From: a virus
DNA: 64,000 bases
Virus record (IMG/VR): IMGVR_UViG_3300024509_000007
Location: 124,001 to 188,000 of that record
Direction: 5' to 3' (one strand)
The translations under genes and the position numbers were made by a program. Shown here in pieces: positions 1 through 64,000 of the stretch. The notes below the pieces were generated by a model. It saw only the letters and a list, made by a program, of their open reading frames with translations. It ran no database searches and had not been told where the DNA came from. Every line of letters begins with the position of its first letter. Positions within the stretch are counted from its first letter, which is position 1.

Positions 1-75
1 CTGACACTAGATTTAGATCAAGACCCATTAAAATATACTGGACAAAATAATGGCAAAAATATTTTCATTAACTGA
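1..75 (+). CDS. 3' end of a gene entering from the left edge (partial)
   Basis: An open frame enters at base 1 and stops with TGA at 73-75, giving a short hydrophilic tail rich in D, L, N and K. It overlaps the next gene by 26 bases. A second open frame stops with TAA at 48-50 in a TAATG overlap with the next start, but its Arg-rich composition fits this AT-rich genome less well. Too little is visible for a function; by position it would be another head or neck gene. Confidence 0.4.
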   Translation: MTLDLDQDPLKYTGQNNGKNIFIN

Positions 76-571
76 TGATATTAAACAAATAGCGGAATTC
101 GCCATAGATGATCTTATAGATCAACTTGGAAAAACTTGTAGACTTATATATCCACCTATTGCTTCTCCTTGCGTAAACTGTCTATTCGACCCAATAGGAA
201 ATAAATCTTCCAATACATGGACTAATGGTGGCCCAATACCGTTTGAAAATGGATCTACATGTCCAATGTGTGATGGCAGCGGTTTGCATTTTAATTCAAT
301 GACTAAGGATATAAAAGTTTTAGTAGCTAACTCTCCTAAAGATTTTTTTCAAAAACTTCCAGCACATATTCAATTGCCAGACGGAAGTATACAAACAAAA
401 GGCTACATGAAAGATCTTCCTGATGTTTTGCAAACAAGAAAGATGGTCTTTCAGTTAGATATTGAAGGCTTAATTAGATATACATATGAACTTTTGGGCG
501 AACCTATAGATCAAGGTAATATAGTGCAAGGCAAATACTGGGTTGCTAACTGGACAAGAGTTGGTGCTTAG
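50..571 (+). CDS. Small zinc-knuckle-like protein, probable head-tail connector region
   Basis: 173 residues. The N-terminal third is helical; residues 42-80 carry two Cys pairs (CVNC and CPMC, the second followed by DGSG) with the look of a treble-clef or rubredoxin-like metal knuckle. The rest is mixed alpha/beta with no motif I recognise. The ATG sits in a TAATG context and the gene is followed after two bases by the next one, so it is translated within the structural operon. Position two genes upstream of tail-tube-type genes suggests a neck, adaptor or tail-completion role, but that is inferred from order only. Confidence 0.55.
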   Translation: MAKIFSLTDDIKQIAEFAIDDLIDQLGKTCRLIYPPIASPCVNCLFDPIGNKSSNTWTNGGPIPFENGSTCPMCDGSGLHFNSMTKDIKVLVANSPKDFFQKLPAHIQLPDGSIQTKGYMKDLPDVLQTRKMVFQLDIEGLIRYTYELLGEPIDQGNIVQGKYWVANWTRVGA

Positions 572-573
572 TT

Positions 574-1275
574 ATGGAATATAAATGGTCTATATCATTA
601 GACGGCAAAGAACTTGAAAAAGGATTAAAAGAAGAACTTAGAAAAATCACATCTAAGTATATAAGTGATTTAATTAAAAGAATAAGACCTTCTATAGTTA
701 GCATAATAGATTATTACATTAAAACTGCTCCAGAAGCTGAATCTTTAACTGATCTTAGGGGGCGATTAAGATTAGATCTTGGTGTCGAAAACCCAGAAAG
801 TATTATTCCTACTATAGCCAGTTATATAACTAGTAAAATTAACTTTGTTAAAAAAGATGCTACTGCAAATTCTTTGGGCGGAATGGCACTTTATTTATTA
901 CGCAGAGAAGGTATACAAGGAGTAGCAGATCATCCATTGGGAAGTTATGAGTCTAAAGCAGGAACAATACCTTGGTTGAGGTGGTTATTATTAGAAGGTT
1001 CTGGCATACTTATACAGAATTATGAAGTTAGATATTATAACTCTATACAGAAAAACTCACGAAGTAGATTTGCCCTTATGGTTCAACCGACAACTATAGC
1101 AGCTAGAGTTAAATATTCAAAATTTTACGATGGCGGATACTTTAAAGGTGTAGATGGTTTTAATATTAGCCCAGAGTTTAGCGGAACAGAAGAAGATAAT
1201 TGGATAACTAGGTCTTTTGATCGGGCTATACCTCAGATAAATGAAATTATTAATAGAGAGGGTAGATTTTCATGA
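574..1275 (+). CDS. Putative neck or tail-completion protein
   Basis: 233 residues. A charged helical N-terminus (about 1-60) is followed by a segment with a WLRWLLLEGSG stretch near residues 136-146 and a short SRFALMV strand further on. Small phage proteins between capsid and tail genes often have this type of helical start followed by a beta domain, for example neck and tail-terminator proteins. No catalytic motif is seen. The stop TGA overlaps the next ATG (ATGA at 1272-1275), so the two are translationally coupled. The assignment rests on gene order, not on a recognised family. Confidence 0.5.
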   Translation: MEYKWSISLDGKELEKGLKEELRKITSKYISDLIKRIRPSIVSIIDYYIKTAPEAESLTDLRGRLRLDLGVENPESIIPTIASYITSKINFVKKDATANSLGGMALYLLRREGIQGVADHPLGSYESKAGTIPWLRWLLLEGSGILIQNYEVRYYNSIQKNSRSRFALMVQPTTIAARVKYSKFYDGGYFKGVDGFNISPEFSGTEEDNWITRSFDRAIPQINEIINREGRFS

Positions 1276-2225
1276 TAACTGAATTTAATGGCGTAAATCA
1301 TTATGGCCAGCCATTAGCATCTGAAAATTTAGAAACATCCCTCACTTTTTTTGCACAATGGGCGATGTTAAATATTGGAGCTTTCTCTAATAATAGAATT
1401 AATAATAATCCTAGTGGCATAGCTTCTCATTCGGCAGATCCTTCTAGATTAAGAATGGCTAGAGATCCAAGATATGCTTCTGGAAGAGTTTGGGAAGGCG
1501 TTAGATCTGATTGGGTTTGGGAAACAGGTATTAGTTATACAAATCAGCCAATTAATATAAGCGGTGTTTATGTAAATAATAATTTTATACCAGTCAGTCA
1601 AACTGGTGCTTCTGGTTACAAAATATCATATCCAGAAGGAAAAATTATCTTTAATTCACCAGTAGCTTCTGGAAGTAAAGTCCAGTGTGAGTACTCTAAT
1701 AGAAGCGTTAAGATTTTAAAAGGAAATCAACCTTGGTTTAATCAATTAGTTTTTAATAGTTATAATGCAGCTGATCCTCAATTCTTACAAAATGGATCTG
1801 GAACTTGGGATGTTTTGTCTCAAAATAGAGTGCAATTGCCAGCTATGATTATTGAGGCAATGCCAAAAGTTAACTTTTATCCATTAGAATTGGGCAATTT
1901 AAGCAGAAAACATCAACAAGAAGTAATTATAACTATATTGAGCGAAACATCTTATGATCGTAATCAAATACATGACATAGTTACATATCAATGGCAAAAA
2001 CGAATTATGGGCGTTGATAGGTATAAATTGGTAAATGATAAGAAATACCCATTAAATTATGACGGTTCTGTTTCTAGTAGCGGAATTCAATATCCAGCTA
2101 TGGTTAGTGGCGATTATGCTTGGAAACAGATTAGATTTGAAAATGTTAAGTCTAGAGAGGTTCTTTTGCCATATCCATTAGTTGGATGTGAGATAAGATT
2201 AACTTGTGAAAGTGATTTGCCTTAA
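1272..2225 (+). CDS. Putative neck/tail-joining structural protein
   Basis: 317 residues, predominantly beta, with many Asn, Ser, Gly and aromatic residues as in virion proteins. The middle has a strand-rich segment with an NISGVYVNNNFIPV stretch, and the C-terminus ends on a beta segment. It begins in an ATGA overlap and is the last gene before a promoter-like motif and the tail tube gene. I do not recognise a family; a connector, tail terminator or neck role fits the order. No signal peptide or membrane segment is present. Confidence 0.5.
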   Translation: MITEFNGVNHYGQPLASENLETSLTFFAQWAMLNIGAFSNNRINNNPSGIASHSADPSRLRMARDPRYASGRVWEGVRSDWVWETGISYTNQPINISGVYVNNNFIPVSQTGASGYKISYPEGKIIFNSPVASGSKVQCEYSNRSVKILKGNQPWFNQLVFNSYNAADPQFLQNGSGTWDVLSQNRVQLPAMIIEAMPKVNFYPLELGNLSRKHQQEVIITILSETSYDRNQIHDIVTYQWQKRIMGVDRYKLVNDKKYPLNYDGSVSSSGIQYPAMVSGDYAWKQIRFENVKSREVLLPYPLVGCEIRLTCESDLP

Positions 2226-2245
2226 AATGTCAATTTTGGTGTAAC
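2217..2245 (+). promoter_or_regulatory. Candidate promoter upstream of the tail tube gene
   Basis: TTGCCT at 2217-2222, a 17-base spacer, and TGTAAC at 2240-2245 preceded by TG (extended -10 form TGGTGTAAC). The core TGGTGTAA recurs at 5642-5649 and 27568-27575 on this strand and at 58345-58352 on the other. Start would lie near 2251, about 38 bases before the GTG. Promoter activity is inferred. Confidence 0.45.
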
Positions 2246-2252
2246 TTTTATA

Positions 2253-2266
2253 TAGGTAATTACCTA
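2253..2266. repeat. Perfect 14-base palindrome between candidate promoter and tail tube gene
   Basis: TAGGTAATTACCTA is its own reverse complement. It lies immediately downstream of the TGGTGTAAC motif, where a dimeric regulator could bind, and 8 bases before the ribosome binding site. No second copy was noticed in the window. Confidence 0.5.
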
Positions 2267-2274
2267 AACTGCTT

Positions 2275-2281
2275 AGAGGAG
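2275..2281 (+). promoter_or_regulatory. Ribosome binding site deciding the GTG start
   Basis: AGAGGAG at 2275-2281 lies 7 bases before GTG at 2289. The next in-frame ATG (2304) has no such site, so GTG is taken as the start. Confidence 0.75.
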
Positions 2282-2288
2282 AATAACC

Positions 2289-3344
2289 GTGGCAAATAGA
2301 AGAATGTTTTATGCTGTAGAAGCACTCAGCATCTCTCCAGATGCAACTGACAATTACGCATTCGTACATGGCGTTCAAAGCGTTGGTATGAATACCACTT
2401 TTAATCTTGAAAACATTTTTGAACTTGGCCAACTTGCTCTTTATCAAATCGTTGAAAATGTTCCTGATATTGAGATCACTGTTGAGCGTGTTCTTGATGG
2501 AACTGCTCCAGTTTATTGCTTGGCAACTCAAGAAGGTGCTGACTCAACTTTGGTTGGTCGATCCAATGCCAAGTGTAAAGTTGCTATGCAGTTTTATAAT
2601 GACACTCAGGGTTTAGCTAGTGGTACTCCACTTTCTGAAGTTATTGTTTCTGGTGCATTCGTAAGCCAGATTTCTTATAAGCTTGCAACTGAAGGAAATG
2701 CTACCGAAAGCGTGACTTTAGTGGCTAATAACAAGAAGTGGCATAGAATCACTGCTAGTGACGCAAGTTATTTTACAGGTTATACACAAACAACTGCTGA
2801 TGGAACTGGTCTTGGTGCAGAAGAAAAAGCTACTGACAATAATGCCAGTGGTGTTAATCGTAGGCAGCATATTGTTTTTGCTTCTAGCTTGCTTCCTTGC
2901 AACAGTGGTGCTACCAAAAAAGGTGGTATTCCAGGTGTTAGCAGCAATGGCGTTAATGAAATTGATACTGCTCTTGGTTGCTTTAGAGCTAGTGTTCAAT
3001 CTGTTAGCGTTAGTGCAAATCTTGGTCGTGAACAGATGCTTGAATTGGGTCGTAAGGCTCCTTACTTCCGCTATGTCAAGTTCCCTGTTGAAGTTACCGC
3101 TGAGTTTGAAGTTATGAACAAAGTTGGTGACTTAGTAGAAGCCGACGAAATTGAAGATAACATTACTGATCAATCTATTAAGCTTGTATTTGAAGAAGGT
3201 CTTGCAGTAGATCTTGGAACTAGCTGTAAGTTGACTTCAGTAAACAATGCTGGCGGTGGTGCTGATGGCGGTAACGGAACTGTTACTTATAGCTATCGTA
3301 CCTTCAATGATTTTACTGTAACACATCCATCAGATCCTATGTAA
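2289..3344 (+). CDS. Probable major tail tube protein
   Basis: 351 residues from a GTG start. The protein is almost entirely beta, opens with a FYAVEALSISPDATDNYAFV-type segment, and has repeated SQISYKL, VSANLGREQ and FPVEVTAEF strands, as tail tube subunits have. Supporting features are its place upstream of chaperone-like genes and the tape measure, a strong ribosome binding site, its own terminator (3370-3403), and codon use that favours CGT for Arg and CTT for Leu where neighbours use AGA and TTA. Those are signs of very high expression. I did not identify a capsid signature, but a decoration or other abundant virion protein remains possible. No tail sheath gene is seen next to it. Confidence 0.65.
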   Translation: MANRRMFYAVEALSISPDATDNYAFVHGVQSVGMNTTFNLENIFELGQLALYQIVENVPDIEITVERVLDGTAPVYCLATQEGADSTLVGRSNAKCKVAMQFYNDTQGLASGTPLSEVIVSGAFVSQISYKLATEGNATESVTLVANNKKWHRITASDASYFTGYTQTTADGTGLGAEEKATDNNASGVNRRQHIVFASSLLPCNSGATKKGGIPGVSSNGVNEIDTALGCFRASVQSVSVSANLGREQMLELGRKAPYFRYVKFPVEVTAEFEVMNKVGDLVEADEIEDNITDQSIKLVFEEGLAVDLGTSCKLTSVNNAGGGADGGNGTVTYSYRTFNDFTVTHPSDPM

Positions 3345-3369
3345 TAATTTGGAAAACTGATTATAATAA

Positions 3370-3403
3370 AACCAAGGGGGTTAAAATCCTCTTGGTTTTT
3401 TTA
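3370..3403 (+). terminator. Rho-independent terminator after the tail tube gene
   Basis: Stem AACCAAG/CTTGGTT (3370-3376 with 3391-3397), extended inward by a G-T and two G-C pairs, loop of 8, followed by a T run ending near 3402. It would separate the abundant tail tube transcript from the next genes. Confidence 0.88.
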
Positions 3404-3407
3404 TTTT

Positions 3408-3413
3408 AGGAGG
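3408..3413 (+). promoter_or_regulatory. Ribosome binding site deciding a TTG start
   Basis: AGGAGG at 3408-3413, 4 bases before TTG at 3418. No in-frame ATG with a comparable site exists nearby; the spacing is short. Confidence 0.65.
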
Positions 3414-3417
3414 ACTT

Positions 3418-4443
3418 TTGGACGAACTATTAATAGCTAGGATTATAGCTGGATTTATAAGATTTAATTACAAAGATAAAATTTATTTAATTAAACATCC
3501 AGAAAGACACGATAGATATATAGCAGAAGAGATATATCAAGAAGCATTAGTTGATGCTAGTGTAGAAGGTCTTTATACAGATCATGAAATTAATGATATG
3601 TTAATAGAACATGGTATTTGGAATGATGAAAAAGAAGAACTTCTTGAAAAACTAAATAAGGAAATAGAAGAACTAAAAGTTAATTTATATAAAAATTTTT
3701 ATAAAGACAAAGAAAGTGCTGTCATTAGGAAAGTGCTTCTTGTTGCAAAAATAGATCGTGTTAATTTATTTTCAGAAAAATATTCGTACATACATATAAG
3801 TGCTACTGGTTATGCATCTACTTTAAAAACTAAATATTTAGTTGGCAGTAGTTTATATCATCAATATGGAGATAGGGTTTTTACCAAGTCTTCTTTTTGG
3901 AAAAACAGAAGTGATTTATTAGATGAGGCGGTTGTTTTTTATAATCAAAGTAAATTGGGTGATGAAAAACTAAGACAACTAGCTAAAAGTTCTGTTTGGA
4001 AAAGTTATTGGAATGTTAAAAAATCTGAAAGTTCCATTTTTGGAATACCTATCATTGATCTAGATGACGAACGGAGATCCTTAATAACTTGGAGTCAATT
4101 GTACGATAATATAGCTGAACATCCAGAAGTTCCACCAGATGATTTAGTTCAAGATGATGATGCTTTAGATGGATGGATGATATCTCAAAAGAAAGAAAGA
4201 GATTTAAAGAAGGGTCAAAATTCAGTAGATAGTTCATTAAGTGACAAAGTTAAAAATTCTTCAGAAATTTTCATAGTTGCTCATTCACAAAAAGAAAGAG
4301 AGCGGATAGAATCTATGAATACTCCTGAAGTTATGGCAATTAAAAGATCTAGGCAAAAGACGATTTTGGAAAAGGGAGAAGTTACAGATCTTGAATTTGC
4401 CGATGTTAGGCGTGATGTTCAATTAAAGAAAAACTCAATGTGA
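3418..4443 (+). CDS. Hypothetical tail-region protein
   Basis: 341 residues from TTG with an AGGAGG site. Charged and helical: a coiled-coil-like stretch at about 85-105 and an acidic patch near residues 237-248 (PPDDLVQDDDALDG). The C-terminus is Lys/Arg-rich. No catalytic motif or recognised family. It lies between the tail tube terminator and the two chaperone-like genes, so a tail assembly role is plausible. It could instead be an early-expressed passenger, since the terminator separates it from the tube gene. Confidence 0.5.
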   Translation: MDELLIARIIAGFIRFNYKDKIYLIKHPERHDRYIAEEIYQEALVDASVEGLYTDHEINDMLIEHGIWNDEKEELLEKLNKEIEELKVNLYKNFYKDKESAVIRKVLLVAKIDRVNLFSEKYSYIHISATGYASTLKTKYLVGSSLYHQYGDRVFTKSSFWKNRSDLLDEAVVFYNQSKLGDEKLRQLAKSSVWKSYWNVKKSESSIFGIPIIDLDDERRSLITWSQLYDNIAEHPEVPPDDLVQDDDALDGWMISQKKERDLKKGQNSVDSSLSDKVKNSSEIFIVAHSQKERERIESMNTPEVMAIKRSRQKTILEKGEVTDLEFADVRRDVQLKKNSM

Positions 4444-4452
4444 GAGGAAAAC

Positions 4453-4824
4453 ATGGGAGTTTACGATAATTTTGAAAAAGCGTCTAAGATCAATAAGGAA
4501 GACGAAAAAAAGTTAACTCAAAAACATTATTTTTTGTCTAAGGATAAATTAAAAAAAGTCTCTAAAACAAAAATGCGAACATCGTTTATAGGTGCTCTTT
4601 CTGCTGTAGAAAAACATTTCAGTGAACTTTGGGAGATTTTCCCAGACGATGAAGAAGATTTAATTGCTGATAAAAAGTTCTGGAAAAATGTTTGGGAATT
4701 GTGTAGAGCAGAAATATTAAATAACGGAAATAATCAGCTTAGGGCTATGGAAGCTGAGATAGACCAATACTCTGTTTCTTGGGATGGTTACACTCGAAAT
4801 TTTTCTAAAGGAGGATCGTCATGA
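4453..4824 (+). CDS. Putative tail assembly chaperone-like protein (first of a pair)
   Basis: 123 residues, basic N-terminus, then a helical segment with ELWEIFPDDEEDL and the conserved-looking LNNGNNQLRAMEAEI followed by QYSVSWDGY. I recall similar short proteins of this pattern in other large phages, next to tail genes. It ends in an ATGA overlap with the next gene, in the position where tail assembly chaperones precede the tape measure. There is no programmed -1 frameshift: the -1 frame after the A AAT TTT heptamer stops at once (TAA at 4806). Confidence 0.5.
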   Translation: MGVYDNFEKASKINKEDEKKLTQKHYFLSKDKLKKVSKTKMRTSFIGALSAVEKHFSELWEIFPDDEEDLIADKKFWKNVWELCRAEILNNGNNQLRAMEAEIDQYSVSWDGYTRNFSKGGSS

Positions 4825-5636
4825 GTGCACCTGACAATAAGAGGACTTTTAAAGTAACGCTTGATAATAAGGAAGTTGAACTTGCAGTTCAGCGTCCAAC
4901 TGTCAAGCAAAAGCAAGAAGGACAAAAGGTTTATAATAAAGCCTTTCGTGATGCCGTTGAGTCCGGCGGTATTCTTCGTGCTAAAGTAGAAAGCGTTATG
5001 CGAGAGCAGAAGCTTTGGGATGATAATAAGCAAAAACAACTTCGTGATCTACAGGAAAAGATCGCCGAGTCTGAGCGAAAAATTAAGTCTGGCGGTATTA
5101 AGCTTAGTGAGGCAAAAGAAGTAGCCCTACAGATGAAGCGTTATAGGGCCGAACTACGCACACTTAATTCTGACCGTATTGGCCTTGATAATAATACGGC
5201 TGAAGGTCAGGCAGACAACGCCCAGTTTAATTTCTTTGTTTCGGCATGCACTGTATTTAATGATACTGGCAAGCCATACTTTAAGTCTTATGAGGACTTT
5301 CTTGCAAAAGAAATTGATCCAGCTATCGGGCCAGCAGCTTCTAACTTGGCTATGATGCTTTATGGAATTGACCCAGATTATGAAAAGCGTCTTCCAGAAA
5401 ACGAATTCTTGAAGAAGTATAAGTTTGTTGATGATCAGCTAAATTATATTGATAAGAAGGGCCGTAGAGTTGACTCTGAAGGCCGTCTTGTTAATGAAGA
5501 TGGTCGATATATCAACGAAGACGGAAAACTTGTTGATATTGAAGGAAATTTAGTGGATGAAGAAGGTAATTATATTGTTGAATTCACTCCATTTTTGGAT
5601 GATGAAGGCAAGCCAATTGAGGAAGATAAAGAATAA
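4821..5636 (+). CDS. Putative tail assembly chaperone-like protein with heptad tail
   Basis: 271 residues with a strong AAAGGAGG site at 4807-4814. Residues 8-25 form a beta hairpin, then a KQKEGQKVYNKAFRDA-type helix, a long coiled-coil-like region (about 60-120), and a compact C-domain (about 130-200). Residues 211-252 are six tandem 7-residue repeats of the type D/N-x-E/D-G-R/K/N-x-V/I. Codons are of the high-expression type (CGT, CTT), as in the tail tube gene. Its place directly before the tape measure fits a chaperone or an abundant tail scaffold. The family is not one I can name. Confidence 0.55.
   Translation: MSAPDNKRTFKVTLDNKEVELAVQRPTVKQKQEGQKVYNKAFRDAVESGGILRAKVESVMREQKLWDDNKQKQLRDLQEKIAESERKIKSGGIKLSEAKEVALQMKRYRAELRTLNSDRIGLDNNTAEGQADNAQFNFFVSACTVFNDTGKPYFKSYEDFLAKEIDPAIGPAASNLAMMLYGIDPDYEKRLPENEFLKKYKFVDDQLNYIDKKGRRVDSEGRLVNEDGRYINEDGKLVDIEGNLVDEEGNYIVEFTPFLDDEGKPIEEDKE
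5451..5576 (+). repeat. Six degenerate 21-base repeats encoding a heptapeptide
   Basis: Each unit encodes seven residues around an EGR/DGR/DGK/EGN core (units start at residues 211, 218, 225, 232, 239 and 246). The DNA copies differ at third positions, so the protein repeat, not the DNA, has been kept. Confidence 0.8.
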
Positions 5637-5640
5637 AAAA

Positions 5641-5650
5641 TTGGTGTAAT
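5641..5650 (+). promoter_or_regulatory. TTGGTGTAAT motif upstream of the tape measure gene
   Basis: Same core as at 2236-2245, again in an intergenic gap and followed by an AT-rich tract ending in ATAGG. It reads as an extended -10 (TG-N-TGTAAT); no -35 at normal spacing is seen. Confidence 0.4.
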
Positions 5651-5670
5651 ATTTAATAGGATAGTCTAAT

Positions 5671-5716
5671 GGGAGCAGTCTTTTCTTAAAATAAGAGATT
5701 GCTCCCTTTCTTTTTA
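5671..5716 (+). terminator. Terminator or attenuator before the tape measure gene
   Basis: GGGAGCA (5671-5677) pairs with TGCTCCC (5700-5706), extended inward by TCTT/AAGA-type pairs, then TTTCTTTTT. It ends only about 10 bases before the tape measure ribosome binding site (AGAGGAT), so read-through would be needed to express that gene from upstream. Confidence 0.85.
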
Positions 5717-5728
5717 TAGAGGATAGCA

Positions 5729-8700
5729 ATGGCCTTTAATATTACAGCTATAATGAATGTTGCCCTAGCTTCTGGGGCAGCTACTAAGATATCTAACGAT
5801 TTAAATAAACAATTAGGAAATAAAAAGGTCAATATTGATTTGAATATGGCTAATGCCGATTCAATCAAAAGAATTAAAGCTGACATTGAAGGTGCAATCA
5901 CATCCGTAGAAAGCTTTGGTCGTCAAGCTGGTTTGGCAGCAAAAAGGTTTGGTGCTTTTAGTTTAGCTGCTGGATCTATGATTTCATTATCTAATGCCAT
6001 TAGAAAAGGTACAGAAGAGGCTATAGATTTTGATCGCCAGATGGTTAAGTTGGTTCAGGTTTCTGGAGATACTGGTTCTGCCATTCAAGGTGTTGTTGAT
6101 GAAGTAACTAGACTATCTACATCTTTAGGCGTTTCAAGCAAAGATTTAATTCAAGCAGCTGTAACATTAAAACAAGCTAACTTATCAATCGCAGATACTA
6201 GAATTGCTTTGGAAGCTTTGGCTAAAGCAGCATTGGCTCCTAACTTTGAAAATTTCACTAATACGACTGAAGGTGCAATTGCAATTCTCAATCAGTTTAA
6301 AATTGGTGCAAGTAATTTAGAAGGAGCTTTAGGTGCTGTTAATGCAGTTGCTGGCGAATTCGCTGTTGAAGCTGGAGACATTGTAGAAGCCATTCGTAAA
6401 ACTGGTGGTGCTTTTAAGGCTGCTGGTGGTGATCTTAATGAATTACTAGGCTTATTTACATCAGTAAGGCAGACAACAAGAGAAAGTGCTGAAACTATCA
6501 GTACTGGTCTTAGAACTATATTTACAAGAATACAGCGTGGAAATACTGTAAATGCCCTTAAAGAAGTTGGTGTTCAACTTAGATATACAAGAGAAGAAGC
6601 TTTAGCTTTAGGAAATGCTAACTTAGAACAGCAATTTGTTGGTCCTTACGAAGCCATACGAAGACTCTCTGCTGCTTTATCTGGACTTCCAACTACAGAT
6701 CCAAAATTCGCACAGATAGTTGAAGAGCTTGGTGGTTATAGACAAATTTCTAAAGTCATACCTCTTATTCAAGAATTTGCTGTTAGTCAAAAAGCTGTTA
6801 ATGTGGCGATTGCTGGTGCTGGATCATTAACTCAAAATGCTGGTCAGGCTCAATTAGCTTATGCGGTTAAATTACAAAAATTAAAGGAAGAATTTAATGC
6901 TTTAATTAGATCTATAACTCAGTCTACCGGTTTTCAAAAACTATTTGATACATTTATTTCTGGTGCTAGTGCTGCAATTCAATTGGCAGATGCTTTAAAG
7001 CCATTGATACCATTAGTTGGTGCTTTGGCAGCTGTAAAAGTTGCTACTGGAATAGGCCAGTTTGTAAAGGGCTTTAGCACTGGTATCACGGCAAGTCCAA
7101 ACCCAAAGATATTTAATCAAAATAGATTTGCTGATGGTGGCGTTGTAAAAATGAAAAGAGGTGGAGTAGTACCAGGAACTGGTAGTGGAGATATTGTTCC
7201 TGCACTACTTGAACCAGGTGAAGTTGTAATACCAAAAAGATTTGCAGCTGGTGGAGTTATAAATTTAGAAGATTATCAGTCTGGAAAAAAAAGTCCAAAT
7301 TTAAGAAATGTAATACAAGTAACATTACTTAAACCAGGAGAAGGAGTAAAAAGTCCAAAAGCAACTGTCAAAGATGGAAGAATTCAAAGTGATAGTGCTA
7401 TTAAAGCTTATGTTTATGGACAAGAAATTTCTATCAAAGATACTGATATACCAGTTTTTACTTATAATCCAGGCATAGGCGATTCAAAGTTAAGTGAAAA
7501 GATTAAAAATGAAGCTACAAATTTAATTAATGAATCAAAAGATATTGTAAATAGAAAAAAAATAAATGATAGATACGGAAAAACAAGAGGTCCAGAAATA
7601 GTAAAAGGAATAATTAATAGTGACACAAATGGACAAAATCAATTAGAAGGATATATATTTGAATATTATTATAATAAAAGAACAAAATCAAAAGAAGCAT
7701 CTACAGAAGCCAATTTCCCAATTGATTCTTTTTCAACATCTGAAAATTTATCAAAATTTATAAAAGATGAAAATGGAAAACCTAATCAGGAAGCTATTAA
7801 TAAAATTTTAGGAAATAAAAAAAGCGTTTATGTAGAACTAAAAAGAAGTGTTGTTTCAGCAGCTGATATTATAAATAAGGAATCAAGAGTTTATGCAAAA
7901 GATATAGCTAATATAGCAAAAGTTAATAGACCAGCCGATTTTGAAAAAAATTCTGATATTATTACATTTCCTAAAAAAAGAAAAAAAGCTGATGGCGGAT
8001 TCATAGTTCCAGGAGTTGGTAACAGTGATAGTGTTCCAATGGATTTGGAAGAAGGTTCTTTTGTAATTAGAAAATCTTCTGTATCAAAGATTGGTGCAGA
8101 TAATTTATCTAATATGGCAAGAAAAGGATTTGCTTCTGGAGGAAGAGTTCCTTCTTTATTAACTCCAGGCGAATTTGTATTTAGCCCAAGTTCTGCTTCT
8201 TCAATCGGTTCTTCTAACTTAGATAGAATGAATAAGTTTGGAAAATTTGCATTAGGAGGAAGAGTTGGATTTGCTGCTGGTGGAGATATAGATCCTAGAC
8301 TTTTAATAACCGCCCAACAACAAGGTCAGATTTTTAAGAATAGAAAATTTGATTTAAGCACACTTGTTTCTGCACAAACAGGCTCTGAAGAAGATCAGTA
8401 TAGTGCAGCTACTAAAATATTGACAGATATTATTTATGAGCAAATAAGAGCAAAAAGAGTAGATATCAGTGCTTCTCAGGCTATGTCAGCTGCACAAGGC
8501 ATTGCTACTTCCACAATGAGAAAGTACGAAAAATTAAATGAAAAAATATTAACAACAACTTCTGCCGTTGCAACCGCAAGAACTTCTTCTACATTTGCAG
8601 ATCCTAATTTAGATCCAGCCGTTATTACTGCTGAAAAAAGATTGGAAGAATTAAAAACTCAAAGAACAAATTTAGCATCTACATTAGAAGCTCAAGCATT

Positions 8701-11700
8701 ACCAACTGGAGAACAGGTTTATAGATTTTTACCAGCAGAAAAAGCCCCTCTTAATGTTGGAGAAGGCAGAAGAGGTTCTGAGTCCTTAGCCAATATTTTA
8801 AGCACAAGAACAGAAGAAAGATTGGGCAAAATTGCTCCATCAAGAGAAGCACAACAAGCAATAGGTACATATACACAACAAAGACTTTTGACAGAAGAAG
8901 AAAATAAGTTTAAACAACAGGCCGTATTAGCCATAGCCAATCAACTTAAAATTATAACTGGCATTAATGATAAAGAAATTTTGATAGAAGCTGCTACTCA
9001 AAAATATGCACAAGCAGTTCAACAAAATGCAAATTTCGTAGAAAAACAAGGCCGTGTATTTGGTCTTGAGTCTTTAGAGCAAGATGTTATTCAAAAAATG
9101 AATACATCTGGCAAAAAAGTTTCAGATGATCTTCGTGGTATATCAACAGACTTAACTCAGGGTAAAGGGTTTTTTGGAAGATTTAGAGTTTCATTTAACT
9201 CCGCTGCTGAATCTATTAAAAGTGCTTTTGCCAATTTAAGAGATGAAATTAGAAATGCTGGAGGTGGTTTAAGGGGAACATTTGCAGGTTTTCAAAGATC
9301 TAGTCTCGGAAGAGGCATCATCGGTGCTGCCTCTGTCGCTGCTTCATTTGGTGCTAATTATTTAGAAAATGCAGCTGGAACTGCCGAAGATGTTAGTGCT
9401 GGAAGAACTTCTAGGACAACAAATATTATTGGCTCTGGTATTTCAGCTGGTTTAGGTGCAGCAGCCACAGCAGCAATAGCTGTTAATGTTATACCAGGTC
9501 TTGGTCAATTAGCTTCTGGCTTAATTATAGCCGGTGCTGGAATAGCCAGTTTTATCAGTGCTTCTAAAAAAGCAGCTGCTGAAATTGAAAAATTAAATTT
9601 TCAAAAATCGGCAGACAAAGTTAATGACAGTTTAAGAGATGTGGCTGAAGCAGGAAGATTTACTGCTAGATCAGAAGCAGATTTAATAAGAGTTCTTGCT
9701 GATTTTAAAGTCCTTCAGTCAAGAGCTAGAGAGCAAGCAAAAGCAGAAGGCGGAGATGTAAATAAAATAGTTGCTGACAAATTAAGTGAAAGATTTGGTG
9801 CTGCATTACAACCACTTACACAAATTTTGTTATCTAGGGTTGAACAAAGAACTGTTGGGGGCGAGTTCAATGCAGAAAAAATATTTGCCGATTTAAAGAA
9901 GGATGTTGCATTTTTTGAAATATTGGGTGCTGCTTCTAGAAAATCTGGAGATGAGTTAAATAAATTTGCTTTTAACTTAGTAAAAGGAAAGATTGAATCA
10001 GATAGATTAGCTGAAGTGCAAAGAAATGCAGTTGCATCAGTAGAAAAATTAGCTTTGTCTTTAGAATTTTTTGGTAATGCCGTCGCTTTATCAGTTCAAG
10101 ACTTTGAAAATATGAGCAGGGCCACAACAAATTTTGTTGATGCTATGGATAGAAGATCTGAATTTAGAGCACCTGTTATTTCAGAAAGATTAAAAATTGG
10201 AACTCCAGGAAATTTATTTGGATCAGCTTTAGATCAAACTTTTGGAATATTGGGAGATGCTGGAAAAGAACAAAAAAATAATGCTTTAAATCTAAATAAG
10301 TTATACACAGCACTTCCAGCTGCATTGCAAGTAGCTAGAGATAAAGATTTTGGCACAATAGCTGGCGAAGGAATGTTTAAAGAACTACAGGCAATATTAA
10401 AAGAACAAAAAATAGATCTTAAAGCACCAGAGTTTTCAGGATTTGCAGCTAATATAGAAGATTTATTAGAAAAAAGTAGACAATCACTAACACGACAAAG
10501 CAAAGATTTTGATCCTTTTGCATTAACTAAAAAAGCTTTAGATCAGTACGCTAATCAATTTAATCAAACAAATCAGCAATTAGCCAATGCTGTTAATTCT
10601 GTTGGTCAAGAATACATCAACGGTTTAAAAAGAATATCCGATGAACAAAATAGATATTTGAATGAATTAGTGGTTTTAAATGAAAAATCTTTAAATGTTA
10701 AAAAGATAGAAGCTGAAATACAATCAGCACAAACAGGAAGACCTATTAGCGATTTTCTAAAAACTGAAGATATTAATCAGCCTTTATTGATTAGACAAAG
10801 ACAACTTTTAGAAAATACCAATGTTAATAAGGCAGATATATTAGATCCACAGGCAATTTTCAAAGATTTAATGGTTGCCAGAGATGAATTGAAAAAGTCT
10901 GACGAAGAATTAAAAGGTAGTTTTACTGATTTGGCAAATGCTGATGAAAACGCTAGAAAAAAAGCACAGGAATTAGCTTTAGCCAATCAAAATATCAGAG
11001 ATAGAATTTCTAATTTATCTGATGCTTTAAAGAATCTAAGAGATGAAACAATTTCTATGACAGAGGCACAAGGAAGGTTAGCCGATGCAGAGCAGCAAAG
11101 AGAGGCTAAGTTAAGTGCTGCAAGATCTATGTTTACTATGGACAAGAGACAGCTTAAGGAACTAGAGCGTGGAAGAGGCATAGCACAAGATGTTGCTGCT
11201 GGTGCTGATATATCTGGATTGAGTTTAAAAAGAAGAAAAGAGTTTGTTCAATTTACAGAAACATTTAAAAATGTAAGACTTCCAGAGTTTGGAGGAAAGA
11301 CAGGCGAACAAATTCAAAATTTGGCTTTAAAAAGAGCTTATCCACAACTAAACATTCAAACAGAAGAAGAAAAGTCAAATCAAGCAAGAGCCGATATGCT
11401 TGCTATAGCCAAAAGACAAGAAGAGGCAGCTAAGTTATATTCTGACGCAATCAAAAATGGTCAAGATTCTACGAAAAGGATGCAGGAGATAGCTGATAAA
11501 TTTATTAAAGATTTAAAAGAAACATTTTCTGTAGAACAAAGAAAGCCATTAGAAGCACAAAGAGCTTCGCTAGAAAATCAAATTGGTATTATAGCAGGAA
11601 AAGACAAAGGAAAAGATTTTGCAGATATTCGAGCCGGAGAAAATTTAACAGCAGTAAAAAATTTAGAAGATGTATATAAAGAATTAGGTTTATCAAATAA

Positions 11701-14700
11701 AGATGCTTTTAATGTTCAAGCTGATCGCATGAGTGAAACAGAACAGGGATATTTTGCTTCTTTATTTAAAAGAGGGCCAAATCTTCAAACTGCATTAAAT
11801 GCTCAATCTGGAGCGAAAAATTTATTAGAAGTTAAAGAATTTGATAAAGAATCTATAAAAAAAGCTGGTTTTAAAGATGGAGGAGTAATCGATGCCTTAA
11901 ATAAATTACAAAGTTCATTAATATCATCTAAATATGATAAGGATTTGCGAATAACAAATCGTTATTTTGATAAAAATTTATTTGAAAAAGCACTAGCAGA
12001 CATACGAGATTTTGGAAACATACAAAATCGCACAAAAGAAGAATTTAAATCCCCAGAACAAATAAGAGCTTTAGAAAATTTGCAATCTTCTTTGGGGTTA
12101 CAAAATATACCAGATAGAATTAGACAATCTATTTTAAGAGAGGCTAGGAAGTCAGGTTTTGGCGATAGCGATCAAATGGAATCGGTTATTAATGATTTAG
12201 AAAAATTAAAAGATATAAAAATTCCATTTGGAAGAATAGGGCAAGAACTTATTAATTTAGTTAATCAATTAGAAGAAATAAACAAAAAAATTAAAAAAAT
12301 AACCATTCAACCAGAAGAAAAAGCTTTTGGCGGATTAGTAAGTTATTTTTCAGAAGGAGGACTGGCAAAAGGTAAAGATAACATAGCAATGATTGCTAAT
12401 GATGAATTTATTGTTAATGCAAATGCAACTCGTAATAATCTTCCTTTATTAAATGCTATTAATAGCGGAGTTAATTATAAGGCTGAAGGAGGAATACAAT
12501 TAAGACCCAAGAAGGCAGAACGAAACGATCCTAGAATAGATCCGCTTATCAGATCTATGGGTGGCGTTGAAAATGAAGTGGCATTTTATATTGATAAAGG
12601 TAAAAAAACAACTTCTGAAAGTAAAACACCGTATAACATTAAAAGAATAAATCCAGAATTATATAAAGACTTTGAATTTAAAGCTTATTTAAATCGTATA
12701 ACAAGTAAAGATGTTGAATTAAAAAATTCTGTTAGGTATGGATTAATAGATTTTAGAGATGAGTTTGAGAGATCCGTTTCTGATTATTTAAGTGCTAATG
12801 AAGTTTTCAATAATAAAGACTTACTAAACGAATACATGATGGAATTATATGTTCGTGCTTCTGAAAAATTCGATAACTTACCATCAGCTAAAAATATTAA
12901 TGATGTATTTAATGGTCTTAGTAATTCAGAAAAAAATAATATTTTAAAAATAGATTCTTTTGCACCAAGATATCCATTCTCATCTACAAAAGTTAATCTT
13001 AATGATTTAAATAAAGACGCTGCTTATCTTTGGTTAATGAATCGCAGAAGAGTTAATCGGTGGCAAGCAGAAATGATGAATTTAAGTCCAAGAGATAAAA
13101 ATGCATCTGGATTTCTCGCCGACATTCAAGCTGATAATTTTAATAATGATCCAAATAAAGAAGCAAAAGCTTTAATTGAGCAAACTTTAAAATACAGAGA
13201 ATTTTTTAAAAATAAACAGCAACAAGTTTTTAATGAAATTCTTACTGGTACAACTACTTATGCAGAAAATGAAATAGCTTTTCATAATGATCCAAATGCA
13301 ACAAGACAAATGCCATTGATGAATATTCCTTTAGCTAGAGCTAGAGAAAATGAGAATTTAGCTTTTCAAAAAAAGCAATTAAAACCAAAAGTGCAATTTG
13401 CCAGAAAAGATAAAGATGGCAATTTTCACTTAGATGAAAATGCTAGAACTGGAAATACTCCATCTGTCATAAAAAGAGAATACATAGAAAAAGATAAGAA
13501 TGGTAAAATAGTAATAGATGAGAATGGCAAACCAAAAAAATTTACAGGTAGAACTACTAATATAGGCCCGATTTACGATCAAAGTTTTAGTGATTTAGGA
13601 GAACTTACAGCTGTTGAAGTTGACCCAAAAACCGGCAGAATAGAAGAAGTTGATAGAAGTCAATTCGTTATTCCTTCTAGAGCGAAAGTGGAAGCACAAA
13701 GAAAAGAAATTGAAGAGAAGAGAGCTAGGAGAATAGCAGATCAAGAAGCTAGAAATGATGCTGAAAAAATAGTTGAAGATAGAGCTAAATTATCTACGAA
13801 AATTAGTCAAATAGCAAAAGATCCAAGTGCTGATAATTTAAACACTTTGTCTCAAAGATTTCATGTTGAATTAGCAAAAACAATAGCTTCTGTTAAGAAA
13901 AAAGGTTCTGACATAGATGATCCAAGAATTTATGCGGAGTTTGATAAATTTGATCTTAACGAAAAATCTATAGATGAATATAAAAAAGAAGGTATTGATT
14001 CTATAATTCCATCCCTTGGTGTTTTGCGTAAATACTATCAATTTAGAAATGCACTTCGTTTTAAAGATCCAAATGATCCATTAACATCTTTTCAGGGTAG
14101 AGATAAATTAGCTTCTGAATTAACTGCTGAAGCTACTAATTTAATAGCGATGAGAGTTTTAAACAAGGCTGAATTAGCTAAACCGGAAGCTGTTAAAAAA
14201 GATGGGGCTATGCCAGTTGGAGAAGAGTTAGTATCAAAAGAATTAGAAAAACTTATAAGAAATTATAGGCAGTATTATTCTTTTAGTGATGCTTTATCAA
14301 AAGGTGAAGATCCACTTAAAAAGGGTTTTAAAAACACTGACTATACAATAAATGATTATGAATTAAAAAATCTTCGTAATGATTTGCCTATTCCATTTTC
14401 TCAAATAGGTCTAAATGACTTTATGAGCGATAATGGTTTAGACGAAAATAATCCAGAATATATAAGACTTACAAAGTTAAAAGATAAGTTATTCCCATAC
14501 TATGAAAAGTCTTATAAACTAGTTGGTGATTATTCAAATATTTATAAACATGCAGATAAGGTTAGTTATGCTCGTCCTTATTTTGATGCAACTAAAAAGG
14601 ATGCAGATGAATTAATTTCACAAATGAATTCTGAAATTAATAATTTTATTAGATCTGAAGTAGTAAAGAATTTTAGAAAAAATCAAGCAAATGCTGCACA

Positions 14701-17659
14701 GGTACAAATCAAACCAAAACCAGTTGTTGAAGACAAACTTCAAGCTCCACAACAATTGATAACACCTTCGGTTCCACCCGAACCATTTAAACTTAAAATT
14801 CCACCAGAATTAGCAAAAGAAAAAGCAAACGCAGCTGCTATTCAACAAGAAAAGCCAAAGGTTGATGAAGTTTTTGAATGGAAAGCTCCGCAAAACTCAC
14901 AAGAAATGTATGACAAGATTTATGAACTTAAAGAAGCTTGGATACAATCAAAAGAACATAAAGAATTTCTAGCTGAAAGACATAACGGTGTTAGTGGTAT
15001 AGATGTTTTGAATGAACTTGAACAAAAAGATCTTGTTTCAAAAGAACGCTTGAGGCTTAGATCTTATTTAAAATACCTTGATGATAATGGATTTCGGGAG
15101 AAATTTAGAAATAATCTCTTATTAAGAAATGGCGGAGGTATGATTCCAACCATGCTTACGCCAGGCGAAGCAGTCATTCCACCACAAATTGCTAAAAACA
15201 ATCTATCTCTTTTGAATGATATTAATTATAGAAAAGGTGGCGGTGGAGTTAACATTGTTAAATCTAGTGGAAAATCTCATCCATTAAGTAGAGGAACGGA
15301 CACTGAATTTCAATATTTAGAAGCTGGTTCATATGTAGTTAATAGAGCATCTACAGAAAAGAATATGGGGTTGTTAAAGAGTTTGAGTGCTGGAGGAGTA
15401 GTTTATCGTCAGGGTGGTGGGTTATTAGCACAAGCCTTCCAAGCTAGAGAAGATCAAAATATATTAAATAGTCCGTTTCATCCTTTATTTAGAGCTTATA
15501 CACTAAGAGAACAGTATGCAAATGATCCAACCATTGGAAGAGATTTAGCTTATTCTTTGCCAATAGGGTTTTATGAAAGAGAAGCTAAAAATAAAGAACT
15601 TGATAAAAATAAAAGATTAACAAGAGATCAATTTCAATTATTAATTGAAGGCGGTAAAAAATTTCTTGAGCAAGAACAATCTAAGGAACAACAAGATAGA
15701 TTAAATGCTTTATTTAGTGGTAAAGCACCTAGTCAACAAAGAATGACTAATGAAGAGGTTGGCGATCAACTTACAAGAGAATGGATAGCTAATCAAGCAA
15801 GAAAGCAGCAACAATTAACTGAGCAGTCTCAAAAACCACCTTTTGGCAACAGAGGAAAAGGTTTAGAAAAAAATCAGTTTGATTTATTAAATGATGCTTT
15901 TAAAAAATTAGAAAAAGAACAGGCTAAAAAAGAAGAAGAGGAAGACATAAAGAGAAGGTTAGGTGCTGGCTTTAGAGCAAATGGAGGTCTTATTTATCGT
16001 GCAGAAGGTGGCGATGTGGCTGCTGGTTTTTCTTTTAATCCACTTGAATCAGGTTTAAATATAGCTGGCTTAACAGCTGTTGCTGCAAATAAATTCAAGG
16101 AAAAGAAAGACAGACTTGAGGAAACTGATATTTACTCGTGGAGTTTTGATAATTTACGAATAGTGAAATCAGAACAATTTAATACTGAATTTGATATTTT
16201 TAAGGATTATATAGATGCAATACAAGCTAACAATGTTAAAGATGAAAAAGCTATGGAACGATTCAATGTTGTTAAACAAGAAAAAGATAGAAGGAGTCAG
16301 TTTAGACCTCAGCTTATAGATAGAGAAGTAGATATATTTAAATTAATGTTGAGATTACCAACAAACGATAATAATAAACTTGACTTAGGAATGGCCAAAG
16401 ATTTTGAAACAACCCCAGAAGAAGCTAGAAAAAATATAGAAAAAGCTAGAGATATTCAAAGATTAGTGAATGCAGAAAAGAGATATACAGGAATTGTAAG
16501 TGGTTTAGTTAGCCTTGATAGATTTGGAAAAAGAAATAAAGGAGACAGTTTTAAAGAAGCGGAAAAGTACTTTGATCTTGCTGAAATCAAAGCATTTGCA
16601 GATGAAAAGAATAAACCAGCTGCCTTAAAAGACAGAAAGGATATAGATCCAAGTTATTTTAAAGACATTGTTGGAATTAAAGGCAATGTAGTTATTCCAG
16701 AAAAAATAAAAGCATCGATAATTAATTATATGAAAAATAGAAAAATTAAAGGATTTTATGGTAGCGATGATTTCCAAAGAGTTACAGGATTTGATGATAC
16801 TGTTTTTAACAAAATAGGAACGCAAACCATCTTTTTAAGGCGTAGCGATGTTGATTCTATTCAAGAAGCAGCCGGAAGAGAAAATAAAAATAGACTAAAT
16901 ATTATTGGCGATATAACGGACAAGCAAATATCTGGCGATTTTATAAGAGGAAAGGGATTTATGCCAGATTTAACTCCAGACGAAATGGCTAATGCATTGC
17001 CAGGATCGGACATAGCATTTCAGGCTGCCGGACAAGCTGAAGAGCAAGGATTGGGTTTTAATCAAAGATTTTTCTTAAACTCGTTAGATCCAGCAAATAA
17101 ACCAAAAGGTTTTGCTTTTGGCGGATATGTAAATGGTGCTAGTTATGGAGATATGATACCGGCTCGTCTTCGTGCTGGTGAGTTTGTATTAAATCCACAA
17201 GCTGCTCAGTCAATTGGATATGGCAATTTAAACGCCATAAATGAACAAAGATTTTTTGACGGTGGAATAGCTGGAGGAGATAGGTTATTTGATAAAGTCA
17301 CTAAATCTTCTTCTGCACAAAAGTTAGATCAAATAGATACAAAGTCTTTCTCGGATTCTGTAAAAATGTTTGATGGCGGAGTAAATAAATTTGATAGTAG
17401 TATTAAGTCTATGGGAGAATCAATAACTAGGTTACAATCAGCGATTAATGATTTGGCGAAAATAAATATTCCTGAAGAAATTAATGGTAATATAACCGTT
17501 GAAAATAATGCTAATATTAAGATAGATTCTCCTAATTTTGCTGGTGAAGTTAATACAGTTGTTTCTAATACTATGTCTAAAATTGTTAAGGCTTTAGAAA
17601 GTACTACTGGCGGAGCGATATCTCAAGCTGATATATTCAGAGATATAGGAACAGCATAA
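5729..17659 (+). CDS. Tail tape measure protein, giant, with GG-PGE repeats
   Basis: 3976 residues. Residues 1-410 are a TP901-type tape-measure domain: long Ala-rich helices, an FDRQMVKLVQVSGDT segment, then the TISTGLRTIFTRIQRG and EELGGYRQISKVIPLIQEF motifs of that family. Hydrophobic helices lie at about 1191-1280. Gly-Gly/PGE repeat clusters occur near 467-512, 753-853, 2200-2255, 3133-3233 and 3794-3850. Between the first two is a 240-residue insert resembling a PD-(D/E)XK nuclease; a hydrophilic, Pro-rich insert spans about 2255-3130. Lengthwise, 0.15 nm per residue gives at most about 600 nm of tail, less if the inserts do not span the tube. I saw no lysozyme or peptidase motif. The start is ATG with AGAGGAT 5 bases upstream. 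Confidence 0.95.
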   Translation: MAFNITAIMNVALASGAATKISNDLNKQLGNKKVNIDLNMANADSIKRIKADIEGAITSVESFGRQAGLAAKRFGAFSLAAGSMISLSNAIRKGTEEAIDFDRQMVKLVQVSGDTGSAIQGVVDEVTRLSTSLGVSSKDLIQAAVTLKQANLSIADTRIALEALAKAALAPNFENFTNTTEGAIAILNQFKIGASNLEGALGAVNAVAGEFAVEAGDIVEAIRKTGGAFKAAGGDLNELLGLFTSVRQTTRESAETISTGLRTIFTRIQRGNTVNALKEVGVQLRYTREEALALGNANLEQQFVGPYEAIRRLSAALSGLPTTDPKFAQIVEELGGYRQISKVIPLIQEFAVSQKAVNVAIAGAGSLTQNAGQAQLAYAVKLQKLKEEFNALIRSITQSTGFQKLFDTFISGASAAIQLADALKPLIPLVGALAAVKVATGIGQFVKGFSTGITASPNPKIFNQNRFADGGVVKMKRGGVVPGTGSGDIVPALLEPGEVVIPKRFAAGGVINLEDYQSGKKSPNLRNVIQVTLLKPGEGVKSPKATVKDGRIQSDSAIKAYVYGQEISIKDTDIPVFTYNPGIGDSKLSEKIKNEATNLINESKDIVNRKKINDRYGKTRGPEIVKGIINSDTNGQNQLEGYIFEYYYNKRTKSKEASTEANFPIDSFSTSENLSKFIKDENGKPNQEAINKILGNKKSVYVELKRSVVSAADIINKESRVYAKDIANIAKVNRPADFEKNSDIITFPKKRKKADGGFIVPGVGNSDSVPMDLEEGSFVIRKSSVSKIGADNLSNMARKGFASGGRVPSLLTPGEFVFSPSSASSIGSSNLDRMNKFGKFALGGRVGFAAGGDIDPRLLITAQQQGQIFKNRKFDLSTLVSAQTGSEEDQYSAATKILTDIIYEQIRAKRVDISASQAMSAAQGIATSTMRKYEKLNEKILTTTSAVATARTSSTFADPNLDPAVITAEKRLEELKTQRTNLASTLEAQALPTGEQVYRFLPAEKAPLNVGEGRRGSESLANILSTRTEERLGKIAPSREAQQAIGTYTQQRLLTEEENKFKQQAVLAIANQLKIITGINDKEILIEAATQKYAQAVQQNANFVEKQGRVFGLESLEQDVIQKMNTSGKKVSDDLRGISTDLTQGKGFFGRFRVSFNSAAESIKSAFANLRDEIRNAGGGLRGTFAGFQRSSLGRGIIGAASVAASFGANYLENAAGTAEDVSAGRTSRTTNIIGSGISAGLGAAATAAIAVNVIPGLGQLASGLIIAGAGIASFISASKKAAAEIEKLNFQKSADKVNDSLRDVAEAGRFTARSEADLIRVLADFKVLQSRAREQAKAEGGDVNKIVADKLSERFGAALQPLTQILLSRVEQRTVGGEFNAEKIFADLKKDVAFFEILGAASRKSGDELNKFAFNLVKGKIESDRLAEVQRNAVASVEKLALSLEFFGNAVALSVQDFENMSRATTNFVDAMDRRSEFRAPVISERLKIGTPGNLFGSALDQTFGILGDAGKEQKNNALNLNKLYTALPAALQVARDKDFGTIAGEGMFKELQAILKEQKIDLKAPEFSGFAANIEDLLEKSRQSLTRQSKDFDPFALTKKALDQYANQFNQTNQQLANAVNSVGQEYINGLKRISDEQNRYLNELVVLNEKSLNVKKIEAEIQSAQTGRPISDFLKTEDINQPLLIRQRQLLENTNVNKADILDPQAIFKDLMVARDELKKSDEELKGSFTDLANADENARKKAQELALANQNIRDRISNLSDALKNLRDETISMTEAQGRLADAEQQREAKLSAARSMFTMDKRQLKELERGRGIAQDVAAGADISGLSLKRRKEFVQFTETFKNVRLPEFGGKTGEQIQNLALKRAYPQLNIQTEEEKSNQARADMLAIAKRQEEAAKLYSDAIKNGQDSTKRMQEIADKFIKDLKETFSVEQRKPLEAQRASLENQIGIIAGKDKGKDFADIRAGENLTAVKNLEDVYKELGLSNKDAFNVQADRMSETEQGYFASLFKRGPNLQTALNAQSGAKNLLEVKEFDKESIKKAGFKDGGVIDALNKLQSSLISSKYDKDLRITNRYFDKNLFEKALADIRDFGNIQNRTKEEFKSPEQIRALENLQSSLGLQNIPDRIRQSILREARKSGFGDSDQMESVINDLEKLKDIKIPFGRIGQELINLVNQLEEINKKIKKITIQPEEKAFGGLVSYFSEGGLAKGKDNIAMIANDEFIVNANATRNNLPLLNAINSGVNYKAEGGIQLRPKKAERNDPRIDPLIRSMGGVENEVAFYIDKGKKTTSESKTPYNIKRINPELYKDFEFKAYLNRITSKDVELKNSVRYGLIDFRDEFERSVSDYLSANEVFNNKDLLNEYMMELYVRASEKFDNLPSAKNINDVFNGLSNSEKNNILKIDSFAPRYPFSSTKVNLNDLNKDAAYLWLMNRRRVNRWQAEMMNLSPRDKNASGFLADIQADNFNNDPNKEAKALIEQTLKYREFFKNKQQQVFNEILTGTTTYAENEIAFHNDPNATRQMPLMNIPLARARENENLAFQKKQLKPKVQFARKDKDGNFHLDENARTGNTPSVIKREYIEKDKNGKIVIDENGKPKKFTGRTTNIGPIYDQSFSDLGELTAVEVDPKTGRIEEVDRSQFVIPSRAKVEAQRKEIEEKRARRIADQEARNDAEKIVEDRAKLSTKISQIAKDPSADNLNTLSQRFHVELAKTIASVKKKGSDIDDPRIYAEFDKFDLNEKSIDEYKKEGIDSIIPSLGVLRKYYQFRNALRFKDPNDPLTSFQGRDKLASELTAEATNLIAMRVLNKAELAKPEAVKKDGAMPVGEELVSKELEKLIRNYRQYYSFSDALSKGEDPLKKGFKNTDYTINDYELKNLRNDLPIPFSQIGLNDFMSDNGLDENNPEYIRLTKLKDKLFPYYEKSYKLVGDYSNIYKHADKVSYARPYFDATKKDADELISQMNSEINNFIRSEVVKNFRKNQANAAQVQIKPKPVVEDKLQAPQQLITPSVPPEPFKLKIPPELAKEKANAAAIQQEKPKVDEVFEWKAPQNSQEMYDKIYELKEAWIQSKEHKEFLAERHNGVSGIDVLNELEQKDLVSKERLRLRSYLKYLDDNGFREKFRNNLLLRNGGGMIPTMLTPGEAVIPPQIAKNNLSLLNDINYRKGGGGVNIVKSSGKSHPLSRGTDTEFQYLEAGSYVVNRASTEKNMGLLKSLSAGGVVYRQGGGLLAQAFQAREDQNILNSPFHPLFRAYTLREQYANDPTIGRDLAYSLPIGFYEREAKNKELDKNKRLTRDQFQLLIEGGKKFLEQEQSKEQQDRLNALFSGKAPSQQRMTNEEVGDQLTREWIANQARKQQQLTEQSQKPPFGNRGKGLEKNQFDLLNDAFKKLEKEQAKKEEEEDIKRRLGAGFRANGGLIYRAEGGDVAAGFSFNPLESGLNIAGLTAVAANKFKEKKDRLEETDIYSWSFDNLRIVKSEQFNTEFDIFKDYIDAIQANNVKDEKAMERFNVVKQEKDRRSQFRPQLIDREVDIFKLMLRLPTNDNNKLDLGMAKDFETTPEEARKNIEKARDIQRLVNAEKRYTGIVSGLVSLDRFGKRNKGDSFKEAEKYFDLAEIKAFADEKNKPAALKDRKDIDPSYFKDIVGIKGNVVIPEKIKASIINYMKNRKIKGFYGSDDFQRVTGFDDTVFNKIGTQTIFLRRSDVDSIQEAAGRENKNRLNIIGDITDKQISGDFIRGKGFMPDLTPDEMANALPGSDIAFQAAGQAEEQGLGFNQRFFLNSLDPANKPKGFAFGGYVNGASYGDMIPARLRAGEFVLNPQAAQSIGYGNLNAINEQRFFDGGIAGGDRLFDKVTKSSSAQKLDQIDTKSFSDSVKMFDGGVNKFDSSIKSMGESITRLQSAINDLAKINIPEEINGNITVENNANIKIDSPNFAGEVNTVVSNTMSKIVKALESTTGGAISQADIFRDIGTA
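7126..7265 (+). repeat. Tape measure GG-PGE repeat cluster 1
   Basis: Encodes DGGVV..RGGVVPGTGSGDIVP and LLEPGEVVIPKRFAAGG. This is the Gly-Gly/PGE unit often seen in large tape measures. Confidence 0.8.
7261..7985 (+). other. Nuclease-like domain inserted in the tape measure
   Basis: Residues about 511-752 of the tape measure, bounded by GG-PGE repeats. An LEGYIFE segment (near 637), a PIDSF segment (near 663) and YVELKRS (near 701) are spaced like the E...D...ExK set of a PD-(D/E)XK fold. Activity is unproven. Confidence 0.4.
7985..8290 (+). repeat. Tape measure GG-PGE repeat cluster 2
   Basis: Two full units: DGGFIVPGVGNSDSVP with SKIGADNLSNM, and SGGRVPSLLTPGEFVF with SSIGSSNLDRM, followed by two more GG pairs. 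Confidence 0.85.
12325..12495 (+). repeat. Tape measure GG repeat cluster 3 (degenerate)
   Basis: FGGLV...EGGLAKGKDNIAMIA, NDEFIVNANATRNNLPLLNAI and AEGG: the PGE is replaced by NDE but the unit is recognisable. Confidence 0.75.
15125..15430 (+). repeat. Tape measure GG-PGE repeat cluster 4
   Basis: NGGGMIPTMLTPGEAVIPPQ with NNLSLLNDI, then a second unit with EAGSYVVNRASTEKNMGLL and AGGVVYRQGGG. Confidence 0.8.
17109..17280 (+). repeat. Tape measure GG repeat cluster 5
   Basis: FGGYVNGASYGDMIPARLRA, GEFVLNPQAAQSIGYGNLNA and DGG, close to the C-terminus of the protein. Confidence 0.8.
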
Positions 17660-20643
17660 TGGCACTAACAGATAGATTTGCTTGTGAAGATAATTTATTT
17701 AATACTGGTCCTCTAGCATCTAGAGTTCTTTCATATAATGGAACATATCAATATAATTATCAATCTCCAACTACAGATCCAACTTTTTCTTTTGAAGATG
17801 GCTTAACTAATTTAAATAGATGTTTTAGATCAAGATATGACAGACAATCTCTCGGCTTTTATTTGTATAATCCATATGGTTCTCAACAGAACGCATATGC
17901 ACAAGAGTATACATTATCTTTTTGGTTTCAAACCTTAACGGAAGATGAAATATCATCTCCGGTTATAGGTAGATTATACTCATCTGGATCAGCACTAGAT
18001 TATCCAATTTATATTCAAAAAGACTCTGAAAATAACTCTATTCTTGTTATTTTACAACATTATAGAGGAACGCCATTAGAAAATGGGTCATGGCAAGTAA
18101 CTAAACTAAATGATATAGAATTAAACAGTGGTATTAACAGTTGTTTGCCTAACACTTGGAATTTATTTACTATAAGACAAAAACAATTTTCTGATGCACA
18201 AGCTGGCATTTATTACAAAACAGAGTTTTATTTAAATGGAAATAAATTTGGCGAATACTCACCTGTTAAATTTTCTTACACATATTACGGTTTTACTTAT
18301 TATAAATTTGAAAGTTTAATAGACAATTCATTTTATTCTTATTCAGGAATATTAAATGCTTATATTGATAGATTTTATTTTGGAGGTATAGATGATGATA
18401 TTGTATTTGATCTAAACATAGATGAGTTAAGAATTTATAATGTATATATACCAGATGAAGAATTATCAAAAATATACAATAACGGTAATGGCAGAAATTA
18501 TTCTTCTCCAAAATTTATCAAAGTAAATAATGTTCCTAATCAAGCTTACTTTCTTAAAAATTATCAACAAGTGCCTCTTTTAGAACCACCTATAAAAATA
18601 ACTTTGTTGGATGCCGAAGGTATTAGATGTTACGATGTAGATTCTCAATTAGCATATCAAAATAATTTAAATTATATACTATCTTGGCAAAAAGTTAATC
18701 CATCTTCTCAAGAATCTATTTCTGTTGTTCCAACCAATTCAAGAACAACATATAATTATGTAAATGGAGAAGCCACTTTAGATATTTATTTTACATCGAG
18801 TACGCTAACAACAGGCGAATCACTTGATATAAGATTGATTTTTTCTTCTTCTTTTAGTTCTGATTTATCATCTTGGAAAGGTGATTGGTCATCTTCTTCT
18901 AATTATTCAATTCGTGATATAGTTTTTTATGACGGCATTAGTTATATAGCTATAAGTCCAAGCACATCTTCAGAACCAAAACAACCAGATTTATTTCCTT
19001 TATATTGGGTTACTGCACAAACCTTAGAGCCTTTTTATGAATATATATTTGATATATCAACTACATATTATAAAAACGATATTGTAAAAACTACATTTGA
19101 TTATCCATATAGAATTCAATATTTTGGATTTAATGATGATTATCCAGTTCAATGGGGTCAGTCAGATGTTTTCATTCAAGCGAAAAGAGAAACTGTTAAT
19201 GAGTATCCAGTTAATTTTGAAGTAACAATTAATTTAAATGAATCTGTAGACATAGCAAATAACGCAATAGAAATCGCAAGCAATAAATTTGTTATAGATA
19301 ATTATTTAACACAGTCTTCCACTATAGTAAAAATTGAAGGCAATGATTTGCCGAATGGATTAATTGACTTAAAAAATGTTGGATCGTCAGATCCAGCAAT
19401 TTGGTCTGAGGATATAGAATATGAACTTTTTGACACAGCAAAAATAGACGGTGTTTATTATACATCTATGATTAAATCTAATGTAAGTAATGATCCAAGA
19501 TTAAATTCTATAGCATGGCGTGAAGGAATTTATAGACAATTATCAAATCCTTATACATCTTCAAAACCAAGATTTTCAAAAGCAAGACTTGTTGGCGGAA
19601 ATCCAAATTTAGATTTAACATCAACTGGATCTGGAACTGCAAAGTTTACATTTTTTAGATTAGCAACTGGTTATGGTTCACAGCCAGCAGCAGCTTATGC
19701 ATTAAACAATGTATATTGGGATTTAGTTTCAGTAAGTAATGAAAATACTCCTTTTTATTTAAAAGTTTATACATCTCCAATTACTATTGTTGAAGATACA
19801 AGAACTATAAATAGCACAACTTTATTTATAAAAGGTTACGATATTTATAAAACCCCAGCTATAAACACTAATCCGAATCCTGGACTTGCATTAATTGCTC
19901 AATTGCCACCAGACATAGTTGGCTCTAAAACATTATTTGTTTATGGTGCTATTAATGTAGATACAACCTTATTTGTTACTGGTCATTCAACTCAATTAAA
20001 TCCAAGTTCAAGTCCAACAAGAACATTATTTGTTAGGGGCTATAATAGTATTAATAATGCTAAAGATTTATATATAAGTGGCGAACCAAGAAATATAAAA
20101 ATTCCACTATTTTTAAAAGCTCAAGAACCAGTCAGTGTAATTAATTCTTTACCTTTATTTATCAATTCTGCCGGAATTGGAATATCTCAAATAATAGCAG
20201 GAAAGAGTTTGTATATAGATGGAACTGTATTTAATAAAGTGATGAACTTGTTTATAAAAATAAACGACACATTTAAATATAGCTCTAATGTTAACATGTT
20301 TTTAAAGTCAGATCTTCCTAGCTCAAATGCATCAAGATCATTGTTTTTAAAGAATAGCTATGAATTAAAATCAAATACTTTAACACTTAGTATGAAAACT
20401 GATGAGACATTTACTGGTGCTATGCCAATAAATTCAGGAATTAATCTTTTTATAGAAAAAGTTCCTGGATTAGATAAAACCTTACCTATGTATATAAGCG
20501 GTTATACCACTTATTCTACAGCAACTCCTTTTACACTGTATACAGCTAATAACCTTGAGTTAAATAACAATATCTTTTTGGCTATACCATTTACCGAAGG
20601 TGTAAAAAACGGTAGCATAACTATGTATGTAAGAGGAAGATAA
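17659..20643 (+). CDS. Tail-associated LamG-type protein with LFIxG repeats
   Basis: 994 residues; start shares one base with the tape measure stop (TAATG). Residues about 75-270 look like a concanavalin A/LamG jelly roll: YTLSFWFQT, TWNLFTIRQK, FYLNGNKFGEY and IDELRIYNVYIPDEEL are typical strands, the last a hallmark of the LamG_3 type. The middle is beta-rich. The last 300 residues are repeats of about 20-30 residues built on TLFIKGY, TLFVTGH, DLYISGE, SLYIDG and similar. Likely a distal tail or adhesion protein that contacts a glycan surface; the binding target is unknown. It could be a side fibre rather than a tip component. Confidence 0.7.
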   Translation: MALTDRFACEDNLFNTGPLASRVLSYNGTYQYNYQSPTTDPTFSFEDGLTNLNRCFRSRYDRQSLGFYLYNPYGSQQNAYAQEYTLSFWFQTLTEDEISSPVIGRLYSSGSALDYPIYIQKDSENNSILVILQHYRGTPLENGSWQVTKLNDIELNSGINSCLPNTWNLFTIRQKQFSDAQAGIYYKTEFYLNGNKFGEYSPVKFSYTYYGFTYYKFESLIDNSFYSYSGILNAYIDRFYFGGIDDDIVFDLNIDELRIYNVYIPDEELSKIYNNGNGRNYSSPKFIKVNNVPNQAYFLKNYQQVPLLEPPIKITLLDAEGIRCYDVDSQLAYQNNLNYILSWQKVNPSSQESISVVPTNSRTTYNYVNGEATLDIYFTSSTLTTGESLDIRLIFSSSFSSDLSSWKGDWSSSSNYSIRDIVFYDGISYIAISPSTSSEPKQPDLFPLYWVTAQTLEPFYEYIFDISTTYYKNDIVKTTFDYPYRIQYFGFNDDYPVQWGQSDVFIQAKRETVNEYPVNFEVTINLNESVDIANNAIEIASNKFVIDNYLTQSSTIVKIEGNDLPNGLIDLKNVGSSDPAIWSEDIEYELFDTAKIDGVYYTSMIKSNVSNDPRLNSIAWREGIYRQLSNPYTSSKPRFSKARLVGGNPNLDLTSTGSGTAKFTFFRLATGYGSQPAAAYALNNVYWDLVSVSNENTPFYLKVYTSPITIVEDTRTINSTTLFIKGYDIYKTPAINTNPNPGLALIAQLPPDIVGSKTLFVYGAINVDTTLFVTGHSTQLNPSSSPTRTLFVRGYNSINNAKDLYISGEPRNIKIPLFLKAQEPVSVINSLPLFINSAGIGISQIIAGKSLYIDGTVFNKVMNLFIKINDTFKYSSNVNMFLKSDLPSSNASRSLFLKNSYELKSNTLTLSMKTDETFTGAMPINSGINLFIEKVPGLDKTLPMYISGYTTYSTATPFTLYTANNLELNNNIFLAIPFTEGVKNGSITMYVRGR

Positions 20644-20644
20644 A

Positions 20645-22150
20645 ATGCCAGTTATTTATAAAGATAAAGCTATAGTTCCAGCACCATTAGTAAGTATAGT
20701 TACTAACAAGGATTATGCAGAAGATGGCTCACTATTAAGAACTACATTTGCCATTACTCTTACTGGCAAGTTGTTTTCTTATATGGGCGGTTTAATGAAT
20801 AGTGGTACTGAGGGAAGAACCAGAGATACTGGCATAGAACCAGATGAAAGACAGAATAAAATACAAGAAAAGCAGGGCGAGTTATTAGATTTTTTTAAAC
20901 AAGATGCTGGTAAATCAGATACTGATCCAGGTTGGATGGAAGTAGAAGGTTGGGATGGTGGCCCATCTGTAATCAAATTTAAACCAAGATTTAGATCTAT
21001 AGATTTTAAAGAAGGTGCTTGGTCAGATTATGTAGACTATACAGTTCAATTAGAAGCTGATGTTATTAGTATAGGTTCAAAAATTATAGGTGAACAACCT
21101 ACTCAAAGTGCTTTAGAAAAACAAATTCAAGAAAGTTGGCAAGTTGATCAAGGTGATGACACAGGAAGAACATTTAAGCTAACTCACTCACTTAGTCTTT
21201 CTGCAAAAAGATTTTTTGATATTAATGAAAATAAATGGAAAGAAGGATATGACCAAGCTAAAAAAGCTATAGAAACAAAATTAAAAGGAGATGGAGATAC
21301 AATAACTGATCTTGGTCCAGATGAGAATGAAGACTTAGATACTTATTTTAAAGGAAATATATTTGGGCCTAATATTAAACTATATGACTATGGCGTAAGC
21401 ATTATTTCTGATGAAGGCGGTGGTAAAGTATCTGCTACTGAAACATGGATTCTTTATGACACTCAAAATACAGCAGATCCAGTAGGAACAAGTGCTGCAA
21501 CAGAAGAATTTAATGTAGATATATCAATTGGCGGAGAAAATCCTTTTAGTGCAAAAATAAACGGTACTATAAAAGGTTTAAAAACATCAGACCCAAATAG
21601 TAGAATTGATAACGCAAAAGCAAAGTGGAATGAAGTTAAACCAAATTTAATGAATCGTGTTAAAAATTATATAACTCAACTCGGTTCATCTAATAGCATT
21701 CCAGGATCAGACCCAGAAAGATCAGCTACCAGCAGAAGTGTTGGCATTAATACAAACAATGGAACTATAACATATGCATATGAATATCAAGAAAGATCTT
21801 TGCCAGCTGGAGTTAATGTTGAAGATTTTATAACTTTTAATACTACTGTAACTAGAACTAATCCAGTAGATATTGGTGCACCAAGACAGTATGCTGTTAT
21901 TCCAGTATTAGGAAGAGTTGCTGGTCCTGTTGTTCAAGCACTTAATTCTGCTCCAGAAAGAGGGGGTACAGTACAAATAGATTTTATTAGGCAGCAACCT
22001 AACAGATATATTCCTCCAGATGCAGCTACTGTTTATGGAATAATGCAAGCTTTAGCTGGTGGATTAACGACGCTTACATCTTTTGAGGATTCTTTCAGTT
22101 ATACATCTGGAAGATATTCGGCTACAGCAAAATATATAGTAGCTACATAG
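20645..22150 (+). CDS. Putative baseplate or tail-tip protein
   Basis: 501 residues, ATG one base after the previous stop, with an AGAGGAAGA site. N-terminal beta region (ITLTGKLFSYMGG at about 37-49), a central alpha/beta part and a C-terminal beta domain ending SYTSGRYSATAKYIVAT. No enzymatic motif is visible. It lies between a LamG-type tail protein and a hub-like protein, so a baseplate or distal-tail role is likely. I do not recognise the family. Confidence 0.5.
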   Translation: MPVIYKDKAIVPAPLVSIVTNKDYAEDGSLLRTTFAITLTGKLFSYMGGLMNSGTEGRTRDTGIEPDERQNKIQEKQGELLDFFKQDAGKSDTDPGWMEVEGWDGGPSVIKFKPRFRSIDFKEGAWSDYVDYTVQLEADVISIGSKIIGEQPTQSALEKQIQESWQVDQGDDTGRTFKLTHSLSLSAKRFFDINENKWKEGYDQAKKAIETKLKGDGDTITDLGPDENEDLDTYFKGNIFGPNIKLYDYGVSIISDEGGGKVSATETWILYDTQNTADPVGTSAATEEFNVDISIGGENPFSAKINGTIKGLKTSDPNSRIDNAKAKWNEVKPNLMNRVKNYITQLGSSNSIPGSDPERSATSRSVGINTNNGTITYAYEYQERSLPAGVNVEDFITFNTTVTRTNPVDIGAPRQYAVIPVLGRVAGPVVQALNSAPERGGTVQIDFIRQQPNRYIPPDAATVYGIMQALAGGLTTLTSFEDSFSYTSGRYSATAKYIVAT

Positions 22151-22153
22151 GAG
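22149..22153 (+). promoter_or_regulatory. Ribosome binding site deciding a TTG start
   Basis: AGGAG at 22149-22153, 7 bases before TTG at 22161; the first in-frame ATG is 27 codons further in. Confidence 0.7.
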
Positions 22154-22160
22154 TAATAAA

Positions 22161-25100
22161 TTGTCAGGATCTATACAATTTGGTGGATATTCAGTAACTA
22201 GCATTAAATCTGATTGTGGTTGGGGATCTCAAGAATCCTCGATGACATTTAATCTTGTCGCAGATCCAGGCAATATTCCTTTAGGTGTTAGTCCAGATGC
22301 TGCACCTGATTTATCCGCAATTGTTGGAACACCAGGAATTTTTTCTTTACCAACTGGTTTTTCTTTTCAAGGCGTATTAGAAAGCTTTAATCAAACAGGC
22401 AGTCAAAGTGGATATCCATTATTTGAAGCGAAAATCATAGATCCAAGATTTATATTGGCTAATTATTCTATCATCTGTAAAGATTATCCCGGTCCTGTTG
22501 GAGCACCAAATGTTTTAAATGCTTATGGTGCTCTTGGATTTACAGATTCAAAAATGACAGCGAATGGAATGTATTTTGATGTAGTTCGTCTTGCTATAGC
22601 TAGATTTACAAATAATCCAGCTTCTGGTTCATCTATGTATGGTGGGCCTATGGTTTTTAATGGCATTAGATATGCAGTAGATTTAAGTCAAATACCATTC
22701 TTTACTGGTATAACTATACCAGATTTTCAAACAGATTTATTATCTATGATTAGTAGTGTATGTTCTCAATTGGCTTTAGACTTTTTTGTAGAATTAAATG
22801 GTTTTGTAATAACTGTAAGAGTTGTTTCTACTTATAATCAATTTCCTGTAACAGCATTGCAAAATTTAGTTACCAGTGGATTTGGAAATAATGTTTCTAG
22901 TTATAGTAGAGGAATAAGTCTGGCAAAAGAAAATGTTACTTCAAAGATGTTAGTTGGTCCAAACTTAGAACAAATTTTATTAACTAATAAAGGTTCTAGG
23001 TATTACGGAAAAGATTTTAACGGTAATCCAATATTTGGACAACCCACTAAAGTTATTTTGCATAAAAGAGCATTAAATAATGGAAAACTTTCACCTTCTA
23101 CTGAAGAAGAAAATAATGGTTGGCTTAGAAGATCAGATCAATGGTTAACTTATGAAGTTTATACAGATGTTGTTCCTGTATTAATAAAAAATAATAAGCT
23201 GGCTTATTTATTAGGCACTACAGTTTTAGTTTCGACTTTATTTGAAATAGAAATAGCTCATGAGGCTAAAGTTGGAATTAATGACGATGGTAATGACTTT
23301 GATGAATATTTAAAAAAGTTTAGATATGATTTATATTTAGTTTTGGGTGGTGACCCAGGAAATAATGGTCTTCATCGTGATACAGGATTTGGAAAAGTTC
23401 TTGCTGCTGAAAGAGGCGGTGTTTCTGGTATATCAGAATACGAAGAAAACAGAACTTTATTATTAGACGCATTAAATGAAACATATTCTGAAATGGGTTT
23501 TGCTTTTTCTATTGGTGATCAAATATATGTTCGCAATGAAGGTAATAAATGGCAATTTAGCAGAGAATCAGTTTCTTCTGCTTGGTTTCCAGAATTTGAA
23601 GCTGGACAAATTCAATTTGCTGGAGGTTTTCAAAACAATAAATTTATTAATGCGAGCGACCTTAGATTTAAACCATTTTTAGTATCTGATAAACCAGTTT
23701 CTAATTCTGTAGCTTGGAATTTAGGTGGATATGTTGTTCCAACTGATGGTGCAGCAGAAATGGTTTTGGCAGTTCCAGCTAACCAAGGAAATCAAGGAAT
23801 TCCATATACAAATTCACCAGCTTTTGTAACTAATGATCTAACTGTATATACATATGGAATGGAGTTCCAAAAATATCCATATCCAATATGGAACACATTG
23901 ATGGCTGTTTTAAAATCAGACACCATGGATGCTGGTCAAAAAACAGTAAAGTTAAAAACTCCAATTGGTGCTAAAGACAGAGCTTCTAGATTTATGGATA
24001 CACCCAATAATCCAGTTGCAGCTGGTATTCCAGTAAGAGATTATTTATTAAGTTATGGTCCTTGGTCAGTTATAGGTCGTGCAGGAAAAACTGAAGTTGA
24101 ATTAGATAGTTCTTTAACTCCTTGGAATTGGGGAAGTACAGAGTTAATGAATTTATATGGACAACAAAAGGTTGCTAGTAATTTGAGTTTTTTGCAATTT
24201 AATGAAGAGGGCGATATTACAGTTACTGGATTACCTAATACTGAGTTTGGCAATATAATGCAGTTTGTTGGAGTTTCTATAAGTTCTATTAACATTAATA
24301 TTGATTCAAAATCTGGTTTTCAAACTACATATAGATTTAGAAGATTTTCTCCAAAGTTTGGAACTTTAAATCAGACTAGAATAAATCAGTTAAAATCATT
24401 TAGTGATGGCTTAAAAGATACTAGATCAAGAATATTAGAAGTATCTTCTCAGACAGATTATTCAGTAGCTGAACTTGGTTTATCTGCAAGAGCAGGAAGA
24501 GATGCTATTGTTCGTGCAAAAAAACAGACAAACAAACTTAACAAAAAAAAGCAAAGTCCTCATATATATTTTCTTTCAGAAACCAGTGCTTCAATAACTG
24601 ACAAAGGTAATCCAGTTATTGCAAATAATATTGAAACAGGCGATCAGGATGATGCATCAAGATTTTCAGTTGGTTATTATGGTATAAAAGCACCAAATAT
24701 GGCAGCTATGTCATTAGATGGTTTAATTAGGCCGTTTTATAATTATTATGGTTCTGTGGGTGATATACCAGCATCACTTGAAGCCCAAGAAATATATATG
24801 CCGGTTTTAACAGCACCAGAAAATGAAATGGCTATGTTAAATTCAATTAATTTAAATCCATTTAATGTATACTCTGATGTTCAAAGTATATTTGCAAATT
24901 CTTTTAATGATGGGCAATGTCACTTGAAAGAAAGTGCGGATACTGAAAATATCAAACCTTTTGCTTTGCGTGGCCCTTTAATGTTATCTGGATGGGGATT
25001 TGATAGATATACATTGCAAGCAGTTCCAAAAGTTACTAATGATAGAATTAGTGAACCATATCCAAATGAAAACGATGATAAAGAATCAACCGTTCAACAA

Positions 25101-25601
25101 GCTAATTCATTTAAAACAGGACCAGTAGATTTAGTTTGGGATGAAGCCAGAGGTGTTTGGACAAATAATAGTATAGCCACATTTTATATAGATCCAGAAG
25201 ATGACCCTATTAAAGCTGGCGAGTTTGGCTCTGGATATATTTATATAAATGACTTGCAAAGTTTAGTAACTAAAGGTAATGAATATGTTAAAGTAAAAAT
25301 ATTTAATGGATCTGGAAGAGAGTGGAATGACAGAACTAGTAATTCAATTAATAATGTATTGGGATTATTTGACGCTAATTTAAATACATGGTTTGGTTTG
25401 CCTATAGATATAGATCCTAGTGGTGAAACAGAAGATGTTCCTTATGTACATAGTGTATCTTGTAGTGGAAATAGTTTGGTGATACAAAAGAAAGTTATGA
25501 AATTTAAAAATGGAATTTTAAAAGAAGTTGTTGCTAGTGGAAGCGGTGCTGAAACACAAACAACTACTTTATCCCCAACCACGACAACGCCGAGCGTTTA
25601 A
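22161..25601 (+). CDS. Putative baseplate hub / tail-tip protein
   Basis: 1146 residues from TTG. It starts with a beta segment (GSIQFGGYSVTSIKSDCGWG), and residues about 175-240 (FQTDLLSMISSVCSQLALDF, then FVELNGFVITVRVVS) resemble the hub fold of phage D/gp27-like proteins, where a helix with Cys-Gln is followed by a hairpin. The rest is a long beta-rich chain, with a basic patch RAKKQTNKLNKKK near 785 and a Thr-rich end. Hub assignment is by fold impression and gene order. It could equally be a large central fibre protein. Confidence 0.5.
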   Translation: MSGSIQFGGYSVTSIKSDCGWGSQESSMTFNLVADPGNIPLGVSPDAAPDLSAIVGTPGIFSLPTGFSFQGVLESFNQTGSQSGYPLFEAKIIDPRFILANYSIICKDYPGPVGAPNVLNAYGALGFTDSKMTANGMYFDVVRLAIARFTNNPASGSSMYGGPMVFNGIRYAVDLSQIPFFTGITIPDFQTDLLSMISSVCSQLALDFFVELNGFVITVRVVSTYNQFPVTALQNLVTSGFGNNVSSYSRGISLAKENVTSKMLVGPNLEQILLTNKGSRYYGKDFNGNPIFGQPTKVILHKRALNNGKLSPSTEEENNGWLRRSDQWLTYEVYTDVVPVLIKNNKLAYLLGTTVLVSTLFEIEIAHEAKVGINDDGNDFDEYLKKFRYDLYLVLGGDPGNNGLHRDTGFGKVLAAERGGVSGISEYEENRTLLLDALNETYSEMGFAFSIGDQIYVRNEGNKWQFSRESVSSAWFPEFEAGQIQFAGGFQNNKFINASDLRFKPFLVSDKPVSNSVAWNLGGYVVPTDGAAEMVLAVPANQGNQGIPYTNSPAFVTNDLTVYTYGMEFQKYPYPIWNTLMAVLKSDTMDAGQKTVKLKTPIGAKDRASRFMDTPNNPVAAGIPVRDYLLSYGPWSVIGRAGKTEVELDSSLTPWNWGSTELMNLYGQQKVASNLSFLQFNEEGDITVTGLPNTEFGNIMQFVGVSISSININIDSKSGFQTTYRFRRFSPKFGTLNQTRINQLKSFSDGLKDTRSRILEVSSQTDYSVAELGLSARAGRDAIVRAKKQTNKLNKKKQSPHIYFLSETSASITDKGNPVIANNIETGDQDDASRFSVGYYGIKAPNMAAMSLDGLIRPFYNYYGSVGDIPASLEAQEIYMPVLTAPENEMAMLNSINLNPFNVYSDVQSIFANSFNDGQCHLKESADTENIKPFALRGPLMLSGWGFDRYTLQAVPKVTNDRISEPYPNENDDKESTVQQANSFKTGPVDLVWDEARGVWTNNSIATFYIDPEDDPIKAGEFGSGYIYINDLQSLVTKGNEYVKVKIFNGSGREWNDRTSNSINNVLGLFDANLNTWFGLPIDIDPSGETEDVPYVHSVSCSGNSLVIQKKVMKFKNGILKEVVASGSGAETQTTTLSPTTTTPSV

Positions 25602-25603
25602 TA

Positions 25604-26761
25604 ATGTCAATAGAAATAATTGATGGTTGTGGTTGTTGCGGTCCAACTACAGCAAGAATTACATTTTGTGATTTAAAATTACTTTTTTTAAATTTATATA
25701 ATAAATCTACTACAGTAGCAACAAACAGAAATCTTATAGCAAAAAATTTAAAATTAGAAATAATTATTATAATAGACAATACAGGAAGTATTAGTTATTC
25801 TCAATGGCAACCAAATGCTATAGATTTATTTAAAGGCTTTATTTACAGTTTAAATCTTTTAAGTAATGTAAAAGTTGTACAAATAAATAATTATGTAAAT
25901 AATATGGAAGATTGGATTTATGATTCATATAGAGAAATACAAAATTCTAATAATGAAATTGTTATAGTAATAAATACTATGGATAGTTCTGTTCATTATA
26001 ATTCACTATATAGCTATTCAATACCAATTATTGGAACAGATAGAGAATTTCCAAATGGAATAACAAGCAAAAGTCATCTGGAATTATATGAATATGATGT
26101 TGGATTATTTAATCAATTGGTTCAAAGTTCAAGCTCTACTAAAATAATAGAAATTGGAGATATAATTGGAAAAGGTGGAAGCTATCAACAAAATCCATAT
26201 TTTAAACAAGTAAAAAATGAAATTTCTAATTTATTTCCGATTAATTCAGACGGAAATGAAGCCCCAATTGTTTTAGGAGGAATAACTAATTGCGAAAATC
26301 CAAGTTCTCTTATTGCAATAGGAGGATCTGTAGGTAAAAATCTTGGTTGTTTTTGTGGTCCTCCATCTAAAACATTTTATAAGAATTTTCCATATTTAAT
26401 TTCTCAAACATTTAGAATAAAAATTTATTTTACAACTCGGGATGCTCTTTTTCATAAAAATGCATATTATGAAGCAAATTTTGGATTTAGTGAAAACATA
26501 GCATTAGATTGGCAAGTATCATATAGTGGAACTCAAAATGGAAATCCTTGGTTAATAACTAATAACGGAAAAACTATTAAATTTATAATAGAAGATTCAT
26601 ACAATTGTGGTGGAACTAATAATTTAGTTCAATCAGGAACAGCAGAATGTATAGTGTCATTAAATAATGCTGTTACAATGACATTTGATTTTGATGGCAT
26701 AGTAGAACATCAAGCAAATGGTTATGAAGAGATAAAATTTTATTTAGATGAGTTTATATAA
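25604..26761 (+). CDS. Von Willebrand A-like protein in the tail operon
   Basis: 385 residues. Residues 51-58 are a hydrophobic strand leading to D58-N-T60-G-S62, a MIDAS-type metal site (DxTxS), followed by the expected amphipathic helix; a second strand-helix pair lies at about 80-125. The N-terminus has a Cys cluster (C9, C11, C12, C22) and another Cys-rich segment occurs near 245 (GCFCGPP). The C-terminal 120 residues look beta. vWA domains bind proteins or glycans through a metal ion, so adhesion or assembly on the tail tip is possible. The gene starts two bases after the hub-like gene. Confidence 0.6.
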   Translation: MSIEIIDGCGCCGPTTARITFCDLKLLFLNLYNKSTTVATNRNLIAKNLKLEIIIIIDNTGSISYSQWQPNAIDLFKGFIYSLNLLSNVKVVQINNYVNNMEDWIYDSYREIQNSNNEIVIVINTMDSSVHYNSLYSYSIPIIGTDREFPNGITSKSHLELYEYDVGLFNQLVQSSSSTKIIEIGDIIGKGGSYQQNPYFKQVKNEISNLFPINSDGNEAPIVLGGITNCENPSSLIAIGGSVGKNLGCFCGPPSKTFYKNFPYLISQTFRIKIYFTTRDALFHKNAYYEANFGFSENIALDWQVSYSGTQNGNPWLITNNGKTIKFIIEDSYNCGGTNNLVQSGTAECIVSLNNAVTMTFDFDGIVEHQANGYEEIKFYLDEFI

Positions 26762-26762
26762 A

Positions 26763-27575
26763 ATGTTAACAATCGGTCTTCCTACATATAAAGATTTTGA
26801 TGGTTGTTATTTTACAACTCAAGCACTGCGTATGTATCAAGACATATCAGATTGTGAAATCTTAATTATAGATACTGAAGAAAGAGGTTGTAAAACACTT
26901 GAAGAAACTTGCAATTCTATGCGTGTAAAGTATTACCATGAACCGTCTGCTGCTCACACTCCATCAGAAGCTAAAAATTTTGTTTTTGAACGAGCCACTA
27001 AAGAATATGTTTTATGTATAGATTCGCATATTTTACTATATCCAAACGCTATAAGAAATTTAAAAGACTATATTGCAATAAACAGGCCAGATAAAGATTT
27101 GCTACAAGGTCCACTTATTTATGATGATATGGACAATTTAGCCACTCATTTTAATCCAGTTTGGTCTGGTCATATGTATGGCGTTTGGGGAACAGATCCT
27201 AAAGTACAATCAGGACAGCCGTTTGACATACCAATGCAAGGCATGGGTTTGTTTTGCATGAAAAAGTCGTCTTGGCCAGGTTTTAATCGAAAGTTTAAGG
27301 GTTTTGGTGCGGAAGAAGGTTATATTCAAGAAAAAGTAAGACAAAGAGGTGGTAGAACCTTATGTTTACCATTTTTAATGTGGTTACATAGATTTGGTCG
27401 CCCAAATGGAGTTCCTTATAAATTAAACCTTATTGACAGAGTTGTTAATTATTTAATAGGATGGAATGAGTTAGGATTAGATTGTGGCGAAATAATTGAA
27501 CATTTTGCAAAAGAAATGTATTCACATGAACTTTTAGAGGCTATTCAAAGGTTTGAAGATTCAAAAATGGTGTAA
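26763..27575 (+). CDS. GT-A glycosyltransferase (family 2/27-like)
   Basis: 270 residues from ATG at 26763, two bases after the previous stop; an earlier in-frame ATG (26748) inside that gene is less likely because MLTIGLPTY is the usual start of such enzymes. LTIGLPTY and EILIIDTEE are the first two strands. D87-S-H89 replaces the usual DxD and is the form used by GalNAc-transferase-like GT27 enzymes. WPGFNRKFKGFGAEEGYIQE is the acceptor-side segment. It probably transfers a sugar from a nucleotide-sugar. Being inside the tail operon, a virion protein may be its acceptor, which is inference. Confidence 0.8.
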   Translation: MLTIGLPTYKDFDGCYFTTQALRMYQDISDCEILIIDTEERGCKTLEETCNSMRVKYYHEPSAAHTPSEAKNFVFERATKEYVLCIDSHILLYPNAIRNLKDYIAINRPDKDLLQGPLIYDDMDNLATHFNPVWSGHMYGVWGTDPKVQSGQPFDIPMQGMGLFCMKKSSWPGFNRKFKGFGAEEGYIQEKVRQRGGRTLCLPFLMWLHRFGRPNGVPYKLNLIDRVVNYLIGWNELGLDCGEIIEHFAKEMYSHELLEAIQRFEDSKMV

Positions 27576-27576
27576 T
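27568..27576 (+). promoter_or_regulatory. TGGTGTAAT motif upstream of the last virion gene
   Basis: Third plus-strand copy of the motif; here it also forms the end of the upstream gene (GTG TAA), so chance is possible. No -35 is visible at normal spacing. The next gene starts 30 bases on. Confidence 0.3.
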
Positions 27577-27604
27577 TATTAATGAATAATAGGAGAGAAA
27601 TATA

Positions 27605-28273
27605 ATGAGTACTCCAAGCATATCGTTTTATGTTAATCCAGGCACTAGTGTTCCAGATATTAGTGGTGATTTTAACATAAATGCTGCTGTTGGTAGTGGT
27701 CTTGGATTTTATGGAAATGGCTTTGGTACATCTGTTCAAGTAAATAGTTTTCAGGAAAGAACATTTGTAACTGATAGCTCTGGTGTTACCCAAGGTCATG
27801 AAGCTAGAAATGTTAAATGGACAGCAGCTGGATCTGCTATTTTGGGTCAGGAAACACCAGGAAGCTCGACATCTATTCCAGTCACTGGAATACCAAATTA
27901 TTTATCTACATTAAATATTAGATTTACTCATCCAACTACATCTGTTCGCACACAGAACGCTAAAGTTATTATTTATGATCGTAATAGTATTGCAAATAAA
28001 GCCAGCGGTGTTAGCACATTTGCTTATGAAGTAGTTCATCCAAGTCCATTCCAATCTGTTTCTGGATCTGGATCTGGTTCTTGGACAAATGTTACTGAAA
28101 CTGGAACATATTTACCTTTGCGTAATAATCCAGGAACTAGTGGTTTAAATCCAGTTGGAAATACTACTGGATCTGGAACAAGACACGATTGGTATGTTGC
28201 TTTAAGTGCTTCTCCAACCGGAATTGGATCTAAGACTCAGTATGGGCTTTATGTAAGCCTTGAGTATCTATAA
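27605..28273 (+). CDS. Small all-beta virion protein
   Basis: 222 residues, very rich in Gly, Ser, Thr and Asn with few Lys or Glu, and no helix-forming stretch, as in decoration, fibre or head-fibre proteins. Segments such as WTNVTETGTYLPLRNNPGTS and DWYVALSASPTGIG look like strands and loops of a jelly roll. It has a good ribosome binding site (AGGAGAG) and is followed by a strong terminator. It may therefore be highly expressed. The specific role is not recognised. Confidence 0.6.
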   Translation: MSTPSISFYVNPGTSVPDISGDFNINAAVGSGLGFYGNGFGTSVQVNSFQERTFVTDSSGVTQGHEARNVKWTAAGSAILGQETPGSSTSIPVTGIPNYLSTLNIRFTHPTTSVRTQNAKVIIYDRNSIANKASGVSTFAYEVVHPSPFQSVSGSGSGSWTNVTETGTYLPLRNNPGTSGLNPVGNTTGSGTRHDWYVALSASPTGIGSKTQYGLYVSLEYL

Positions 28274-28457
28274 TCCTGCTGTTAAGTTCATTTTCAAATA
28301 GCAATTTCATATCAGATGAGAAGGGGAGATCGGTTTTTTCAAACCATTCAATCTCCCCTTTTAAATCATCCACAGTCATAGCTTTAAGCCTATCGGCAAT
28401 ATAGCTATTAGTTAGCAAAATAGTTGATATAAAATCACTCTTCTTTTGCTTCTCCAC
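28230..28457 (-). CDS. Small hypothetical protein at the convergent boundary
   Basis: 75 residues if it starts at GTG 28457, which is preferred because the region upstream codes for the previous gene; an ATG at 28523 would give 97 residues and a long overlap. Helical and charged, with TVDDLKGEIEWFEKTDLPF in the middle. Its 3' end overlaps the plus-strand virion gene by 44 bases and it contains that operon's terminator. No family recognised. Confidence 0.5.
   Translation of the reverse strand: MEKQKKSDFISTILLTNSYIADRLKAMTVDDLKGEIEWFEKTDLPFSSDMKLLFENELNSRIIDTQGLHKAHTES
28321..28362 (+). terminator. Terminator of the plus-strand operon, inside a minus-strand gene
   Basis: AAGGGGAGAT (28321-28330) pairs perfectly with ATCTCCCCTT (28351-28360); GGTT/AACC extends the stem inside. 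A short T run follows (28359-28362). The arms lie within the convergent minus-strand gene, encoding GEIEWFEK...DLPF, so the same bases serve as coding sequence and as terminator. Confidence 0.8.
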
Positions 28458-28803
28458 GATATTTTGACCATCCATTATGAGGCCCATATTGTCCATTTTC
28501 ACGATCTGGTTTTCCATTTTCATCTAATCGCCTAATTGGGAATAAGCCACCGCCGTCCTGACGCTGGCCAAAGTTTAATCTCGCCCTACACTTTGGATTG
28601 TTGCATACAAATTCAAAGTATTCATAATTTTTCTTGTTCTTTTCTACATTTCTAGTACTTGGCCTGATATCAGTTCCACCGCAACAACCACATTTTGATT
28701 CATTGAAAATTTCATGGACATTTGCCATTTCCCTGAAGATATCTTTTACGCTATCTCCATCAATTTCAATTGTGCCAAAATGCACTTTTACATTAGCCTT
28801 CAT
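28435..28803 (-). CDS. Small zinc-ribbon protein
   Basis: 122 residues from ATG 28803 (TGATG overlap with the previous stop; GGAG 6 bases upstream); ATG 28806 or 28815 are alternatives. A GCCGGTDIRPSTR segment and a VCNNPKCRARLNFGQ segment make a two-pair zinc ribbon at about residues 37-80. The C-terminus (NGQYGPHNGWSKYRG) is Gly-rich. It may act with the nucleic-acid-related gene just upstream, as the overlap suggests co-expression. Confidence 0.6.
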   Translation of the reverse strand: MKANVKVHFGTIEIDGDSVKDIFREMANVHEIFNESKCGCCGGTDIRPSTRNVEKNKKNYEYFEFVCNNPKCRARLNFGQRQDGGGLFPIRRLDENGKPDRENGQYGPHNGWSKYRGEAKEE

Positions 28804-29468
28804 CATTTTCTCCATTCTTGTTCAAAACCCTTGAACTTGGGGGAGATAGAAGCGTTATTCCTCTGCATTTCGCTTAAGTGTGCTATAACAGTTACAGCAC
28901 TCTTATAAGGAATGTCTTCTAATCGTCCAGTAAATTTAAAGTCTTTTGCAGCAGAAAGATACTTAACAATATTAATATCATTCCTCTGACAAAGCACCTC
29001 AATAAATTTTATCTGAGTAGGAGTAATTTTTCCATCAGAAAGTGAATCTTCATGAGGAACGGCAGCAGCTTCTTCAGCTGCAATGACTTTTCTAAGTCTA
29101 AGAGCTTTTCTTAAAACTCTTCCTTCAGCCCTTGTTTCTGCCACAGCTGTAGCGAATACTGCAAATCTAGCATCACAATTTGACGCACTACAATCAGCAG
29201 CAGCTTCATAAGACAATATATTTTTTTCTTCGTCTTCAGTAATAATTTTTATTTTATACTTTAAAACACAGCAATAGCCATTTGACATGGTTGGCGATTG
29301 AATTATATCAACCCTAGTACTGACTATCTTGCCTAATACTAATTCAGTTACTCTTCGTAATCCATCTACAGTAGGATTTCCATCAACTAATTCTTCGTTA
29401 GTGAATAAAGATAGAACATAGTCGTTCCACTCTGGAGAATTAAAACTTGGCTTTTCGTTTTCAGACAT
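28803..29468 (-). CDS. Possible single-strand annealing or recombination mediator protein
   Basis: 221 residues. N-terminal region with a conserved-looking VDGLRRVTELVLG helix, a beta part with GYCCVLKYKIKI, then FAVFATAVAETRAEGRVLRKAL, which resembles the AETRAxGRALR helix of Rad52/Sak/ERF-type annealing proteins. The C-terminal domain (about 145-215) contains TPTQIKFIEVLCQR. There is no ATPase motif. Annealing function is my tentative reading; a DNA-binding accessory factor is equally possible. Coupled to the zinc-ribbon gene by overlap and directly downstream of a homing-type endonuclease. Confidence 0.35.
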   Translation of the reverse strand: MSENEKPSFNSPEWNDYVLSLFTNEELVDGNPTVDGLRRVTELVLGKIVSTRVDIIQSPTMSNGYCCVLKYKIKIITEDEEKNILSYEAAADCSASNCDARFAVFATAVAETRAEGRVLRKALRLRKVIAAEEAAAVPHEDSLSDGKITPTQIKFIEVLCQRNDINIVKYLSAAKDFKFTGRLEDIPYKSAVTVIAHLSEMQRNNASISPKFKGFEQEWRK

Positions 29469-30238
29469 TAAAACTCCTCAGTAAAAATTTCAAAATAGTT
29501 TTCTTTGCTTCCTGACTTCAGTAATTGTATCGTCTCATCTATCTTGATCAAGGTTTTTTTCATGCGAATATCAGAATCTTCACCTTTTGTAATCACTCTA
29601 ATTAAAACGAACCCATTAGATAATAAAAGGCCGGTTTTTTTATTATCACTTTTTTGTTGCTTACTTAAATGCTCTTTTCCCCAAATTGGCTTAAAATGAG
29701 TTGGCCCATCAACTTCTATGGCTATTCCCTTAAAATGTTTTAGCTTTAAAGACACAAATAAATCAACATGCTGTTTTTCTGCAAAAAGATAGTGCATCGA
29801 TGTTGAATAACCTAACTGTATTAGGCCAGACATTAAGTATTTTTCCATTTTGCTTCCTTCAATGGAAGCTTTTCTAATAGCTAAAGAACTTTCATATCTC
29901 ATGTCTTCTATCTTTGACTCTGGCATTGCCTCCCAATTTTTTCTGGATATTTCAGACCGCCTTTTTCTTTCTTTTGAATCCATATTTTTCCAAGAGTTCA
30001 TCATAGATTCGCCAATTTTTTCTTTTGTTTCCTGCTTAATTTTTTTACCTTTTGTTGGATGTTTGGCAATTCCAGTCTGCAAAGCTTTAGCTTGTGCTTC
30101 TGAATGATCTCTAATTTCAATTCCATTTTTAATTAACTCACGCCTAATTTTATTAGGATAGGTTTTAAATTTCCTAGCTATTTCATAGGTGGACATATTT
30201 TCTTTTAAGTAACAATTAATTATTTTTTGTGTGTCCAT
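29468..30238 (-). CDS. Homing-type endonuclease (HTH plus Vsr-like nuclease)
   Basis: 256 residues. Residues 1-50 form a helix-turn-helix of the MSTYEIARKF..YPNKIRRELI kind. Residues 60-105 carry a GKKIKQETKEKIGESM segment and an RRSEISRKNW motif, as in DNA-contacting modules of phage homing enzymes. The C-terminal nuclease has D159, E175-V-D177-G-P-T-H181, and a trailing basic helix: the Vsr/DUF559-like arrangement of a PD-(D/E)XK fold. It overlaps the next gene by one base and is probably a free-standing mobile nuclease. No intron or intein is seen nearby. Confidence 0.7.
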   Translation of the reverse strand: MDTQKIINCYLKENMSTYEIARKFKTYPNKIRRELIKNGIEIRDHSEAQAKALQTGIAKHPTKGKKIKQETKEKIGESMMNSWKNMDSKERKRRSEISRKNWEAMPESKIEDMRYESSLAIRKASIEGSKMEKYLMSGLIQLGYSTSMHYLFAEKQHVDLFVSLKLKHFKGIAIEVDGPTHFKPIWGKEHLSKQQKSDNKKTGLLLSNGFVLIRVITKGEDSDIRMKKTLIKIDETIQLLKSGSKENYFEIFTEEF

Positions 30239-30686
30239 AGTACAACCTATAAAGTTTGTTTAAGTCAAAATTTGGTATGATAGAACAAGGTTCTCTATTC
30301 CAGCACTTGTAAAATAATTTTGCATATTCTTCATTTTCAACAATAATATCGATTTTACTATTTCTATAAATAGATTCAAAATAATCATAGCTCAAAGAAT
30401 TTATTTTTTTATACCATTCTAAGTCATAAAGATAGAGGTATTTTTTGGAATTAGAACCATTCGTTAAAATACTATTAGCAGTTTTAATATTAGTAGCAAC
30501 TAATGGAGAATTTATGAAGTAAAAAGAATCATCTATAGAAAAAGTTGATAAGTTATAATTTAACAATGGCTTGCTTTTGTTTTCGCAAAAAAGTATTACA
30601 TCTCCTATAAAATATTTAGTTTGTTCAAAAATAGAATGTATTAATTGTGAATTACAATCATTTTCTATTGCAAAACCTATTCGCAT
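30216..30686 (-). CDS. Putative GT-B-like fragment
   Basis: 156 residues, the last gene of the glycan operon. The N-terminus (MRIGFAIENDC) resembles the first strand of a GT-B enzyme, and a C-terminal IDIIVENEEYAKLFY..WNR segment followed by CSIIPNFDL resembles the linker region of GT4 enzymes. It has no EX7E motif and is half the normal length, so it may be a truncated or single-domain relative. Its start overlaps the kinase-like gene; its end overlaps the endonuclease gene by 23 bases. Confidence 0.4.
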   Translation of the reverse strand: MRIGFAIENDCNSQLIHSIFEQTKYFIGDVILFCENKSKPLLNYNLSTFSIDDSFYFINSPLVATNIKTANSILTNGSNSKKYLYLYDLEWYKKINSLSYDYFESIYRNSKIDIIVENEEYAKLFYKCWNREPCSIIPNFDLNKLYRLYYGHTKNN

Positions 30687-31600
30687 AAAATTATTGAACT
30701 CCCAAAAAAATCTAAAGAAAAATCAATTTTATTAAAACAATTTAATAAATTTAAATTATTTGATTTTATTTCATCTGAGTTATATATTAGCCCAAATTTT
30801 CCATCACTATCTATATCATAAGTAGATACTTTAGAAAAAGTGCATTTATTTGCAAATTCATCATGAATTGAATCTTTTTGTAATATGAAAGATGTATTCT
30901 TTATTTTTGCCGAATAAGAAATATTGTTTATTAAAGATTTTATATCAATTTGATTACAAAGATTTGATATGCCATCGTCACAATGCTTAAAAATTGACCA
31001 TATCTCTTTGTTTTTTTGTTTATTTGGTATTTCGTGCTTTATTTGAAAATCGCCCAAATAAAACAATCCTATGCGATTTATTAAAGCTTGAATTTGGTCT
31101 TTGTTTACTTTAATGGCAGCTAATAAAACATTACCAAATTTATCTATTTTGGAATAATTTAAACCACCATTTGTACAAAAAAATGAATCCGAAATAAAAC
31201 ATTCTTCTTTTAAATAATTTATAATTATATCATTACAGGTTAACGATAATTGTTTATTAGAAAAGTAAATCTTTTTAAGACATAGTATTGTTTTTAAAAT
31301 TCCAATAATTAAAGACTGTTTAAAACATAAGCCTGAATTATTTGGCAAGTCGCAAAAGTATTCTATGTTTATATCTTCTGAACTTATTTTTATAATTTTT
31401 AAATAAGCTTTGACCGCCTTGATGTATTCGCAGTTATCTTCTTGCTTTTTTTCATAATTATTAAAAAATCTTCCTAAAACATATACATATTTGTTTAAAC
31501 ATAAACCTATAGTTGATCCACTATTTTCTTCATACCAATTTTTATGGTCTGTGAAAAAACCTAATATTTTTATTGATAATGGAGTTCTTGTTATAATCAT
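30677..31600 (-). CDS. HddA-like GHMP kinase with decayed motifs
   Basis: 307 residues. The N-terminus MIITRTPLSIKILG...TD, ending with a KYVYV strand, matches the start of D-glycero-D-manno-heptose 7-phosphate kinase (HddA) and related sugar kinases. The GHMP phosphate loop (PxxxGLGSS) reads LPNNSGLCFKQS at residues 85-96, losing the second Gly and both Ser. The FGGGTD motif reads LGFFTD. The GGLN segment (145-148) is kept. Either the kinase is very diverged or it has become a non-catalytic binding protein. It is expressed with glycosyltransferases and a nucleotidyltransferase, the usual partners of HddA. Confidence 0.6.
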   Translation of the reverse strand: MIITRTPLSIKILGFFTDHKNWYEENSGSTIGLCLNKYVYVLGRFFNNYEKKQEDNCEYIKAVKAYLKIIKISSEDINIEYFCDLPNNSGLCFKQSLIIGILKTILCLKKIYFSNKQLSLTCNDIIINYLKEECFISDSFFCTNGGLNYSKIDKFGNVLLAAIKVNKDQIQALINRIGLFYLGDFQIKHEIPNKQKNKEIWSIFKHCDDGISNLCNQIDIKSLINNISYSAKIKNTSFILQKDSIHDEFANKCTFSKVSTYDIDSDGKFGLIYNSDEIKSNNLNLLNCFNKIDFSLDFFGSSIILCE

Positions 31601-32286
31601 ATAATATTGCTAAATACTTCTATGTCTTTTTTTAAAATAGAAAACTTATCTAAATTAATTTCTTTCTCTTCATTTAAAAAATAATCGACAGAGGAAAGAG
31701 CATAGCTATTTTCTATGTAGTTAAAATTATTAGACCAATACGATTTCTTATTAGTAATTCCAAATATTGGTCTTTCATATTTTGTATATGAAGATGTTTG
31801 TATAGGATTGGAAAAACTTAATTCCATAGTTTCTTTTGGAAAGAATACTCCATATAAATCTATTCTATCTTCTATACTCTGGTCTATACCATATACATTT
31901 ATTAAGTTCCATCCATCAATTAAGCTTGAATCGTATAGTTTTTTTAAAGTATCTTGAAAAGGTATTGTGCTTGCAGAAATTTTAATTATTTTTTCATATG
32001 AACAATGTTCAAAACCTATAGATTCAGAATACAAATGAAAATTATATAACTTATTTATTCCAATTTTTTCTAATGAATTATAATGAGGTCTAATCGTTTT
32101 CCAAAAATATGTAATAGAAAAAGCTTCAACTTCTTCATTTATATCACATGTTCCATCATCAACCACAACCAGTTCAAATTTATTACCTTGCTTTATTAAT
32201 TCATTAGTAAATCTAGATATATGATATAAAGATCTTTTTAAATTTTTTTTATTATTGTCTGGAATTAATAATATAGAAACAGACAT
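31597..32286 (-). CDS. Glycosyltransferase family 2-like protein
   Basis: 229 residues from ATG 32286 (TGATG overlap with the previous stop, GAGGAG site; a TTG at 32289 is possible). SVSILLIPDN and FELVVVDDGT are the first two strands of a GT-A fold. The second carries the DD seen in GT2 enzymes, but no DxD metal motif is obvious afterwards; a KIIKISASTIP segment stands where it should be. Likely a diverged sugar transferase of unknown specificity in the glycan operon. Confidence 0.55.
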   Translation of the reverse strand: MSVSILLIPDNNKKNLKRSLYHISRFTNELIKQGNKFELVVVDDGTCDINEEVEAFSITYFWKTIRPHYNSLEKIGINKLYNFHLYSESIGFEHCSYEKIIKISASTIPFQDTLKKLYDSSLIDGWNLINVYGIDQSIEDRIDLYGVFFPKETMELSFSNPIQTSSYTKYERPIFGITNKKSYWSNNFNYIENSYALSSVDYFLNEEKEINLDKFSILKKDIEVFSNII

Positions 32287-33296
32287 CAAGCAATTCTCCT
32301 CTTTAATAATTTATCATTTACGCTTGTTGCCACTTCCGATAAATCAATTTCTTTTAAAATGTCTATCAAACGATGATGATATGTATGATTATTCATAATA
32401 AAATTATAAGCATTGTTAGAAATTTCTACTCTTTGATCATCTTTGTTTAAATAGTCATAAATATATTCAAGTTGATCTTGTGTGTTTTTAGCAAAAACAA
32501 CATAGTCTTTTAACAAAAAATTAGCATCTTCAGAAAAATCACAAGCAGCAAAACCGTGAGAAGATAGAACATCAAATAAAAACTGAGGACAATCAAAACC
32601 AAATTCTTGAGTATGCAAACTAGAAATAACTGGGCATATTTTTGCAGAACAGATTACATTTTTTAAAAAGTTGTTGTTTATAAAACCAAGATAATTAATT
32701 ATTGGCCACTCTTTTCTACCAAAAATCTTAACGCTTAAATTAGGATCATTTATCAAAGGGTATAGTATGTTCTCTAAGTTTTTTGAATTATAATCAGTAA
32801 AATTACCAACAAAATTTATATCAGAAATAAATTTTTCATCTTTTTTTGGATATATAGAAGTATATAAATCGGCTGCTGATGGAGAAGCTAATATTTTACA
32901 CCCAATCTTTTCCCACTCTTTTATGCAGAAAATTGTTTTTTCTGTGCAATTTCCGATTAATATGTCTGGTTTGCCAGTTTCTTCTTTTAGTTTTTTAATT
33001 AGTTCTATTTCTTTATCAGTAGCAAATTTTTTATGTTTAATATCTCTATAAATAAAAGAACCAACTAATATAATTTTTGTTTCACTATATTTTTTGATAC
33101 ATTTAATCAATGACTCATCTATGCTCGATGTAGCAGCAATAAATATATCTGGTTTTTGTTCATAAAAAGCGTCAAACGATGACTTGTTTTCATTATTCCA
33201 AAAAACAAATTCATGACCAACATCGGAAAATATTTTTCCAAAAGCCGATAATTTTCTATAAAACTTGCCATTATCTTGCTTGCAAAGTATTTTCAT
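32286..33296 (-). CDS. CgeB-like GT-B glycosyltransferase
   Basis: 336 residues. N-domain: MKILCKQDNGKFYRKLSAFG, then DIFIAATSSIDESLIKCIKK. C-domain: INFVGNFTDYNSKNLENILY, VKIFGRKEWP, a segment with LHTQEFGFDCPQFLFDVLSS where family members bind the nucleotide-sugar, and CDFSEDANFLL. Order and spacing follow CgeB-type family GT1/GT4 proteins (Glyco_trans_1_2 type). Acts in the cytosol on a nucleotide-sugar; the acceptor is unknown. It overlaps both neighbours. Confidence 0.7.
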   Translation of the reverse strand: MKILCKQDNGKFYRKLSAFGKIFSDVGHEFVFWNNENKSSFDAFYEQKPDIFIAATSSIDESLIKCIKKYSETKIILVGSFIYRDIKHKKFATDKEIELIKKLKEETGKPDILIGNCTEKTIFCIKEWEKIGCKILASPSAADLYTSIYPKKDEKFISDINFVGNFTDYNSKNLENILYPLINDPNLSVKIFGRKEWPIINYLGFINNNFLKNVICSAKICPVISSLHTQEFGFDCPQFLFDVLSSHGFAACDFSEDANFLLKDYVVFAKNTQDQLEYIYDYLNKDDQRVEISNNAYNFIMNNHTYHHRLIDILKEIDLSEVATSVNDKLLKRRIA

Positions 33297-33960
33297 TTTT
33301 CCTCACAAACTTTTTTGCTTTGTTTATATCTAAATATGTATCTATTTCAACAACTTCTTCTATTGTTTTTATTGAAAACTTAACTCCCATATCTATCATC
33401 TTATTTAAAATCTCAAAACCAAACCATTTGTTTGTCTTTTCATTATTAGATATGTTTAAAAAAATGTCTTTGTCTTTTTCTTTTAGAAAAACTATGTGTG
33501 CCCACTTTGGATAAACTCCATAACTAAAGTGTTCAACAATACCATTTTCAAAATTTATTCCAACCTCAGAACTTCTTTTTTCGCTTTTTTCAACCCAAAT
33601 ACAACTTGTTGATGAATCAAAGTTTTTAAATATATTTTTATCGAACACTATATCGCCATATATAATCAAACAATCTTTGCTTTTTGAATTAGATATTCCC
33701 AAATTAATTGATTTAGATACATTAGTATTTTCAAAATTTTCATTAAATACTATTTTTGCAGATTGATTTTTAAAATTTAATTTTTCTTTTTGAAAACCAA
33801 CAACAACAATGTTTTCTGTTTTTTCAAAATTTCTTTTAACAATAGAAAATATTCTATCTATTACAGTATTATTTTTATCTATTTGAATATTGGCTTTTGG
33901 ACCATGAGATTTCATACGCTTGCCTATACCGGCAGCTGGTATTATAACGCATATACTCAT
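33271..33960 (-). CDS. Sugar-phosphate nucleotidyltransferase
   Basis: 229 residues. CVIIPAAGIGKRM at 4-16 is the nucleotide-binding loop (AAGxGxR), P21-K22 the following basic pair, and YGDIVFD (D103) the metal-binding segment of the NTP_transf fold. It would join a sugar phosphate (or choline phosphate) to a nucleoside triphosphate, making the activated donor for the neighbouring transferases, as HddC does beside HddA. Full length for the family without an acyltransferase extension. Overlaps the CgeB-like gene by 26 bases. Confidence 0.78.
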   Translation of the reverse strand: MSICVIIPAAGIGKRMKSHGPKANIQIDKNNTVIDRIFSIVKRNFEKTENIVVVGFQKEKLNFKNQSAKIVFNENFENTNVSKSINLGISNSKSKDCLIIYGDIVFDKNIFKNFDSSTSCIWVEKSEKRSSEVGINFENGIVEHFSYGVYPKWAHIVFLKEKDKDIFLNISNNEKTNKWFGFEILNKMIDMGVKFSIKTIEEVVEIDTYLDINKAKKFVRKNENTLQAR

Positions 33961-34607
33961 TGTTCTTTTACCATAAAGCCTTTTTCATAAAATTTATAGC
34001 AAAGAAAGTTTTCGCCGATTATTGAAATTGGGTTCTTTTGTTTTTGAAAAAACTCAACTGGCTTTATACTTTCTGCTGCTAGTTTATTTATAAAAAAATT
34101 CGTATTGATACAAGTGTCTACTGTAAAAGACTTTTGATAATTTGTATACCTGAAATTACTTTTAGTTAAAACATCATTATCAAAATAACAAGAACCAAAA
34201 ATAAAGCTGTCATTATTTAATAAAGAAGCTGCCTTTTTTAATATTTCTGGGTAAAAAACTACATTTGATTCAAAAAATCCTATTAAATCATAGTTAGTCA
34301 TGTATTCGTAAAAATAATAATTTTTAACTATATCTTTTTTACGCTTGCACATCTTTGTTAAAGTTATATTTAATTTTCCATGCTTACCTTTCGATGAAAC
34401 AAATTCTTCTTTAGTATCTTCAAATTGAATATCTCCAATCATCTCTAATATATTTTCATCTATATCAGAAGATGAATCTATATCTACAATGTGCAAATGA
34501 GTGTTATCATTTGCTGCTAGAGACAAACTTTTGATAAAATCTTTTATAAATAAAGATCGTTCTTCCAAACACACAAATATACCTACGCTTGTTTTATCGA
34601 ATGACAT
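33957..34607 (-). CDS. GT-A-like protein of the glycan operon
   Basis: 216 residues. VGIFVCLEERSLFIKDFIKS and LHIVDIDSSS are the first two strands of a GT-A fold; YDLIGFFESNVVFYPEIL is where the DxD region would be, here with ES. The C-terminus carries an NPISIIGENFLCYKFYEKG segment where GT2 enzymes have ED..L..R. No DxD metal motif, so catalysis is uncertain. It is coupled to the nucleotidyltransferase and to the Cys-domain gene upstream by overlaps. Confidence 0.5.
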   Translation of the reverse strand: MSFDKTSVGIFVCLEERSLFIKDFIKSLSLAANDNTHLHIVDIDSSSDIDENILEMIGDIQFEDTKEEFVSSKGKHGKLNITLTKMCKRKKDIVKNYYFYEYMTNYDLIGFFESNVVFYPEILKKAASLLNNDSFIFGSCYFDNDVLTKSNFRYTNYQKSFTVDTCINTNFFINKLAAESIKPVEFFQKQKNPISIIGENFLCYKFYEKGFMVKEQ

Positions 34608-35413
34608 ATTGATTCTATGTCTCCAATCAAATTGGTTAAATTTTGATCTTTTGCTATAAAATCAACTTTTTCTAAAATCGAAGAAAAATTAACTTTTAAT
34701 TCTTCATTAATAGCGTCTTTGTTTCCACCAAAGATTTTAAAAGATTTGTTTTGAAAAACTAACCCATTTTCTTTGTATGGTTTAAGCATAATAAATCTGT
34801 TTAAATCATCATTAATGCTTTTATCTATAGATTGAACAAAATCTTCTGGAATAGAAAAACCAGAAAAGAATATAGCAGAAAATACGCTCTTTTCTTTTTC
34901 AACTATTTCATCTATTCCATCCTTAAAAGAAAAGTCGTCATGAACCATTTGTTTAACAAACCATTGAATATCGCACTCAATAGGTTTAATAGCATTCATT
35001 AATGAGCCAATTTTAATACTAGATTTTTTTTCCAAAATAAAATGTATATTTTGAAACTTTATCTTTTGTGCTATAGCAGATTTAAAAGTTTTAACAATGT
35101 TTTCAATGTTGTTTTCTGTTTCTTTAACTACCAAAATGCATGTTATTCTGGTAGTTATATCTTTTCTAACTTTGTTTATCTTTTCTTCATCCGATAAAGA
35201 TTCACCCCACGGACTTCTTCTTAAAGCCATACATAATCTATTTTTAATGACAAAAAACTGTTCATCTTGATCTTCAGCTTCTATAATTTCACAACCGGCA
35301 TTTTTAAATTTTTCTAAATTTCCATATTTACAACCTGTTTGTAAATTACCTTGTTTTTCTGAAAAGATACAGTATTTACAAGCTGTATCCATGAATTTGT
35401 CATTTTCGCTCAA
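34583..35413 (-). CDS. Cys-domain plus GT-A-like fusion
   Basis: 276 residues. Residues 11-62 hold four Cys: ACKYCIFSEKQ, TGCKYGNLEKF and NRLCMALRR (plus one more in NAGCEI). This pattern resembles a small iron-sulfur or zinc domain I recall from phage proteins, although the metal is unknown. From about 88 a diverged GT-A fold begins (TCILVVKETENNIENIVKTF, then FQNIHFIL). No DxD motif is seen. It may recruit or regulate a transferase complex. It overlaps both neighbours in the operon. Confidence 0.45.
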   Translation of the reverse strand: MSENDKFMDTACKYCIFSEKQGNLQTGCKYGNLEKFKNAGCEIIEAEDQDEQFFVIKNRLCMALRRSPWGESLSDEEKINKVRKDITTRITCILVVKETENNIENIVKTFKSAIAQKIKFQNIHFILEKKSSIKIGSLMNAIKPIECDIQWFVKQMVHDDFSFKDGIDEIVEKEKSVFSAIFFSGFSIPEDFVQSIDKSINDDLNRFIMLKPYKENGLVFQNKSFKIFGGNKDAINEELKVNFSSILEKVDFIAKDQNLTNLIGDIESICHSIKQA

Positions 35414-35889
35414 GGTCTTTCTCCTTCTATAACAATAAAATGTTCTAAAAATTTAATGTTTTTAATAGTTAATCCACATTCTAAAAATTTTTGTTTCATA
35501 TCATCTATAGATAGACATGCTTTTTTAACATCCCAACCCTCTAAACATTTTCCATATAGAATATTTGCGATTTCTTTTTTGTCAATTTGTCCTATATAAA
35601 ATCTTCTAGAAACAGAAAATATATCTGTAAATCCTACAATTAATTTACCTTTATGACCAAGTTTTCCTGCCCACTGTTTCAAAACATCAAATACTTTTGT
35701 ATGAGCTACATAATCAATAACATTTATTGCTATAATTTCTTCTGCTTCTCCATCTTCAACATGTTTTTCTAAAATGGTTGGATTACCTTCAACTATTAAA
35801 GGTGCTTCTTCTGGTAAAGCAGTTGGATCTATATTTAAATATCCATCTTTAGCTAAATGTTTTTGATTTATAAGCAAGTTTAATTTCAT
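35410..35889 (-). CDS. Decayed SAM-methyltransferase-like protein
   Basis: 159 residues from ATG 35889, chosen for its ATGA overlap with the upstream stop; a start at 35904 would add five residues. MKLNLLINQKHLAKDGYLNI resembles the opening of predicted SAM methyltransferases (LxLGxG...GyxNID), but the glycine-rich SAM loop is gone. The middle has IIAINVIDYVAH where LEH should be, then LKQWAGKLGHKGKLIV, like the LKPGG region. Probably a former or non-canonical methyltransferase. It ends with a beta strand (FLEHFIVIEG). Confidence 0.45.
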   Translation of the reverse strand: MKLNLLINQKHLAKDGYLNIDPTALPEEAPLIVEGNPTILEKHVEDGEAEEIIAINVIDYVAHTKVFDVLKQWAGKLGHKGKLIVGFTDIFSVSRRFYIGQIDKKEIANILYGKCLEGWDVKKACLSIDDMKQKFLECGLTIKNIKFLEHFIVIEGERP

Positions 35890-36719
35890 ATAGTTTCCCA
35901 CCATTTTAAATTCAATGAATTTTTAATATGATCATTCCATTCGTTTATAAAAGATGAAAATGAAAATTTTTCAACTATTGTTTTTCTTGCATTATTACAT
36001 ATAGATTTCAAAAAATCTTTTGAAACAAGTAACTTTTCGCATATAACCCTAGCTTCTTCTTTACTGTTAAACAAAAACCCATTTTCTCCATGTTTTATTA
36101 TTTTCCTATTTTCTTCGCTATCAAATGCTAATGGACAACAAGCACAGGACATAGCTTCTAACATTGATTGAGAAAGTTTGTTTGTTTTTGAAAAATTTAT
36201 ATAAACCATTGATGACTTATACAAATTTAATAAGTCTTCAAATTTTCTTCTATTATTATCATCTAAACTAACAAAGTTTAATCCTTTTGTTATATATCTT
36301 ACATCTTCTAAATTTATTTTTGAACTACCATTTACATATAAAAACACTTCACTCTTAATCTCATTTGGCAAAAAAAGATCTTCATCTATTCCAATTGTTT
36401 TCAAAGGTTTTATTTTTGGTATTCCAAAATGCAGTGATAAATAATCCCATTTTCCAGTAAATGACAAAAAAACATCAAAAGCATATTCAGATAAACTAAA
36501 AAAACATTCTTCGTAATTCTTTAATACTGATATATTATCTGGTTTTTTTCTGAAAAAATTATTCCATCCATTTTGATTATTTTTTGGAAGTATAAAAAAA
36601 TTATGATTAGTTTTAGATAAATCAAATAATGTTTTTTCGTCATAAAATTCAGTAACAATATTGAGAGTTTTCTTATTTTCTCTCAACTTCCATAATATAC
36701 TATTAATTTGATTTGGCAT
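35886..36719 (-). CDS. GT4-type glycosyltransferase
   Basis: 277 residues. The C-terminal half has the GT4 nucleotide-sugar site: KLSQSMLEAMSCACCPLAFD followed by ENGFLF. S/E at the EX7E position is degenerate (SQSMLEAM keeps the second Glu). The N-terminal half is short, so the acceptor domain is reduced. The ATG is preceded by a GGAG site that abuts a 7-bp hairpin (36728-36747), which might tune translation. First of the genes downstream of phoH in the operon. Confidence 0.7.
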   Translation of the reverse strand: MPNQINSILWKLRENKKTLNIVTEFYDEKTLFDLSKTNHNFFILPKNNQNGWNNFFRKKPDNISVLKNYEECFFSLSEYAFDVFLSFTGKWDYLSLHFGIPKIKPLKTIGIDEDLFLPNEIKSEVFLYVNGSSKINLEDVRYITKGLNFVSLDDNNRRKFEDLLNLYKSSMVYINFSKTNKLSQSMLEAMSCACCPLAFDSEENRKIIKHGENGFLFNSKEEARVICEKLLVSKDFLKSICNNARKTIVEKFSFSSFINEWNDHIKNSLNLKWWETI

Positions 36720-36727
36720 AAGAACTC

Positions 36728-36747
36728 CTACAATTAAAATATTGTAG
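36728..36747 (-). promoter_or_regulatory. Hairpin at the ribosome binding site of the GT4 gene
   Basis: Inverted repeat CTACAAT/ATTGTAG with a 6-base loop on the minus strand, directly before GGAG and ATG. There is no T run, so it is not a terminator; a translational or processing role is inferred. Confidence 0.4.
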
Positions 36748-36769
36748 CAAGTGTCTTATCTAAATCAAA

Positions 36770-37504
36770 TCATTCTCCAATTTTTTCTACGATATATCTT
36801 ACAAGTCCGTGTCTTTGAACATCCTCTGATGTTAAATATACTTTAGATATTTCTGGATGCTCTAGTTTTTTAATAATCCAATCTAGTGGATTTCCATCGG
36901 CATGAGGTAAATCGCTTTGGCTTTTATCACCACAAACAATCATTTTAGAATTTAAACCAAGTCTAGTTAAAAACATTTTTACTTGTTTCTTAGTGGCGTT
37001 TTGAGCTTCGTCTAAAATTATAAAAGAATTATGGAAAGTTCTACCTCTCATTGTTTCTAATGGACAAACTTCTATAGCACCAGCATCTTTTAACTTTTTA
37101 ATTTCTGCTTTACTTATAAAGTCAGAAAAAGAATCAAATATAGGAACCATAAAAGGATCTGTTTTTTGCTCAATATCACCAGGTAAATAACCTAGTCCAT
37201 CACCGCATTCTACTATTGGTCTGCTTACGATAATTTTATCTATTTTACCATCCAGCAAATAACCGATAGCAACACCACAAGATAGATAACTTTTTCCAGT
37301 TCCGGCTGGCCCTGTACAAATTGTTAGAGTAGATTGATTTATAGCATCAAAAAATATGCTTTGATTTGGTGTTTTTGGCTTTATTCTTTTTTTATTTGCA
37401 ACATCCTTGTTTCTTTCTTCTTTCCAGTTTTCTTCTTTTTGTTTTTCTTTTTCCTCTTGATTTACAAAGTCTTTCCACTTAACGATTTTCTTTCGATTGC
37501 CCAT
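36770..37504 (-). CDS. phoH: PhoH-like ATPase
   Basis: 244 residues. Walker A GPAGTGKS at 65-72, Walker B FIILDEAQNA, and the family segments IIVSRPIVECGDGLGYLPG and DPFMVPIFD are all present, as is the CGDKSQSDLP motif. The N-terminus has a charged extension (Lys/Glu-rich, residues 1-42), longer than many phage PhoH copies. Phage PhoH proteins are common, and RNA-related helicase/nuclease roles have been proposed. It sits between glycosyltransferase genes and overlaps the upstream one by 43 bases. Confidence 0.92.
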   Translation of the reverse strand: MGNRKKIVKWKDFVNQEEKEKQKEENWKEERNKDVANKKRIKPKTPNQSIFFDAINQSTLTICTGPAGTGKSYLSCGVAIGYLLDGKIDKIIVSRPIVECGDGLGYLPGDIEQKTDPFMVPIFDSFSDFISKAEIKKLKDAGAIEVCPLETMRGRTFHNSFIILDEAQNATKKQVKMFLTRLGLNSKMIVCGDKSQSDLPHADGNPLDWIIKKLEHPEISKVYLTSEDVQRHGLVRYIVEKIGE

Positions 37505-38589
37505 TTTATATTCTCTGAGAGTAATTTGCCTATTTCGGCATGGGAAAAACTAAAAGACTTTTCTATACCATTTTCGCTTTTTTGTAATCTGATTTTTTCA
37601 TTTGAGTAAGCCTCTCTCATTAGTTGTCTAGTTTTTGAAATATCAACTTGCCACCAAATTTCATCCCCTCTATATAATCCAGGACTATCCTTAAACATAG
37701 AAAATACTTGCGATTCTGTTACTGGTATAAACCAACCACAACTATCATCCATATAATCTAAATACCCCGAAGAAGCCGGTACGATTGGGGTTTTTCCAAA
37801 ACACATAGCTTCAAAAGCTGGAATAGACCATGCTTCTCCATGCGATGTTTGAACAAAACAATCTGAATAATAGTGTATTGAACATATTTCATCTTCTGAT
37901 ATTTTTTCATTTATTAAAATAACTTCTGGTATGTATTTACATTTTAAAGAATTTGAAATTTGATCACAAAAAGTAAAAAATTCTTCCTGAGAACAATTAG
38001 ACTTTATTAGTAAGCATACATTTTCGTCTTTGCCAAACTCTAAAAAATATGACATTAAAAGAGATGCCATGTTTTTTCTTTTATTAAATTCTCCTATTGT
38101 ATAAAAAATAAATTTGTCATTTGTTTTTATTTCAGACATAAAATTAGGGATTTTATATTTTTTAAAATATTTATCTGTATTTGTTGCATGTGGAATTACT
38201 TTTAATTCTTTGGTAACGCCACTTTTTTTACACGCATCAACCATTTGCCTGTTAAAAACAAATACCGAATCCATTGAATTTAAATTATCTTTCCATCCAG
38301 AACACACAAAACTATCTGTTTCCCAAGCAAACATTCCTATATTGCAATATTTTGATGCATACTGCATATGAGCGGGTATTGTGTGTTGAATAACAACATC
38401 TATGTTTTTTGGTTCTTTATCTTCTATTTTTTTTATATCTTCTGGTATTTCTGTTAAATCAATTGCGTTGAATATTAATGGGCGACAAAATACATTGAAT
38501 TCAGTTGTCGATAAACTTCTGATATATTCTATTGCAGCTTTTCCATAACCACTAAATGATCTATAATCACTTATATACAGTAAATTCAT
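37462..38589 (-). CDS. GT4-type glycosyltransferase
   Basis: 375 residues. MNLLYISDYRSFSGYGKAAI is the GT-B N-domain start with its Gly loop; VIPHATNTDKYF and FIFYTIGEFNKRKNMASLL bridge to the C-domain; HGEAWSIPAFEAMCFGKTPI has the EX7E motif (E...E) of retaining GT4 enzymes. Full length for the family. The substrate is unknown; it would use a nucleotide-sugar from the host or from the phage nucleotidyltransferase. It overlaps the next GT4 gene by four bases, as in a coupled pair. Confidence 0.85.
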   Translation of the reverse strand: MNLLYISDYRSFSGYGKAAIEYIRSLSTTEFNVFCRPLIFNAIDLTEIPEDIKKIEDKEPKNIDVVIQHTIPAHMQYASKYCNIGMFAWETDSFVCSGWKDNLNSMDSVFVFNRQMVDACKKSGVTKELKVIPHATNTDKYFKKYKIPNFMSEIKTNDKFIFYTIGEFNKRKNMASLLMSYFLEFGKDENVCLLIKSNCSQEEFFTFCDQISNSLKCKYIPEVILINEKISEDEICSIHYYSDCFVQTSHGEAWSIPAFEAMCFGKTPIVPASSGYLDYMDDSCGWFIPVTESQVFSMFKDSPGLYRGDEIWWQVDISKTRQLMREAYSNEKIRLQKSENGIEKSFSFSHAEIGKLLSENIKWAIERKSLSGKTL

Positions 38590-40145
38590 TTAGAAACTCT
38601 CTTTTCTTCCCAATGATTTATAGATTTTCTTATATTATTTAAAGTTGTAATTATGCTTTCTCTGGTAGTTTCAGTTCTATTTTTTTCAAATTTATTAAAC
38701 AGTCTTTTTTTGAAAGATCCTTTTACTTGATAAATATTTTTGTTTTTTATTTTAATAATTTTTTCAAATGCTTTTTCTAAAAACTCGCCGTCATTTAAAT
38801 TTGTATAATCAAATTTTTCTTCATTAAGAATAATCTGTTCTGAATTCCAAGATTTAGCAGATTTTAATGAAAATATAGCATTGATCCAAGTATTCGCAGA
38901 AACATTATAGTCATATGATTCTCTGGCCAAAGAAGCTATTTCGTATTTTTTATTTTCTCTAATAAATTCTGGAGTTAATATTAGTTCCTTAAGCTTATTG
39001 ATTAAATCGTTTTTATCTGGATTTGCAATTCCTCTATGAGTTTCGGATTCTATCTGAAGCGAAAAATTAATTGGAGTAGCTAATATTGTTTCTGGCATAT
39101 CTTGCATAGCAGAATAATTAACTGAAAATACTGGAACTCCACAATAAGCAGCTTCAACTTGTGGCATTCCAAAACCTTCGCATATTGAATATTGAACTAA
39201 ACAATCAAATATTCCATAAATTTTTGCCATCTGTTCTTTTGAAACACCATTTTTTGTTCCTGCTGTAAAACAACTTTGATTTCTACATTGAATGCAGTAA
39301 ATGCAGTTTCCTTTCCACACAGATGGAAAATTGCAACCACAACTATCACATGTGTATGTAAATAAAATTTTATTAGATACTCCAGACTCTATTAATAATC
39401 TTGGTATATCCCATCCAAGATCTGGATATGAAGTATGTAAGTATAAAAATGTTTTTGAAGAAACTTCTATTGGCAATAAACTTATCAGTTTAGCAAATGA
39501 GAATATCAAATCTGGGAAAAGTTTTCTTTTTTGATTTCTCATTACAGAGCCAATAATAAATGCATTTTCTGGTATGCCAAATTCAACTTTTAACTGTTTT
39601 TTATCTTCTAAAGGAACAAAACAATTATCTGCTGAAGGTGGTGCTATAGCATTAACATTTATATTTGGATAACTTGACAACAGGTTTTTGGCCCATTTTG
39701 AATATGTTAAAATATAGTCTGCACAAGAATATAAAGAAATCCATTCTTTTGTTTGTCCAACTCCATCTACTGGAGGCATATATATCCAGTTATAGTATGA
39801 TCTCAATGGAGAATTTGATATAAAAGAATCCATCCAAGGATCACGGAAAGATATTACTGTATCTGGCTTAAAATCAAGAAGAACATTTTCAAAAACATAT
39901 TTTCCAAATGAATTTTCATGATCTGATATAAAATCTTTTAATTGTTCATCTGCTAAATTAGCTGGAACAGCTGGATATATTTTCCAAGGTATAGATTGAT
40001 CAATAGAATCTGTATAACTAGAAAGTTCTGCTAATTCAAATTGATCAGTTTTTAAAAGTCTATAAAAAATCTCCTTGCCATAGACAGAATATCCTGTTGA
40101 TAAGGATGTGCTATCATTGACAAGGAGTAATTTATGTTTTTTCAT
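38586..40145 (-). CDS. GT4-type glycosyltransferase with inserted zinc ribbon
   Basis: 519 residues. N-domain: KLLLVNDSTSLSTGYSVYGK. C-domain: FIIGSVMRNQKRKLFPDLI and CEGFGMPQVEAAYCGVPVF with EX7E (E323, E331). Between them, residues 266-292 carry seven Cys (266, 269, 271, 281, 284, 287, 292), forming a zinc ribbon not normally part of GT4 enzymes. A basic C-terminal tail follows (about 440-519). It might bind nucleic acid or a partner protein. First gene of the glycan block, separated from ssb by one base. Confidence 0.82.
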   Translation of the reverse strand: MKKHKLLLVNDSTSLSTGYSVYGKEIFYRLLKTDQFELAELSSYTDSIDQSIPWKIYPAVPANLADEQLKDFISDHENSFGKYVFENVLLDFKPDTVISFRDPWMDSFISNSPLRSYYNWIYMPPVDGVGQTKEWISLYSCADYILTYSKWAKNLLSSYPNINVNAIAPPSADNCFVPLEDKKQLKVEFGIPENAFIIGSVMRNQKRKLFPDLIFSFAKLISLLPIEVSSKTFLYLHTSYPDLGWDIPRLLIESGVSNKILFTYTCDSCGCNFPSVWKGNCIYCIQCRNQSCFTAGTKNGVSKEQMAKIYGIFDCLVQYSICEGFGMPQVEAAYCGVPVFSVNYSAMQDMPETILATPINFSLQIESETHRGIANPDKNDLINKLKELILTPEFIRENKKYEIASLARESYDYNVSANTWINAIFSLKSAKSWNSEQIILNEEKFDYTNLNDGEFLEKAFEKIIKIKNKNIYQVKGSFKKRLFNKFEKNRTETTRESIITTLNNIRKSINHWEEKRVSK

Positions 40146-40146
40146 T

Positions 40147-40533
40147 TTAAACAGGATACCAATTAGTTTCTGCTAAAACATCTTCTTCTTTTTCTTCTCG
40201 TTCTTGACGACTTGTTGGTGCTGGCCAATGGAATCTTGTTACTACAAACTTAATTCTATTCCTTTTAGCTCCAGTTGTTTCATCTTTCCAAGAATCACTC
40301 TTAGCAAATGTCTGTACTAAAATTCTTGAACCTTTAGAAAAATTTTTATTAATTAATTCGGCTGTTTTTTCCCATGCTTCACAATCAATATATGCAGTTC
40401 CCTTTTTATCTCCCTTTTCACGCTTATAAGGAGGATTAACAGCTAATGTAAAATTAACTACCGTTTCTCCATTACTTGTTTGTACAAGCCTTGGATCACG
40501 AACGAAATTACCCAAAAAGATACACTCATTCAT
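40147..40533 (-). CDS. ssb: Single-stranded DNA-binding protein
   Basis: 128 residues. NECIFLGNFVRDPRLVQTSN, ETVVNFTLAV, AYIDCEAWEKTAELI and KGSRILVQTFAKSDSWKD are the OB-fold segments of bacterial-type SSB. The tail is short, acidic in the middle (EREEKEED) and ends in WYPV, not in the DDDIPF tip that recruits host partners. It would coat single strands at the phage replication fork. It precedes the glycan operon and follows the C-terminal polymerase gene by 12 bases. Confidence 0.92.
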   Translation of the reverse strand: MNECIFLGNFVRDPRLVQTSNGETVVNFTLAVNPPYKREKGDKKGTAYIDCEAWEKTAELINKNFSKGSRILVQTFAKSDSWKDETTGAKRNRIKFVVTRFHWPAPTSRQEREEKEEDVLAETNWYPV

Positions 40534-40545
40534 TTAAAAAACTCC

Positions 40546-42171
40546 TTACAGTTGGTTAATATCTTTGAGAACCATAGCATCTGTTTTTCTGTCACGCTCG
40601 ACACGAATTAAAACAGTGTTTCCTACAAAAATTTTGTCTACAAATAGCTCATAAGCATCTGGAAAGATAATCGCATTATCTATTTTACAGCTAGAATCAG
40701 AAACTGTTAATCTAGCCATTTTTCTACCGGGATCTTTTCCTTTTTTAGTAATTATTTCTTTAACATCTAATATTTCAACTGACAATACCATAAATCCAGT
40801 TTTTCCAAAATAAAATTCCTTACATGTTGTATTTGCAGATTGATTATCTGAACCATCGGTTAATGAACAGGACAGAGCTATGCCTAAACTTTCTCTTTCT
40901 GCCCATACTTTCCAAGTGACTGGATCATTATAAGTAGTTGGTGGATTTTCTAACATATTATACAAATCGTTAACTAATGAAACACGATTTTTATTACTGC
41001 AACCACCACCTTCTTTTTTCGGTTTAGCAAGAAGAAGTATACAGTCTTTTATATTTTTATAATCTTTGCAATTTTCTCTAATCCATTCTTTTTCTTTTTG
41101 AGTTAATTGATTCCATGTTTCTAATTCTGCTATTAACTTTTGCCTGTATTCACCAGTCCAATCAAAACCGCCTACTGCTATTATTTTAGATACTGATGTA
41201 GAAGAAATAGAATCAGAACAATTTATTAAAAATTTTATCCAACTATCAATCTTTTCTGACTGAGAGTTAAAGCAGTTAATAAGTTTATTGATTTGTGATG
41301 TACCTATACCTTTAATATCAGATAGGCCAAACCATATAGATTCACCGTCAGTATAAAAATTAGACTTTAACATCCTAATGTCTGGTGGATATACATTTAT
41401 GTTATAAAGTTTTGCATTGTCTATAAGATCTGCAACTTCTTGTGAACTATCAGCTTTGTCTTTTGCGTAATAAAGCCAACTCGTAAAGAAATATACTGGA
41501 AAATGACTTTTTAAATAAGCCGTGTCATATCCTGTATATCCGTACGCTGAACTGTGACTTTTGTTGAACGAATATCTTTGGCTTGCTTGAATCCAACCGA
41601 ATAATTCCTCTGCTTGTTCATCAGAGATAACAGCTGCTTTTTTAGCACCATCAATAAACATTTTTTTGCAATTGGCCATTTCTTGAGTATTCTTCTTGCC
41701 AATTGCTTTTCTTAAAACATCAGCCTCTTGCAGATTAAATCCTGCAACAGCTTGTGCAATTTGCATTGCCTGTTCTTGAAAAACTAAAGCACCATATGTA
41801 GGTTTTAAGATATTATCTACTGACGCATGATAACTTGGAACTTTTTCAAAACCATTTACTCTTTTGCAATAATGCTCCGTCATTGAAACGCCTTCTTCGT
41901 CTAATGCTCGAAGGCAACCTGGCCTTAAAAGTGCTCCAAGAGCAGAAAGATGCTCCATATTTTTGGGTCTTAGTTTTTTAGACCATTGTTTACCAAGATG
42001 GGATTCTAATTGAAAAATGCCTTTTGTGTCACCATTAGCAAAAATTTTCCAAGCTAAATCACAATCTGGTAGATTTTGTAAATCTATTTTTAATTTTGGC
42101 ATCTTGCCGTTTTCAGAATTTTTAAGTATTGGCCATTTACAGCCACAATCAAATTTATAAAAATCTTCCAT
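40546..42171 (-). CDS. dnaE: DNA polymerase III alpha, C-terminal half
   Basis: 541 residues. GDTKGIFQLESHLGKQW and ALLRPG begin the fingers region that in bacterial DnaE follows the third catalytic aspartate; YGALVFQEQAMQIA, FNKSHSSAYG and IWFGLSDIKGIGTSQI (helix-hairpin-helix) follow, then an OB fold (GFMVLSVEILDVKE to the end). None of the catalytic aspartates is here: they are in the gene at 43099. No tau-binding C-terminal domain. The first 20 residues hold a CxC pair. The two halves must assemble for polymerisation. Confidence 0.9.
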   Translation of the reverse strand: MEDFYKFDCGCKWPILKNSENGKMPKLKIDLQNLPDCDLAWKIFANGDTKGIFQLESHLGKQWSKKLRPKNMEHLSALGALLRPGCLRALDEEGVSMTEHYCKRVNGFEKVPSYHASVDNILKPTYGALVFQEQAMQIAQAVAGFNLQEADVLRKAIGKKNTQEMANCKKMFIDGAKKAAVISDEQAEELFGWIQASQRYSFNKSHSSAYGYTGYDTAYLKSHFPVYFFTSWLYYAKDKADSSQEVADLIDNAKLYNINVYPPDIRMLKSNFYTDGESIWFGLSDIKGIGTSQINKLINCFNSQSEKIDSWIKFLINCSDSISSTSVSKIIAVGGFDWTGEYRQKLIAELETWNQLTQKEKEWIRENCKDYKNIKDCILLLAKPKKEGGGCSNKNRVSLVNDLYNMLENPPTTYNDPVTWKVWAERESLGIALSCSLTDGSDNQSANTTCKEFYFGKTGFMVLSVEILDVKEIITKKGKDPGRKMARLTVSDSSCKIDNAIIFPDAYELFVDKIFVGNTVLIRVERDRKTDAMVLKDINQL

Positions 42172-42180
42172 AAATATCCT

Positions 42181-42846
42181 TTAAGCAGAGAAACCCTTAG
42201 TTCTTTCTATGTTATCACTTAATGAGTTTTTAAAATTAACTTTGGCAGCTACTTTTCTATGAAGCTGTATAAAGTTTTTCAATAGCGTTGCTGTTTGCTT
42301 AACATCTACTAAAGCATCATGTGCATTCTCAGTAGACATACCAAAATACTCTCTAAGAGTGTCCATCTTGTGATCACGCAACTCATTTGAATTATCAAAC
42401 CAATAAAAAACAAAATCATCCAAATCAAAAACGCTTCTTTTATTAAATAAGTTTTGTTTTCCATATTTATCACAATCGCCAAATTCTCTAGCTAAACGAT
42501 TAATGATAATCATGTCAAAGTGTCTTATGTTTTTTCCGGCAGCAATAGGTGCAAAAAATGTATTGCCAGGTTTTGGGTTATATTTTTTAATAAAAGATGT
42601 AAAAGATTTCCAAACAATAGATAAATCTGGTGCTTTTTCAAGTTCTTCTATGCTCTTTTTATTAATTTCTAAAGCTTCTTTTTCAAGCTTAGAAAAGTCT
42701 CTTGGCTTAATTAGACTTGTGTATTGCCCTAACTCAGCAAGACTTCTTGGATGCAGTGCCATAGCAGCTACTTGAATAACTTCACAAGTTTCTGGATTGA
42801 CACTACCAGTTTCAAAATCAAAAACTAATATAGTCGAATTATTCAC
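42181..42846 (-). CDS. dnaQ: DEDDh 3'-5' exonuclease (epsilon/DnaQ-like)
   Basis: 221 residues. D10-F-E12-T-G is exo motif I, NIRHFDMIIINRL motif II, and NAHDALVDVKQTATLL motif III with the His-Asp pair, giving a DEDDh set. Proofreading is the likely role, matching a polymerase that has a separate exonuclease. It lies between the two polymerase halves, 9 bases upstream of the C-terminal one. A clamp-binding motif is not obvious. Confidence 0.88.
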   Translation of the reverse strand: MNNSTILVFDFETGSVNPETCEVIQVAAMALHPRSLAELGQYTSLIKPRDFSKLEKEALEINKKSIEELEKAPDLSIVWKSFTSFIKKYNPKPGNTFFAPIAAGKNIRHFDMIIINRLAREFGDCDKYGKQNLFNKRSVFDLDDFVFYWFDNSNELRDHKMDTLREYFGMSTENAHDALVDVKQTATLLKNFIQLHRKVAAKVNFKNSLSDNIERTKGFSA

Positions 42847-42853
42847 AATGTTC

Positions 42854-43102
42854 CTACTTTCTTAATTCATCTACTTCTTTAACTTCAAGTTTCAAACGCC
42901 CAGATTCGTCATATTTTATATCTACATAATTATCCTTACTTTTTGCTGCTTGAATAAACTCAGGTTTTAACAGAACTTTACCGCCAAATTTGAAAACCAA
43001 AGCTTTCATAATATTAATTGATTCTTTTATTATTACATCTTTTGACTCAAGCATTTCTTCCAGTGCTTTGATTTCTTCCAATAAGTCTTCTTTCTTTTTC
43101 AT
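42854..43102 (-). CDS. Small coiled-coil protein between the polymerase halves
   Basis: 82 residues: a Glu/Lys-rich N-terminal helix (about 1-30), a hydrophobic IIKESINIMKALVFKF segment, and a beta-like C-terminus. Starts in an ATGA overlap with the upstream polymerase gene. No family recognised; it could be a linker or accessory subunit joining the polymerase parts or a neutral passenger. Confidence 0.6.
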   Translation of the reverse strand: MKKKEDLLEEIKALEEMLESKDVIIKESINIMKALVFKFGGKVLLKPEFIQAAKSKDNYVDIKYDESGRLKLEVKEVDELRK

Positions 43103-45012
43103 AAATCTTCTCCAGCAAGAAGCTTTTGAACTCCCATAAGTTTGTCCAAAACAGCTACTCCAAGTATATCAAACTTAACAAGTCCAATAGATTCTAAGTC
43201 TGACATTTCAAGACCAGCTATGCTTTCATGAGATGTTTTATCATAAATCATAGGACATATATCTTGTAAATTCTGAGAAGCTATGACTATTCCAGCAGCA
43301 TGTTTGCTTTGAGATCTTTTTGTGCCTTCCATTCTTATGGCTTGAGCAAAAAACTTTGCATATTCGCCTTCAAGTTTGCCATCATCTTTTAATTTGCAAT
43401 AAGGTTCAAGTTCTTTTTGGCAATTTTCTAAAGCCCACTTAATAATTGATGGTTCTTGTCCTTCATCACGCATTTCTTGTAATTCTTCTGATATTTCAGC
43501 TTCATCTGGAATGTGTTTAGTAATTAAATTACTTTCTTCAAAAGAACAAGCTGCGTGTATTCTTAACACATCTTTTAAAGCACCACGACCCTGCATTCTA
43601 GTAAATACAGATATCTGAGAAACTTTATCAGAACCATATTTGTTTTTGATATAAGTTATAATTTCTTCTCTTTTCGATATTGGAAAATCACAATCAATAT
43701 CTGGCAATGATATACGACCTGGTGCATTTCTACCTGAGTTATAAAATCTTTCAAAAAGCAATCCGTTTTCAATTGGATTAATTTCTGTTATTCCTAATAA
43801 ATAACTAACCATACATCCAGCACCGGAACCACGACCTTTTCCAACTAACCAGCCTTGTTGTTTTGCCCAATTACAATAATCATAAACAATTAAAAAATAA
43901 TCTTCTAACCCAGCACCTGTTATAACTTCTAGCTCTTTGGTAACACGATCACCATATTGATTAAATCTTGAATCTTCTTTTTTGAAAGAGAATCTTTTTT
44001 TCCAACCTTCTCTACAAAGCCTCTTAATTTCAGCAGAAGAAGATGTTTCTCCAGCAATTTTTGGAAGCATCGGATTACGCAATAGATTGTAATCTTTGCA
44101 CTTCTCAAATATTTCTAAAGTGGCTTCTAACTCTTCTGGTTGATTTAAAGCAGAAATTTCTTCTACAGACGGAATATGATAATTGTTTGATTTAAAAAAT
44201 CCAGAAAAACCAAAGTCTTCATCGTTGTTTATATGGTTTCTAATTTCCGTTAAAGTTTTCTTCATAGAACAGGCTAATAATACTCTTTGGTCTATAGCAT
44301 CTTCTTTTCTTGCATAATGAGCATCTGGAGTTGCTACAGTTTTAAAACCATGCTTTTTAGCAATATGCCTTAATGCTTTAGATATAATCTTTGTTGCCGG
44401 AATATTTTCAGAATCTATAAGTTGTATTTCTAAGAAAAAATTTTCTTTACCAAATAAATCTGCATATTTATATGCAAGATCAGTTGCTCTTTTTTCCCAA
44501 TCTTTATGAACTAAAGACTTCGCTATTTCGTATGTCTCTGCCCTATAAGCTTCATTTAAATCTGTGAATAGACAGTTTCCAAGATCAGACCCTGGATGCC
44601 CAGAAAAAACTATAAAATTGCCATTTGCAATTGATGACAATGTTTTTAGATCAAGTCTTGGTTTTCTATAAAAGTTATCAACAGAGTTAGATACCGAACT
44701 CGCTTTGACTAAACTTGACCATCCAGCATCTTTCTTTGCAAGAACACATAAGTGACTGAGTTTTTTATTCTCGTCATTCTTAATAGTTGGGTCTTGTTCG
44801 CAAATATAAAATTCGCAACCAAGAATCGGACTAATAGATTTAGATTTTAATTTCTTATAAAAAGAAATCAAACCAGATAATGTGCCATGATCTGTTAAAG
44901 CACAAGCCTTTAATTCTAGTTCAGATAATCTATCTGCTATTTTTTCAGCAGAAGATAATCCATCGAGCAAAGAATATTGTGAATGTACATGCAAAGGAAT
45001 CCACTTTGACAT
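43099..45012 (-). CDS. dnaE: DNA polymerase III alpha, N-terminal half (PHP and catalytic core)
   Basis: 637 residues. PHP domain: HVH at 8-10, TDHGT at 40-44, GCEFYI, SHLCVLAK and ATPDAHY (228-233), so most metal ligands are kept. Polymerase core: GKGRGSGAG (391-399), PDIDCDF (437-443), HAAGIVI (571-577) and VKFDILG with D615. All three catalytic Asp lie here. It ends shortly after D615, where bacterial DnaE runs on into the fingers (now the gene at 40546). The end is a clean stop codon with no intein motifs, and the two pieces lie in the order expected for one interrupted gene. Confidence 0.92.
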   Translation of the reverse strand: MSKWIPLHVHSQYSLLDGLSSAEKIADRLSELELKACALTDHGTLSGLISFYKKLKSKSISPILGCEFYICEQDPTIKNDENKKLSHLCVLAKKDAGWSSLVKASSVSNSVDNFYRKPRLDLKTLSSIANGNFIVFSGHPGSDLGNCLFTDLNEAYRAETYEIAKSLVHKDWEKRATDLAYKYADLFGKENFFLEIQLIDSENIPATKIISKALRHIAKKHGFKTVATPDAHYARKEDAIDQRVLLACSMKKTLTEIRNHINNDEDFGFSGFFKSNNYHIPSVEEISALNQPEELEATLEIFEKCKDYNLLRNPMLPKIAGETSSSAEIKRLCREGWKKRFSFKKEDSRFNQYGDRVTKELEVITGAGLEDYFLIVYDYCNWAKQQGWLVGKGRGSGAGCMVSYLLGITEINPIENGLLFERFYNSGRNAPGRISLPDIDCDFPISKREEIITYIKNKYGSDKVSQISVFTRMQGRGALKDVLRIHAACSFEESNLITKHIPDEAEISEELQEMRDEGQEPSIIKWALENCQKELEPYCKLKDDGKLEGEYAKFFAQAIRMEGTKRSQSKHAAGIVIASQNLQDICPMIYDKTSHESIAGLEMSDLESIGLVKFDILGVAVLDKLMGVQKLLAGEDL

Positions 45013-45048
45013 TTCATACTTTCTAATAAAACTTCCATAAATAAACTT

Positions 45049-45798
45049 TTACTTTTTCTTTAATTCGCTTAAAAGTTCAGAGATTACAAAGAATGACCAA
45101 TTTTCCCATTGATCAATTCCTTTATTTAAAAAGCCAGTAAACTCCCATCCGGCTTCACTTAACTTATTTTCAATCTGTTCTATGCAGTGGGTTGTAGAAA
45201 CAGTTATTTTGTGAACAATACCAAAATGAACTTTTCCTACATCGTTACTGTCATCATTAATGATGCCTATAATCTTATTCGATTTAATTGCCCCTAAATC
45301 TAAAGAAATTTCTTCTTTTAGTTCTCTTTTAACAGCATTTTCATAAAAATTTTCTGAATTTATAGAATCTTCTTTTTCAATGTGACCGCCAACACCTAAA
45401 GACTTCTTTCCATGTAATCTATTTTCATTTCCGTTTTTATTGCGTGAATATGTAAATGTTTTATTTGCACAAACAATTACGCAATATGGAATGATTTGTT
45501 TATACGATGGGTCTTTTTCTGCTAAATTTCTTGGAATCCATTCAAAATTTTCTGGTTGTAAAATTTCATTTACATAAAGTTCACAATCTTCGCCCTTTAA
45601 TAATCCTTGAAATTTACCCAACGAATCAAGTAAAGATGTTTTAAAAACTAATATTTCTGGACTAGGAGTGTTATCTATTGACTTATCGTTTACGACTACT
45701 TCATTTTTTTCTGTTTCTTTTTCAGATGCAATCTCTACATCTTGTTTTGAAAAAAGACTTAATAATTTATCAAGGCTGTTAATTTTTTCTTCGCTCAT
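45049..45798 (-). CDS. Nudix hydrolase-like protein
   Basis: 249 residues. An N-terminal 60-residue acidic extension is followed by a LGVGGHIEKED segment and ENAVKRELKEEISLDLG. These fit the Nudix box (GX5EX7REUXEEXGU) except for a longer gap and a Ser in place of the Gly. WSFFVISELLSEL ends the fold. Possible roles are removal of damaged nucleotides or hydrolysis of a capped or sugar nucleotide. It lies upstream of the polymerase pair. Confidence 0.65.
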   Translation of the reverse strand: MSEEKINSLDKLLSLFSKQDVEIASEKETEKNEVVVNDKSIDNTPSPEILVFKTSLLDSLGKFQGLLKGEDCELYVNEILQPENFEWIPRNLAEKDPSYKQIIPYCVIVCANKTFTYSRNKNGNENRLHGKKSLGVGGHIEKEDSINSENFYENAVKRELKEEISLDLGAIKSNKIIGIINDDSNDVGKVHFGIVHKITVSTTHCIEQIENKLSEAGWEFTGFLNKGIDQWENWSFFVISELLSELKKK

Positions 45799-45800
45799 GA

Positions 45801-46817
45801 TTACTCCCTATTAGTTTTACCACCACCACTACCATATTGTTTTACAGCAGAAAAATCAGCATACTTAGCATATACTTTTTCAAGACCTAACTCAATGATT
45901 TCTTCGTGTATTTTTCGACAAGTTGATATTCCAGTATTATCAAAATCGTCTTTGTAAAATTTACATAATCTATCGCATTTCCATTTATCCCTACCCATAT
46001 CTAATATTCTAACTGGGGTTTTACATCTTTTTATAGATTCAAACTTTTTTCTAATCATTTCTTCGGTTTGCTCTAAATCTTCTTTATGAAAACATATAGT
46101 GAATGGGCCTCCAGCCTTAACAAAAAAGATTGTAACTATAATAGTTTCTTCGTTTGGATAAACTTTACTTAATGCATAGTGATATAAACGAAGTTGAAAA
46201 TCGTCAAAAAGATCTTCGTATCCTTTTTCTTTTCCTGTTGACCAGTTTTTTCTCTCTCCGGTTTTCCAATCTATATATTCTATTGTTTTTGAATCTATTC
46301 TAGTTATTAAATCCATCGTACCTTTTAATCTTAAATTACCAGTTACGGTTTCTCCATTCATTAAACGAAAATCATATTTAGCCCAAGGTTTATCAACCTC
46401 TATATCAAAATACTTTTCTGGCTCAACTATATTTCTTTTAAGAGGGGAAAACATTCCGTCATTAAATAATAAAGTATCCCACATCCATTTATCGCATTCC
46501 TTATAATCTTTTTCGGTCCATTCAAAAGAAGATTCTTTTAAACTGTAAAATTCAAAAGCTGATTTAATTGCTTTTTCTGGACATATTTGCAAAGTGTCAA
46601 ACTCTAAACTTAATTCATCATCAGAAAAAGTTTTAGTTTTAGTTTGCAAACAAAGTTGTTTATTGGCTAATAGTTCTAAAGCTTTATGAACTATATTACC
46701 CTTAACAGCTTTTTTGTTTGAATCATCTTTAAATCCAAGACAATAAGTCAAAAAGTATTTATGCTGACACCATTCAAATGAGCCAGCTGAAGAAGACCTA
46801 AGATAAGTTATTATCAT
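45801..46817 (-). CDS. Cas4/Dna2-like PD-(D/E)XK nuclease with Fe-S cysteines
   Basis: 338 residues. SFEWCQHKYFLTY (C17), a KGNIVHKALELL motif, GTMDLITRID and IEYIDWKTG form the PD-(D/E)XK core; WKCDRLCKFY and STCRKIH give three further Cys after the nuclease domain, so four Cys bracket it, as in AddB, Cas4 and Dna2. QLRLYHYALSK is the QxxxY motif. Likely a single-strand exonuclease used in replication or recombination. I found no helicase domain. Overlaps the dNMP kinase gene by four bases. Confidence 0.82.
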   Translation of the reverse strand: MIITYLRSSSAGSFEWCQHKYFLTYCLGFKDDSNKKAVKGNIVHKALELLANKQLCLQTKTKTFSDDELSLEFDTLQICPEKAIKSAFEFYSLKESSFEWTEKDYKECDKWMWDTLLFNDGMFSPLKRNIVEPEKYFDIEVDKPWAKYDFRLMNGETVTGNLRLKGTMDLITRIDSKTIEYIDWKTGERKNWSTGKEKGYEDLFDDFQLRLYHYALSKVYPNEETIIVTIFFVKAGGPFTICFHKEDLEQTEEMIRKKFESIKRCKTPVRILDMGRDKWKCDRLCKFYKDDFDNTGISTCRKIHEEIIELGLEKVYAKYADFSAVKQYGSGGGKTNRE

Positions 46818-47476
46818 TTAAACCAACCTTTTTTGCTTAAAAATTTATTAAGCAATGCAAGTTCTTTTTCTACACTCAACTTTGAATTGTCTATAACTAA
46901 ATCAAATTCATTGAATGTATCTAAGACTTTTTCTGAAGAATGGTTATCTTCTGATATTTCTCTTTTTAATCTAACTACTATGCCACCGTTTTGTTGAATA
47001 GATTTAACTTCGTTTTCAAATCTAACATCTGGTATAATAAAAAAATCTTTCTTAGATGAATTTATTTTATTAAATACAGATTGTATATGAACTTGATCTT
47101 TAATTTTTCTGCAAACTTCTGTTCCAAAAAATTGCAAAAATTCTCTAGCTGACATTTCGGAATCTTCTCTTGTAAAGAGATTTAATTCTTCTGGATAAAT
47201 TCCACTTTTTTCTAGCTTAAAATACATATCTTTAGCAATAAATCCCGGCATATCAGACCATTTATATGCAGTTTTTTTGTTTTTATCCTCTTCTGATCCA
47301 TAGATATTTTGTTTTTTTATGCTAAATAAATTACAACATGTTTCTTTTAAAGCAGAAGCAAAAGGAATAATTTCAACTTTTTTGCCCAAAACAAATTTAC
47401 AATGATTATAAAAAGAATTAGCTAAAGTATCTTTTCCAGCACCTTTTTTGCCACTTATTCCAAGTATTTTACACAT
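46814..47476 (-). CDS. Deoxynucleoside monophosphate kinase
   Basis: 220 residues. P-loop GISGKKGAGKDT at 6-17; FFIIPDVRFENEV and GGIVVRLKRE resemble the segments of T4-type dNMP kinase, with an SAREFLQFFGTEVCR lid-like motif before them. It phosphorylates dNMPs to dNDPs, complementing NrdJ and ThyX in this window. Length is normal for the family. It overlaps both neighbours by a few bases in the replication operon. Confidence 0.8.
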   Translation of the reverse strand: MCKILGISGKKGAGKDTLANSFYNHCKFVLGKKVEIIPFASALKETCCNLFSIKKQNIYGSEEDKNKKTAYKWSDMPGFIAKDMYFKLEKSGIYPEELNLFTREDSEMSAREFLQFFGTEVCRKIKDQVHIQSVFNKINSSKKDFFIIPDVRFENEVKSIQQNGGIVVRLKREISEDNHSSEKVLDTFNEFDLVIDNSKLSVEKELALLNKFLSKKGWFK

Positions 47477-48581
47477 TACAAATATTCCTTAAATCTGATG
47501 TGGTAGATCCAGGGTCTTTGCCTTCATAAATAGGAATAGTAACATTAAAAAATCTACTGAGCAAAGACTTAATCTTTTGTTTAGCATTTATACCAGCTTC
47601 ATCATTATCTAACAACAAGATAATCTTTGTTATATCACATGTTTCTAGGATAATTTGTTGAGAATCCGTTAAAGATATACCAAAGATAGCAACCGCATTT
47701 TCTATACCTTTTTCGTGCAAAGACCAAACATCTCCTGGCCCTTCGCATATAATAAGCGTTTTATTGAACTTAGCTGCGTTCAAAGCATTATGTAAGTTGT
47801 ATAAATACCTTTCTTTTGCAAAACCACTGTTATTTGCCCATTTTGAATATATATATTTAGGATTTTTAGAATTGCATGAAGCCTGATGATATTGATTGCA
47901 TTTATCGCATTTCTCGTAGTTTGATCTGCCGGTAAAACCGACAACATGTATTCCATCTCTATCTATTACAGGAACAATTGATCTATCTTTAAATATGCCA
48001 TCATTATTCTTAGGAACACCTACTGAAAAATGTTCCAATGTTTCTTGTTTATATCCACGACTTAAAAAATATGGAGATGGAATTATCATACTTGAAATTA
48101 CATTATGAAGATTCCAGCCTTTAAAATGCTTCTTTTTCTTTTCAAAAATTTTCATGTCATTACAAAACTTCTTTTTTTCAATATCGCTAAGCTCTGGAAT
48201 ATCTGATTCATTTATTTTTAAAATAGATTGGCAAAAATCATATGTTTTACCAAAACTGTATTTGATATCTTTTGCTTGGCCAGTCCAATTATTTTCTCTG
48301 TTAGATAAAACACCACGAATAAAACCAAATGGAGTTGGTTTAAAAACTTCTTCGCAATGATGTGTGTAACAACACCAATTACCTTTTAATGTGTTTCCAT
48401 CTAAATACATACAAAATGCAGTAGGATTATCTCCGCCATGTATTGGACATGGACCAGAAATATAATTATTAATATTCTTATATTTAACATCAAACATTTC
48501 TAAAAAGACTTGAATATTTTCAAAAATCTTTTCAGATATGAAGTTAATCTTCGTCTGATCCAAAAAAGTCAATTGGTTCAT
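47469..48581 (-). CDS. DNA primase (zinc finger plus TOPRIM)
   Basis: 370 residues. CHC2-type zinc finger at about 45-77 (CPIHGG...FCMY, WCCYTHHCEE). Catalytic TOPRIM: TLIICEGPGDVWSLHEKG, the ISLTDSQ segment and IILLLDNDEAG (DxD). An extra zinc knuckle (CDKCNQYHQASC) sits between the two. It makes RNA primers for the replisome. Smaller than bacterial DnaG and without a helicase domain, so the helicase is the separate gene overlapping it by 38 bases. Confidence 0.88.
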   Translation of the reverse strand: MNQLTFLDQTKINFISEKIFENIQVFLEMFDVKYKNINNYISGPCPIHGGDNPTAFCMYLDGNTLKGNWCCYTHHCEEVFKPTPFGFIRGVLSNRENNWTGQAKDIKYSFGKTYDFCQSILKINESDIPELSDIEKKKFCNDMKIFEKKKKHFKGWNLHNVISSMIIPSPYFLSRGYKQETLEHFSVGVPKNNDGIFKDRSIVPVIDRDGIHVVGFTGRSNYEKCDKCNQYHQASCNSKNPKYIYSKWANNSGFAKERYLYNLHNALNAAKFNKTLIICEGPGDVWSLHEKGIENAVAIFGISLTDSQQIILETCDITKIILLLDNDEAGINAKQKIKSLLSRFFNVTIPIYEGKDPGSTTSDLRNICNV

Positions 48582-50025
48582 TTCTTAATACCTCTTCAGA
48601 AACAGTAAATCCAGTATTTGTATTTCTCAAAGAATGGAAGTTGTTTCTTGTTGGGCCTTCTTTAATTCTGCCAAATTCATACTCAGCCAAAACATTAATA
48701 TAATCGCCTTGCGATAATCCACTGCCATGCCTACTGACAATTGGTATGAGTTTTAAATTATACCTTTTGCCATTAACAGCAGCTTCTTCTTCGGCTAATT
48801 CTTCCTCAGATTTTCTTTTATATATAGAAAAATTACTACATAACCATAATATTCTGTCTGATCCAGAAGCTACATCGGTATCTTCTCTGTTTATACCATC
48901 ACGATTTAATTGAGTAAAAGCTAAACATGGAACTCCATATTTTACACAGAAGTTATGCAAAGAAGTCATCAAAAATCCTAAAGCTTGATATTCAGCTATG
49001 TTTTTAGATATAGAATCATCGCTCATTAGTTTAATGTAATCAAAAATAACTAAACATGGTTTTGCTAATCCATTTTCATCTAAACCAACTTTTTGCATTA
49101 TCCACCTTCTCATAATAGAAGATGTTTCTTCAAAAGGTTGTCCAGCTATTGATTTGTAAAAATAAGGAATAGACTTTAGCTTTTCTTTTGCTTGATGAAT
49201 TCTGTTTTTAGATTCTGCTATTTGAGAATATTTACCACTTTCAATATCATTTATTTTAACTCCAGAGAGGCAAGCCAGCATTCTATGCCAATGATCTTTA
49301 TTTGACATTTCTGTATCTAAAACTAAAACAGGAATATTTTTATCTGCAACATTTAAGGCAACTGCATCTCCAAAGAATGATTTTCCTGTCTTCATTCTAG
49401 CACCTATAACATTTACGCTTCCTGGCCTGAACCCACCTCCAATACATTGATCGTATATAGGAAAACCACTTGGTATACCTATTTGTGTAATTGGGTTATT
49501 TTCTAAGTGTTCAACATATTCATCTAATCCATCGCCAATAACTTTTGGCGTAGAATCTTCAGAGTTTGAAAGATTTAGCGTAAACTCAAATATTCTTTGT
49601 TCTGCTATTCCAAGTATTGAAGAAAGCGTTTCATCGCCAGTAACAGTTTGTAATTCTGTACTTGCAATATCTATTTCTTTTTTAAGATTATTAGCTATTT
49701 TTAGCTTAGCTAATTTAGAAGCTAATTTTCTTGTATTTTTTAATTCTACAGGAAGTATAGTAAGACTGTTTAAATACTTTTTTTCGTCTTTAGATTCAAA
49801 AAAATCTTTATAACCAAGTGAATTGGCTATAGATAAAAAAGTTGGAATATCTATTTTGCTATTTTCATCTTGATAATAATGTTTTAAGCATTTAAAAACT
49901 ATTTTATTAGAGTCTATTAAAAAACATTCATCGTCAATGATATCGCAAGATTCAATATAGGCATCTTTGCCATGTTGAAAATAAGAAGATAAAACCGCCC
50001 TTTCAGCTGCTGGATCATGCATCAT
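48544..50025 (-). CDS. dnaB: DnaB-like replicative helicase
   Basis: 493 residues. N-terminal helical domain with PAAERAVLSSYFQHG, then RecA-type core: GARMKTGKS at 208-216 (Walker A), VLVLDTEMS, the CLVIFDYIKLM Walker B, and FTQLNRDG. This is the DnaB/T7 gp4 helicase family; it unwinds the fork ahead of the polymerase. The C-terminus is acidic (FFGSDED). MMHDP has an AAGGA site; ATGATG leaves the exact start one codon uncertain. Paired with the primase by overlap. Confidence 0.9.
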   Translation of the reverse strand: MMHDPAAERAVLSSYFQHGKDAYIESCDIIDDECFLIDSNKIVFKCLKHYYQDENSKIDIPTFLSIANSLGYKDFFESKDEKKYLNSLTILPVELKNTRKLASKLAKLKIANNLKKEIDIASTELQTVTGDETLSSILGIAEQRIFEFTLNLSNSEDSTPKVIGDGLDEYVEHLENNPITQIGIPSGFPIYDQCIGGGFRPGSVNVIGARMKTGKSFFGDAVALNVADKNIPVLVLDTEMSNKDHWHRMLACLSGVKINDIESGKYSQIAESKNRIHQAKEKLKSIPYFYKSIAGQPFEETSSIMRRWIMQKVGLDENGLAKPCLVIFDYIKLMSDDSISKNIAEYQALGFLMTSLHNFCVKYGVPCLAFTQLNRDGINREDTDVASGSDRILWLCSNFSIYKRKSEEELAEEEAAVNGKRYNLKLIPIVSRHGSGLSQGDYINVLAEYEFGRIKEGPTRNNFHSLRNTNTGFTVSEEVLRNEPIDFFGSDED

Positions 50026-50426
50026 CTTGATATATTCCTTTTAAGACATTTAGCACATGTAAATGCGTATTGACCTTCGGCCAACCTTGATAAAGAATTA
50101 ATTTCATCTTTATCTACAATTTCTTTTGCTCCACATTTACTGCAACTAGCATCTACAGTATTTGGAACAAATTCAGGTCTGTGCTGCTTTTTAATCTTCT
50201 TTGGTGTTTTGCTTATTAATTCTGGATGAATGCTTAAATCATCCACAAATTTATTAACAAAATCACTTCCAGAACTCTTATTCGACTCAACTTTAGTTTT
50301 CTTTACTGTTTTTTTCTTTACCGGTTTTTCCGAAACATTAGTTCCGATTAATGTTGATAACGCTTGTTCAACATATATAAAGTCTTGTTCTTGTATTGCC
50401 TTGTTAAGAAGATCGATTATTGTCAT
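50022..50426 (-). CDS. Small protein with C-terminal zinc ribbon
   Basis: 134 residues. A helical N-terminus (1-30), a Lys-rich linker (KPVKKKTVKKTKVE), then a zinc ribbon at about 94-130: ASCSKCGAKEI and FTCAKCLKR. The order next to the helicase suggests a DNA-binding accessory, perhaps in helicase loading, but no loader motif is visible. Overlaps the helicase start by four bases. Confidence 0.55.
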   Translation of the reverse strand: MTIIDLLNKAIQEQDFIYVEQALSTLIGTNVSEKPVKKKTVKKTKVESNKSSGSDFVNKFVDDLSIHPELISKTPKKIKKQHRPEFVPNTVDASCSKCGAKEIVDKDEINSLSRLAEGQYAFTCAKCLKRNISR

Positions 50427-50913
50427 TTCTATTTCTCCTAGCTATTTGTAAACTGTTAAACATGTCTGCAACTTTATCAACTTTCATCGGCAGATATTCT
50501 ACTCTATCAATAATATATTGTAATTTGGCCATTTGAAATTTTAATTTCTTGGCAAAATCATCTTGATCAGCTGCTATTGCAAGTCTTTCTTCTGTAGATA
50601 AATATCTAATTTCACCGACATATTTGCCTATGGTTTTAAAAAAACATTCTTTATAATAATTCAATAAAGCTTTTTTAGAACTGATTTCTTTTGTAAGTCT
50701 AAAAGAAAAATTGTGCAAAAGCAAAGCTGCTTCGCCACACTGCTCAGAAGACATAACCCTTAACTTTTCTAAAGGTATGTTTAATAATTTCATACATTCA
50801 TTTGGAGAGTCTGGAGTGTAATTTAAACCCAAAGATTCTTCAAAAGGATTATACAAAGAATCAAAAAATTCTTTATTACAGTTTATGTTCCAAAATTCTG
50901 TTTCTCCACTCAT
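50404..50913 (-). CDS. Helical protein, possible recombination mediator
   Basis: 169 residues, almost wholly helical, with KKLKFQMAKLQYIIDRVEYL near the C-terminus and a basic tail (RRNRNDNNR). Its place beside recA/uvsX and a small nuclease, its size and its KxxxxxxxxxxxI helix pattern recall T4 UvsY, the mediator that loads UvsX. That is a guess from context. The long 38-base overlap with the nuclease gene supports co-translation. Confidence 0.35.
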   Translation of the reverse strand: MSGETEFWNINCNKEFFDSLYNPFEESLGLNYTPDSPNECMKLLNIPLEKLRVMSSEQCGEAALLLHNFSFRLTKEISSKKALLNYYKECFFKTIGKYVGEIRYLSTEERLAIAADQDDFAKKLKFQMAKLQYIIDRVEYLPMKVDKVADMFNSLQIARRNRNDNNRSS

Positions 50914-51277
50914 CTTCGCTCTCTTCGTATGGTAAATCTATATATTTAATTCCATTCTGTTCACAAAAAAGCTTTTTATTTCTATCTCTTAGTTGAGACT
51001 TAGCAAAGTTTAATTTATTACCATGAAAAAATGGTATGTATTTATAGTGTTGTTCTCCATGAACCTCAACTATTAACTTCCGTAAAGGAAGAAAGAAGTC
51101 GGCATATAAACTATCACAGCCCGGCAAATATACTTCTTCTAAAATTCTATCTATAGGAAAAAGCTTTTTTAACAAATCTCTTGCCTTTAAATGATAGGAA
51201 GATTTTTGCTGAGAATCAGAAGATTTTCCCCATATAGACCAAGAATATTCTTTGCCATCTAGTCCAATTACTTTCAT
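50876..51277 (-). CDS. Small Vsr/PD-(D/E)XK-like endonuclease
   Basis: 133 residues. YADFFLPLRKLIVEVHGEQH gives D60, E71 and H73 in the order of a PD-(D/E)XK/Vsr-like site; H77 and RDRNKKLFCEQNGIKYIDLP complete the pattern, where the Arg-Asp pair and the terminal strand are typical of such enzymes. No HTH module, unlike the homing-type enzyme at 29468. Its fixed place after recA suggests recombination or repair rather than mobility. Overlaps recA by four bases. Confidence 0.65.
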   Translation of the reverse strand: MKVIGLDGKEYSWSIWGKSSDSQQKSSYHLKARDLLKKLFPIDRILEEVYLPGCDSLYADFFLPLRKLIVEVHGEQHYKYIPFFHGNKLNFAKSQLRDRNKKLFCEQNGIKYIDLPYEESEDEWRNRILEHKL

Positions 51278-52326
51278 GGTCTTAGTATGTCATTGATTTC
51301 TTTTTGCAAAAGAGATAGCCACTCTGGCTTTTCTTTTAACAACTTGTAAAGTTTTTCAGCACCTTGAACTTTTGGTATTTCATCTTCTTTAATATGTCTT
51401 TTTAAGAAGTCCATATTCATCCAAGCACCAGACTTGATTATAAGCCCAAGTTCCATGCCTAAATTTATGATTTCAAATGTTTTATCAATGCCAACACCAT
51501 ATCTAATATAACTGTCTATCTCCATGCCTGGAGATCCTAAAGCACAAGATTCAATTAGCCAATGTACTTGCTGACCAATTTGAACTTCTTTGCCTTCTTG
51601 ATTTACATTCCAAGCTTTATCGTATTTCACCCTCAATTGTACATCTGCTTGATATTGCAATGCTCTTGATCCTTTTTCTATAAATCCACCAAACATACCT
51701 TGGTTTTGAGTCAAGTGCATAATAGACCAGACTATAACTTTTTGAATCGGAACTAAATTTGATGCCTGTCTACAAAAACCAGCAAACATTTTATTTCCAG
51801 AACCACGATTTTCATAACCAATACCTTCATCCATTTCTCGTTCATCACAAAGCGAACTTACAGAGTCAATGATAATCAATGATCTTGGATGTGTCTGAAT
51901 GGCTTTCATGGCAAGATTTAAATAATCTTTGGCCGTAAGAATCTTCTCAGGAACAGAACGGTATATAGTTAATTTCTTTGGGTCTAAACCATCAATTCCA
52001 TGAATGTTCATGGACTTTAAACGGCCTTCAATATTTAAATAATAAACATGCCTTCCTTGTTTTTGACATTCAGCAGCAAAAGATAACGAGGTTAGAGTCT
52101 TGCCTGTTTTTGGATGACCACTGCATGTAACCCAAGAACCTTCTGGAATTCCTCCGTGTAGCCCTAAATCCAATGCAGGACTTACAGGAACAACTTCTGG
52201 TGGATTATCTAATAAATTGTCAGCAGTAATAGCCACTCCATCAGCATATTGCTTATTAACTTCGGCCATTACTCTTTCAAGATAGTCTTCGCTTTTGCTA
52301 TCTATTTTTTCACTCTTCTTTGCCAT
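51274..52326 (-). CDS. uvsX: RecA/UvsX-type recombinase
   Basis: 350 residues. Walker A GHPKTGKT at 70-77; YYLNIEGRL, SLIIIDSVSSLCDE (Walker B region) and the QNQGMFGGFIEKGSRALQYQ segment are typical of phage RecA/UvsX proteins. There is no long C-terminal DNA-binding domain of the E. coli type. It catalyses strand exchange for recombination-dependent replication. The codons are somewhat richer in GC than in neighbours, suggesting good expression. Overlaps its upstream neighbour by 17 bases. Confidence 0.9.
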   Translation of the reverse strand: MAKKSEKIDSKSEDYLERVMAEVNKQYADGVAITADNLLDNPPEVVPVSPALDLGLHGGIPEGSWVTCSGHPKTGKTLTSLSFAAECQKQGRHVYYLNIEGRLKSMNIHGIDGLDPKKLTIYRSVPEKILTAKDYLNLAMKAIQTHPRSLIIIDSVSSLCDEREMDEGIGYENRGSGNKMFAGFCRQASNLVPIQKVIVWSIMHLTQNQGMFGGFIEKGSRALQYQADVQLRVKYDKAWNVNQEGKEVQIGQQVHWLIESCALGSPGMEIDSYIRYGVGIDKTFEIINLGMELGLIIKSGAWMNMDFLKRHIKEDEIPKVQGAEKLYKLLKEKPEWLSLLQKEINDILRP

Positions 52327-52750
52327 CTAATTCCTCTAGCTTTCTTTTAAGAGATTTCTTTTGCACAAAAGTTGATTTCTGTTCCATTTCAGAAGCTTCT
52401 GTTTTGGTTATTTGCTGTTGGCTATTTTTCTTTTCTATGAATTGTATTTCCCTTTTCAAGTATGGAGATTTTAATGATATAACTTTTACGCCATTTGGCG
52501 TTCTCAATGCCTGAAAAATTATTTGATGAGAGTAGTTCTTCAACAAAGAATTAGCAAGCTTTATCTGATAAAGATAATAACTTTTCCAAGGTTTATCATT
52601 CCAAAATCTTGGTGGTAATTCTGTGCGGTTAAACTTTGCGTTTCTCGCACACATTGTTTCTGCTAGATATTGTGCAGCAGAAATCCAACCGCCACCAAAT
52701 CTTGATTCAAATGATCTTTTTTCAGTTCTCTTGTTGTATTGGTCTTCCAT
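52310..52750 (-). CDS. Conserved-looking hypothetical protein upstream of recA
   Basis: 146 residues. FESRFGGGWISAAQYLAE, a TELPPRFWNDKPWKSYYLYQ segment and ANSLLKNYSHQIIFQAL form a compact alpha domain; the rest is a basic, Gln/Lys-rich tail. I recall similar W-x-xAAQYLAE proteins next to recA in other large phages, without a known function. It could be an accessory of recombination. Confidence 0.55.
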   Translation of the reverse strand: MEDQYNKRTEKRSFESRFGGGWISAAQYLAETMCARNAKFNRTELPPRFWNDKPWKSYYLYQIKLANSLLKNYSHQIIFQALRTPNGVKVISLKSPYLKREIQFIEKKNSQQQITKTEASEMEQKSTFVQKKSLKRKLEELDGKEE

Positions 52751-53168
52751 GATTATTCACTATTAAAAAATCATTAAATATAAGTTCTCTTTGATCTGTT
52801 TTTAACAAAGTCAAGTTCGGCACAAGCCAGTCTTCTGTTTTAATTATATTGCCATCTTTATAACCAATTACATAACAGCTTCCACTATGAGATCCAAATA
52901 CAGAGTACATCATATTAGAAAAAAAATAACCTTCAGCATTTTTTGGTAATGTGTCTGCTATATTTGATCTGTATCTTAGTTTTAAAGAAACTATATTTAA
53001 TCTAGTTTGCTTTAAATACATTGAAAGTCTTAACCAAGATGATTGATTGCTTCTTTCTGGATGTCCATCATCTTGATAAACTGTAGTTCCATCGCTTAAT
53101 TCAGCTATCCATTGAGCACTTACAATGTTTTGGTGCTGTATGTAATCATCTTCTACAAATGTTATCAT
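52722..53168 (-). CDS. Hypothetical protein
   Basis: 148 residues, beta-rich (QWIAELSDGTTVYQDD at the start, GSCYVIGYKDGNIIKTEDWL near 100). No Cys cluster, membrane segment or catalytic motif. It begins in an ATGA-type overlap and its end overlaps the next gene by 29 bases. A small DNA- or protein-binding role cannot be told from sequence. Confidence 0.5.
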   Translation of the reverse strand: MITFVEDDYIQHQNIVSAQWIAELSDGTTVYQDDGHPERSNQSSWLRLSMYLKQTRLNIVSLKLRYRSNIADTLPKNAEGYFFSNMMYSVFGSHSGSCYVIGYKDGNIIKTEDWLVPNLTLLKTDQRELIFNDFLIVNNHGRPIQQEN

Positions 53169-53458
53169 TGATCAGTCCTGTGAATGCAATCTTTGTATTT
53201 AGGCGAATTAAAAATGCTATGATTTTCATGCTTTATTGCATCGTCATTCATAGATTGTGCCTGTGTCATAGAAACAGATCCATTTTTTTCATCAAATTTA
53301 AGACTTTTCTTCTTATTCGATTTATCATAAAAATCTTTTATAACATCTGGATGAAAATTAAATACTTCTGAAAGTTGTTCTAATGTTAGTTGATCACAAC
53401 ACTTTTCTATGATAATTTTTTGCACATCATTTAATTGTAAACTTTTTTTCTTAGCCAT
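53165..53458 (-). CDS. Small hypothetical protein with HTH-like start
   Basis: 97 residues. KIIIEKCCDQLTLEQLSEVF with the following NFHPDVIKDFYDKS looks like a helix-turn-helix, followed by an MTQAQSMNDDA segment. Possibly a small regulator, but the HTH is a pattern impression. Coupled to both neighbours by overlaps. Confidence 0.45.
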   Translation of the reverse strand: MAKKKSLQLNDVQKIIIEKCCDQLTLEQLSEVFNFHPDVIKDFYDKSNKKKSLKFDEKNGSVSMTQAQSMNDDAIKHENHSIFNSPKYKDCIHRTDQ

Positions 53459-53802
53459 TAAACACTCATCCTTTCTGCGTTTTTTAACAAACTTGGATTT
53501 TTAGTTTGTAAGAAGTCTAGGTATAAGTCGTAAGATTCTTTATTAACTGATTTGAAATCAAATCTCTTTCTGCCCTTAAAAGCATCAAATCTTTTTAAAT
53601 CTGATTGTGGATGCACTAAAGGATTATAAAACAAACCATTATCTGGTCCGTCTGTGCAAACACGAATAAAGAATCTTGTTAGATTACTTGGTTCAGTTGT
53701 AGATACTTTAGCAACACAAGACCAATCTTGTGGATTAACTTCTTTATTTTCAAAGTTAACACCAGTAACATTTGTTTTGTGATCTATATATTCTTCGTTC
53801 AT
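53458..53802 (-). CDS. Hypothetical protein
   Basis: 114 residues, mixed alpha/beta: WSCVAKVSTTEPSNLTRFFI then a hydrophilic C-terminal half with KRFDAFKGRKRFDFKSVNKE. One Cys pair is not spaced as a zinc site. Member of the block of tiny overlapping genes between recA and the radical SAM gene. Confidence 0.5.
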   Translation of the reverse strand: MNEEYIDHKTNVTGVNFENKEVNPQDWSCVAKVSTTEPSNLTRFFIRVCTDGPDNGLFYNPLVHPQSDLKRFDAFKGRKRFDFKSVNKESYDLYLDFLQTKNPSLLKNAERMSV

Positions 53803-54128
53803 TTTTTAGCCTTTACTGTATAAAAAACAATTATGTCATTTTCTGTTTTTACATTTGTTAATTCTGTTATCATTTTTGATTCGTCTGGATCTTTTTCTGA
53901 TATTTCCATTATTCCACAAGGTCTAAACATACCGCTTACTTCTGTAATAAAAGATTTATCGCCACAGTAACAACATTTTGCTACTGTTTTCCAATTCAAG
54001 GTGTCGTCTTTTTTAACAATAAATAAATCTACTAACTTCTTATTGCAAGAAGAGCAGCTTAAATATACATGTCCATTGTCACTTAGTACTGGTTCTGACC
54101 CAATATTTATTTCGGTTCTTTTGAGCAT
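53799..54128 (-). CDS. Small zinc-ribbon protein
   Basis: 109 residues. SCSSCNKKLVD and AKCCYCGDKSFITE (about 24-56) form a two-knuckle zinc ribbon; the remainder is beta-rich and ends TENDIIVFYTVKAKK. It may bind nucleic acid or a protein partner. Overlaps its neighbours by 4 and 22 bases. Confidence 0.6.
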   Translation of the reverse strand: MLKRTEINIGSEPVLSDNGHVYLSCSSCNKKLVDLFIVKKDDTLNWKTVAKCCYCGDKSFITEVSGMFRPCGIMEISEKDPDESKMITELTNVKTENDIIVFYTVKAKK

Positions 54129-54349
54129 AGTCCACCAATCATTTCTAGTAGTTCGCCAACTTTTCTATCACAAATAGACTTATCTTCTGCGTTAATATAA
54201 AATTCTTTGTGTTGATATTCTATAGGAATTCCACTAACTCTATTTTGTTCATCTTTTTGATGTGTTGAATAATAAACAATAATCATAGCTGTATGTGGTT
54301 TGGTTGGATCACTTTCTGGTTTTGGCATTTTAAATGGATTGTTATTCAT
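54107..54349 (-). CDS. Hypothetical protein
   Basis: 80 residues. N-terminus Pro/Lys-rich, then TAMIIVYYSTHQKDEQNRV and a helix ending KVGELLEMIGGL. No motif recognised. Overlaps both neighbours, so part of the same transcript. Confidence 0.5.
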   Translation of the reverse strand: MNNNPFKMPKPESDPTKPHTAMIIVYYSTHQKDEQNRVSGIPIEYQHKEFYINAEDKSICDRKVGELLEMIGGLCSKEPK

Positions 54350-54726
54350 TTTCCTTCCTCTATATATTTTTTTGTATCTTTAACTTTTTTTAAATCTAAT
54401 GGCTTATCCATTTTTTGCAATCCTTTAACTTCACCAGATCTCCACCAAGGTTTATTTCCTACGCTTTCTTTTTTTTGTATTCCAGCGTCTGCGATTTTTT
54501 CTCGCATTGATTTTTGGTCTTTTCCTTTTCCTTTGGTTTTTGCGTTTTTTTCTGCCCATTGTCCTATTGTAGTAACATTATAACAATAAACATAGGGAGT
54601 TCCAAATACTTGATATAATTTCTTCTTCTTGCATTTAGGGCATGTTTTTTTATGTTTTGAATGAATGCTTTGTTCTATTTCAAAAGAGTGTTGACAAGCA
54701 TCGCATTTATATTCATATGTAGGCAT
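54346..54726 (-). CDS. FmdB-type zinc-ribbon protein
   Basis: 126 residues from ATG 54726, which gives the family start MPTYEYKC; a GTG at 54738 would overlap the upstream gene. CDACQHSFEIEQSI and KKTCPKCKKKKLYQVF are the two Cys knuckles of the FmdB family of putative regulators. A basic C-terminal half of about 80 residues follows, longer than the family core. It could regulate transcription or bind RNA. Frequently seen in phages without a known role. Confidence 0.7.
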   Translation of the reverse strand: MPTYEYKCDACQHSFEIEQSIHSKHKKTCPKCKKKKLYQVFGTPYVYCYNVTTIGQWAEKNAKTKGKGKDQKSMREKIADAGIQKKESVGNKPWWRSGEVKGLQKMDKPLDLKKVKDTKKYIEEGK

Positions 54727-54728
54727 AT

Positions 54729-54965
54729 TTATTCCCACTCATTTTCATCTTCATCTTGATCTACATCAACACAAAAATTTATATCCCATCGTGTTTCGCT
54801 TAATTCAATTGATTCTGGAGGAAAACCATCACGCATAACATTACCATCCAAATCAAAATAAGCAACCAAAACTTCTTGAGATTCAGGATGTATATTTAAT
54901 ACAGTCATTGGCAATCCACCAGATTTTAAAACTACTATATCGCCAATAGAAAATGATTTTTCCAT
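54729..54965 (-). CDS. YodC-like (DUF2158) small protein
   Basis: 78 residues. FSIGDIVVLKSGGLPMTVLN matches the GDvVxLKSGGxxMTV core of the DUF2158/YodC family, and YFDLDGNVMRDGFPPESIEL the WFd..g..r...F segment. The tail is acidic. Function of the family is unknown. It lies between the radical SAM gene and FmdB, three bases after the former. Confidence 0.75.
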   Translation of the reverse strand: MEKSFSIGDIVVLKSGGLPMTVLNIHPESQEVLVAYFDLDGNVMRDGFPPESIELSETRWDINFCVDVDQDEDENEWE

Positions 54966-54968
54966 AAA

Positions 54969-55991
54969 CTACTCCGACCATTTTGATGAAGCACAATTGG
55001 TACAAAACTTATTAAACGAATTTTCAATTACATCAACATGTCTTTCAGAGAACCATATTTCTCTCATAGAATTTTCATTTAAATTTCCGAAAACTGTATC
55101 AAAATCATAATCATGACAACATAAAAATAAATTTCCAGCAGCGTTTACATGCAAATAACCAAATGGTCTTCCGCCTATTTCACCACCATGAAAACATCCA
55201 ACTACACGCTTCTTTTTTAAATGTCTGTCTATAGCCTTTTTATTAGAAATAATTCCTAGCTGATGTAATTTTCCGGCACGATCAATTAAATGAGGAACTT
55301 TAAAAGAGTTTACTTCTGGAAAAAGTCTTTGTGCCAATCTAAGTTGTTCTTCATTTTCGTTTGGTCTAAAATCAGGTGCATCAAACCCAATCTCAAGCCA
55401 TCCATTATTTTGAAATTTACTTGTTTCATCTATACCATTTATTTGAATAGAAAAAGCTTTGTTAGTAACCATATTTTTTAAATTTTCTCTTGCGTAATTT
55501 ATATTCTCTAATAGTTGTGGAAACTTCTCTTTATTAATACCAGATCTTTTTTCCCATAGATCAGGCTCAAAAGCTGGTATGTTTAAACATATACCGCTAA
55601 TTATTCTTTGGTATTTTTTGATTATATCTGTTTTGTTTGGAGTTAAATTTATACCATTTGACAAAATCATTGTGTATAAATTATGTCTGCTTAAAATATC
55701 TAACATTTGCTCAAAATGTTTATACAACAACACTTCGTTGTAATGTGCTGTATATAAACCATTAAACTTTGGAGAGATTATTCCGTCTGGCCTTGATCTT
55801 TCTGATATTATTTCCAAGATTATTTTTTCAAATAATTCAATCGGCATCTGAACTTTTCCTTCAGATGGATTTGGAGAATATCTAACAGGACAAAACCAGC
55901 ATTTTGCATTACAATATCCAAATGGATCTATTTGGGCTTGTTCTATTTTCCATTTTCTAAGATCATTTCTAATCGATTGTTTAATGTCCAT
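54969..55991 (-). CDS. Radical SAM enzyme with SPASM-like C-terminus
   Basis: 340 residues. C27, C31 and C34 (CNAKCWFC) are the CX3CX2C ligands of the radical SAM iron-sulfur cluster, followed by a TIM-barrel pattern (TMILSNG, SGICLNIPA, FSIQING). The C-terminal SPASM-like region has C266, C291/C292, C330 and C333 for auxiliary clusters (GYLHVNAAGNLFLCC). SPASM enzymes typically modify peptides or proteins. No precursor peptide is obvious nearby. Separated from nrdJ by 10 bases, so probably co-transcribed. It could be a nucleotide- or sugar-modifying enzyme instead. Confidence 0.85.
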   Translation of the reverse strand: MDIKQSIRNDLRKWKIEQAQIDPFGYCNAKCWFCPVRYSPNPSEGKVQMPIELFEKIILEIISERSRPDGIISPKFNGLYTAHYNEVLLYKHFEQMLDILSRHNLYTMILSNGINLTPNKTDIIKKYQRIISGICLNIPAFEPDLWEKRSGINKEKFPQLLENINYARENLKNMVTNKAFSIQINGIDETSKFQNNGWLEIGFDAPDFRPNENEEQLRLAQRLFPEVNSFKVPHLIDRAGKLHQLGIISNKKAIDRHLKKKRVVGCFHGGEIGGRPFGYLHVNAAGNLFLCCHDYDFDTVFGNLNENSMREIWFSERHVDVIENSFNKFCTNCASSKWSE

Positions 55992-56001
55992 AATTATCTT
56001 T

Positions 56002-58290
56002 CTATTGAGTTAAGCAAGAACCACCAGCACAAGCTAGTTCGCTTTGAACATTTATTGTAGAACTTTCTTCATACATGTCTTTATATTCTACATTAATATA
56101 ACTTTCTTTTAAAGAATTCCAAAGAACAATGTTATAAGAATCTTTAAGAGCATATGTAGTCTTTTTTATATCACCATTAAAATGAGAATTAGAAAAATTT
56201 ATAATTATATTTTTATAACTTTTTTCGCTTTCTGTTTTCGGATCAAAATATCCTAAAGCACAAGAGCAAGCAGTCCATAAAGATGGAAAACCATAATCCG
56301 AAAACTTATCTTGTATTTCTCTAGCAACAGAAACAGCTTCTTTGCCATACATCTCTTCTTGTTCTTCGTATGTATAAACAGCTGTAAAAGGAGCTTGTTC
56401 GTAATCTTTGTCGCCACTAGAAGCTATTAAAGAAATACCAGCCAAATAATTCCTATTGTTAAAAATATAATCGCAAACACTTTCCCACTCATGAGAATCT
56501 ACATGAATTGTGTTTGAAACATTGTGATTAATTTCTTTTCTAACACAAAGGTCATCGTTTTTGCCTGGAACAACCCAGTTATTATATGTAGACACAACTG
56601 TATCCAGCATATTAATTGCATTTATTTGACTCTTAAGTTTTGTGCCATCTTGACTATCTACACAAAATCTTATGCAATCATCAGTCTTGTTTGCAGACCA
56701 AACAGACTCTTCGCAAGCCTGTGGATTTTTAGATTTAAAAAACTGATAAGGTGCTTCGCCTTTGTTTGCTTGAACAATTCTAAAATATCTTTTACTATGA
56801 TCTGGATGAATGCCGGAAGTAGAACCAAGTAAACAAGCAGAATTACCTTCTGGTTTTACGCATGTAGTTCTAGCTGCTGGATTAATATTTAATATTTTTG
56901 CGTACTTCTCATTTGTCTGTCTGACTATTTTTGCACCATTTTGTTGAATTTCTGGATTTAATAAAATATCAGCGTGGTGCTGCATTCCATTAATAGAAAC
57001 GCCCAACAACGCCTCTCTTCTTGCAATATTTTCAGTTACTTTACCTAGATATGGAAAGTTTGTAAAAGAGGCTTGAAGAGTGCCAATAAAAGAAGCAGCT
57101 TCACATCTTTGGTAAAAATCTTCAACTGAAGTTATAGTCTTGCCATTAATAGTAGACAAATTGCAAAAACCCCAACCTGAAAGGCCAACATCGCTATCTG
57201 ACATTTCATCTTTGCAATTTTCTTTTGTAGTGATTGGACCATCATAATCAAGTAATGCAAGCTTAAGTTCATCGCTATCTTTCTTATAATAAGATCTAGT
57301 TACCCAACTAATTTCAACACAAGGATTACACAAAGCATCGTACAAATCCGCCCAAAAGAATCCTGGCTCACCAAACTCTTTTGTTGCTTTAAATAAATTA
57401 TCAAAAGTTTCTTTACTTGTGTGTTTACGATGAAGTAGAGCGGATATGTTTGCCCTTCCTCTTTGTGGATTAGTAAAAAACCAATCTCCTGTTTTTGCAT
57501 TAATCATCAATTCATCATCAGCAGAGAAAAGAGCAATAGTGGCTGATCTACGAACACCGCCACTAATAACAGCGTCTGCCGAGTGCATAACTATATCAAA
57601 AGCGTCAATAGTTCTTAATTTTGATTGTTTATCAGCTATGCATCTATCAAGTAAGTTTTTTATATTTTCAATGGCTTTTTGAAGAGGTTCATGGCCAGGA
57701 GCTTTGCCTATACCAAAACCTAAAGGTTCGCCCTTTTTTCTAATTTTTGAGTAATCAAAATGAATATTAATGTCTTTAAATTGATCAAATTCTTTAACAG
57801 GTTTTTCAAAATAAGATGATAACAAGACACCGAGAGCGTTCGCCCATCCTTCAATAGAATCTTCTACAATATAGGTTTGGTGCTTAATAATTGAGTTATT
57901 AAGCCTTAATTCTGAAAAAGACGGTAGTAGCTCAACATGATGTTTTTGAACGCTAAAACCAGTACCAGAACCGCATAAAAGCAAATAAAAACACTCTTGG
58001 AAAAAGCGTAATCTATCACAATAGCTTGCTGAACAGTTGTATATTCTGGCATTATGCTTAAAAATTGGTTTTCCGCCAAACTGCAAAGCTCGTTGAGAAC
58101 CTAATATTTTTTGATCTTTGATCATTCCATAATATTTTTCAATGTCTTTTGCAAGAAGTGGGTAAGCTTCAATCATCATGTTTTTAACACGATCAACACT
58201 TTCTTCCCAAGTTTCTCTGCGTTGTTCTTTTTCAATCCATCTTGCATACTTAGAAACAGCGGTATACTTTTGCAACTCTTTTGTTGACAT
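56002..58290 (-). CDS. nrdJ: Class II ribonucleotide reductase
   Basis: 762 residues, similar in length to monomeric adenosylcobalamin-dependent ribonucleoside-triphosphate reductase. Seen: GSQRALQFGG and NCSASYC near the substrate-side Cys, LLLCGSGTGFSV, GGVRRSATIALFSADDELM, NPCVEIS (radical Cys and Glu) and the C-terminal CAGGSCLTQ redox pair. It reduces ribonucleotides to deoxyribonucleotides without oxygen, using B12. No class I or III partner is here. ATG 58290 lies about 55 bases after a TGGTGTAA-type motif. No cobalamin riboswitch is seen. Confidence 0.95.
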   Translation of the reverse strand: MSTKELQKYTAVSKYARWIEKEQRRETWEESVDRVKNMMIEAYPLLAKDIEKYYGMIKDQKILGSQRALQFGGKPIFKHNARIYNCSASYCDRLRFFQECFYLLLCGSGTGFSVQKHHVELLPSFSELRLNNSIIKHQTYIVEDSIEGWANALGVLLSSYFEKPVKEFDQFKDINIHFDYSKIRKKGEPLGFGIGKAPGHEPLQKAIENIKNLLDRCIADKQSKLRTIDAFDIVMHSADAVISGGVRRSATIALFSADDELMINAKTGDWFFTNPQRGRANISALLHRKHTSKETFDNLFKATKEFGEPGFFWADLYDALCNPCVEISWVTRSYYKKDSDELKLALLDYDGPITTKENCKDEMSDSDVGLSGWGFCNLSTINGKTITSVEDFYQRCEAASFIGTLQASFTNFPYLGKVTENIARREALLGVSINGMQHHADILLNPEIQQNGAKIVRQTNEKYAKILNINPAARTTCVKPEGNSACLLGSTSGIHPDHSKRYFRIVQANKGEAPYQFFKSKNPQACEESVWSANKTDDCIRFCVDSQDGTKLKSQINAINMLDTVVSTYNNWVVPGKNDDLCVRKEINHNVSNTIHVDSHEWESVCDYIFNNRNYLAGISLIASSGDKDYEQAPFTAVYTYEEQEEMYGKEAVSVAREIQDKFSDYGFPSLWTACSCALGYFDPKTESEKSYKNIIINFSNSHFNGDIKKTTYALKDSYNIVLWNSLKESYINVEYKDMYEESSTINVQSELACAGGSCLTQ

Positions 58291-58344
58291 GATAAGACAC
58301 TCACCTTAAATGTGGTTTTCGACAATAAGTTTGGACTGGAATTT

Positions 58345-58370
58345 TTACACCATCTCTTTAAAGATGGCAA
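58345..58370 (-). promoter_or_regulatory. TGGTGTAA motif and candidate promoter upstream of nrdJ
   Basis: On the minus strand TTGCCA (58365-58370), 15 bases, then TGTAAA (58344-58349), with TGGTGTAA at 58345-58352. The inverted repeat CCATC/GATGG (58350-58367) lies across the spacer and could be an operator or hairpin. The spacing is short, so promoter activity is uncertain. Confidence 0.35.
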
Positions 58371-58393
58371 TTAAGAAATCAGAAAATTCTTAA
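58371..58393 (-). repeat. Inverted repeat after the small zinc gene
   Basis: TTAAGAA (58371-58377) and TTCTTAA (58387-58393) around a 9-base loop, just after the upstream stop. AT-only stem without a T run: a weak terminator at best. Confidence 0.35.
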
Positions 58394-58573
58394 CTAATTT
58401 ACAGAATTGTCTTTAGAGAAAAAAGTTAATTTAGAATTACAATGAACACAATTTATTTCTTCTTTTTTTTCAAATATTTCTTTATCAATAAAATGAGATA
58501 ATTTGCAAAAAGAACACTTAACACTAACTTTATTTACTGGTGCATATCTATTAAAAATATAATAATCATTCAT
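58394..58573 (-). CDS. Very small zinc-ribbon protein
   Basis: 59 residues from ATG 58573 (an upstream ATG at 58603 would overlap more). VSVKCSFCKLSHF and INCVHCNSKLTFF give two CxxC pairs, a minimal zinc ribbon with basic and aromatic residues. Its start overlaps the previous gene by eight bases. Function unknown; nucleic-acid or protein binding is likely for this type. Confidence 0.6.
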   Translation of the reverse strand: MNDYYIFNRYAPVNKVSVKCSFCKLSHFIDKEIFEKKEEINCVHCNSKLTFFSKDNSVN

Positions 58574-58928
58574 TTTCAATCTCTTCATTTTCTTCAAAAA
58601 CAATTGTGATTAAATCTTCTAATTCTTCTAAACTTAATTCTTGTATAAGATCTGTCATGTTTTCAGATAGTATTTTAGCATCTTCAGCAGAAACACCAGA
58701 CTTTATCATTGATTTATATATATTTCTTCTTACAAATAAACGAACTAAAGGACCGCCAGCTTTAATAATTAATGCCACTCCTTTTGGAGATTGACAAGCC
58801 TTTAGTATTTTTATTGCTTGTATCGTCAAACTTATAATAGTAAGTATTGTTATAATGCCAATGGCATCATATTTTTTTATAATATCAGATTTTAAATAAA
58901 TTTCTTTTAGTTTTTCATGCGACCGCAT
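58566..58928 (-). CDS. Small membrane-associated protein
   Basis: 120 residues. A hydrophobic segment at about 22-45 (AIGIITILTIISLTIQAIKIL) could cross the membrane; a second weaker one lies near 51-65. The C-terminal half is helical and acidic, ending in a run of Glu. The ribosome binding site (AAGG) precedes the ATG by 10 bases. It might be a holin-like or host-interaction protein, but nothing specific is recognised. Confidence 0.5.
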   Translation of the reverse strand: MRSHEKLKEIYLKSDIIKKYDAIGIITILTIISLTIQAIKILKACQSPKGVALIIKAGGPLVRLFVRRNIYKSMIKSGVSAEDAKILSENMTDLIQELSLEELEDLITIVFEENEEIENE

Positions 58929-58941
58929 GATTCACTTACCT

Positions 58942-59115
58942 TCAGGTAAAACACCTATCTCTAAATACTTTCCAAGTATTTTTGTTCCTGTCATAAATCC
59001 ATTCACGACTGTTTGATTTTATTTCTTCTTGTTTTATAAAAATTTTTTTGTCTTCTATTAAATTGAAAGAATCTTTACTTAGTGCTATCGCAAAAGAAAG
59101 TATTACTTCATACAT
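58942..59115 (-). CDS. 57-residue hypothetical protein
   Basis: ATG at 59115 lies inside the end of the upstream gene (ATGTATGA) and the frame stops with TGA at 58942-58944, only 13 bases before the next start. The peptide begins MYEVILSFAIALSKD, has an REWIYDRNKNTWKVFRDR segment, and shows normal phage composition, so coding is likely despite its length. No function is suggested. Confidence 0.6.
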   Translation of the reverse strand: MYEVILSFAIALSKDSFNLIEDKKIFIKQEEIKSNSREWIYDRNKNTWKVFRDRCFT

Positions 59116-59770
59116 GATGCACCCAGTTGTCTATGTACGACTTATCTATATTACTATACACTGTTAAGTCTGTATGAATAGACATTCCTGGGATACAACT
59201 TACGAGTTTTTTCGACTTCTTATTAATATCTAAGAATATTTGATGGTCAAAAGGATGAAACTGTCTAGTCCACTTAAAAAAACATTCATAATCATCTTTT
59301 AAAGTTCCTACTTTAGTAGCAAAAGTCATTGTTGTAGATATAGTATATTTCCAATGATACTTCTTTCTTAAAACCTTAGTTATTTCTCCGAATTCGTACA
59401 GTTGACTATATTTATCTGGATGATCATATAAAGTTGCATATTCGGCTATGCTTAAACCTTCTTCTAATGCCTCTATTACATTTCCATTATGCAAATAGTC
59501 GTCTTCTAAAAAATAAACAACTTTATCATCGCTAAATCTAGATATAGCGTCTTCTACACAAGCCATAAAAGAACCGGCATTTCCAAGAGATGTATTTTGA
59601 TAAGGTACATCTTTTAGCAAAGAAAATGTATCTTCATCTTTAACATTATCAGCTAAAAAAGTTTTAGAACATTTCTTAAACAAATGCATGAAATTAGACA
59701 AACACTTGTCTTTACCACACATTTTTGGCTTTTTATAGCTATTATCGCTCAGTCTATAATATACATGCAT
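59108..59770 (-). CDS. Putative GT-A-like glycosyltransferase
   Basis: 220 residues. KVVYFLEDDYLHN carries a DD motif preceded by a hydrophobic strand, like the DxD strand of GT-A enzymes. GNAGSFMACVEDAI comes before it; YATLYDHPDKY, STTMTFATKVG and PGMSIHTDLTVYS follow. Acceptor and donor are unknown. I recall similar YFLEDDY..H proteins in other phages. Another GT-like gene outside the glycan operon. Confidence 0.6.
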   Translation of the reverse strand: MHVYYRLSDNSYKKPKMCGKDKCLSNFMHLFKKCSKTFLADNVKDEDTFSLLKDVPYQNTSLGNAGSFMACVEDAISRFSDDKVVYFLEDDYLHNGNVIEALEEGLSIAEYATLYDHPDKYSQLYEFGEITKVLRKKYHWKYTISTTMTFATKVGTLKDDYECFFKWTRQFHPFDHQIFLDINKKSKKLVSCIPGMSIHTDLTVYSNIDKSYIDNWVHHV

Positions 59771-60672
59771 TATTTTTTCTTACTAAGGGATTCGCTTACA
59801 CGAATTGCCCAATCAACACCAGTATTTCCACCCCATCCCAACCATGCTACTACAGCTGGAATTGTCCAAGGTTTGGTTTTATATTCTGGTTTTGATTTAG
59901 CCTTTTCGTAATTTCCACGATGACGATTAAATTGAGCCATTCTTTTTACAGTATCAGCGGATAATTTAGCACCACCAGCTAAATCTCTAGCTCTAGCCCA
60001 ACCAACAGGAGTCATGCCCTTGCACTCTTTTCCGTATTTTCTTTTCCATTCTAACACTTTTCTTGCATTATTTCTTGCTGCTTGAGGAGCATCATATGAT
60101 TCAGCGGATTTAGAATAATAATTTTCAATGTCAGATTTTGCTTTTGAGGTATGTTTTTTTTGTTCATTATCATACATATCTAAAGATTCCTTAACTGATT
60201 GTAAAACTTCAGAAAAATCTACCAACTCATATAAATACCCAGATTTTGCTTTTTTAGAACTTCTTTGATGACCTTCTGGCAAAAGATCATTGTCTTGTTT
60301 ATAATTTGGATTTGATGGGCGACCATTACGAAGCAAATAAAGAAAAGCCTTAATTCTATTTAATCCCCATCTGGTTCTATCCATTCCTGGTGCATGACTG
60401 CTAGAAAAAGCACCAGCACCTCTTCTAAATACAGCTTTAAGCTGTGCCATATTAGCTTTAAATTTTGGGTCTTTTTTATTATGTTCTTCCATTAATTTTC
60501 TAATTTTATCTTCTGTGTCAGAAGACATTTTTATGTTTTTATTTGGCTTACTAGCAGAATCTTTAGGGTTCTTTTTTGAACCTTTCTTTTTATCTTCTGG
60601 CTTTGCTGGTGTTTTTCTTGGGTCATCTTTTTTTGGACGACCATATTGCAAACCTTCTGTTTTGTCTGACAT
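59770..60672 (-). CDS. Phage protein with two structural-type domains
   Basis: 300 residues. The first 65 residues are a Lys/Pro/Asp-rich disordered region. Residues about 72-135 contain FRRGAGAFSSSHAPGMDRTR and a GLNRIKAFLYLLRNGRP helix; I recall this domain from structural genes of tailed phages. The C-terminal 100 residues have ARNNARKVLEWKR, GMTPVGWARARDLAGG and AWLGWGGNTGVDWA, another repeat-like phage domain. Its function is not known to me. No catalytic motif. Located beside the papain-like gene, 9 bases downstream of it. Confidence 0.55.
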   Translation of the reverse strand: MSDKTEGLQYGRPKKDDPRKTPAKPEDKKKGSKKNPKDSASKPNKNIKMSSDTEDKIRKLMEEHNKKDPKFKANMAQLKAVFRRGAGAFSSSHAPGMDRTRWGLNRIKAFLYLLRNGRPSNPNYKQDNDLLPEGHQRSSKKAKSGYLYELVDFSEVLQSVKESLDMYDNEQKKHTSKAKSDIENYYSKSAESYDAPQAARNNARKVLEWKRKYGKECKGMTPVGWARARDLAGGAKLSADTVKRMAQFNRHRGNYEKAKSKPEYKTKPWTIPAVVAWLGWGGNTGVDWAIRVSESLSKKK

Positions 60673-60681
60673 ATTAATTCC

Positions 60682-61632
60682 TTAAATAAGCATGAAAAGT
60701 TTTTTGTCAATTAACTGTTCTGGGAATCCATCAAAGTTTGAGTACGCAAATGTTTCCTCTTGTCTGATATGTTTTTCCATGTCCTTGCGGCGAACACGAA
60801 GAACACCAACTGGAAGAGAATCGCCATTATCAAAATCTTTAAGATGACCATGACAATCTCCCCAACTATTGAGGATAATTGCATAAGGATCTGAACCGTT
60901 TTTGTATCCATCATCAATACCTATAACACACATTTGATGACCCCAACTATCTGTCTGGCGATGGAATCCGTCAGATGATGGTTCCATACTATAACCGATA
61001 TCACTAGCTGTAGTACATGGATATCCATTTATAATTGCATCACGAAGATCATCCCAGTTTTTAATTTGAGCAGCAGATTTTACTGGATGAAGCTTTCCTT
61101 CTTCAACAAACTTTTTATCTGGGCCTGGAGTGTCACCCCATTTACTTGCTACTCGTCCTGAGTACTTCGGTACATCAGAAAAATTTGCACGAAGAACACC
61201 ATACTTGATAACAGCATCAGCCATCCAACTTCCCAGTGATCCATCGCTACCATTTAACTGCCCTCTTCCAATAAACACTCTTCCAGTTCCATAAAGATAA
61301 GGCGGAAAAACTGGTTGCCACTCTTCTCTATCACCCTTCATAAGCTTTTCGGTAGCCATCAAATATTCACAAGCATTCTTCGCCCCAAAAGAAACACAAT
61401 CGCCAATTTCTTGAGGATAATTCTCTGTATCTTTGCCAAGTACTTTACGAGTTACTTCGTAAAGCATAAGTTTCTTGCCCTTAGTGTCACGACTTGCACT
61501 AAAAATCTTTAATGGTTTAAACGATCCATCATCTTTGATTAAGTCAAATTGATTTTTAACAAACTCTGGATTATCTTTTCCTGCCCAACCATTAACATTT
61601 CCATTTGTATAAAGTTCTGAAATACTAGACAT
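60682..61632 (-). CDS. Papain-like cysteine protease
   Basis: 316 residues. Q74 to C79 (QEIGDCVSFGA), H232 (SWGHQMCVIGID) and N255 (ILNSWGDCHG) are the Gln, Cys, His and Asn of a C1-family papain fold in the right order, with the NSWG motif kept. There is no signal peptide or propeptide, so it would act in the cytosol or in the virion. Roles might be head or tail protein maturation or attack on a host protein. GC content is above that of its neighbours. Confidence 0.75.
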   Translation of the reverse strand: MSSISELYTNGNVNGWAGKDNPEFVKNQFDLIKDDGSFKPLKIFSASRDTKGKKLMLYEVTRKVLGKDTENYPQEIGDCVSFGAKNACEYLMATEKLMKGDREEWQPVFPPYLYGTGRVFIGRGQLNGSDGSLGSWMADAVIKYGVLRANFSDVPKYSGRVASKWGDTPGPDKKFVEEGKLHPVKSAAQIKNWDDLRDAIINGYPCTTASDIGYSMEPSSDGFHRQTDSWGHQMCVIGIDDGYKNGSDPYAIILNSWGDCHGHLKDFDNGDSLPVGVLRVRRKDMEKHIRQEETFAYSNFDGFPEQLIDKKLFMLI

Positions 61633-61643
61633 TTTAATTCACC

Positions 61644-62453
61644 TTATTTAAAAGATTTAAATCCGGTAGCAATTTCACGCCAAGCGATAGCAAAGTCTTG
61701 CTTACTTACCATTTTGTTATCTTTATAAAGACCGAAAAGTTTTTCTTGAATATCGGTAAATACTGGCTCCCATTTTATTTTATCACCACCAACAGCTTGA
61801 ATAGAAGACCTATTAGCCTCTGCTGTTTTTTTAAGTATATCTTCTTGGTCGTCAATAGTTCCAGCAGCAATAGCAGCAGCTATTCCATCAAAAGATTTGG
61901 CCAAAGCATTTGCTTGTTTTGCTTTATCTGACTTTGAAAGATTTATTTTATTTTTTGTAATTTCATGAATAAATTTAGATAAGTTGTACTTACCTTCAGG
62001 AAAAGTAGGATCAGGTTCTGGATTTGGAGTTGGTGTTGGAACATTTGGATCAGGCTCTGGTGGAATCTCAGTGCCAATCAACACATCAGTTGAAAGAAAT
62101 GCTGTTTTTGCAGCAGACTCAACAATTTTATCCTGTTCTTTAACTATATAAAGATATGTTACAGCAACAAAAGCTTTAAGTTTTTTGGGTTGAATACCAG
62201 CACCAAAGAAAACCCCGCCATCATATGGGCGAACTCTTTTTTCTGTATATCCATCCAATACTTTCCAAGTATAAGTAGTTTCTACTAAATACTGTGGTGG
62301 ACTTTTAATTGGACTTACAGATAAATCTACAAGTTCACCCAAAGGAATAGGTGTTTCAGCACCAACAATTTTTTGATCTGGGATTACAAATTTTTCTGCA
62401 AAAACATTTAAGCTAAAGGCTAAAAAAATAATCAAAGAATATATAATTTTCAT
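61644..62453 (-). CDS. Secreted or periplasmic protein with Pro-rich linker
   Basis: 269 residues. A Sec-type signal peptide (MKIIYSLIIFLAFSLNVFA, cleavage after FA) leads to a beta domain (about 25-130, with TYTWKVLDGY and AFVAVTYLYIV), a Pro/Asp-rich linker (PPEPDPNVPTPTPNPEPDP) and a helical C-terminal domain. Starts in an ATGA overlap with the 48-residue membrane gene. No lipobox or murein hydrolase motif. It might be a spanin-like or surface-exclusion protein; neither is shown. Confidence 0.7.
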   Translation of the reverse strand: MKIIYSLIIFLAFSLNVFAEKFVIPDQKIVGAETPIPLGELVDLSVSPIKSPPQYLVETTYTWKVLDGYTEKRVRPYDGGVFFGAGIQPKKLKAFVAVTYLYIVKEQDKIVESAAKTAFLSTDVLIGTEIPPEPDPNVPTPTPNPEPDPTFPEGKYNLSKFIHEITKNKINLSKSDKAKQANALAKSFDGIAAAIAAGTIDDQEDILKKTAEANRSSIQAVGGDKIKWEPVFTDIQEKLFGLYKDNKMVSKQDFAIAWREIATGFKSFK

Positions 62454-62596
62454 TTTAATTTTTCCTCAATTAAGCACTTATCGGTATGTTTATGCGGTTG
62501 CATTTTATTTGATATATACATTAACGCAACTATAGCTGCCATAAAAGCAGCTACAGTTAAAAAATCAAATAGAATATTAAGCAAAGCTTTTTTCAT
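62450..62596 (-). CDS. 48-residue membrane protein, translationally coupled
   Basis: ATG at 62596 shares one base with the upstream stop (TAATG) and the frame stops with TGA at 62450-62452 in an ATGA overlap with the next gene. One hydrophobic helix at about 8-29 (LFDFLTVAAFMAAIVALMYI) is followed by a basic, His-rich tail. The N-in helix is of holin or membrane-anchor size. The overlaps on both sides make the reading frame almost certain despite its short length. Confidence 0.72.
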   Translation of the reverse strand: MKKALLNILFDFLTVAAFMAAIVALMYISNKMQPHKHTDKCLIEEKLK

Positions 62597-62856
62597 TAAG
62601 CTTGGCCTTGAGCCTTCTTTACAGCAAGAATAAAATCTTCAGCTGTAATCTTGTTCGTATCGCCATCAAATTTATTAATTAGGAAAGTGATAGCAGAAAC
62701 AAACCAAGGCTCTTCAGTCAATTTGACCAAAGAAGTTACAATCTTGTCATCTGTTTCGCCAGGAATAATTGCAGTAACCCACTTTAAAGTAGATACAATT
62801 AAGCGAACAGACTTTTCTACTTGTTCTGGACTAACCGTTTTTGCAATGTCAGACAT
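62596..62856 (-). CDS. Small helical protein at the head of a membrane/secretion cassette
   Basis: 86 residues. The segment SVRLIVSTLKWVTAIIPGET is amphipathic with a hydrophobic face, and the rest is helical with TEEPWFVSAITFLINKFDGD. It might be a membrane-active peptide. It has an AGGAGA site and a strong promoter just upstream (62883-62910), so it probably begins a short transcript with the 48-residue and secreted proteins. Confidence 0.55.
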   Translation of the reverse strand: MSDIAKTVSPEQVEKSVRLIVSTLKWVTAIIPGETDDKIVTSLVKLTEEPWFVSAITFLINKFDGDTNKITAEDFILAVKKAQGQA

Positions 62857-62882
62857 GACTTTCTCCTAAAAAGACTAAAGAA

Positions 62883-62910
62883 ATTCTATCAGAAAGATTT
62901 TCAATATCAA
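62883..62910 (-). promoter_or_regulatory. Sigma70-type promoter, minus strand
   Basis: TTGATA (62905-62910) is 5/6 to TTGACA; 16 bases later TAGAAT (62883-62888) is 5/6 to TATAAT and is preceded by TGA, an extended -10. It lies 27 bases before the ATG at 62856. Confidence 0.6.
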
Positions 62911-62914
62911 GCAA

Positions 62915-63484
62915 TTATTCAATAATCCAACTAGATTTTAATATATGTAAATTTTTCTTTATGATTTGTTTTTTAACATCTAGATCACTATTACCTATAA
63001 AAGTTTCAAGCACACCTTTTTTATTGCAACAAATAGCCCAAGAATTATTTTTTGTTTTAATTGTATCTGTTAAATTTTTTATAACTAATAAATTTGATTT
63101 TTTGTTTTTATTACAAATTTTATCTTCTATTTGTTTTTGTACTATTTCAACATCAAACATGTTTCCTATACCAATCCAAAATCTATATCTAGTCCAAACC
63201 CTTAAAATTTCAACTCCATTTATTTGTTCTATAGCAGAAACAATTTTAGGCGTTATGTCAAAGTTTGTATGACCAACCCATAGTTTATATAGTTTATTAG
63301 ATAAGCCATGTTCATTTAGTGGTATAAGACCATATGGTCCAGATATTAAACGCACATGCTTTGCGTTTTCGTCTTCTTCATAATCAAAGCTGTCTTTTTG
63401 TTCTTGCTCTTCAGAGAATTCAGCTTTTAATCTTTTTTTAGGTTCTAGTGGATCTTCCCACTTTAACCATTGGATTTTTCGCAT
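62915..63484 (-). CDS. Hypothetical protein
   Basis: 189 residues. Acidic and basic N-terminus, then a compact domain with LYKLWVGHTNFDITPKIVSA, GVEILRVWTRYRFWIGIG and FDVEIVQKQIED, followed by a beta C-terminus. The WVGHTNF segment looks like a conserved core. I do not recognise a family. It overlaps the end of thyX by 22 bases. Confidence 0.5.
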   Translation of the reverse strand: MRKIQWLKWEDPLEPKKRLKAEFSEEQEQKDSFDYEEDENAKHVRLISGPYGLIPLNEHGLSNKLYKLWVGHTNFDITPKIVSAIEQINGVEILRVWTRYRFWIGIGNMFDVEIVQKQIEDKICNKNKKSNLLVIKNLTDTIKTKNNSWAICCNKKGVLETFIGNSDLDVKKQIIKKNLHILKSSWIIE

Positions 63485-64000
63485 TTACCGTTTTCTTCTT
63501 TAAAGAACTTTCTATATTGTTTCCAGCCAGTAAAGTTTCCGTATGATCTGTCAGCGGAAGAACATGGAGTTGCACAATGTTCAAAAGGACTCCAATGACC
63601 ATCTGCTTTTAATTGATCATGCAGAGCATAATCTTTTTCATAATCTATTACACCTTCAAAAGTTAAATAGCTTACTCTAGCACATCTTGCAACGCCTATT
63701 TTTAACAACTTGTCTTCTTCTGCAACATTGTTTATATGTTTGTCTGCAAATGGTATATGCCAACAACCAATGTCTATTTTTTTTGGTATTGATTTATCCA
63801 TTTCTTTTTTCATTAAACTTGCTAATTCAAATATTTCTGGCTGGGCATTTTTGCTAATTCTAAGTTTAAAAAAGTTTTCATAATCAGTTGCTGTTACAAT
63901 TACTGTAACATTAAACCAAGGTTCTAATAATCTATTAACTATTTGTTTATGAACTCCAATAGACATCATTTCCTTTACACAATCAATCATTTTGTTTCTT
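63463..64000 (-). CDS. thyX: Flavin-dependent thymidylate synthase, 5' end outside the window (partial)
   Basis: About 175 residues seen, reading continues past base 64000. GVHKQIVNRLLEPWFNVTVI, NFFKLRISKNAQPEIFELA (the RxxxxAQxEI segment) and HWSPFEHCATP with GNFTGWKQYRKF are typical ThyX features. The RHRX7S flavin and substrate motif must lie upstream. It makes dTMP from dUMP with reduced flavin and folate. Works with the class II ribonucleotide reductase here; an ATG at 63990 is internal, since the fold needs more residues before it. Confidence 0.9.
   Translation of the reverse strand, partial: RNKMIDCVKEMMSIGVHKQIVNRLLEPWFNVTVIVTATDYENFFKLRISKNAQPEIFELASLMKKEMDKSIPKKIDIGCWHIPFADKHINNVAEEDKLLKIGVARCARVSYLTFEGVIDYEKDYALHDQLKADGHWSPFEHCATPCSSADRSYGNFTGWKQYRKFFKEENGKCEKSNG

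What the first reader, a model, noticed from the sequence alone, without database searches (positions are those of the whole stretch)
40546..45012. DNA polymerase III alpha split into two genes around an exonuclease
The gene at 43099-45012 ends 22 residues after the third catalytic aspartate (D615 in VKFDILG). The gene at 40546-42171 begins 50 residues before the next conserved DnaE segment (GDTKGIFQLES). Between them lie an 82-residue gene and a DEDDh exonuclease, all co-directional. There is no intein or extein motif at either end, unlike cyanobacterial split DnaE, whose junction is near FNKSHS; that motif is intact here. A functional enzyme must assemble from two separately translated chains, perhaps with the small coiled-coil protein as a linker.
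Basis: partly seen in the sequence, partly recalled or inferred. Interest (0 to 1): 0.8.

Follow-up and report, generated by a model that had tools for sequence, protein, structure and literature searches.

The report
Phage replicase encoded in two halves
This phage and a large set of uncultured relatives encode their DNA-copying enzyme as two separate proteins, cut between the catalytic palm and the fingers, with the proofreading gene lying in the gap; one lineage seems to have stitched the halves back together.

Summary
DnaE-N (637 aa: PHP, palm, thumb, catalytic Asp triad) and DnaE-C (541 aa: fingers, HhH, OB) are separate genes with an 82-aa ORF and an exonuclease between them. Together they align to E. 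coli alpha 3-1073, broken near residue 576, with about 6 model positions in the break. It is not a sequencing error: a second phage (88% identical in DnaE-N) has the same break, and the exonuclease lies between the halves in 72 of 72 non-redundant split loci. Both halves are under purifying selection; no family A or B polymerase was found in 13 records. No intein or intron was detected at the junction. Best explanation: an obligate two-chain replicase. The 82-aa linker idea fails, because the gap ORF is replaced or absent elsewhere. A Cys hairpin at the new N-terminus of DnaE-C is a better, though not universal, docking candidate. One lineage (L063) has the halves fused; trees nest it in the split clade, suggesting re-fusion, but AU tests give p 0.054 and 0.098. 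The sister phage's DnaE-C is broken again at FNK|SHS by a split intein plus endonuclease gene. Other forms of split phage Pol III alpha are in print; this break was not found there. Nothing was tested biochemically.

The parts
43099..45012 (-). DnaE-N (637 aa): PHP, palm and thumb of Pol III alpha, catalytic D438, D440, D615
   Evidence: AlphaFold2 model pLDDT 89.6 aligned to E. coli alpha 3..577
42854..43102 (-). 82-aa ORF of unknown function; its start overlaps the DnaE-N stop codon; not conserved in the clade
42181..42846 (-). proofreading-type exonuclease (RNase_T, epsilon-like), GTG start
   Evidence: lies between N and C in 72 of 72 split loci
40546..42171 (-). DnaE-C (541 aa): fingers, HhH, OB domain of Pol III alpha; the last part of alpha (beyond E. 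coli 1073) is not matched
   Evidence: AlphaFold2 model pLDDT 90.4 aligned to E. coli alpha 576..1073
42100..42171 (-). extra N-terminal segment of DnaE-C (residues 1-24) with the CGC hairpin found in most split members; candidate docking element (inferred)
41557..41562 (-). FNK|SHS position: uninterrupted here; site of the split intein plus endonuclease in the sister phage (L012, L013, L014 and the record's second copy)
40147..40533 (-). SSB gene next in the cluster
45801..48581 (-). upstream replication cluster: PD-(D/E)XK nuclease, dNMP kinase, DnaG-like primase

Best explanation
The phage's replicative polymerase is a bacterial-type (C-family) Pol III alpha made as two polypeptides from one gene cluster. 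DnaE-N brings the PHP domain and the catalytic palm and thumb. DnaE-C brings the fingers, the helix-hairpin-helix region and the OB domain. The chains associate without covalent joining into one active site, cut in the linker between palm and fingers. The neighbouring exonuclease is the proofreading subunit and probably binds the PHP side of DnaE-N, as epsilon binds alpha in E. coli (recalled). Shown by sequence: the split, its sharing by a phage clade, purifying selection on both halves, no detected intron or intein at the junction, and no family A or B polymerase in the records tested. Inferred: physical assembly, activity, the role of the N-terminal Cys hairpin of DnaE-C as a docking element, and recruitment of the exonuclease.
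For: Both halves tile alpha with about 6 model positions in the break. N ends at this point in 59 of 82 first-round loci (C on the same locus in 55, exonuclease in 58), 12 run off the contig, 10 are intact (9 of them remote, 23-30%), 1 has no N match. N and C are on separate ORFs in 80 of 80 loci returned by the DnaE-C profile scan, which include contigs already seen, and in 72 non-redundant loci. The exonuclease lies between N and C in 72 of 72. The Asp triad, GRGS and fingers QEQ/RK.KK residues are kept in 71 or 72 of 72; the D438/D440 exception is L069, whose second fragment carries PDIDVD. A/B dN/dS is 0.079 for N, 0.046 and 0.083 for the two parts of C. N and C identities correlate (r 0.94 over 2556 pairs), much of which shared ancestry alone would give. 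PF00136 and PF00476: 0 of 13 records. Each gene has its own start codon and a purine-rich stretch upstream, by eye. A fused homologue keeps both parts in one 1144-aa chain matching TIGR00594 1-1021.
Against: No experiment or complex model shows that the halves bind; AlphaFold2 was run on each half alone. The C model aligns to the whole 5fku_A chain with rmsd 8.1 A (3.3 A over 327 residues of 2hnh), plausible for mobile domains but not proof. No beta clamp gene was found (PF00712: 0 of 13) and no clamp-binding motif was tested, so processivity is open. The Cys hairpin is missing in 6 of 72 split loci. The intein C-terminal model missed a plausible C-part in L110, so its silence at the window junction is weak evidence by itself; the N-terminal model hit both cases where it was expected.
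Confidence: 0.86

Rival explanations
1. The two halves are joined after all, by RNA splicing, ribosome hopping or an unrecognised trans-splicing element, into one alpha chain.
For: The sister phage uses a split intein elsewhere in the same protein, and related loci have further breaks by inteins (L110, L216) or a LAGLIDADG-like ORF (L069). The intein C-terminal model is not fully sensitive (missed L110).
Against: No intein N-terminal or C-terminal model match at either window chain end, while the N-terminal model hits both L012-type and L110 inteins; no Rfam intron at E up to 1 in window 40000-46000; the gap holds a conserved exonuclease, the N-to-exonuclease distance ranges from 0 to about 6.1 kb, and DnaE-C has its own start and a conserved new N-terminus.
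Confidence: 0.05
2. The split is a decayed locus: one half is non-functional or serves another role, and replication relies on a host polymerase.
For: Many phages use host Pol III (recalled); no beta clamp gene was found in 13 records.
Against: dN/dS far below 1 in both halves, catalytic residues of both halves kept, N and C travel together, a replication gene cluster surrounds them.
Confidence: 0.05
3. The two halves assemble only with the small gap protein as linker.
For: It lies between the halves and its start overlaps the DnaE-N stop in the window.
Against: Its family is in 9 of 72 split loci, replaced by unrelated ORFs or nothing elsewhere; in L045 and L058 the exonuclease frame begins right after the N stop; relaxed constraint. 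A lineage-specific accessory role is not excluded.
Confidence: 0.04

Closest known systems
Bacterial DnaE (Pol III alpha), e.g. E. coli 2hnh/5fku
   Same: Domain order, catalytic triad, fingers and OB domain; both halves align to it.
   Different: Two chains instead of one; the C-terminal part beyond residue 1073 not matched; exonuclease gene inside the split.
Cyanobacterial split-intein DnaE (recalled; PMC2664965 seen only in a search listing)
   Same: DnaE encoded by two genes.
   Different: There the break is at the FNKSHS region and split inteins weld the halves (recalled); here the shared break is roughly 200 residues upstream, at palm/fingers, and shows no intein. The sister phage's extra break at FNK|SHS resembles the cyanobacterial kind.
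Minimal split Pol III alpha of group 2.2 jumbo phages (Iyer et al. 2021, PMC7824862; passages read)
   Same: Two stand-alone proteins expected to reconstitute one catalytic unit; no intein named in the passages seen.
   Different: That form is described as minimal, in distantly located genes and beside a family B polymerase. Here the enzyme has PHP through OB, lies in one cluster, and no family B polymerase was found. Its exact break point was not compared.
Two-gene DnaE in Microbacterium cluster EF (PMC7302621, passages read) and in Microbacterium Kate, Gordonia BiteSize, Rhodococcus Trina (whether Kate is in cluster EF was not checked)
   Same: DnaE in two adjacent or near-adjacent phage genes.
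   Different: In the three genomes examined the break is after the PHP region (profile positions 237-326), leaving palm and fingers in one chain.
Split DNA polymerase of OM43 phages (PMC10580990, passages read)
   Same: DNA polymerase in two genes with a small ORF between.
   Different: Polymerase family not stated in the passages seen; the authors suggest an intron.
'Fractured genes' with split inteins and endonucleases (Dassa et al. 2009, title seen in a reference list; paper not held) and PolB of phage MIJ3 (PMC6892783, passages read)
   Same: The sister phage's DnaE-C: intein-N, separate endonuclease ORF, intein-C.
   Different: Concerns a second break in the sister phage, not the shared N|C split.

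Membership tests
C-family Pol III alpha (DnaE) | PHP, DNA_pol3_alpha and finger domains, Asp triad | tested here: met
C-family Pol III alpha (DnaE) | single polypeptide | tested here: not met
C-family Pol III alpha (DnaE) | C-terminal tau-binding domain | tested here: inconclusive
   C model aligns up to 5fku_A residue 1073; no separate test made
C-family Pol III alpha (DnaE) | beta-clamp-binding motif | not tested
   only the clamp gene itself was sought (PF00712, 0 of 13)
Split-intein DnaE (cyanobacterial kind) | intein sequences at the ends facing the break | tested here: not met
   no TIGR01445 or TIGR01443 match in window N or C; TIGR01445 hits L012 and L110 inteins, TIGR01443 hits L012 but not L110
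Minimal split Pol III alpha of group 2.2 jumbo phages | minimal form, distant genes, accompanying PolB | tested here: not met
   PHP and OB present, one cluster, PF00136 0 of 13
Fractured gene with split intein (sister phage, FNK|SHS site) | intein N and C blocks on separate ORFs around a free-standing endonuclease | tested here: met
   TIGR01445 34.0 bits (cut-off 24.5), TIGR01443 17.3 (15.6), DUF559 22.8 bits (cut-off 20.6) in the 309-aa ORF, with a sub-threshold Vsr match (21 bits, cut-off 97.85)
Fractured gene with split intein (sister phage, FNK|SHS site) | protein trans-splicing activity | not testable with these tools
   needs expression

The most novel reading that the evidence does not exclude
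A large uncultured phage clade replicates with an obligate two-chain C-family replicase whose palm and fingers are different proteins, clasped in most members by a lineage-specific N-terminal Cys hairpin and served by the proofreading exonuclease encoded in the gap. The split is ancestral to the clade, was reversed by re-fusion in at least one lineage, and in others the same enzyme was fractured again by split inteins, giving a three-gene replicase.
Probability: 0.65. Interest if true: 0.75.

Novelty: new variant of a known kind. Interest (0 to 1): 0.62.

Why it matters
Replicases are expected to keep palm and fingers in one chain. Here a natural experiment suggests that a Pol III alpha can be cut between them and kept that way through deep divergence (pairwise identity of the halves down to 35%). 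It offers a ready-made split polymerase for reconstitution work and a case for asking whether gene fracture can become fixed without an intein. No record of the GenBank phage collection matches either half above 60% identity.

Tried and rejected
Frameshift or assembly error: rejected. Intron at the junction: Rfam at E up to 1 gave one weak, irrelevant miRNA match. Small protein as linker: rejected. Whole record as one genome with a true 72-kb duplication: not excluded, but less likely than a join of two related phages, because 11 of 13 related virus records of 80-201 kb have one copy of each half (10 split, plus fused L063) and both types also occur on separate contigs. A 14th record (G013, a MAG) had two matches on different contigs and was left out of that count.

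Re-fusion of L063: nested with starred support in three DnaE trees and grouped with 11 split loci in the exonuclease tree; its small ORF is of the same family as its neighbours'; its nearest kin are split. Against: the AU test did not reject one clade of all split rows (p 0.054; p 0.098). All trees are 'quick' ones with long outgroup branches. Rows for (44 of 81; 37) were chosen by me, long-branched ones left out; L214 and L218 were asked for but were not in the set, reason not established.

Hairpin as strict requirement: rejected, 6 of 72 split loci lack it. Zinc binding by CGC plus the third Cys: only an idea, since the losses are few and related. Group I intron in L069: no Rfam match at gathering threshold. 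HNH, LAGLIDADG and methyltransferase labels for ORFs in L063, L069, L076 and L216 are by eye; the L063 and L069 ORFs had no NCBIfam match.

Literature: six searches listed no paper on this split; the library lacks most subscription papers. For the phage collection only 60-row listings of 1252-1348 matching records were read and break points were inspected in four records, so a same-break member there is not excluded.

Script faults: coordinates printed for L202-L205 and L206-L224 are wrong (position counter not advanced; id collisions could have lost ORFs); one search gives the right ones. The 163-locus set needed 420 N and 330 C columns, which left out some intact loci (L079, L081, L082 and others).
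Full report
WHAT IS THERE. On the minus strand of the window, in order of transcription: DnaE-N (43099-45012, 637 aa), an 82-aa ORF (42854-43102), an exonuclease (42181-42846, 221 aa, GTG start), DnaE-C (40546-42171, 541 aa) and SSB (40147-40533). Pfam gives PHP and DNA_pol3_alpha for N, finger and HHH_6 for C, RNase_T for the exonuclease, nothing for the small ORF. The TIGR00594 alpha model is matched 1-570 by N and 577-1019 by C. Upstream lie a PD-(D/E)XK nuclease, a dNMP kinase and a DnaG-like primase. The small ORF's start overlaps the stop of DnaE-N and the other spacers are 7, 9 and 12 bases, so the genes look co-expressed (inference).

WHERE THE BREAK FALLS. AlphaFold2 models of each half, made with alignments of window and locus proteins, have mean pLDDT 89.6 (N) and 90.4 (C). 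VIA-align places N on E. coli alpha 3..577 (5fku_A, Z 34.0, rmsd 3.3 over 566; 2hnh 3..576, Z 37.9) and C on 576..1073 (5fku_A, Z 19.1, rmsd 8.1 over 457; 2hnh 574..910, Z 15.6, rmsd 3.3 over 327). So the halves tile alpha with the cut near residue 576, after the third catalytic Asp and before the fingers (domain names recalled). The last part of alpha, where tau binds (recalled), is not matched.

NOT AN ERROR. The window is part of a 221,321-base virus record with two DNA_pol3_alpha matches. Bases 1-72 kb are colinear with 147-221 kb, mostly at 68-86% identity. The second copy has N, an 81-aa ORF, exonuclease and C in the same order, and N ends at the same place (637 aa, 88% identical). Of 13 related virus records, 11 have one copy of each half; this record and a 206-kb one have two. 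The two records most likely join two related phages, here called A (window) and B.

HOW WIDESPREAD. Scans of viral contigs with N and C gave 82 loci on 81 contigs after removing repeats: 59 have N ending at this point (C seen on 55, exonuclease on 58), 12 run off the contig, 10 have one intact ORF, 1 had no N match. Nine of the 10 intact are remote (23-30%); one, L063, is close (46%). A scan of genome contigs gave 9 loci, 6 split and 3 intact at 32-34%; their bacterial or archaeal labels are bins and may be phage contigs (inference). Of 163 loci passing coverage limits, contigs repeated, 154 are split and 9 intact; at 90% identity these reduce to 72 split and 9 intact. The exonuclease lies between N and C in 72 of 72. 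A later scan with L063 gave 19 loci: L063's own contig, 15 with N ended (13 of them showing C on a separate ORF) and 3 intact at 29-30%. In the GenBank phage collection no match to either half exceeds 60% identity.

FUNCTION. D615 is kept in 72 of 72, D438 and D440 in 71 (the exception, L069, is broken just there); fingers residues QEQ and RK..KK in 71-72. A/B dN/dS (Nei-Gojobori) is 0.079 for N, 0.046 and 0.083 for the two parts of C, 0.059 for the exonuclease, 0.29 for the small ORF. N and C identities among the 72 correlate at r = 0.94, though shared ancestry alone gives much of that. Family A and B polymerases and a beta clamp were not found in 13 records; records may be incomplete. The simplest reading is that the two chains form the replicase.

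THE NEW N-TERMINUS. DnaE-C starts with about 24 residues that are absent from the four intact homologues printed. They carry CGC between two predicted strands (4-6 and 12-17). CGC occurs in 65 of 72 split loci, CDC in one, and 6 lack it; all 65 with CGC also have a third Cys before the conserved Trp, and 4 of the 6 without lack that too. This is a better docking candidate than the gap ORF, but since some split members lack it, it is not obligatory.

THE LINKER IDEA. The distance between N and exonuclease frame ranges from 0 to about 6.1 kb. Gap ORFs fall into families with no BLAST link, seen in 29, 12 and 9 loci, the last being that of the window, and 9 loci have no ATG-started ORF of 40 aa or more. 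The 82-aa protein cannot be a general linker.

RE-FUSION. L063 encodes a 1144-aa DnaE matching TIGR00594 1-1021 at 725.9 bits. Its order is nuclease, a 162-aa ORF, small ORF, exonuclease, an HNH-like ORF (by eye), DnaE, SSB: the small ORF and exonuclease, which elsewhere sit between N and C, lie upstream. L076 shows the same upstream exonuclease but ends inside N. L063's small ORF matches the 12-locus gap family, and its exonuclease groups with 11 split loci (99*). In DnaE trees L063 is nested in the split clade (in one search sister to split L208 at 98*), and its nearest relatives by scan are split. AU tests do not reject a single clade of all split rows (p 0.054; p 0.098). I lean to one ancient split and a later re-fusion (about 0.8), which would be natural evidence that the halves work as one enzyme. 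The reverse, that L063 keeps the older state, is not excluded.

FURTHER BREAKS. In phage B, DnaE-C is interrupted at RYSFNK|SHSSAYG by about 1.3 kb: an intein N-part (TIGR01445, 34.0 bits, cut-off 24.5), a separate 309-aa ORF with DUF559/Vsr-like endonuclease similarity, and an intein C-part (TIGR01443, 17.3 bits, cut-off 15.6) ending ...AVSN|SHS. So phage B's alpha is in three genes, two of them probably welded by trans-splicing (inference). L110 has an intein N-part in DnaE-N at GRG|S (27.1 bits), broken endonuclease-like ORFs, and a C-part seen by eye that TIGR01443 did not report at E 0.05. L216 has a cis intein in DnaE-C at RPG|C (by eye). L069 has a LAGLIDADG-like ORF (by eye) before the DID motif, with no Rfam intron match. 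The clade's replicase is a repeated target of mobile elements; whether the shared N|C split began that way is open.

COMPARISON AND NOVELTY. Split phage Pol III alpha is in print in two forms: a minimal one in group 2.2 jumbo phages (PMC7824862, passages) and two DnaE genes in Microbacterium cluster EF (PMC7302621, passages). In three isolates with two DnaE genes (Kate, BiteSize, Trina) the cut is after PHP. Full-length DnaE cut at palm/fingers without intein, with the exonuclease in the gap, was not found in six paper searches. I file it as a new variant of a known kind.

Noticed in passing
record of the window, bases 1-72 kb versus 147-221 kb (L003-L008, window): The virus record overlaps itself colinearly, mostly at 68-86% identity; it and a 206-kb record (L010/L013) probably join two related phages A and B.
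   Followed up: partly
L012:9792-12787: Sister phage DnaE-C broken at FNK|SHS by a split intein with a free-standing DUF559/Vsr-like endonuclease ORF.
   Followed up: yes
L110:3178-6025: DnaE-N interrupted at GRG|S by a split intein (N-part by HMM, C-part by eye) with broken endonuclease-like ORFs; the neighbouring PD-(D/E)XK gene (L110:1139-3190) also looks, by eye, to carry an intein, though NCBIfam reported none.
   Followed up: partly
L216:8554-10908: Cis intein with HNH-like residues (by eye) in DnaE-C at RPG|CLKS.
   Followed up: no
L069:9190-10140: LAGLIDADG-like ORF (by eye) interrupts DnaE-N just before the catalytic DID motif; no Rfam intron match.
   Followed up: partly
L063:6961-8034: HNH-like ORF (by eye) overlaps the start of the fused DnaE; in L076 the same place holds methyltransferase-like ORFs (by eye).
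   Followed up: no
L138 and L139, between DnaE-N and exonuclease: About 6.1 kb of metabolic-looking genes (aldehyde dehydrogenase-, aminotransferase- and dehydrogenase-like by eye) inserted in the replicase cluster.
   Followed up: no
L207-L221: DnaE-N is short (about 520-570 aa) in several kin of L063; in L214 and L218 profile positions about 104-227, in the PHP region, are missing.
   Followed up: no
L176:3148-4930: DnaE-N in two ORFs with the catalytic DID stretch missing; deletion or assembly fault.
   Followed up: no
L078:3708-6080: DnaE-N with an internal stop and an extra segment before the DID motif, ending at the usual break; no DnaE-C or exonuclease found within the locus.
   Followed up: no
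L203, L204, L205: Microbacterium, Gordonia and Rhodococcus phages with DnaE cut after PHP, a different break point.
   Followed up: partly
window 5729-17659: A 3976-aa ORF on the plus strand.
   Followed up: no
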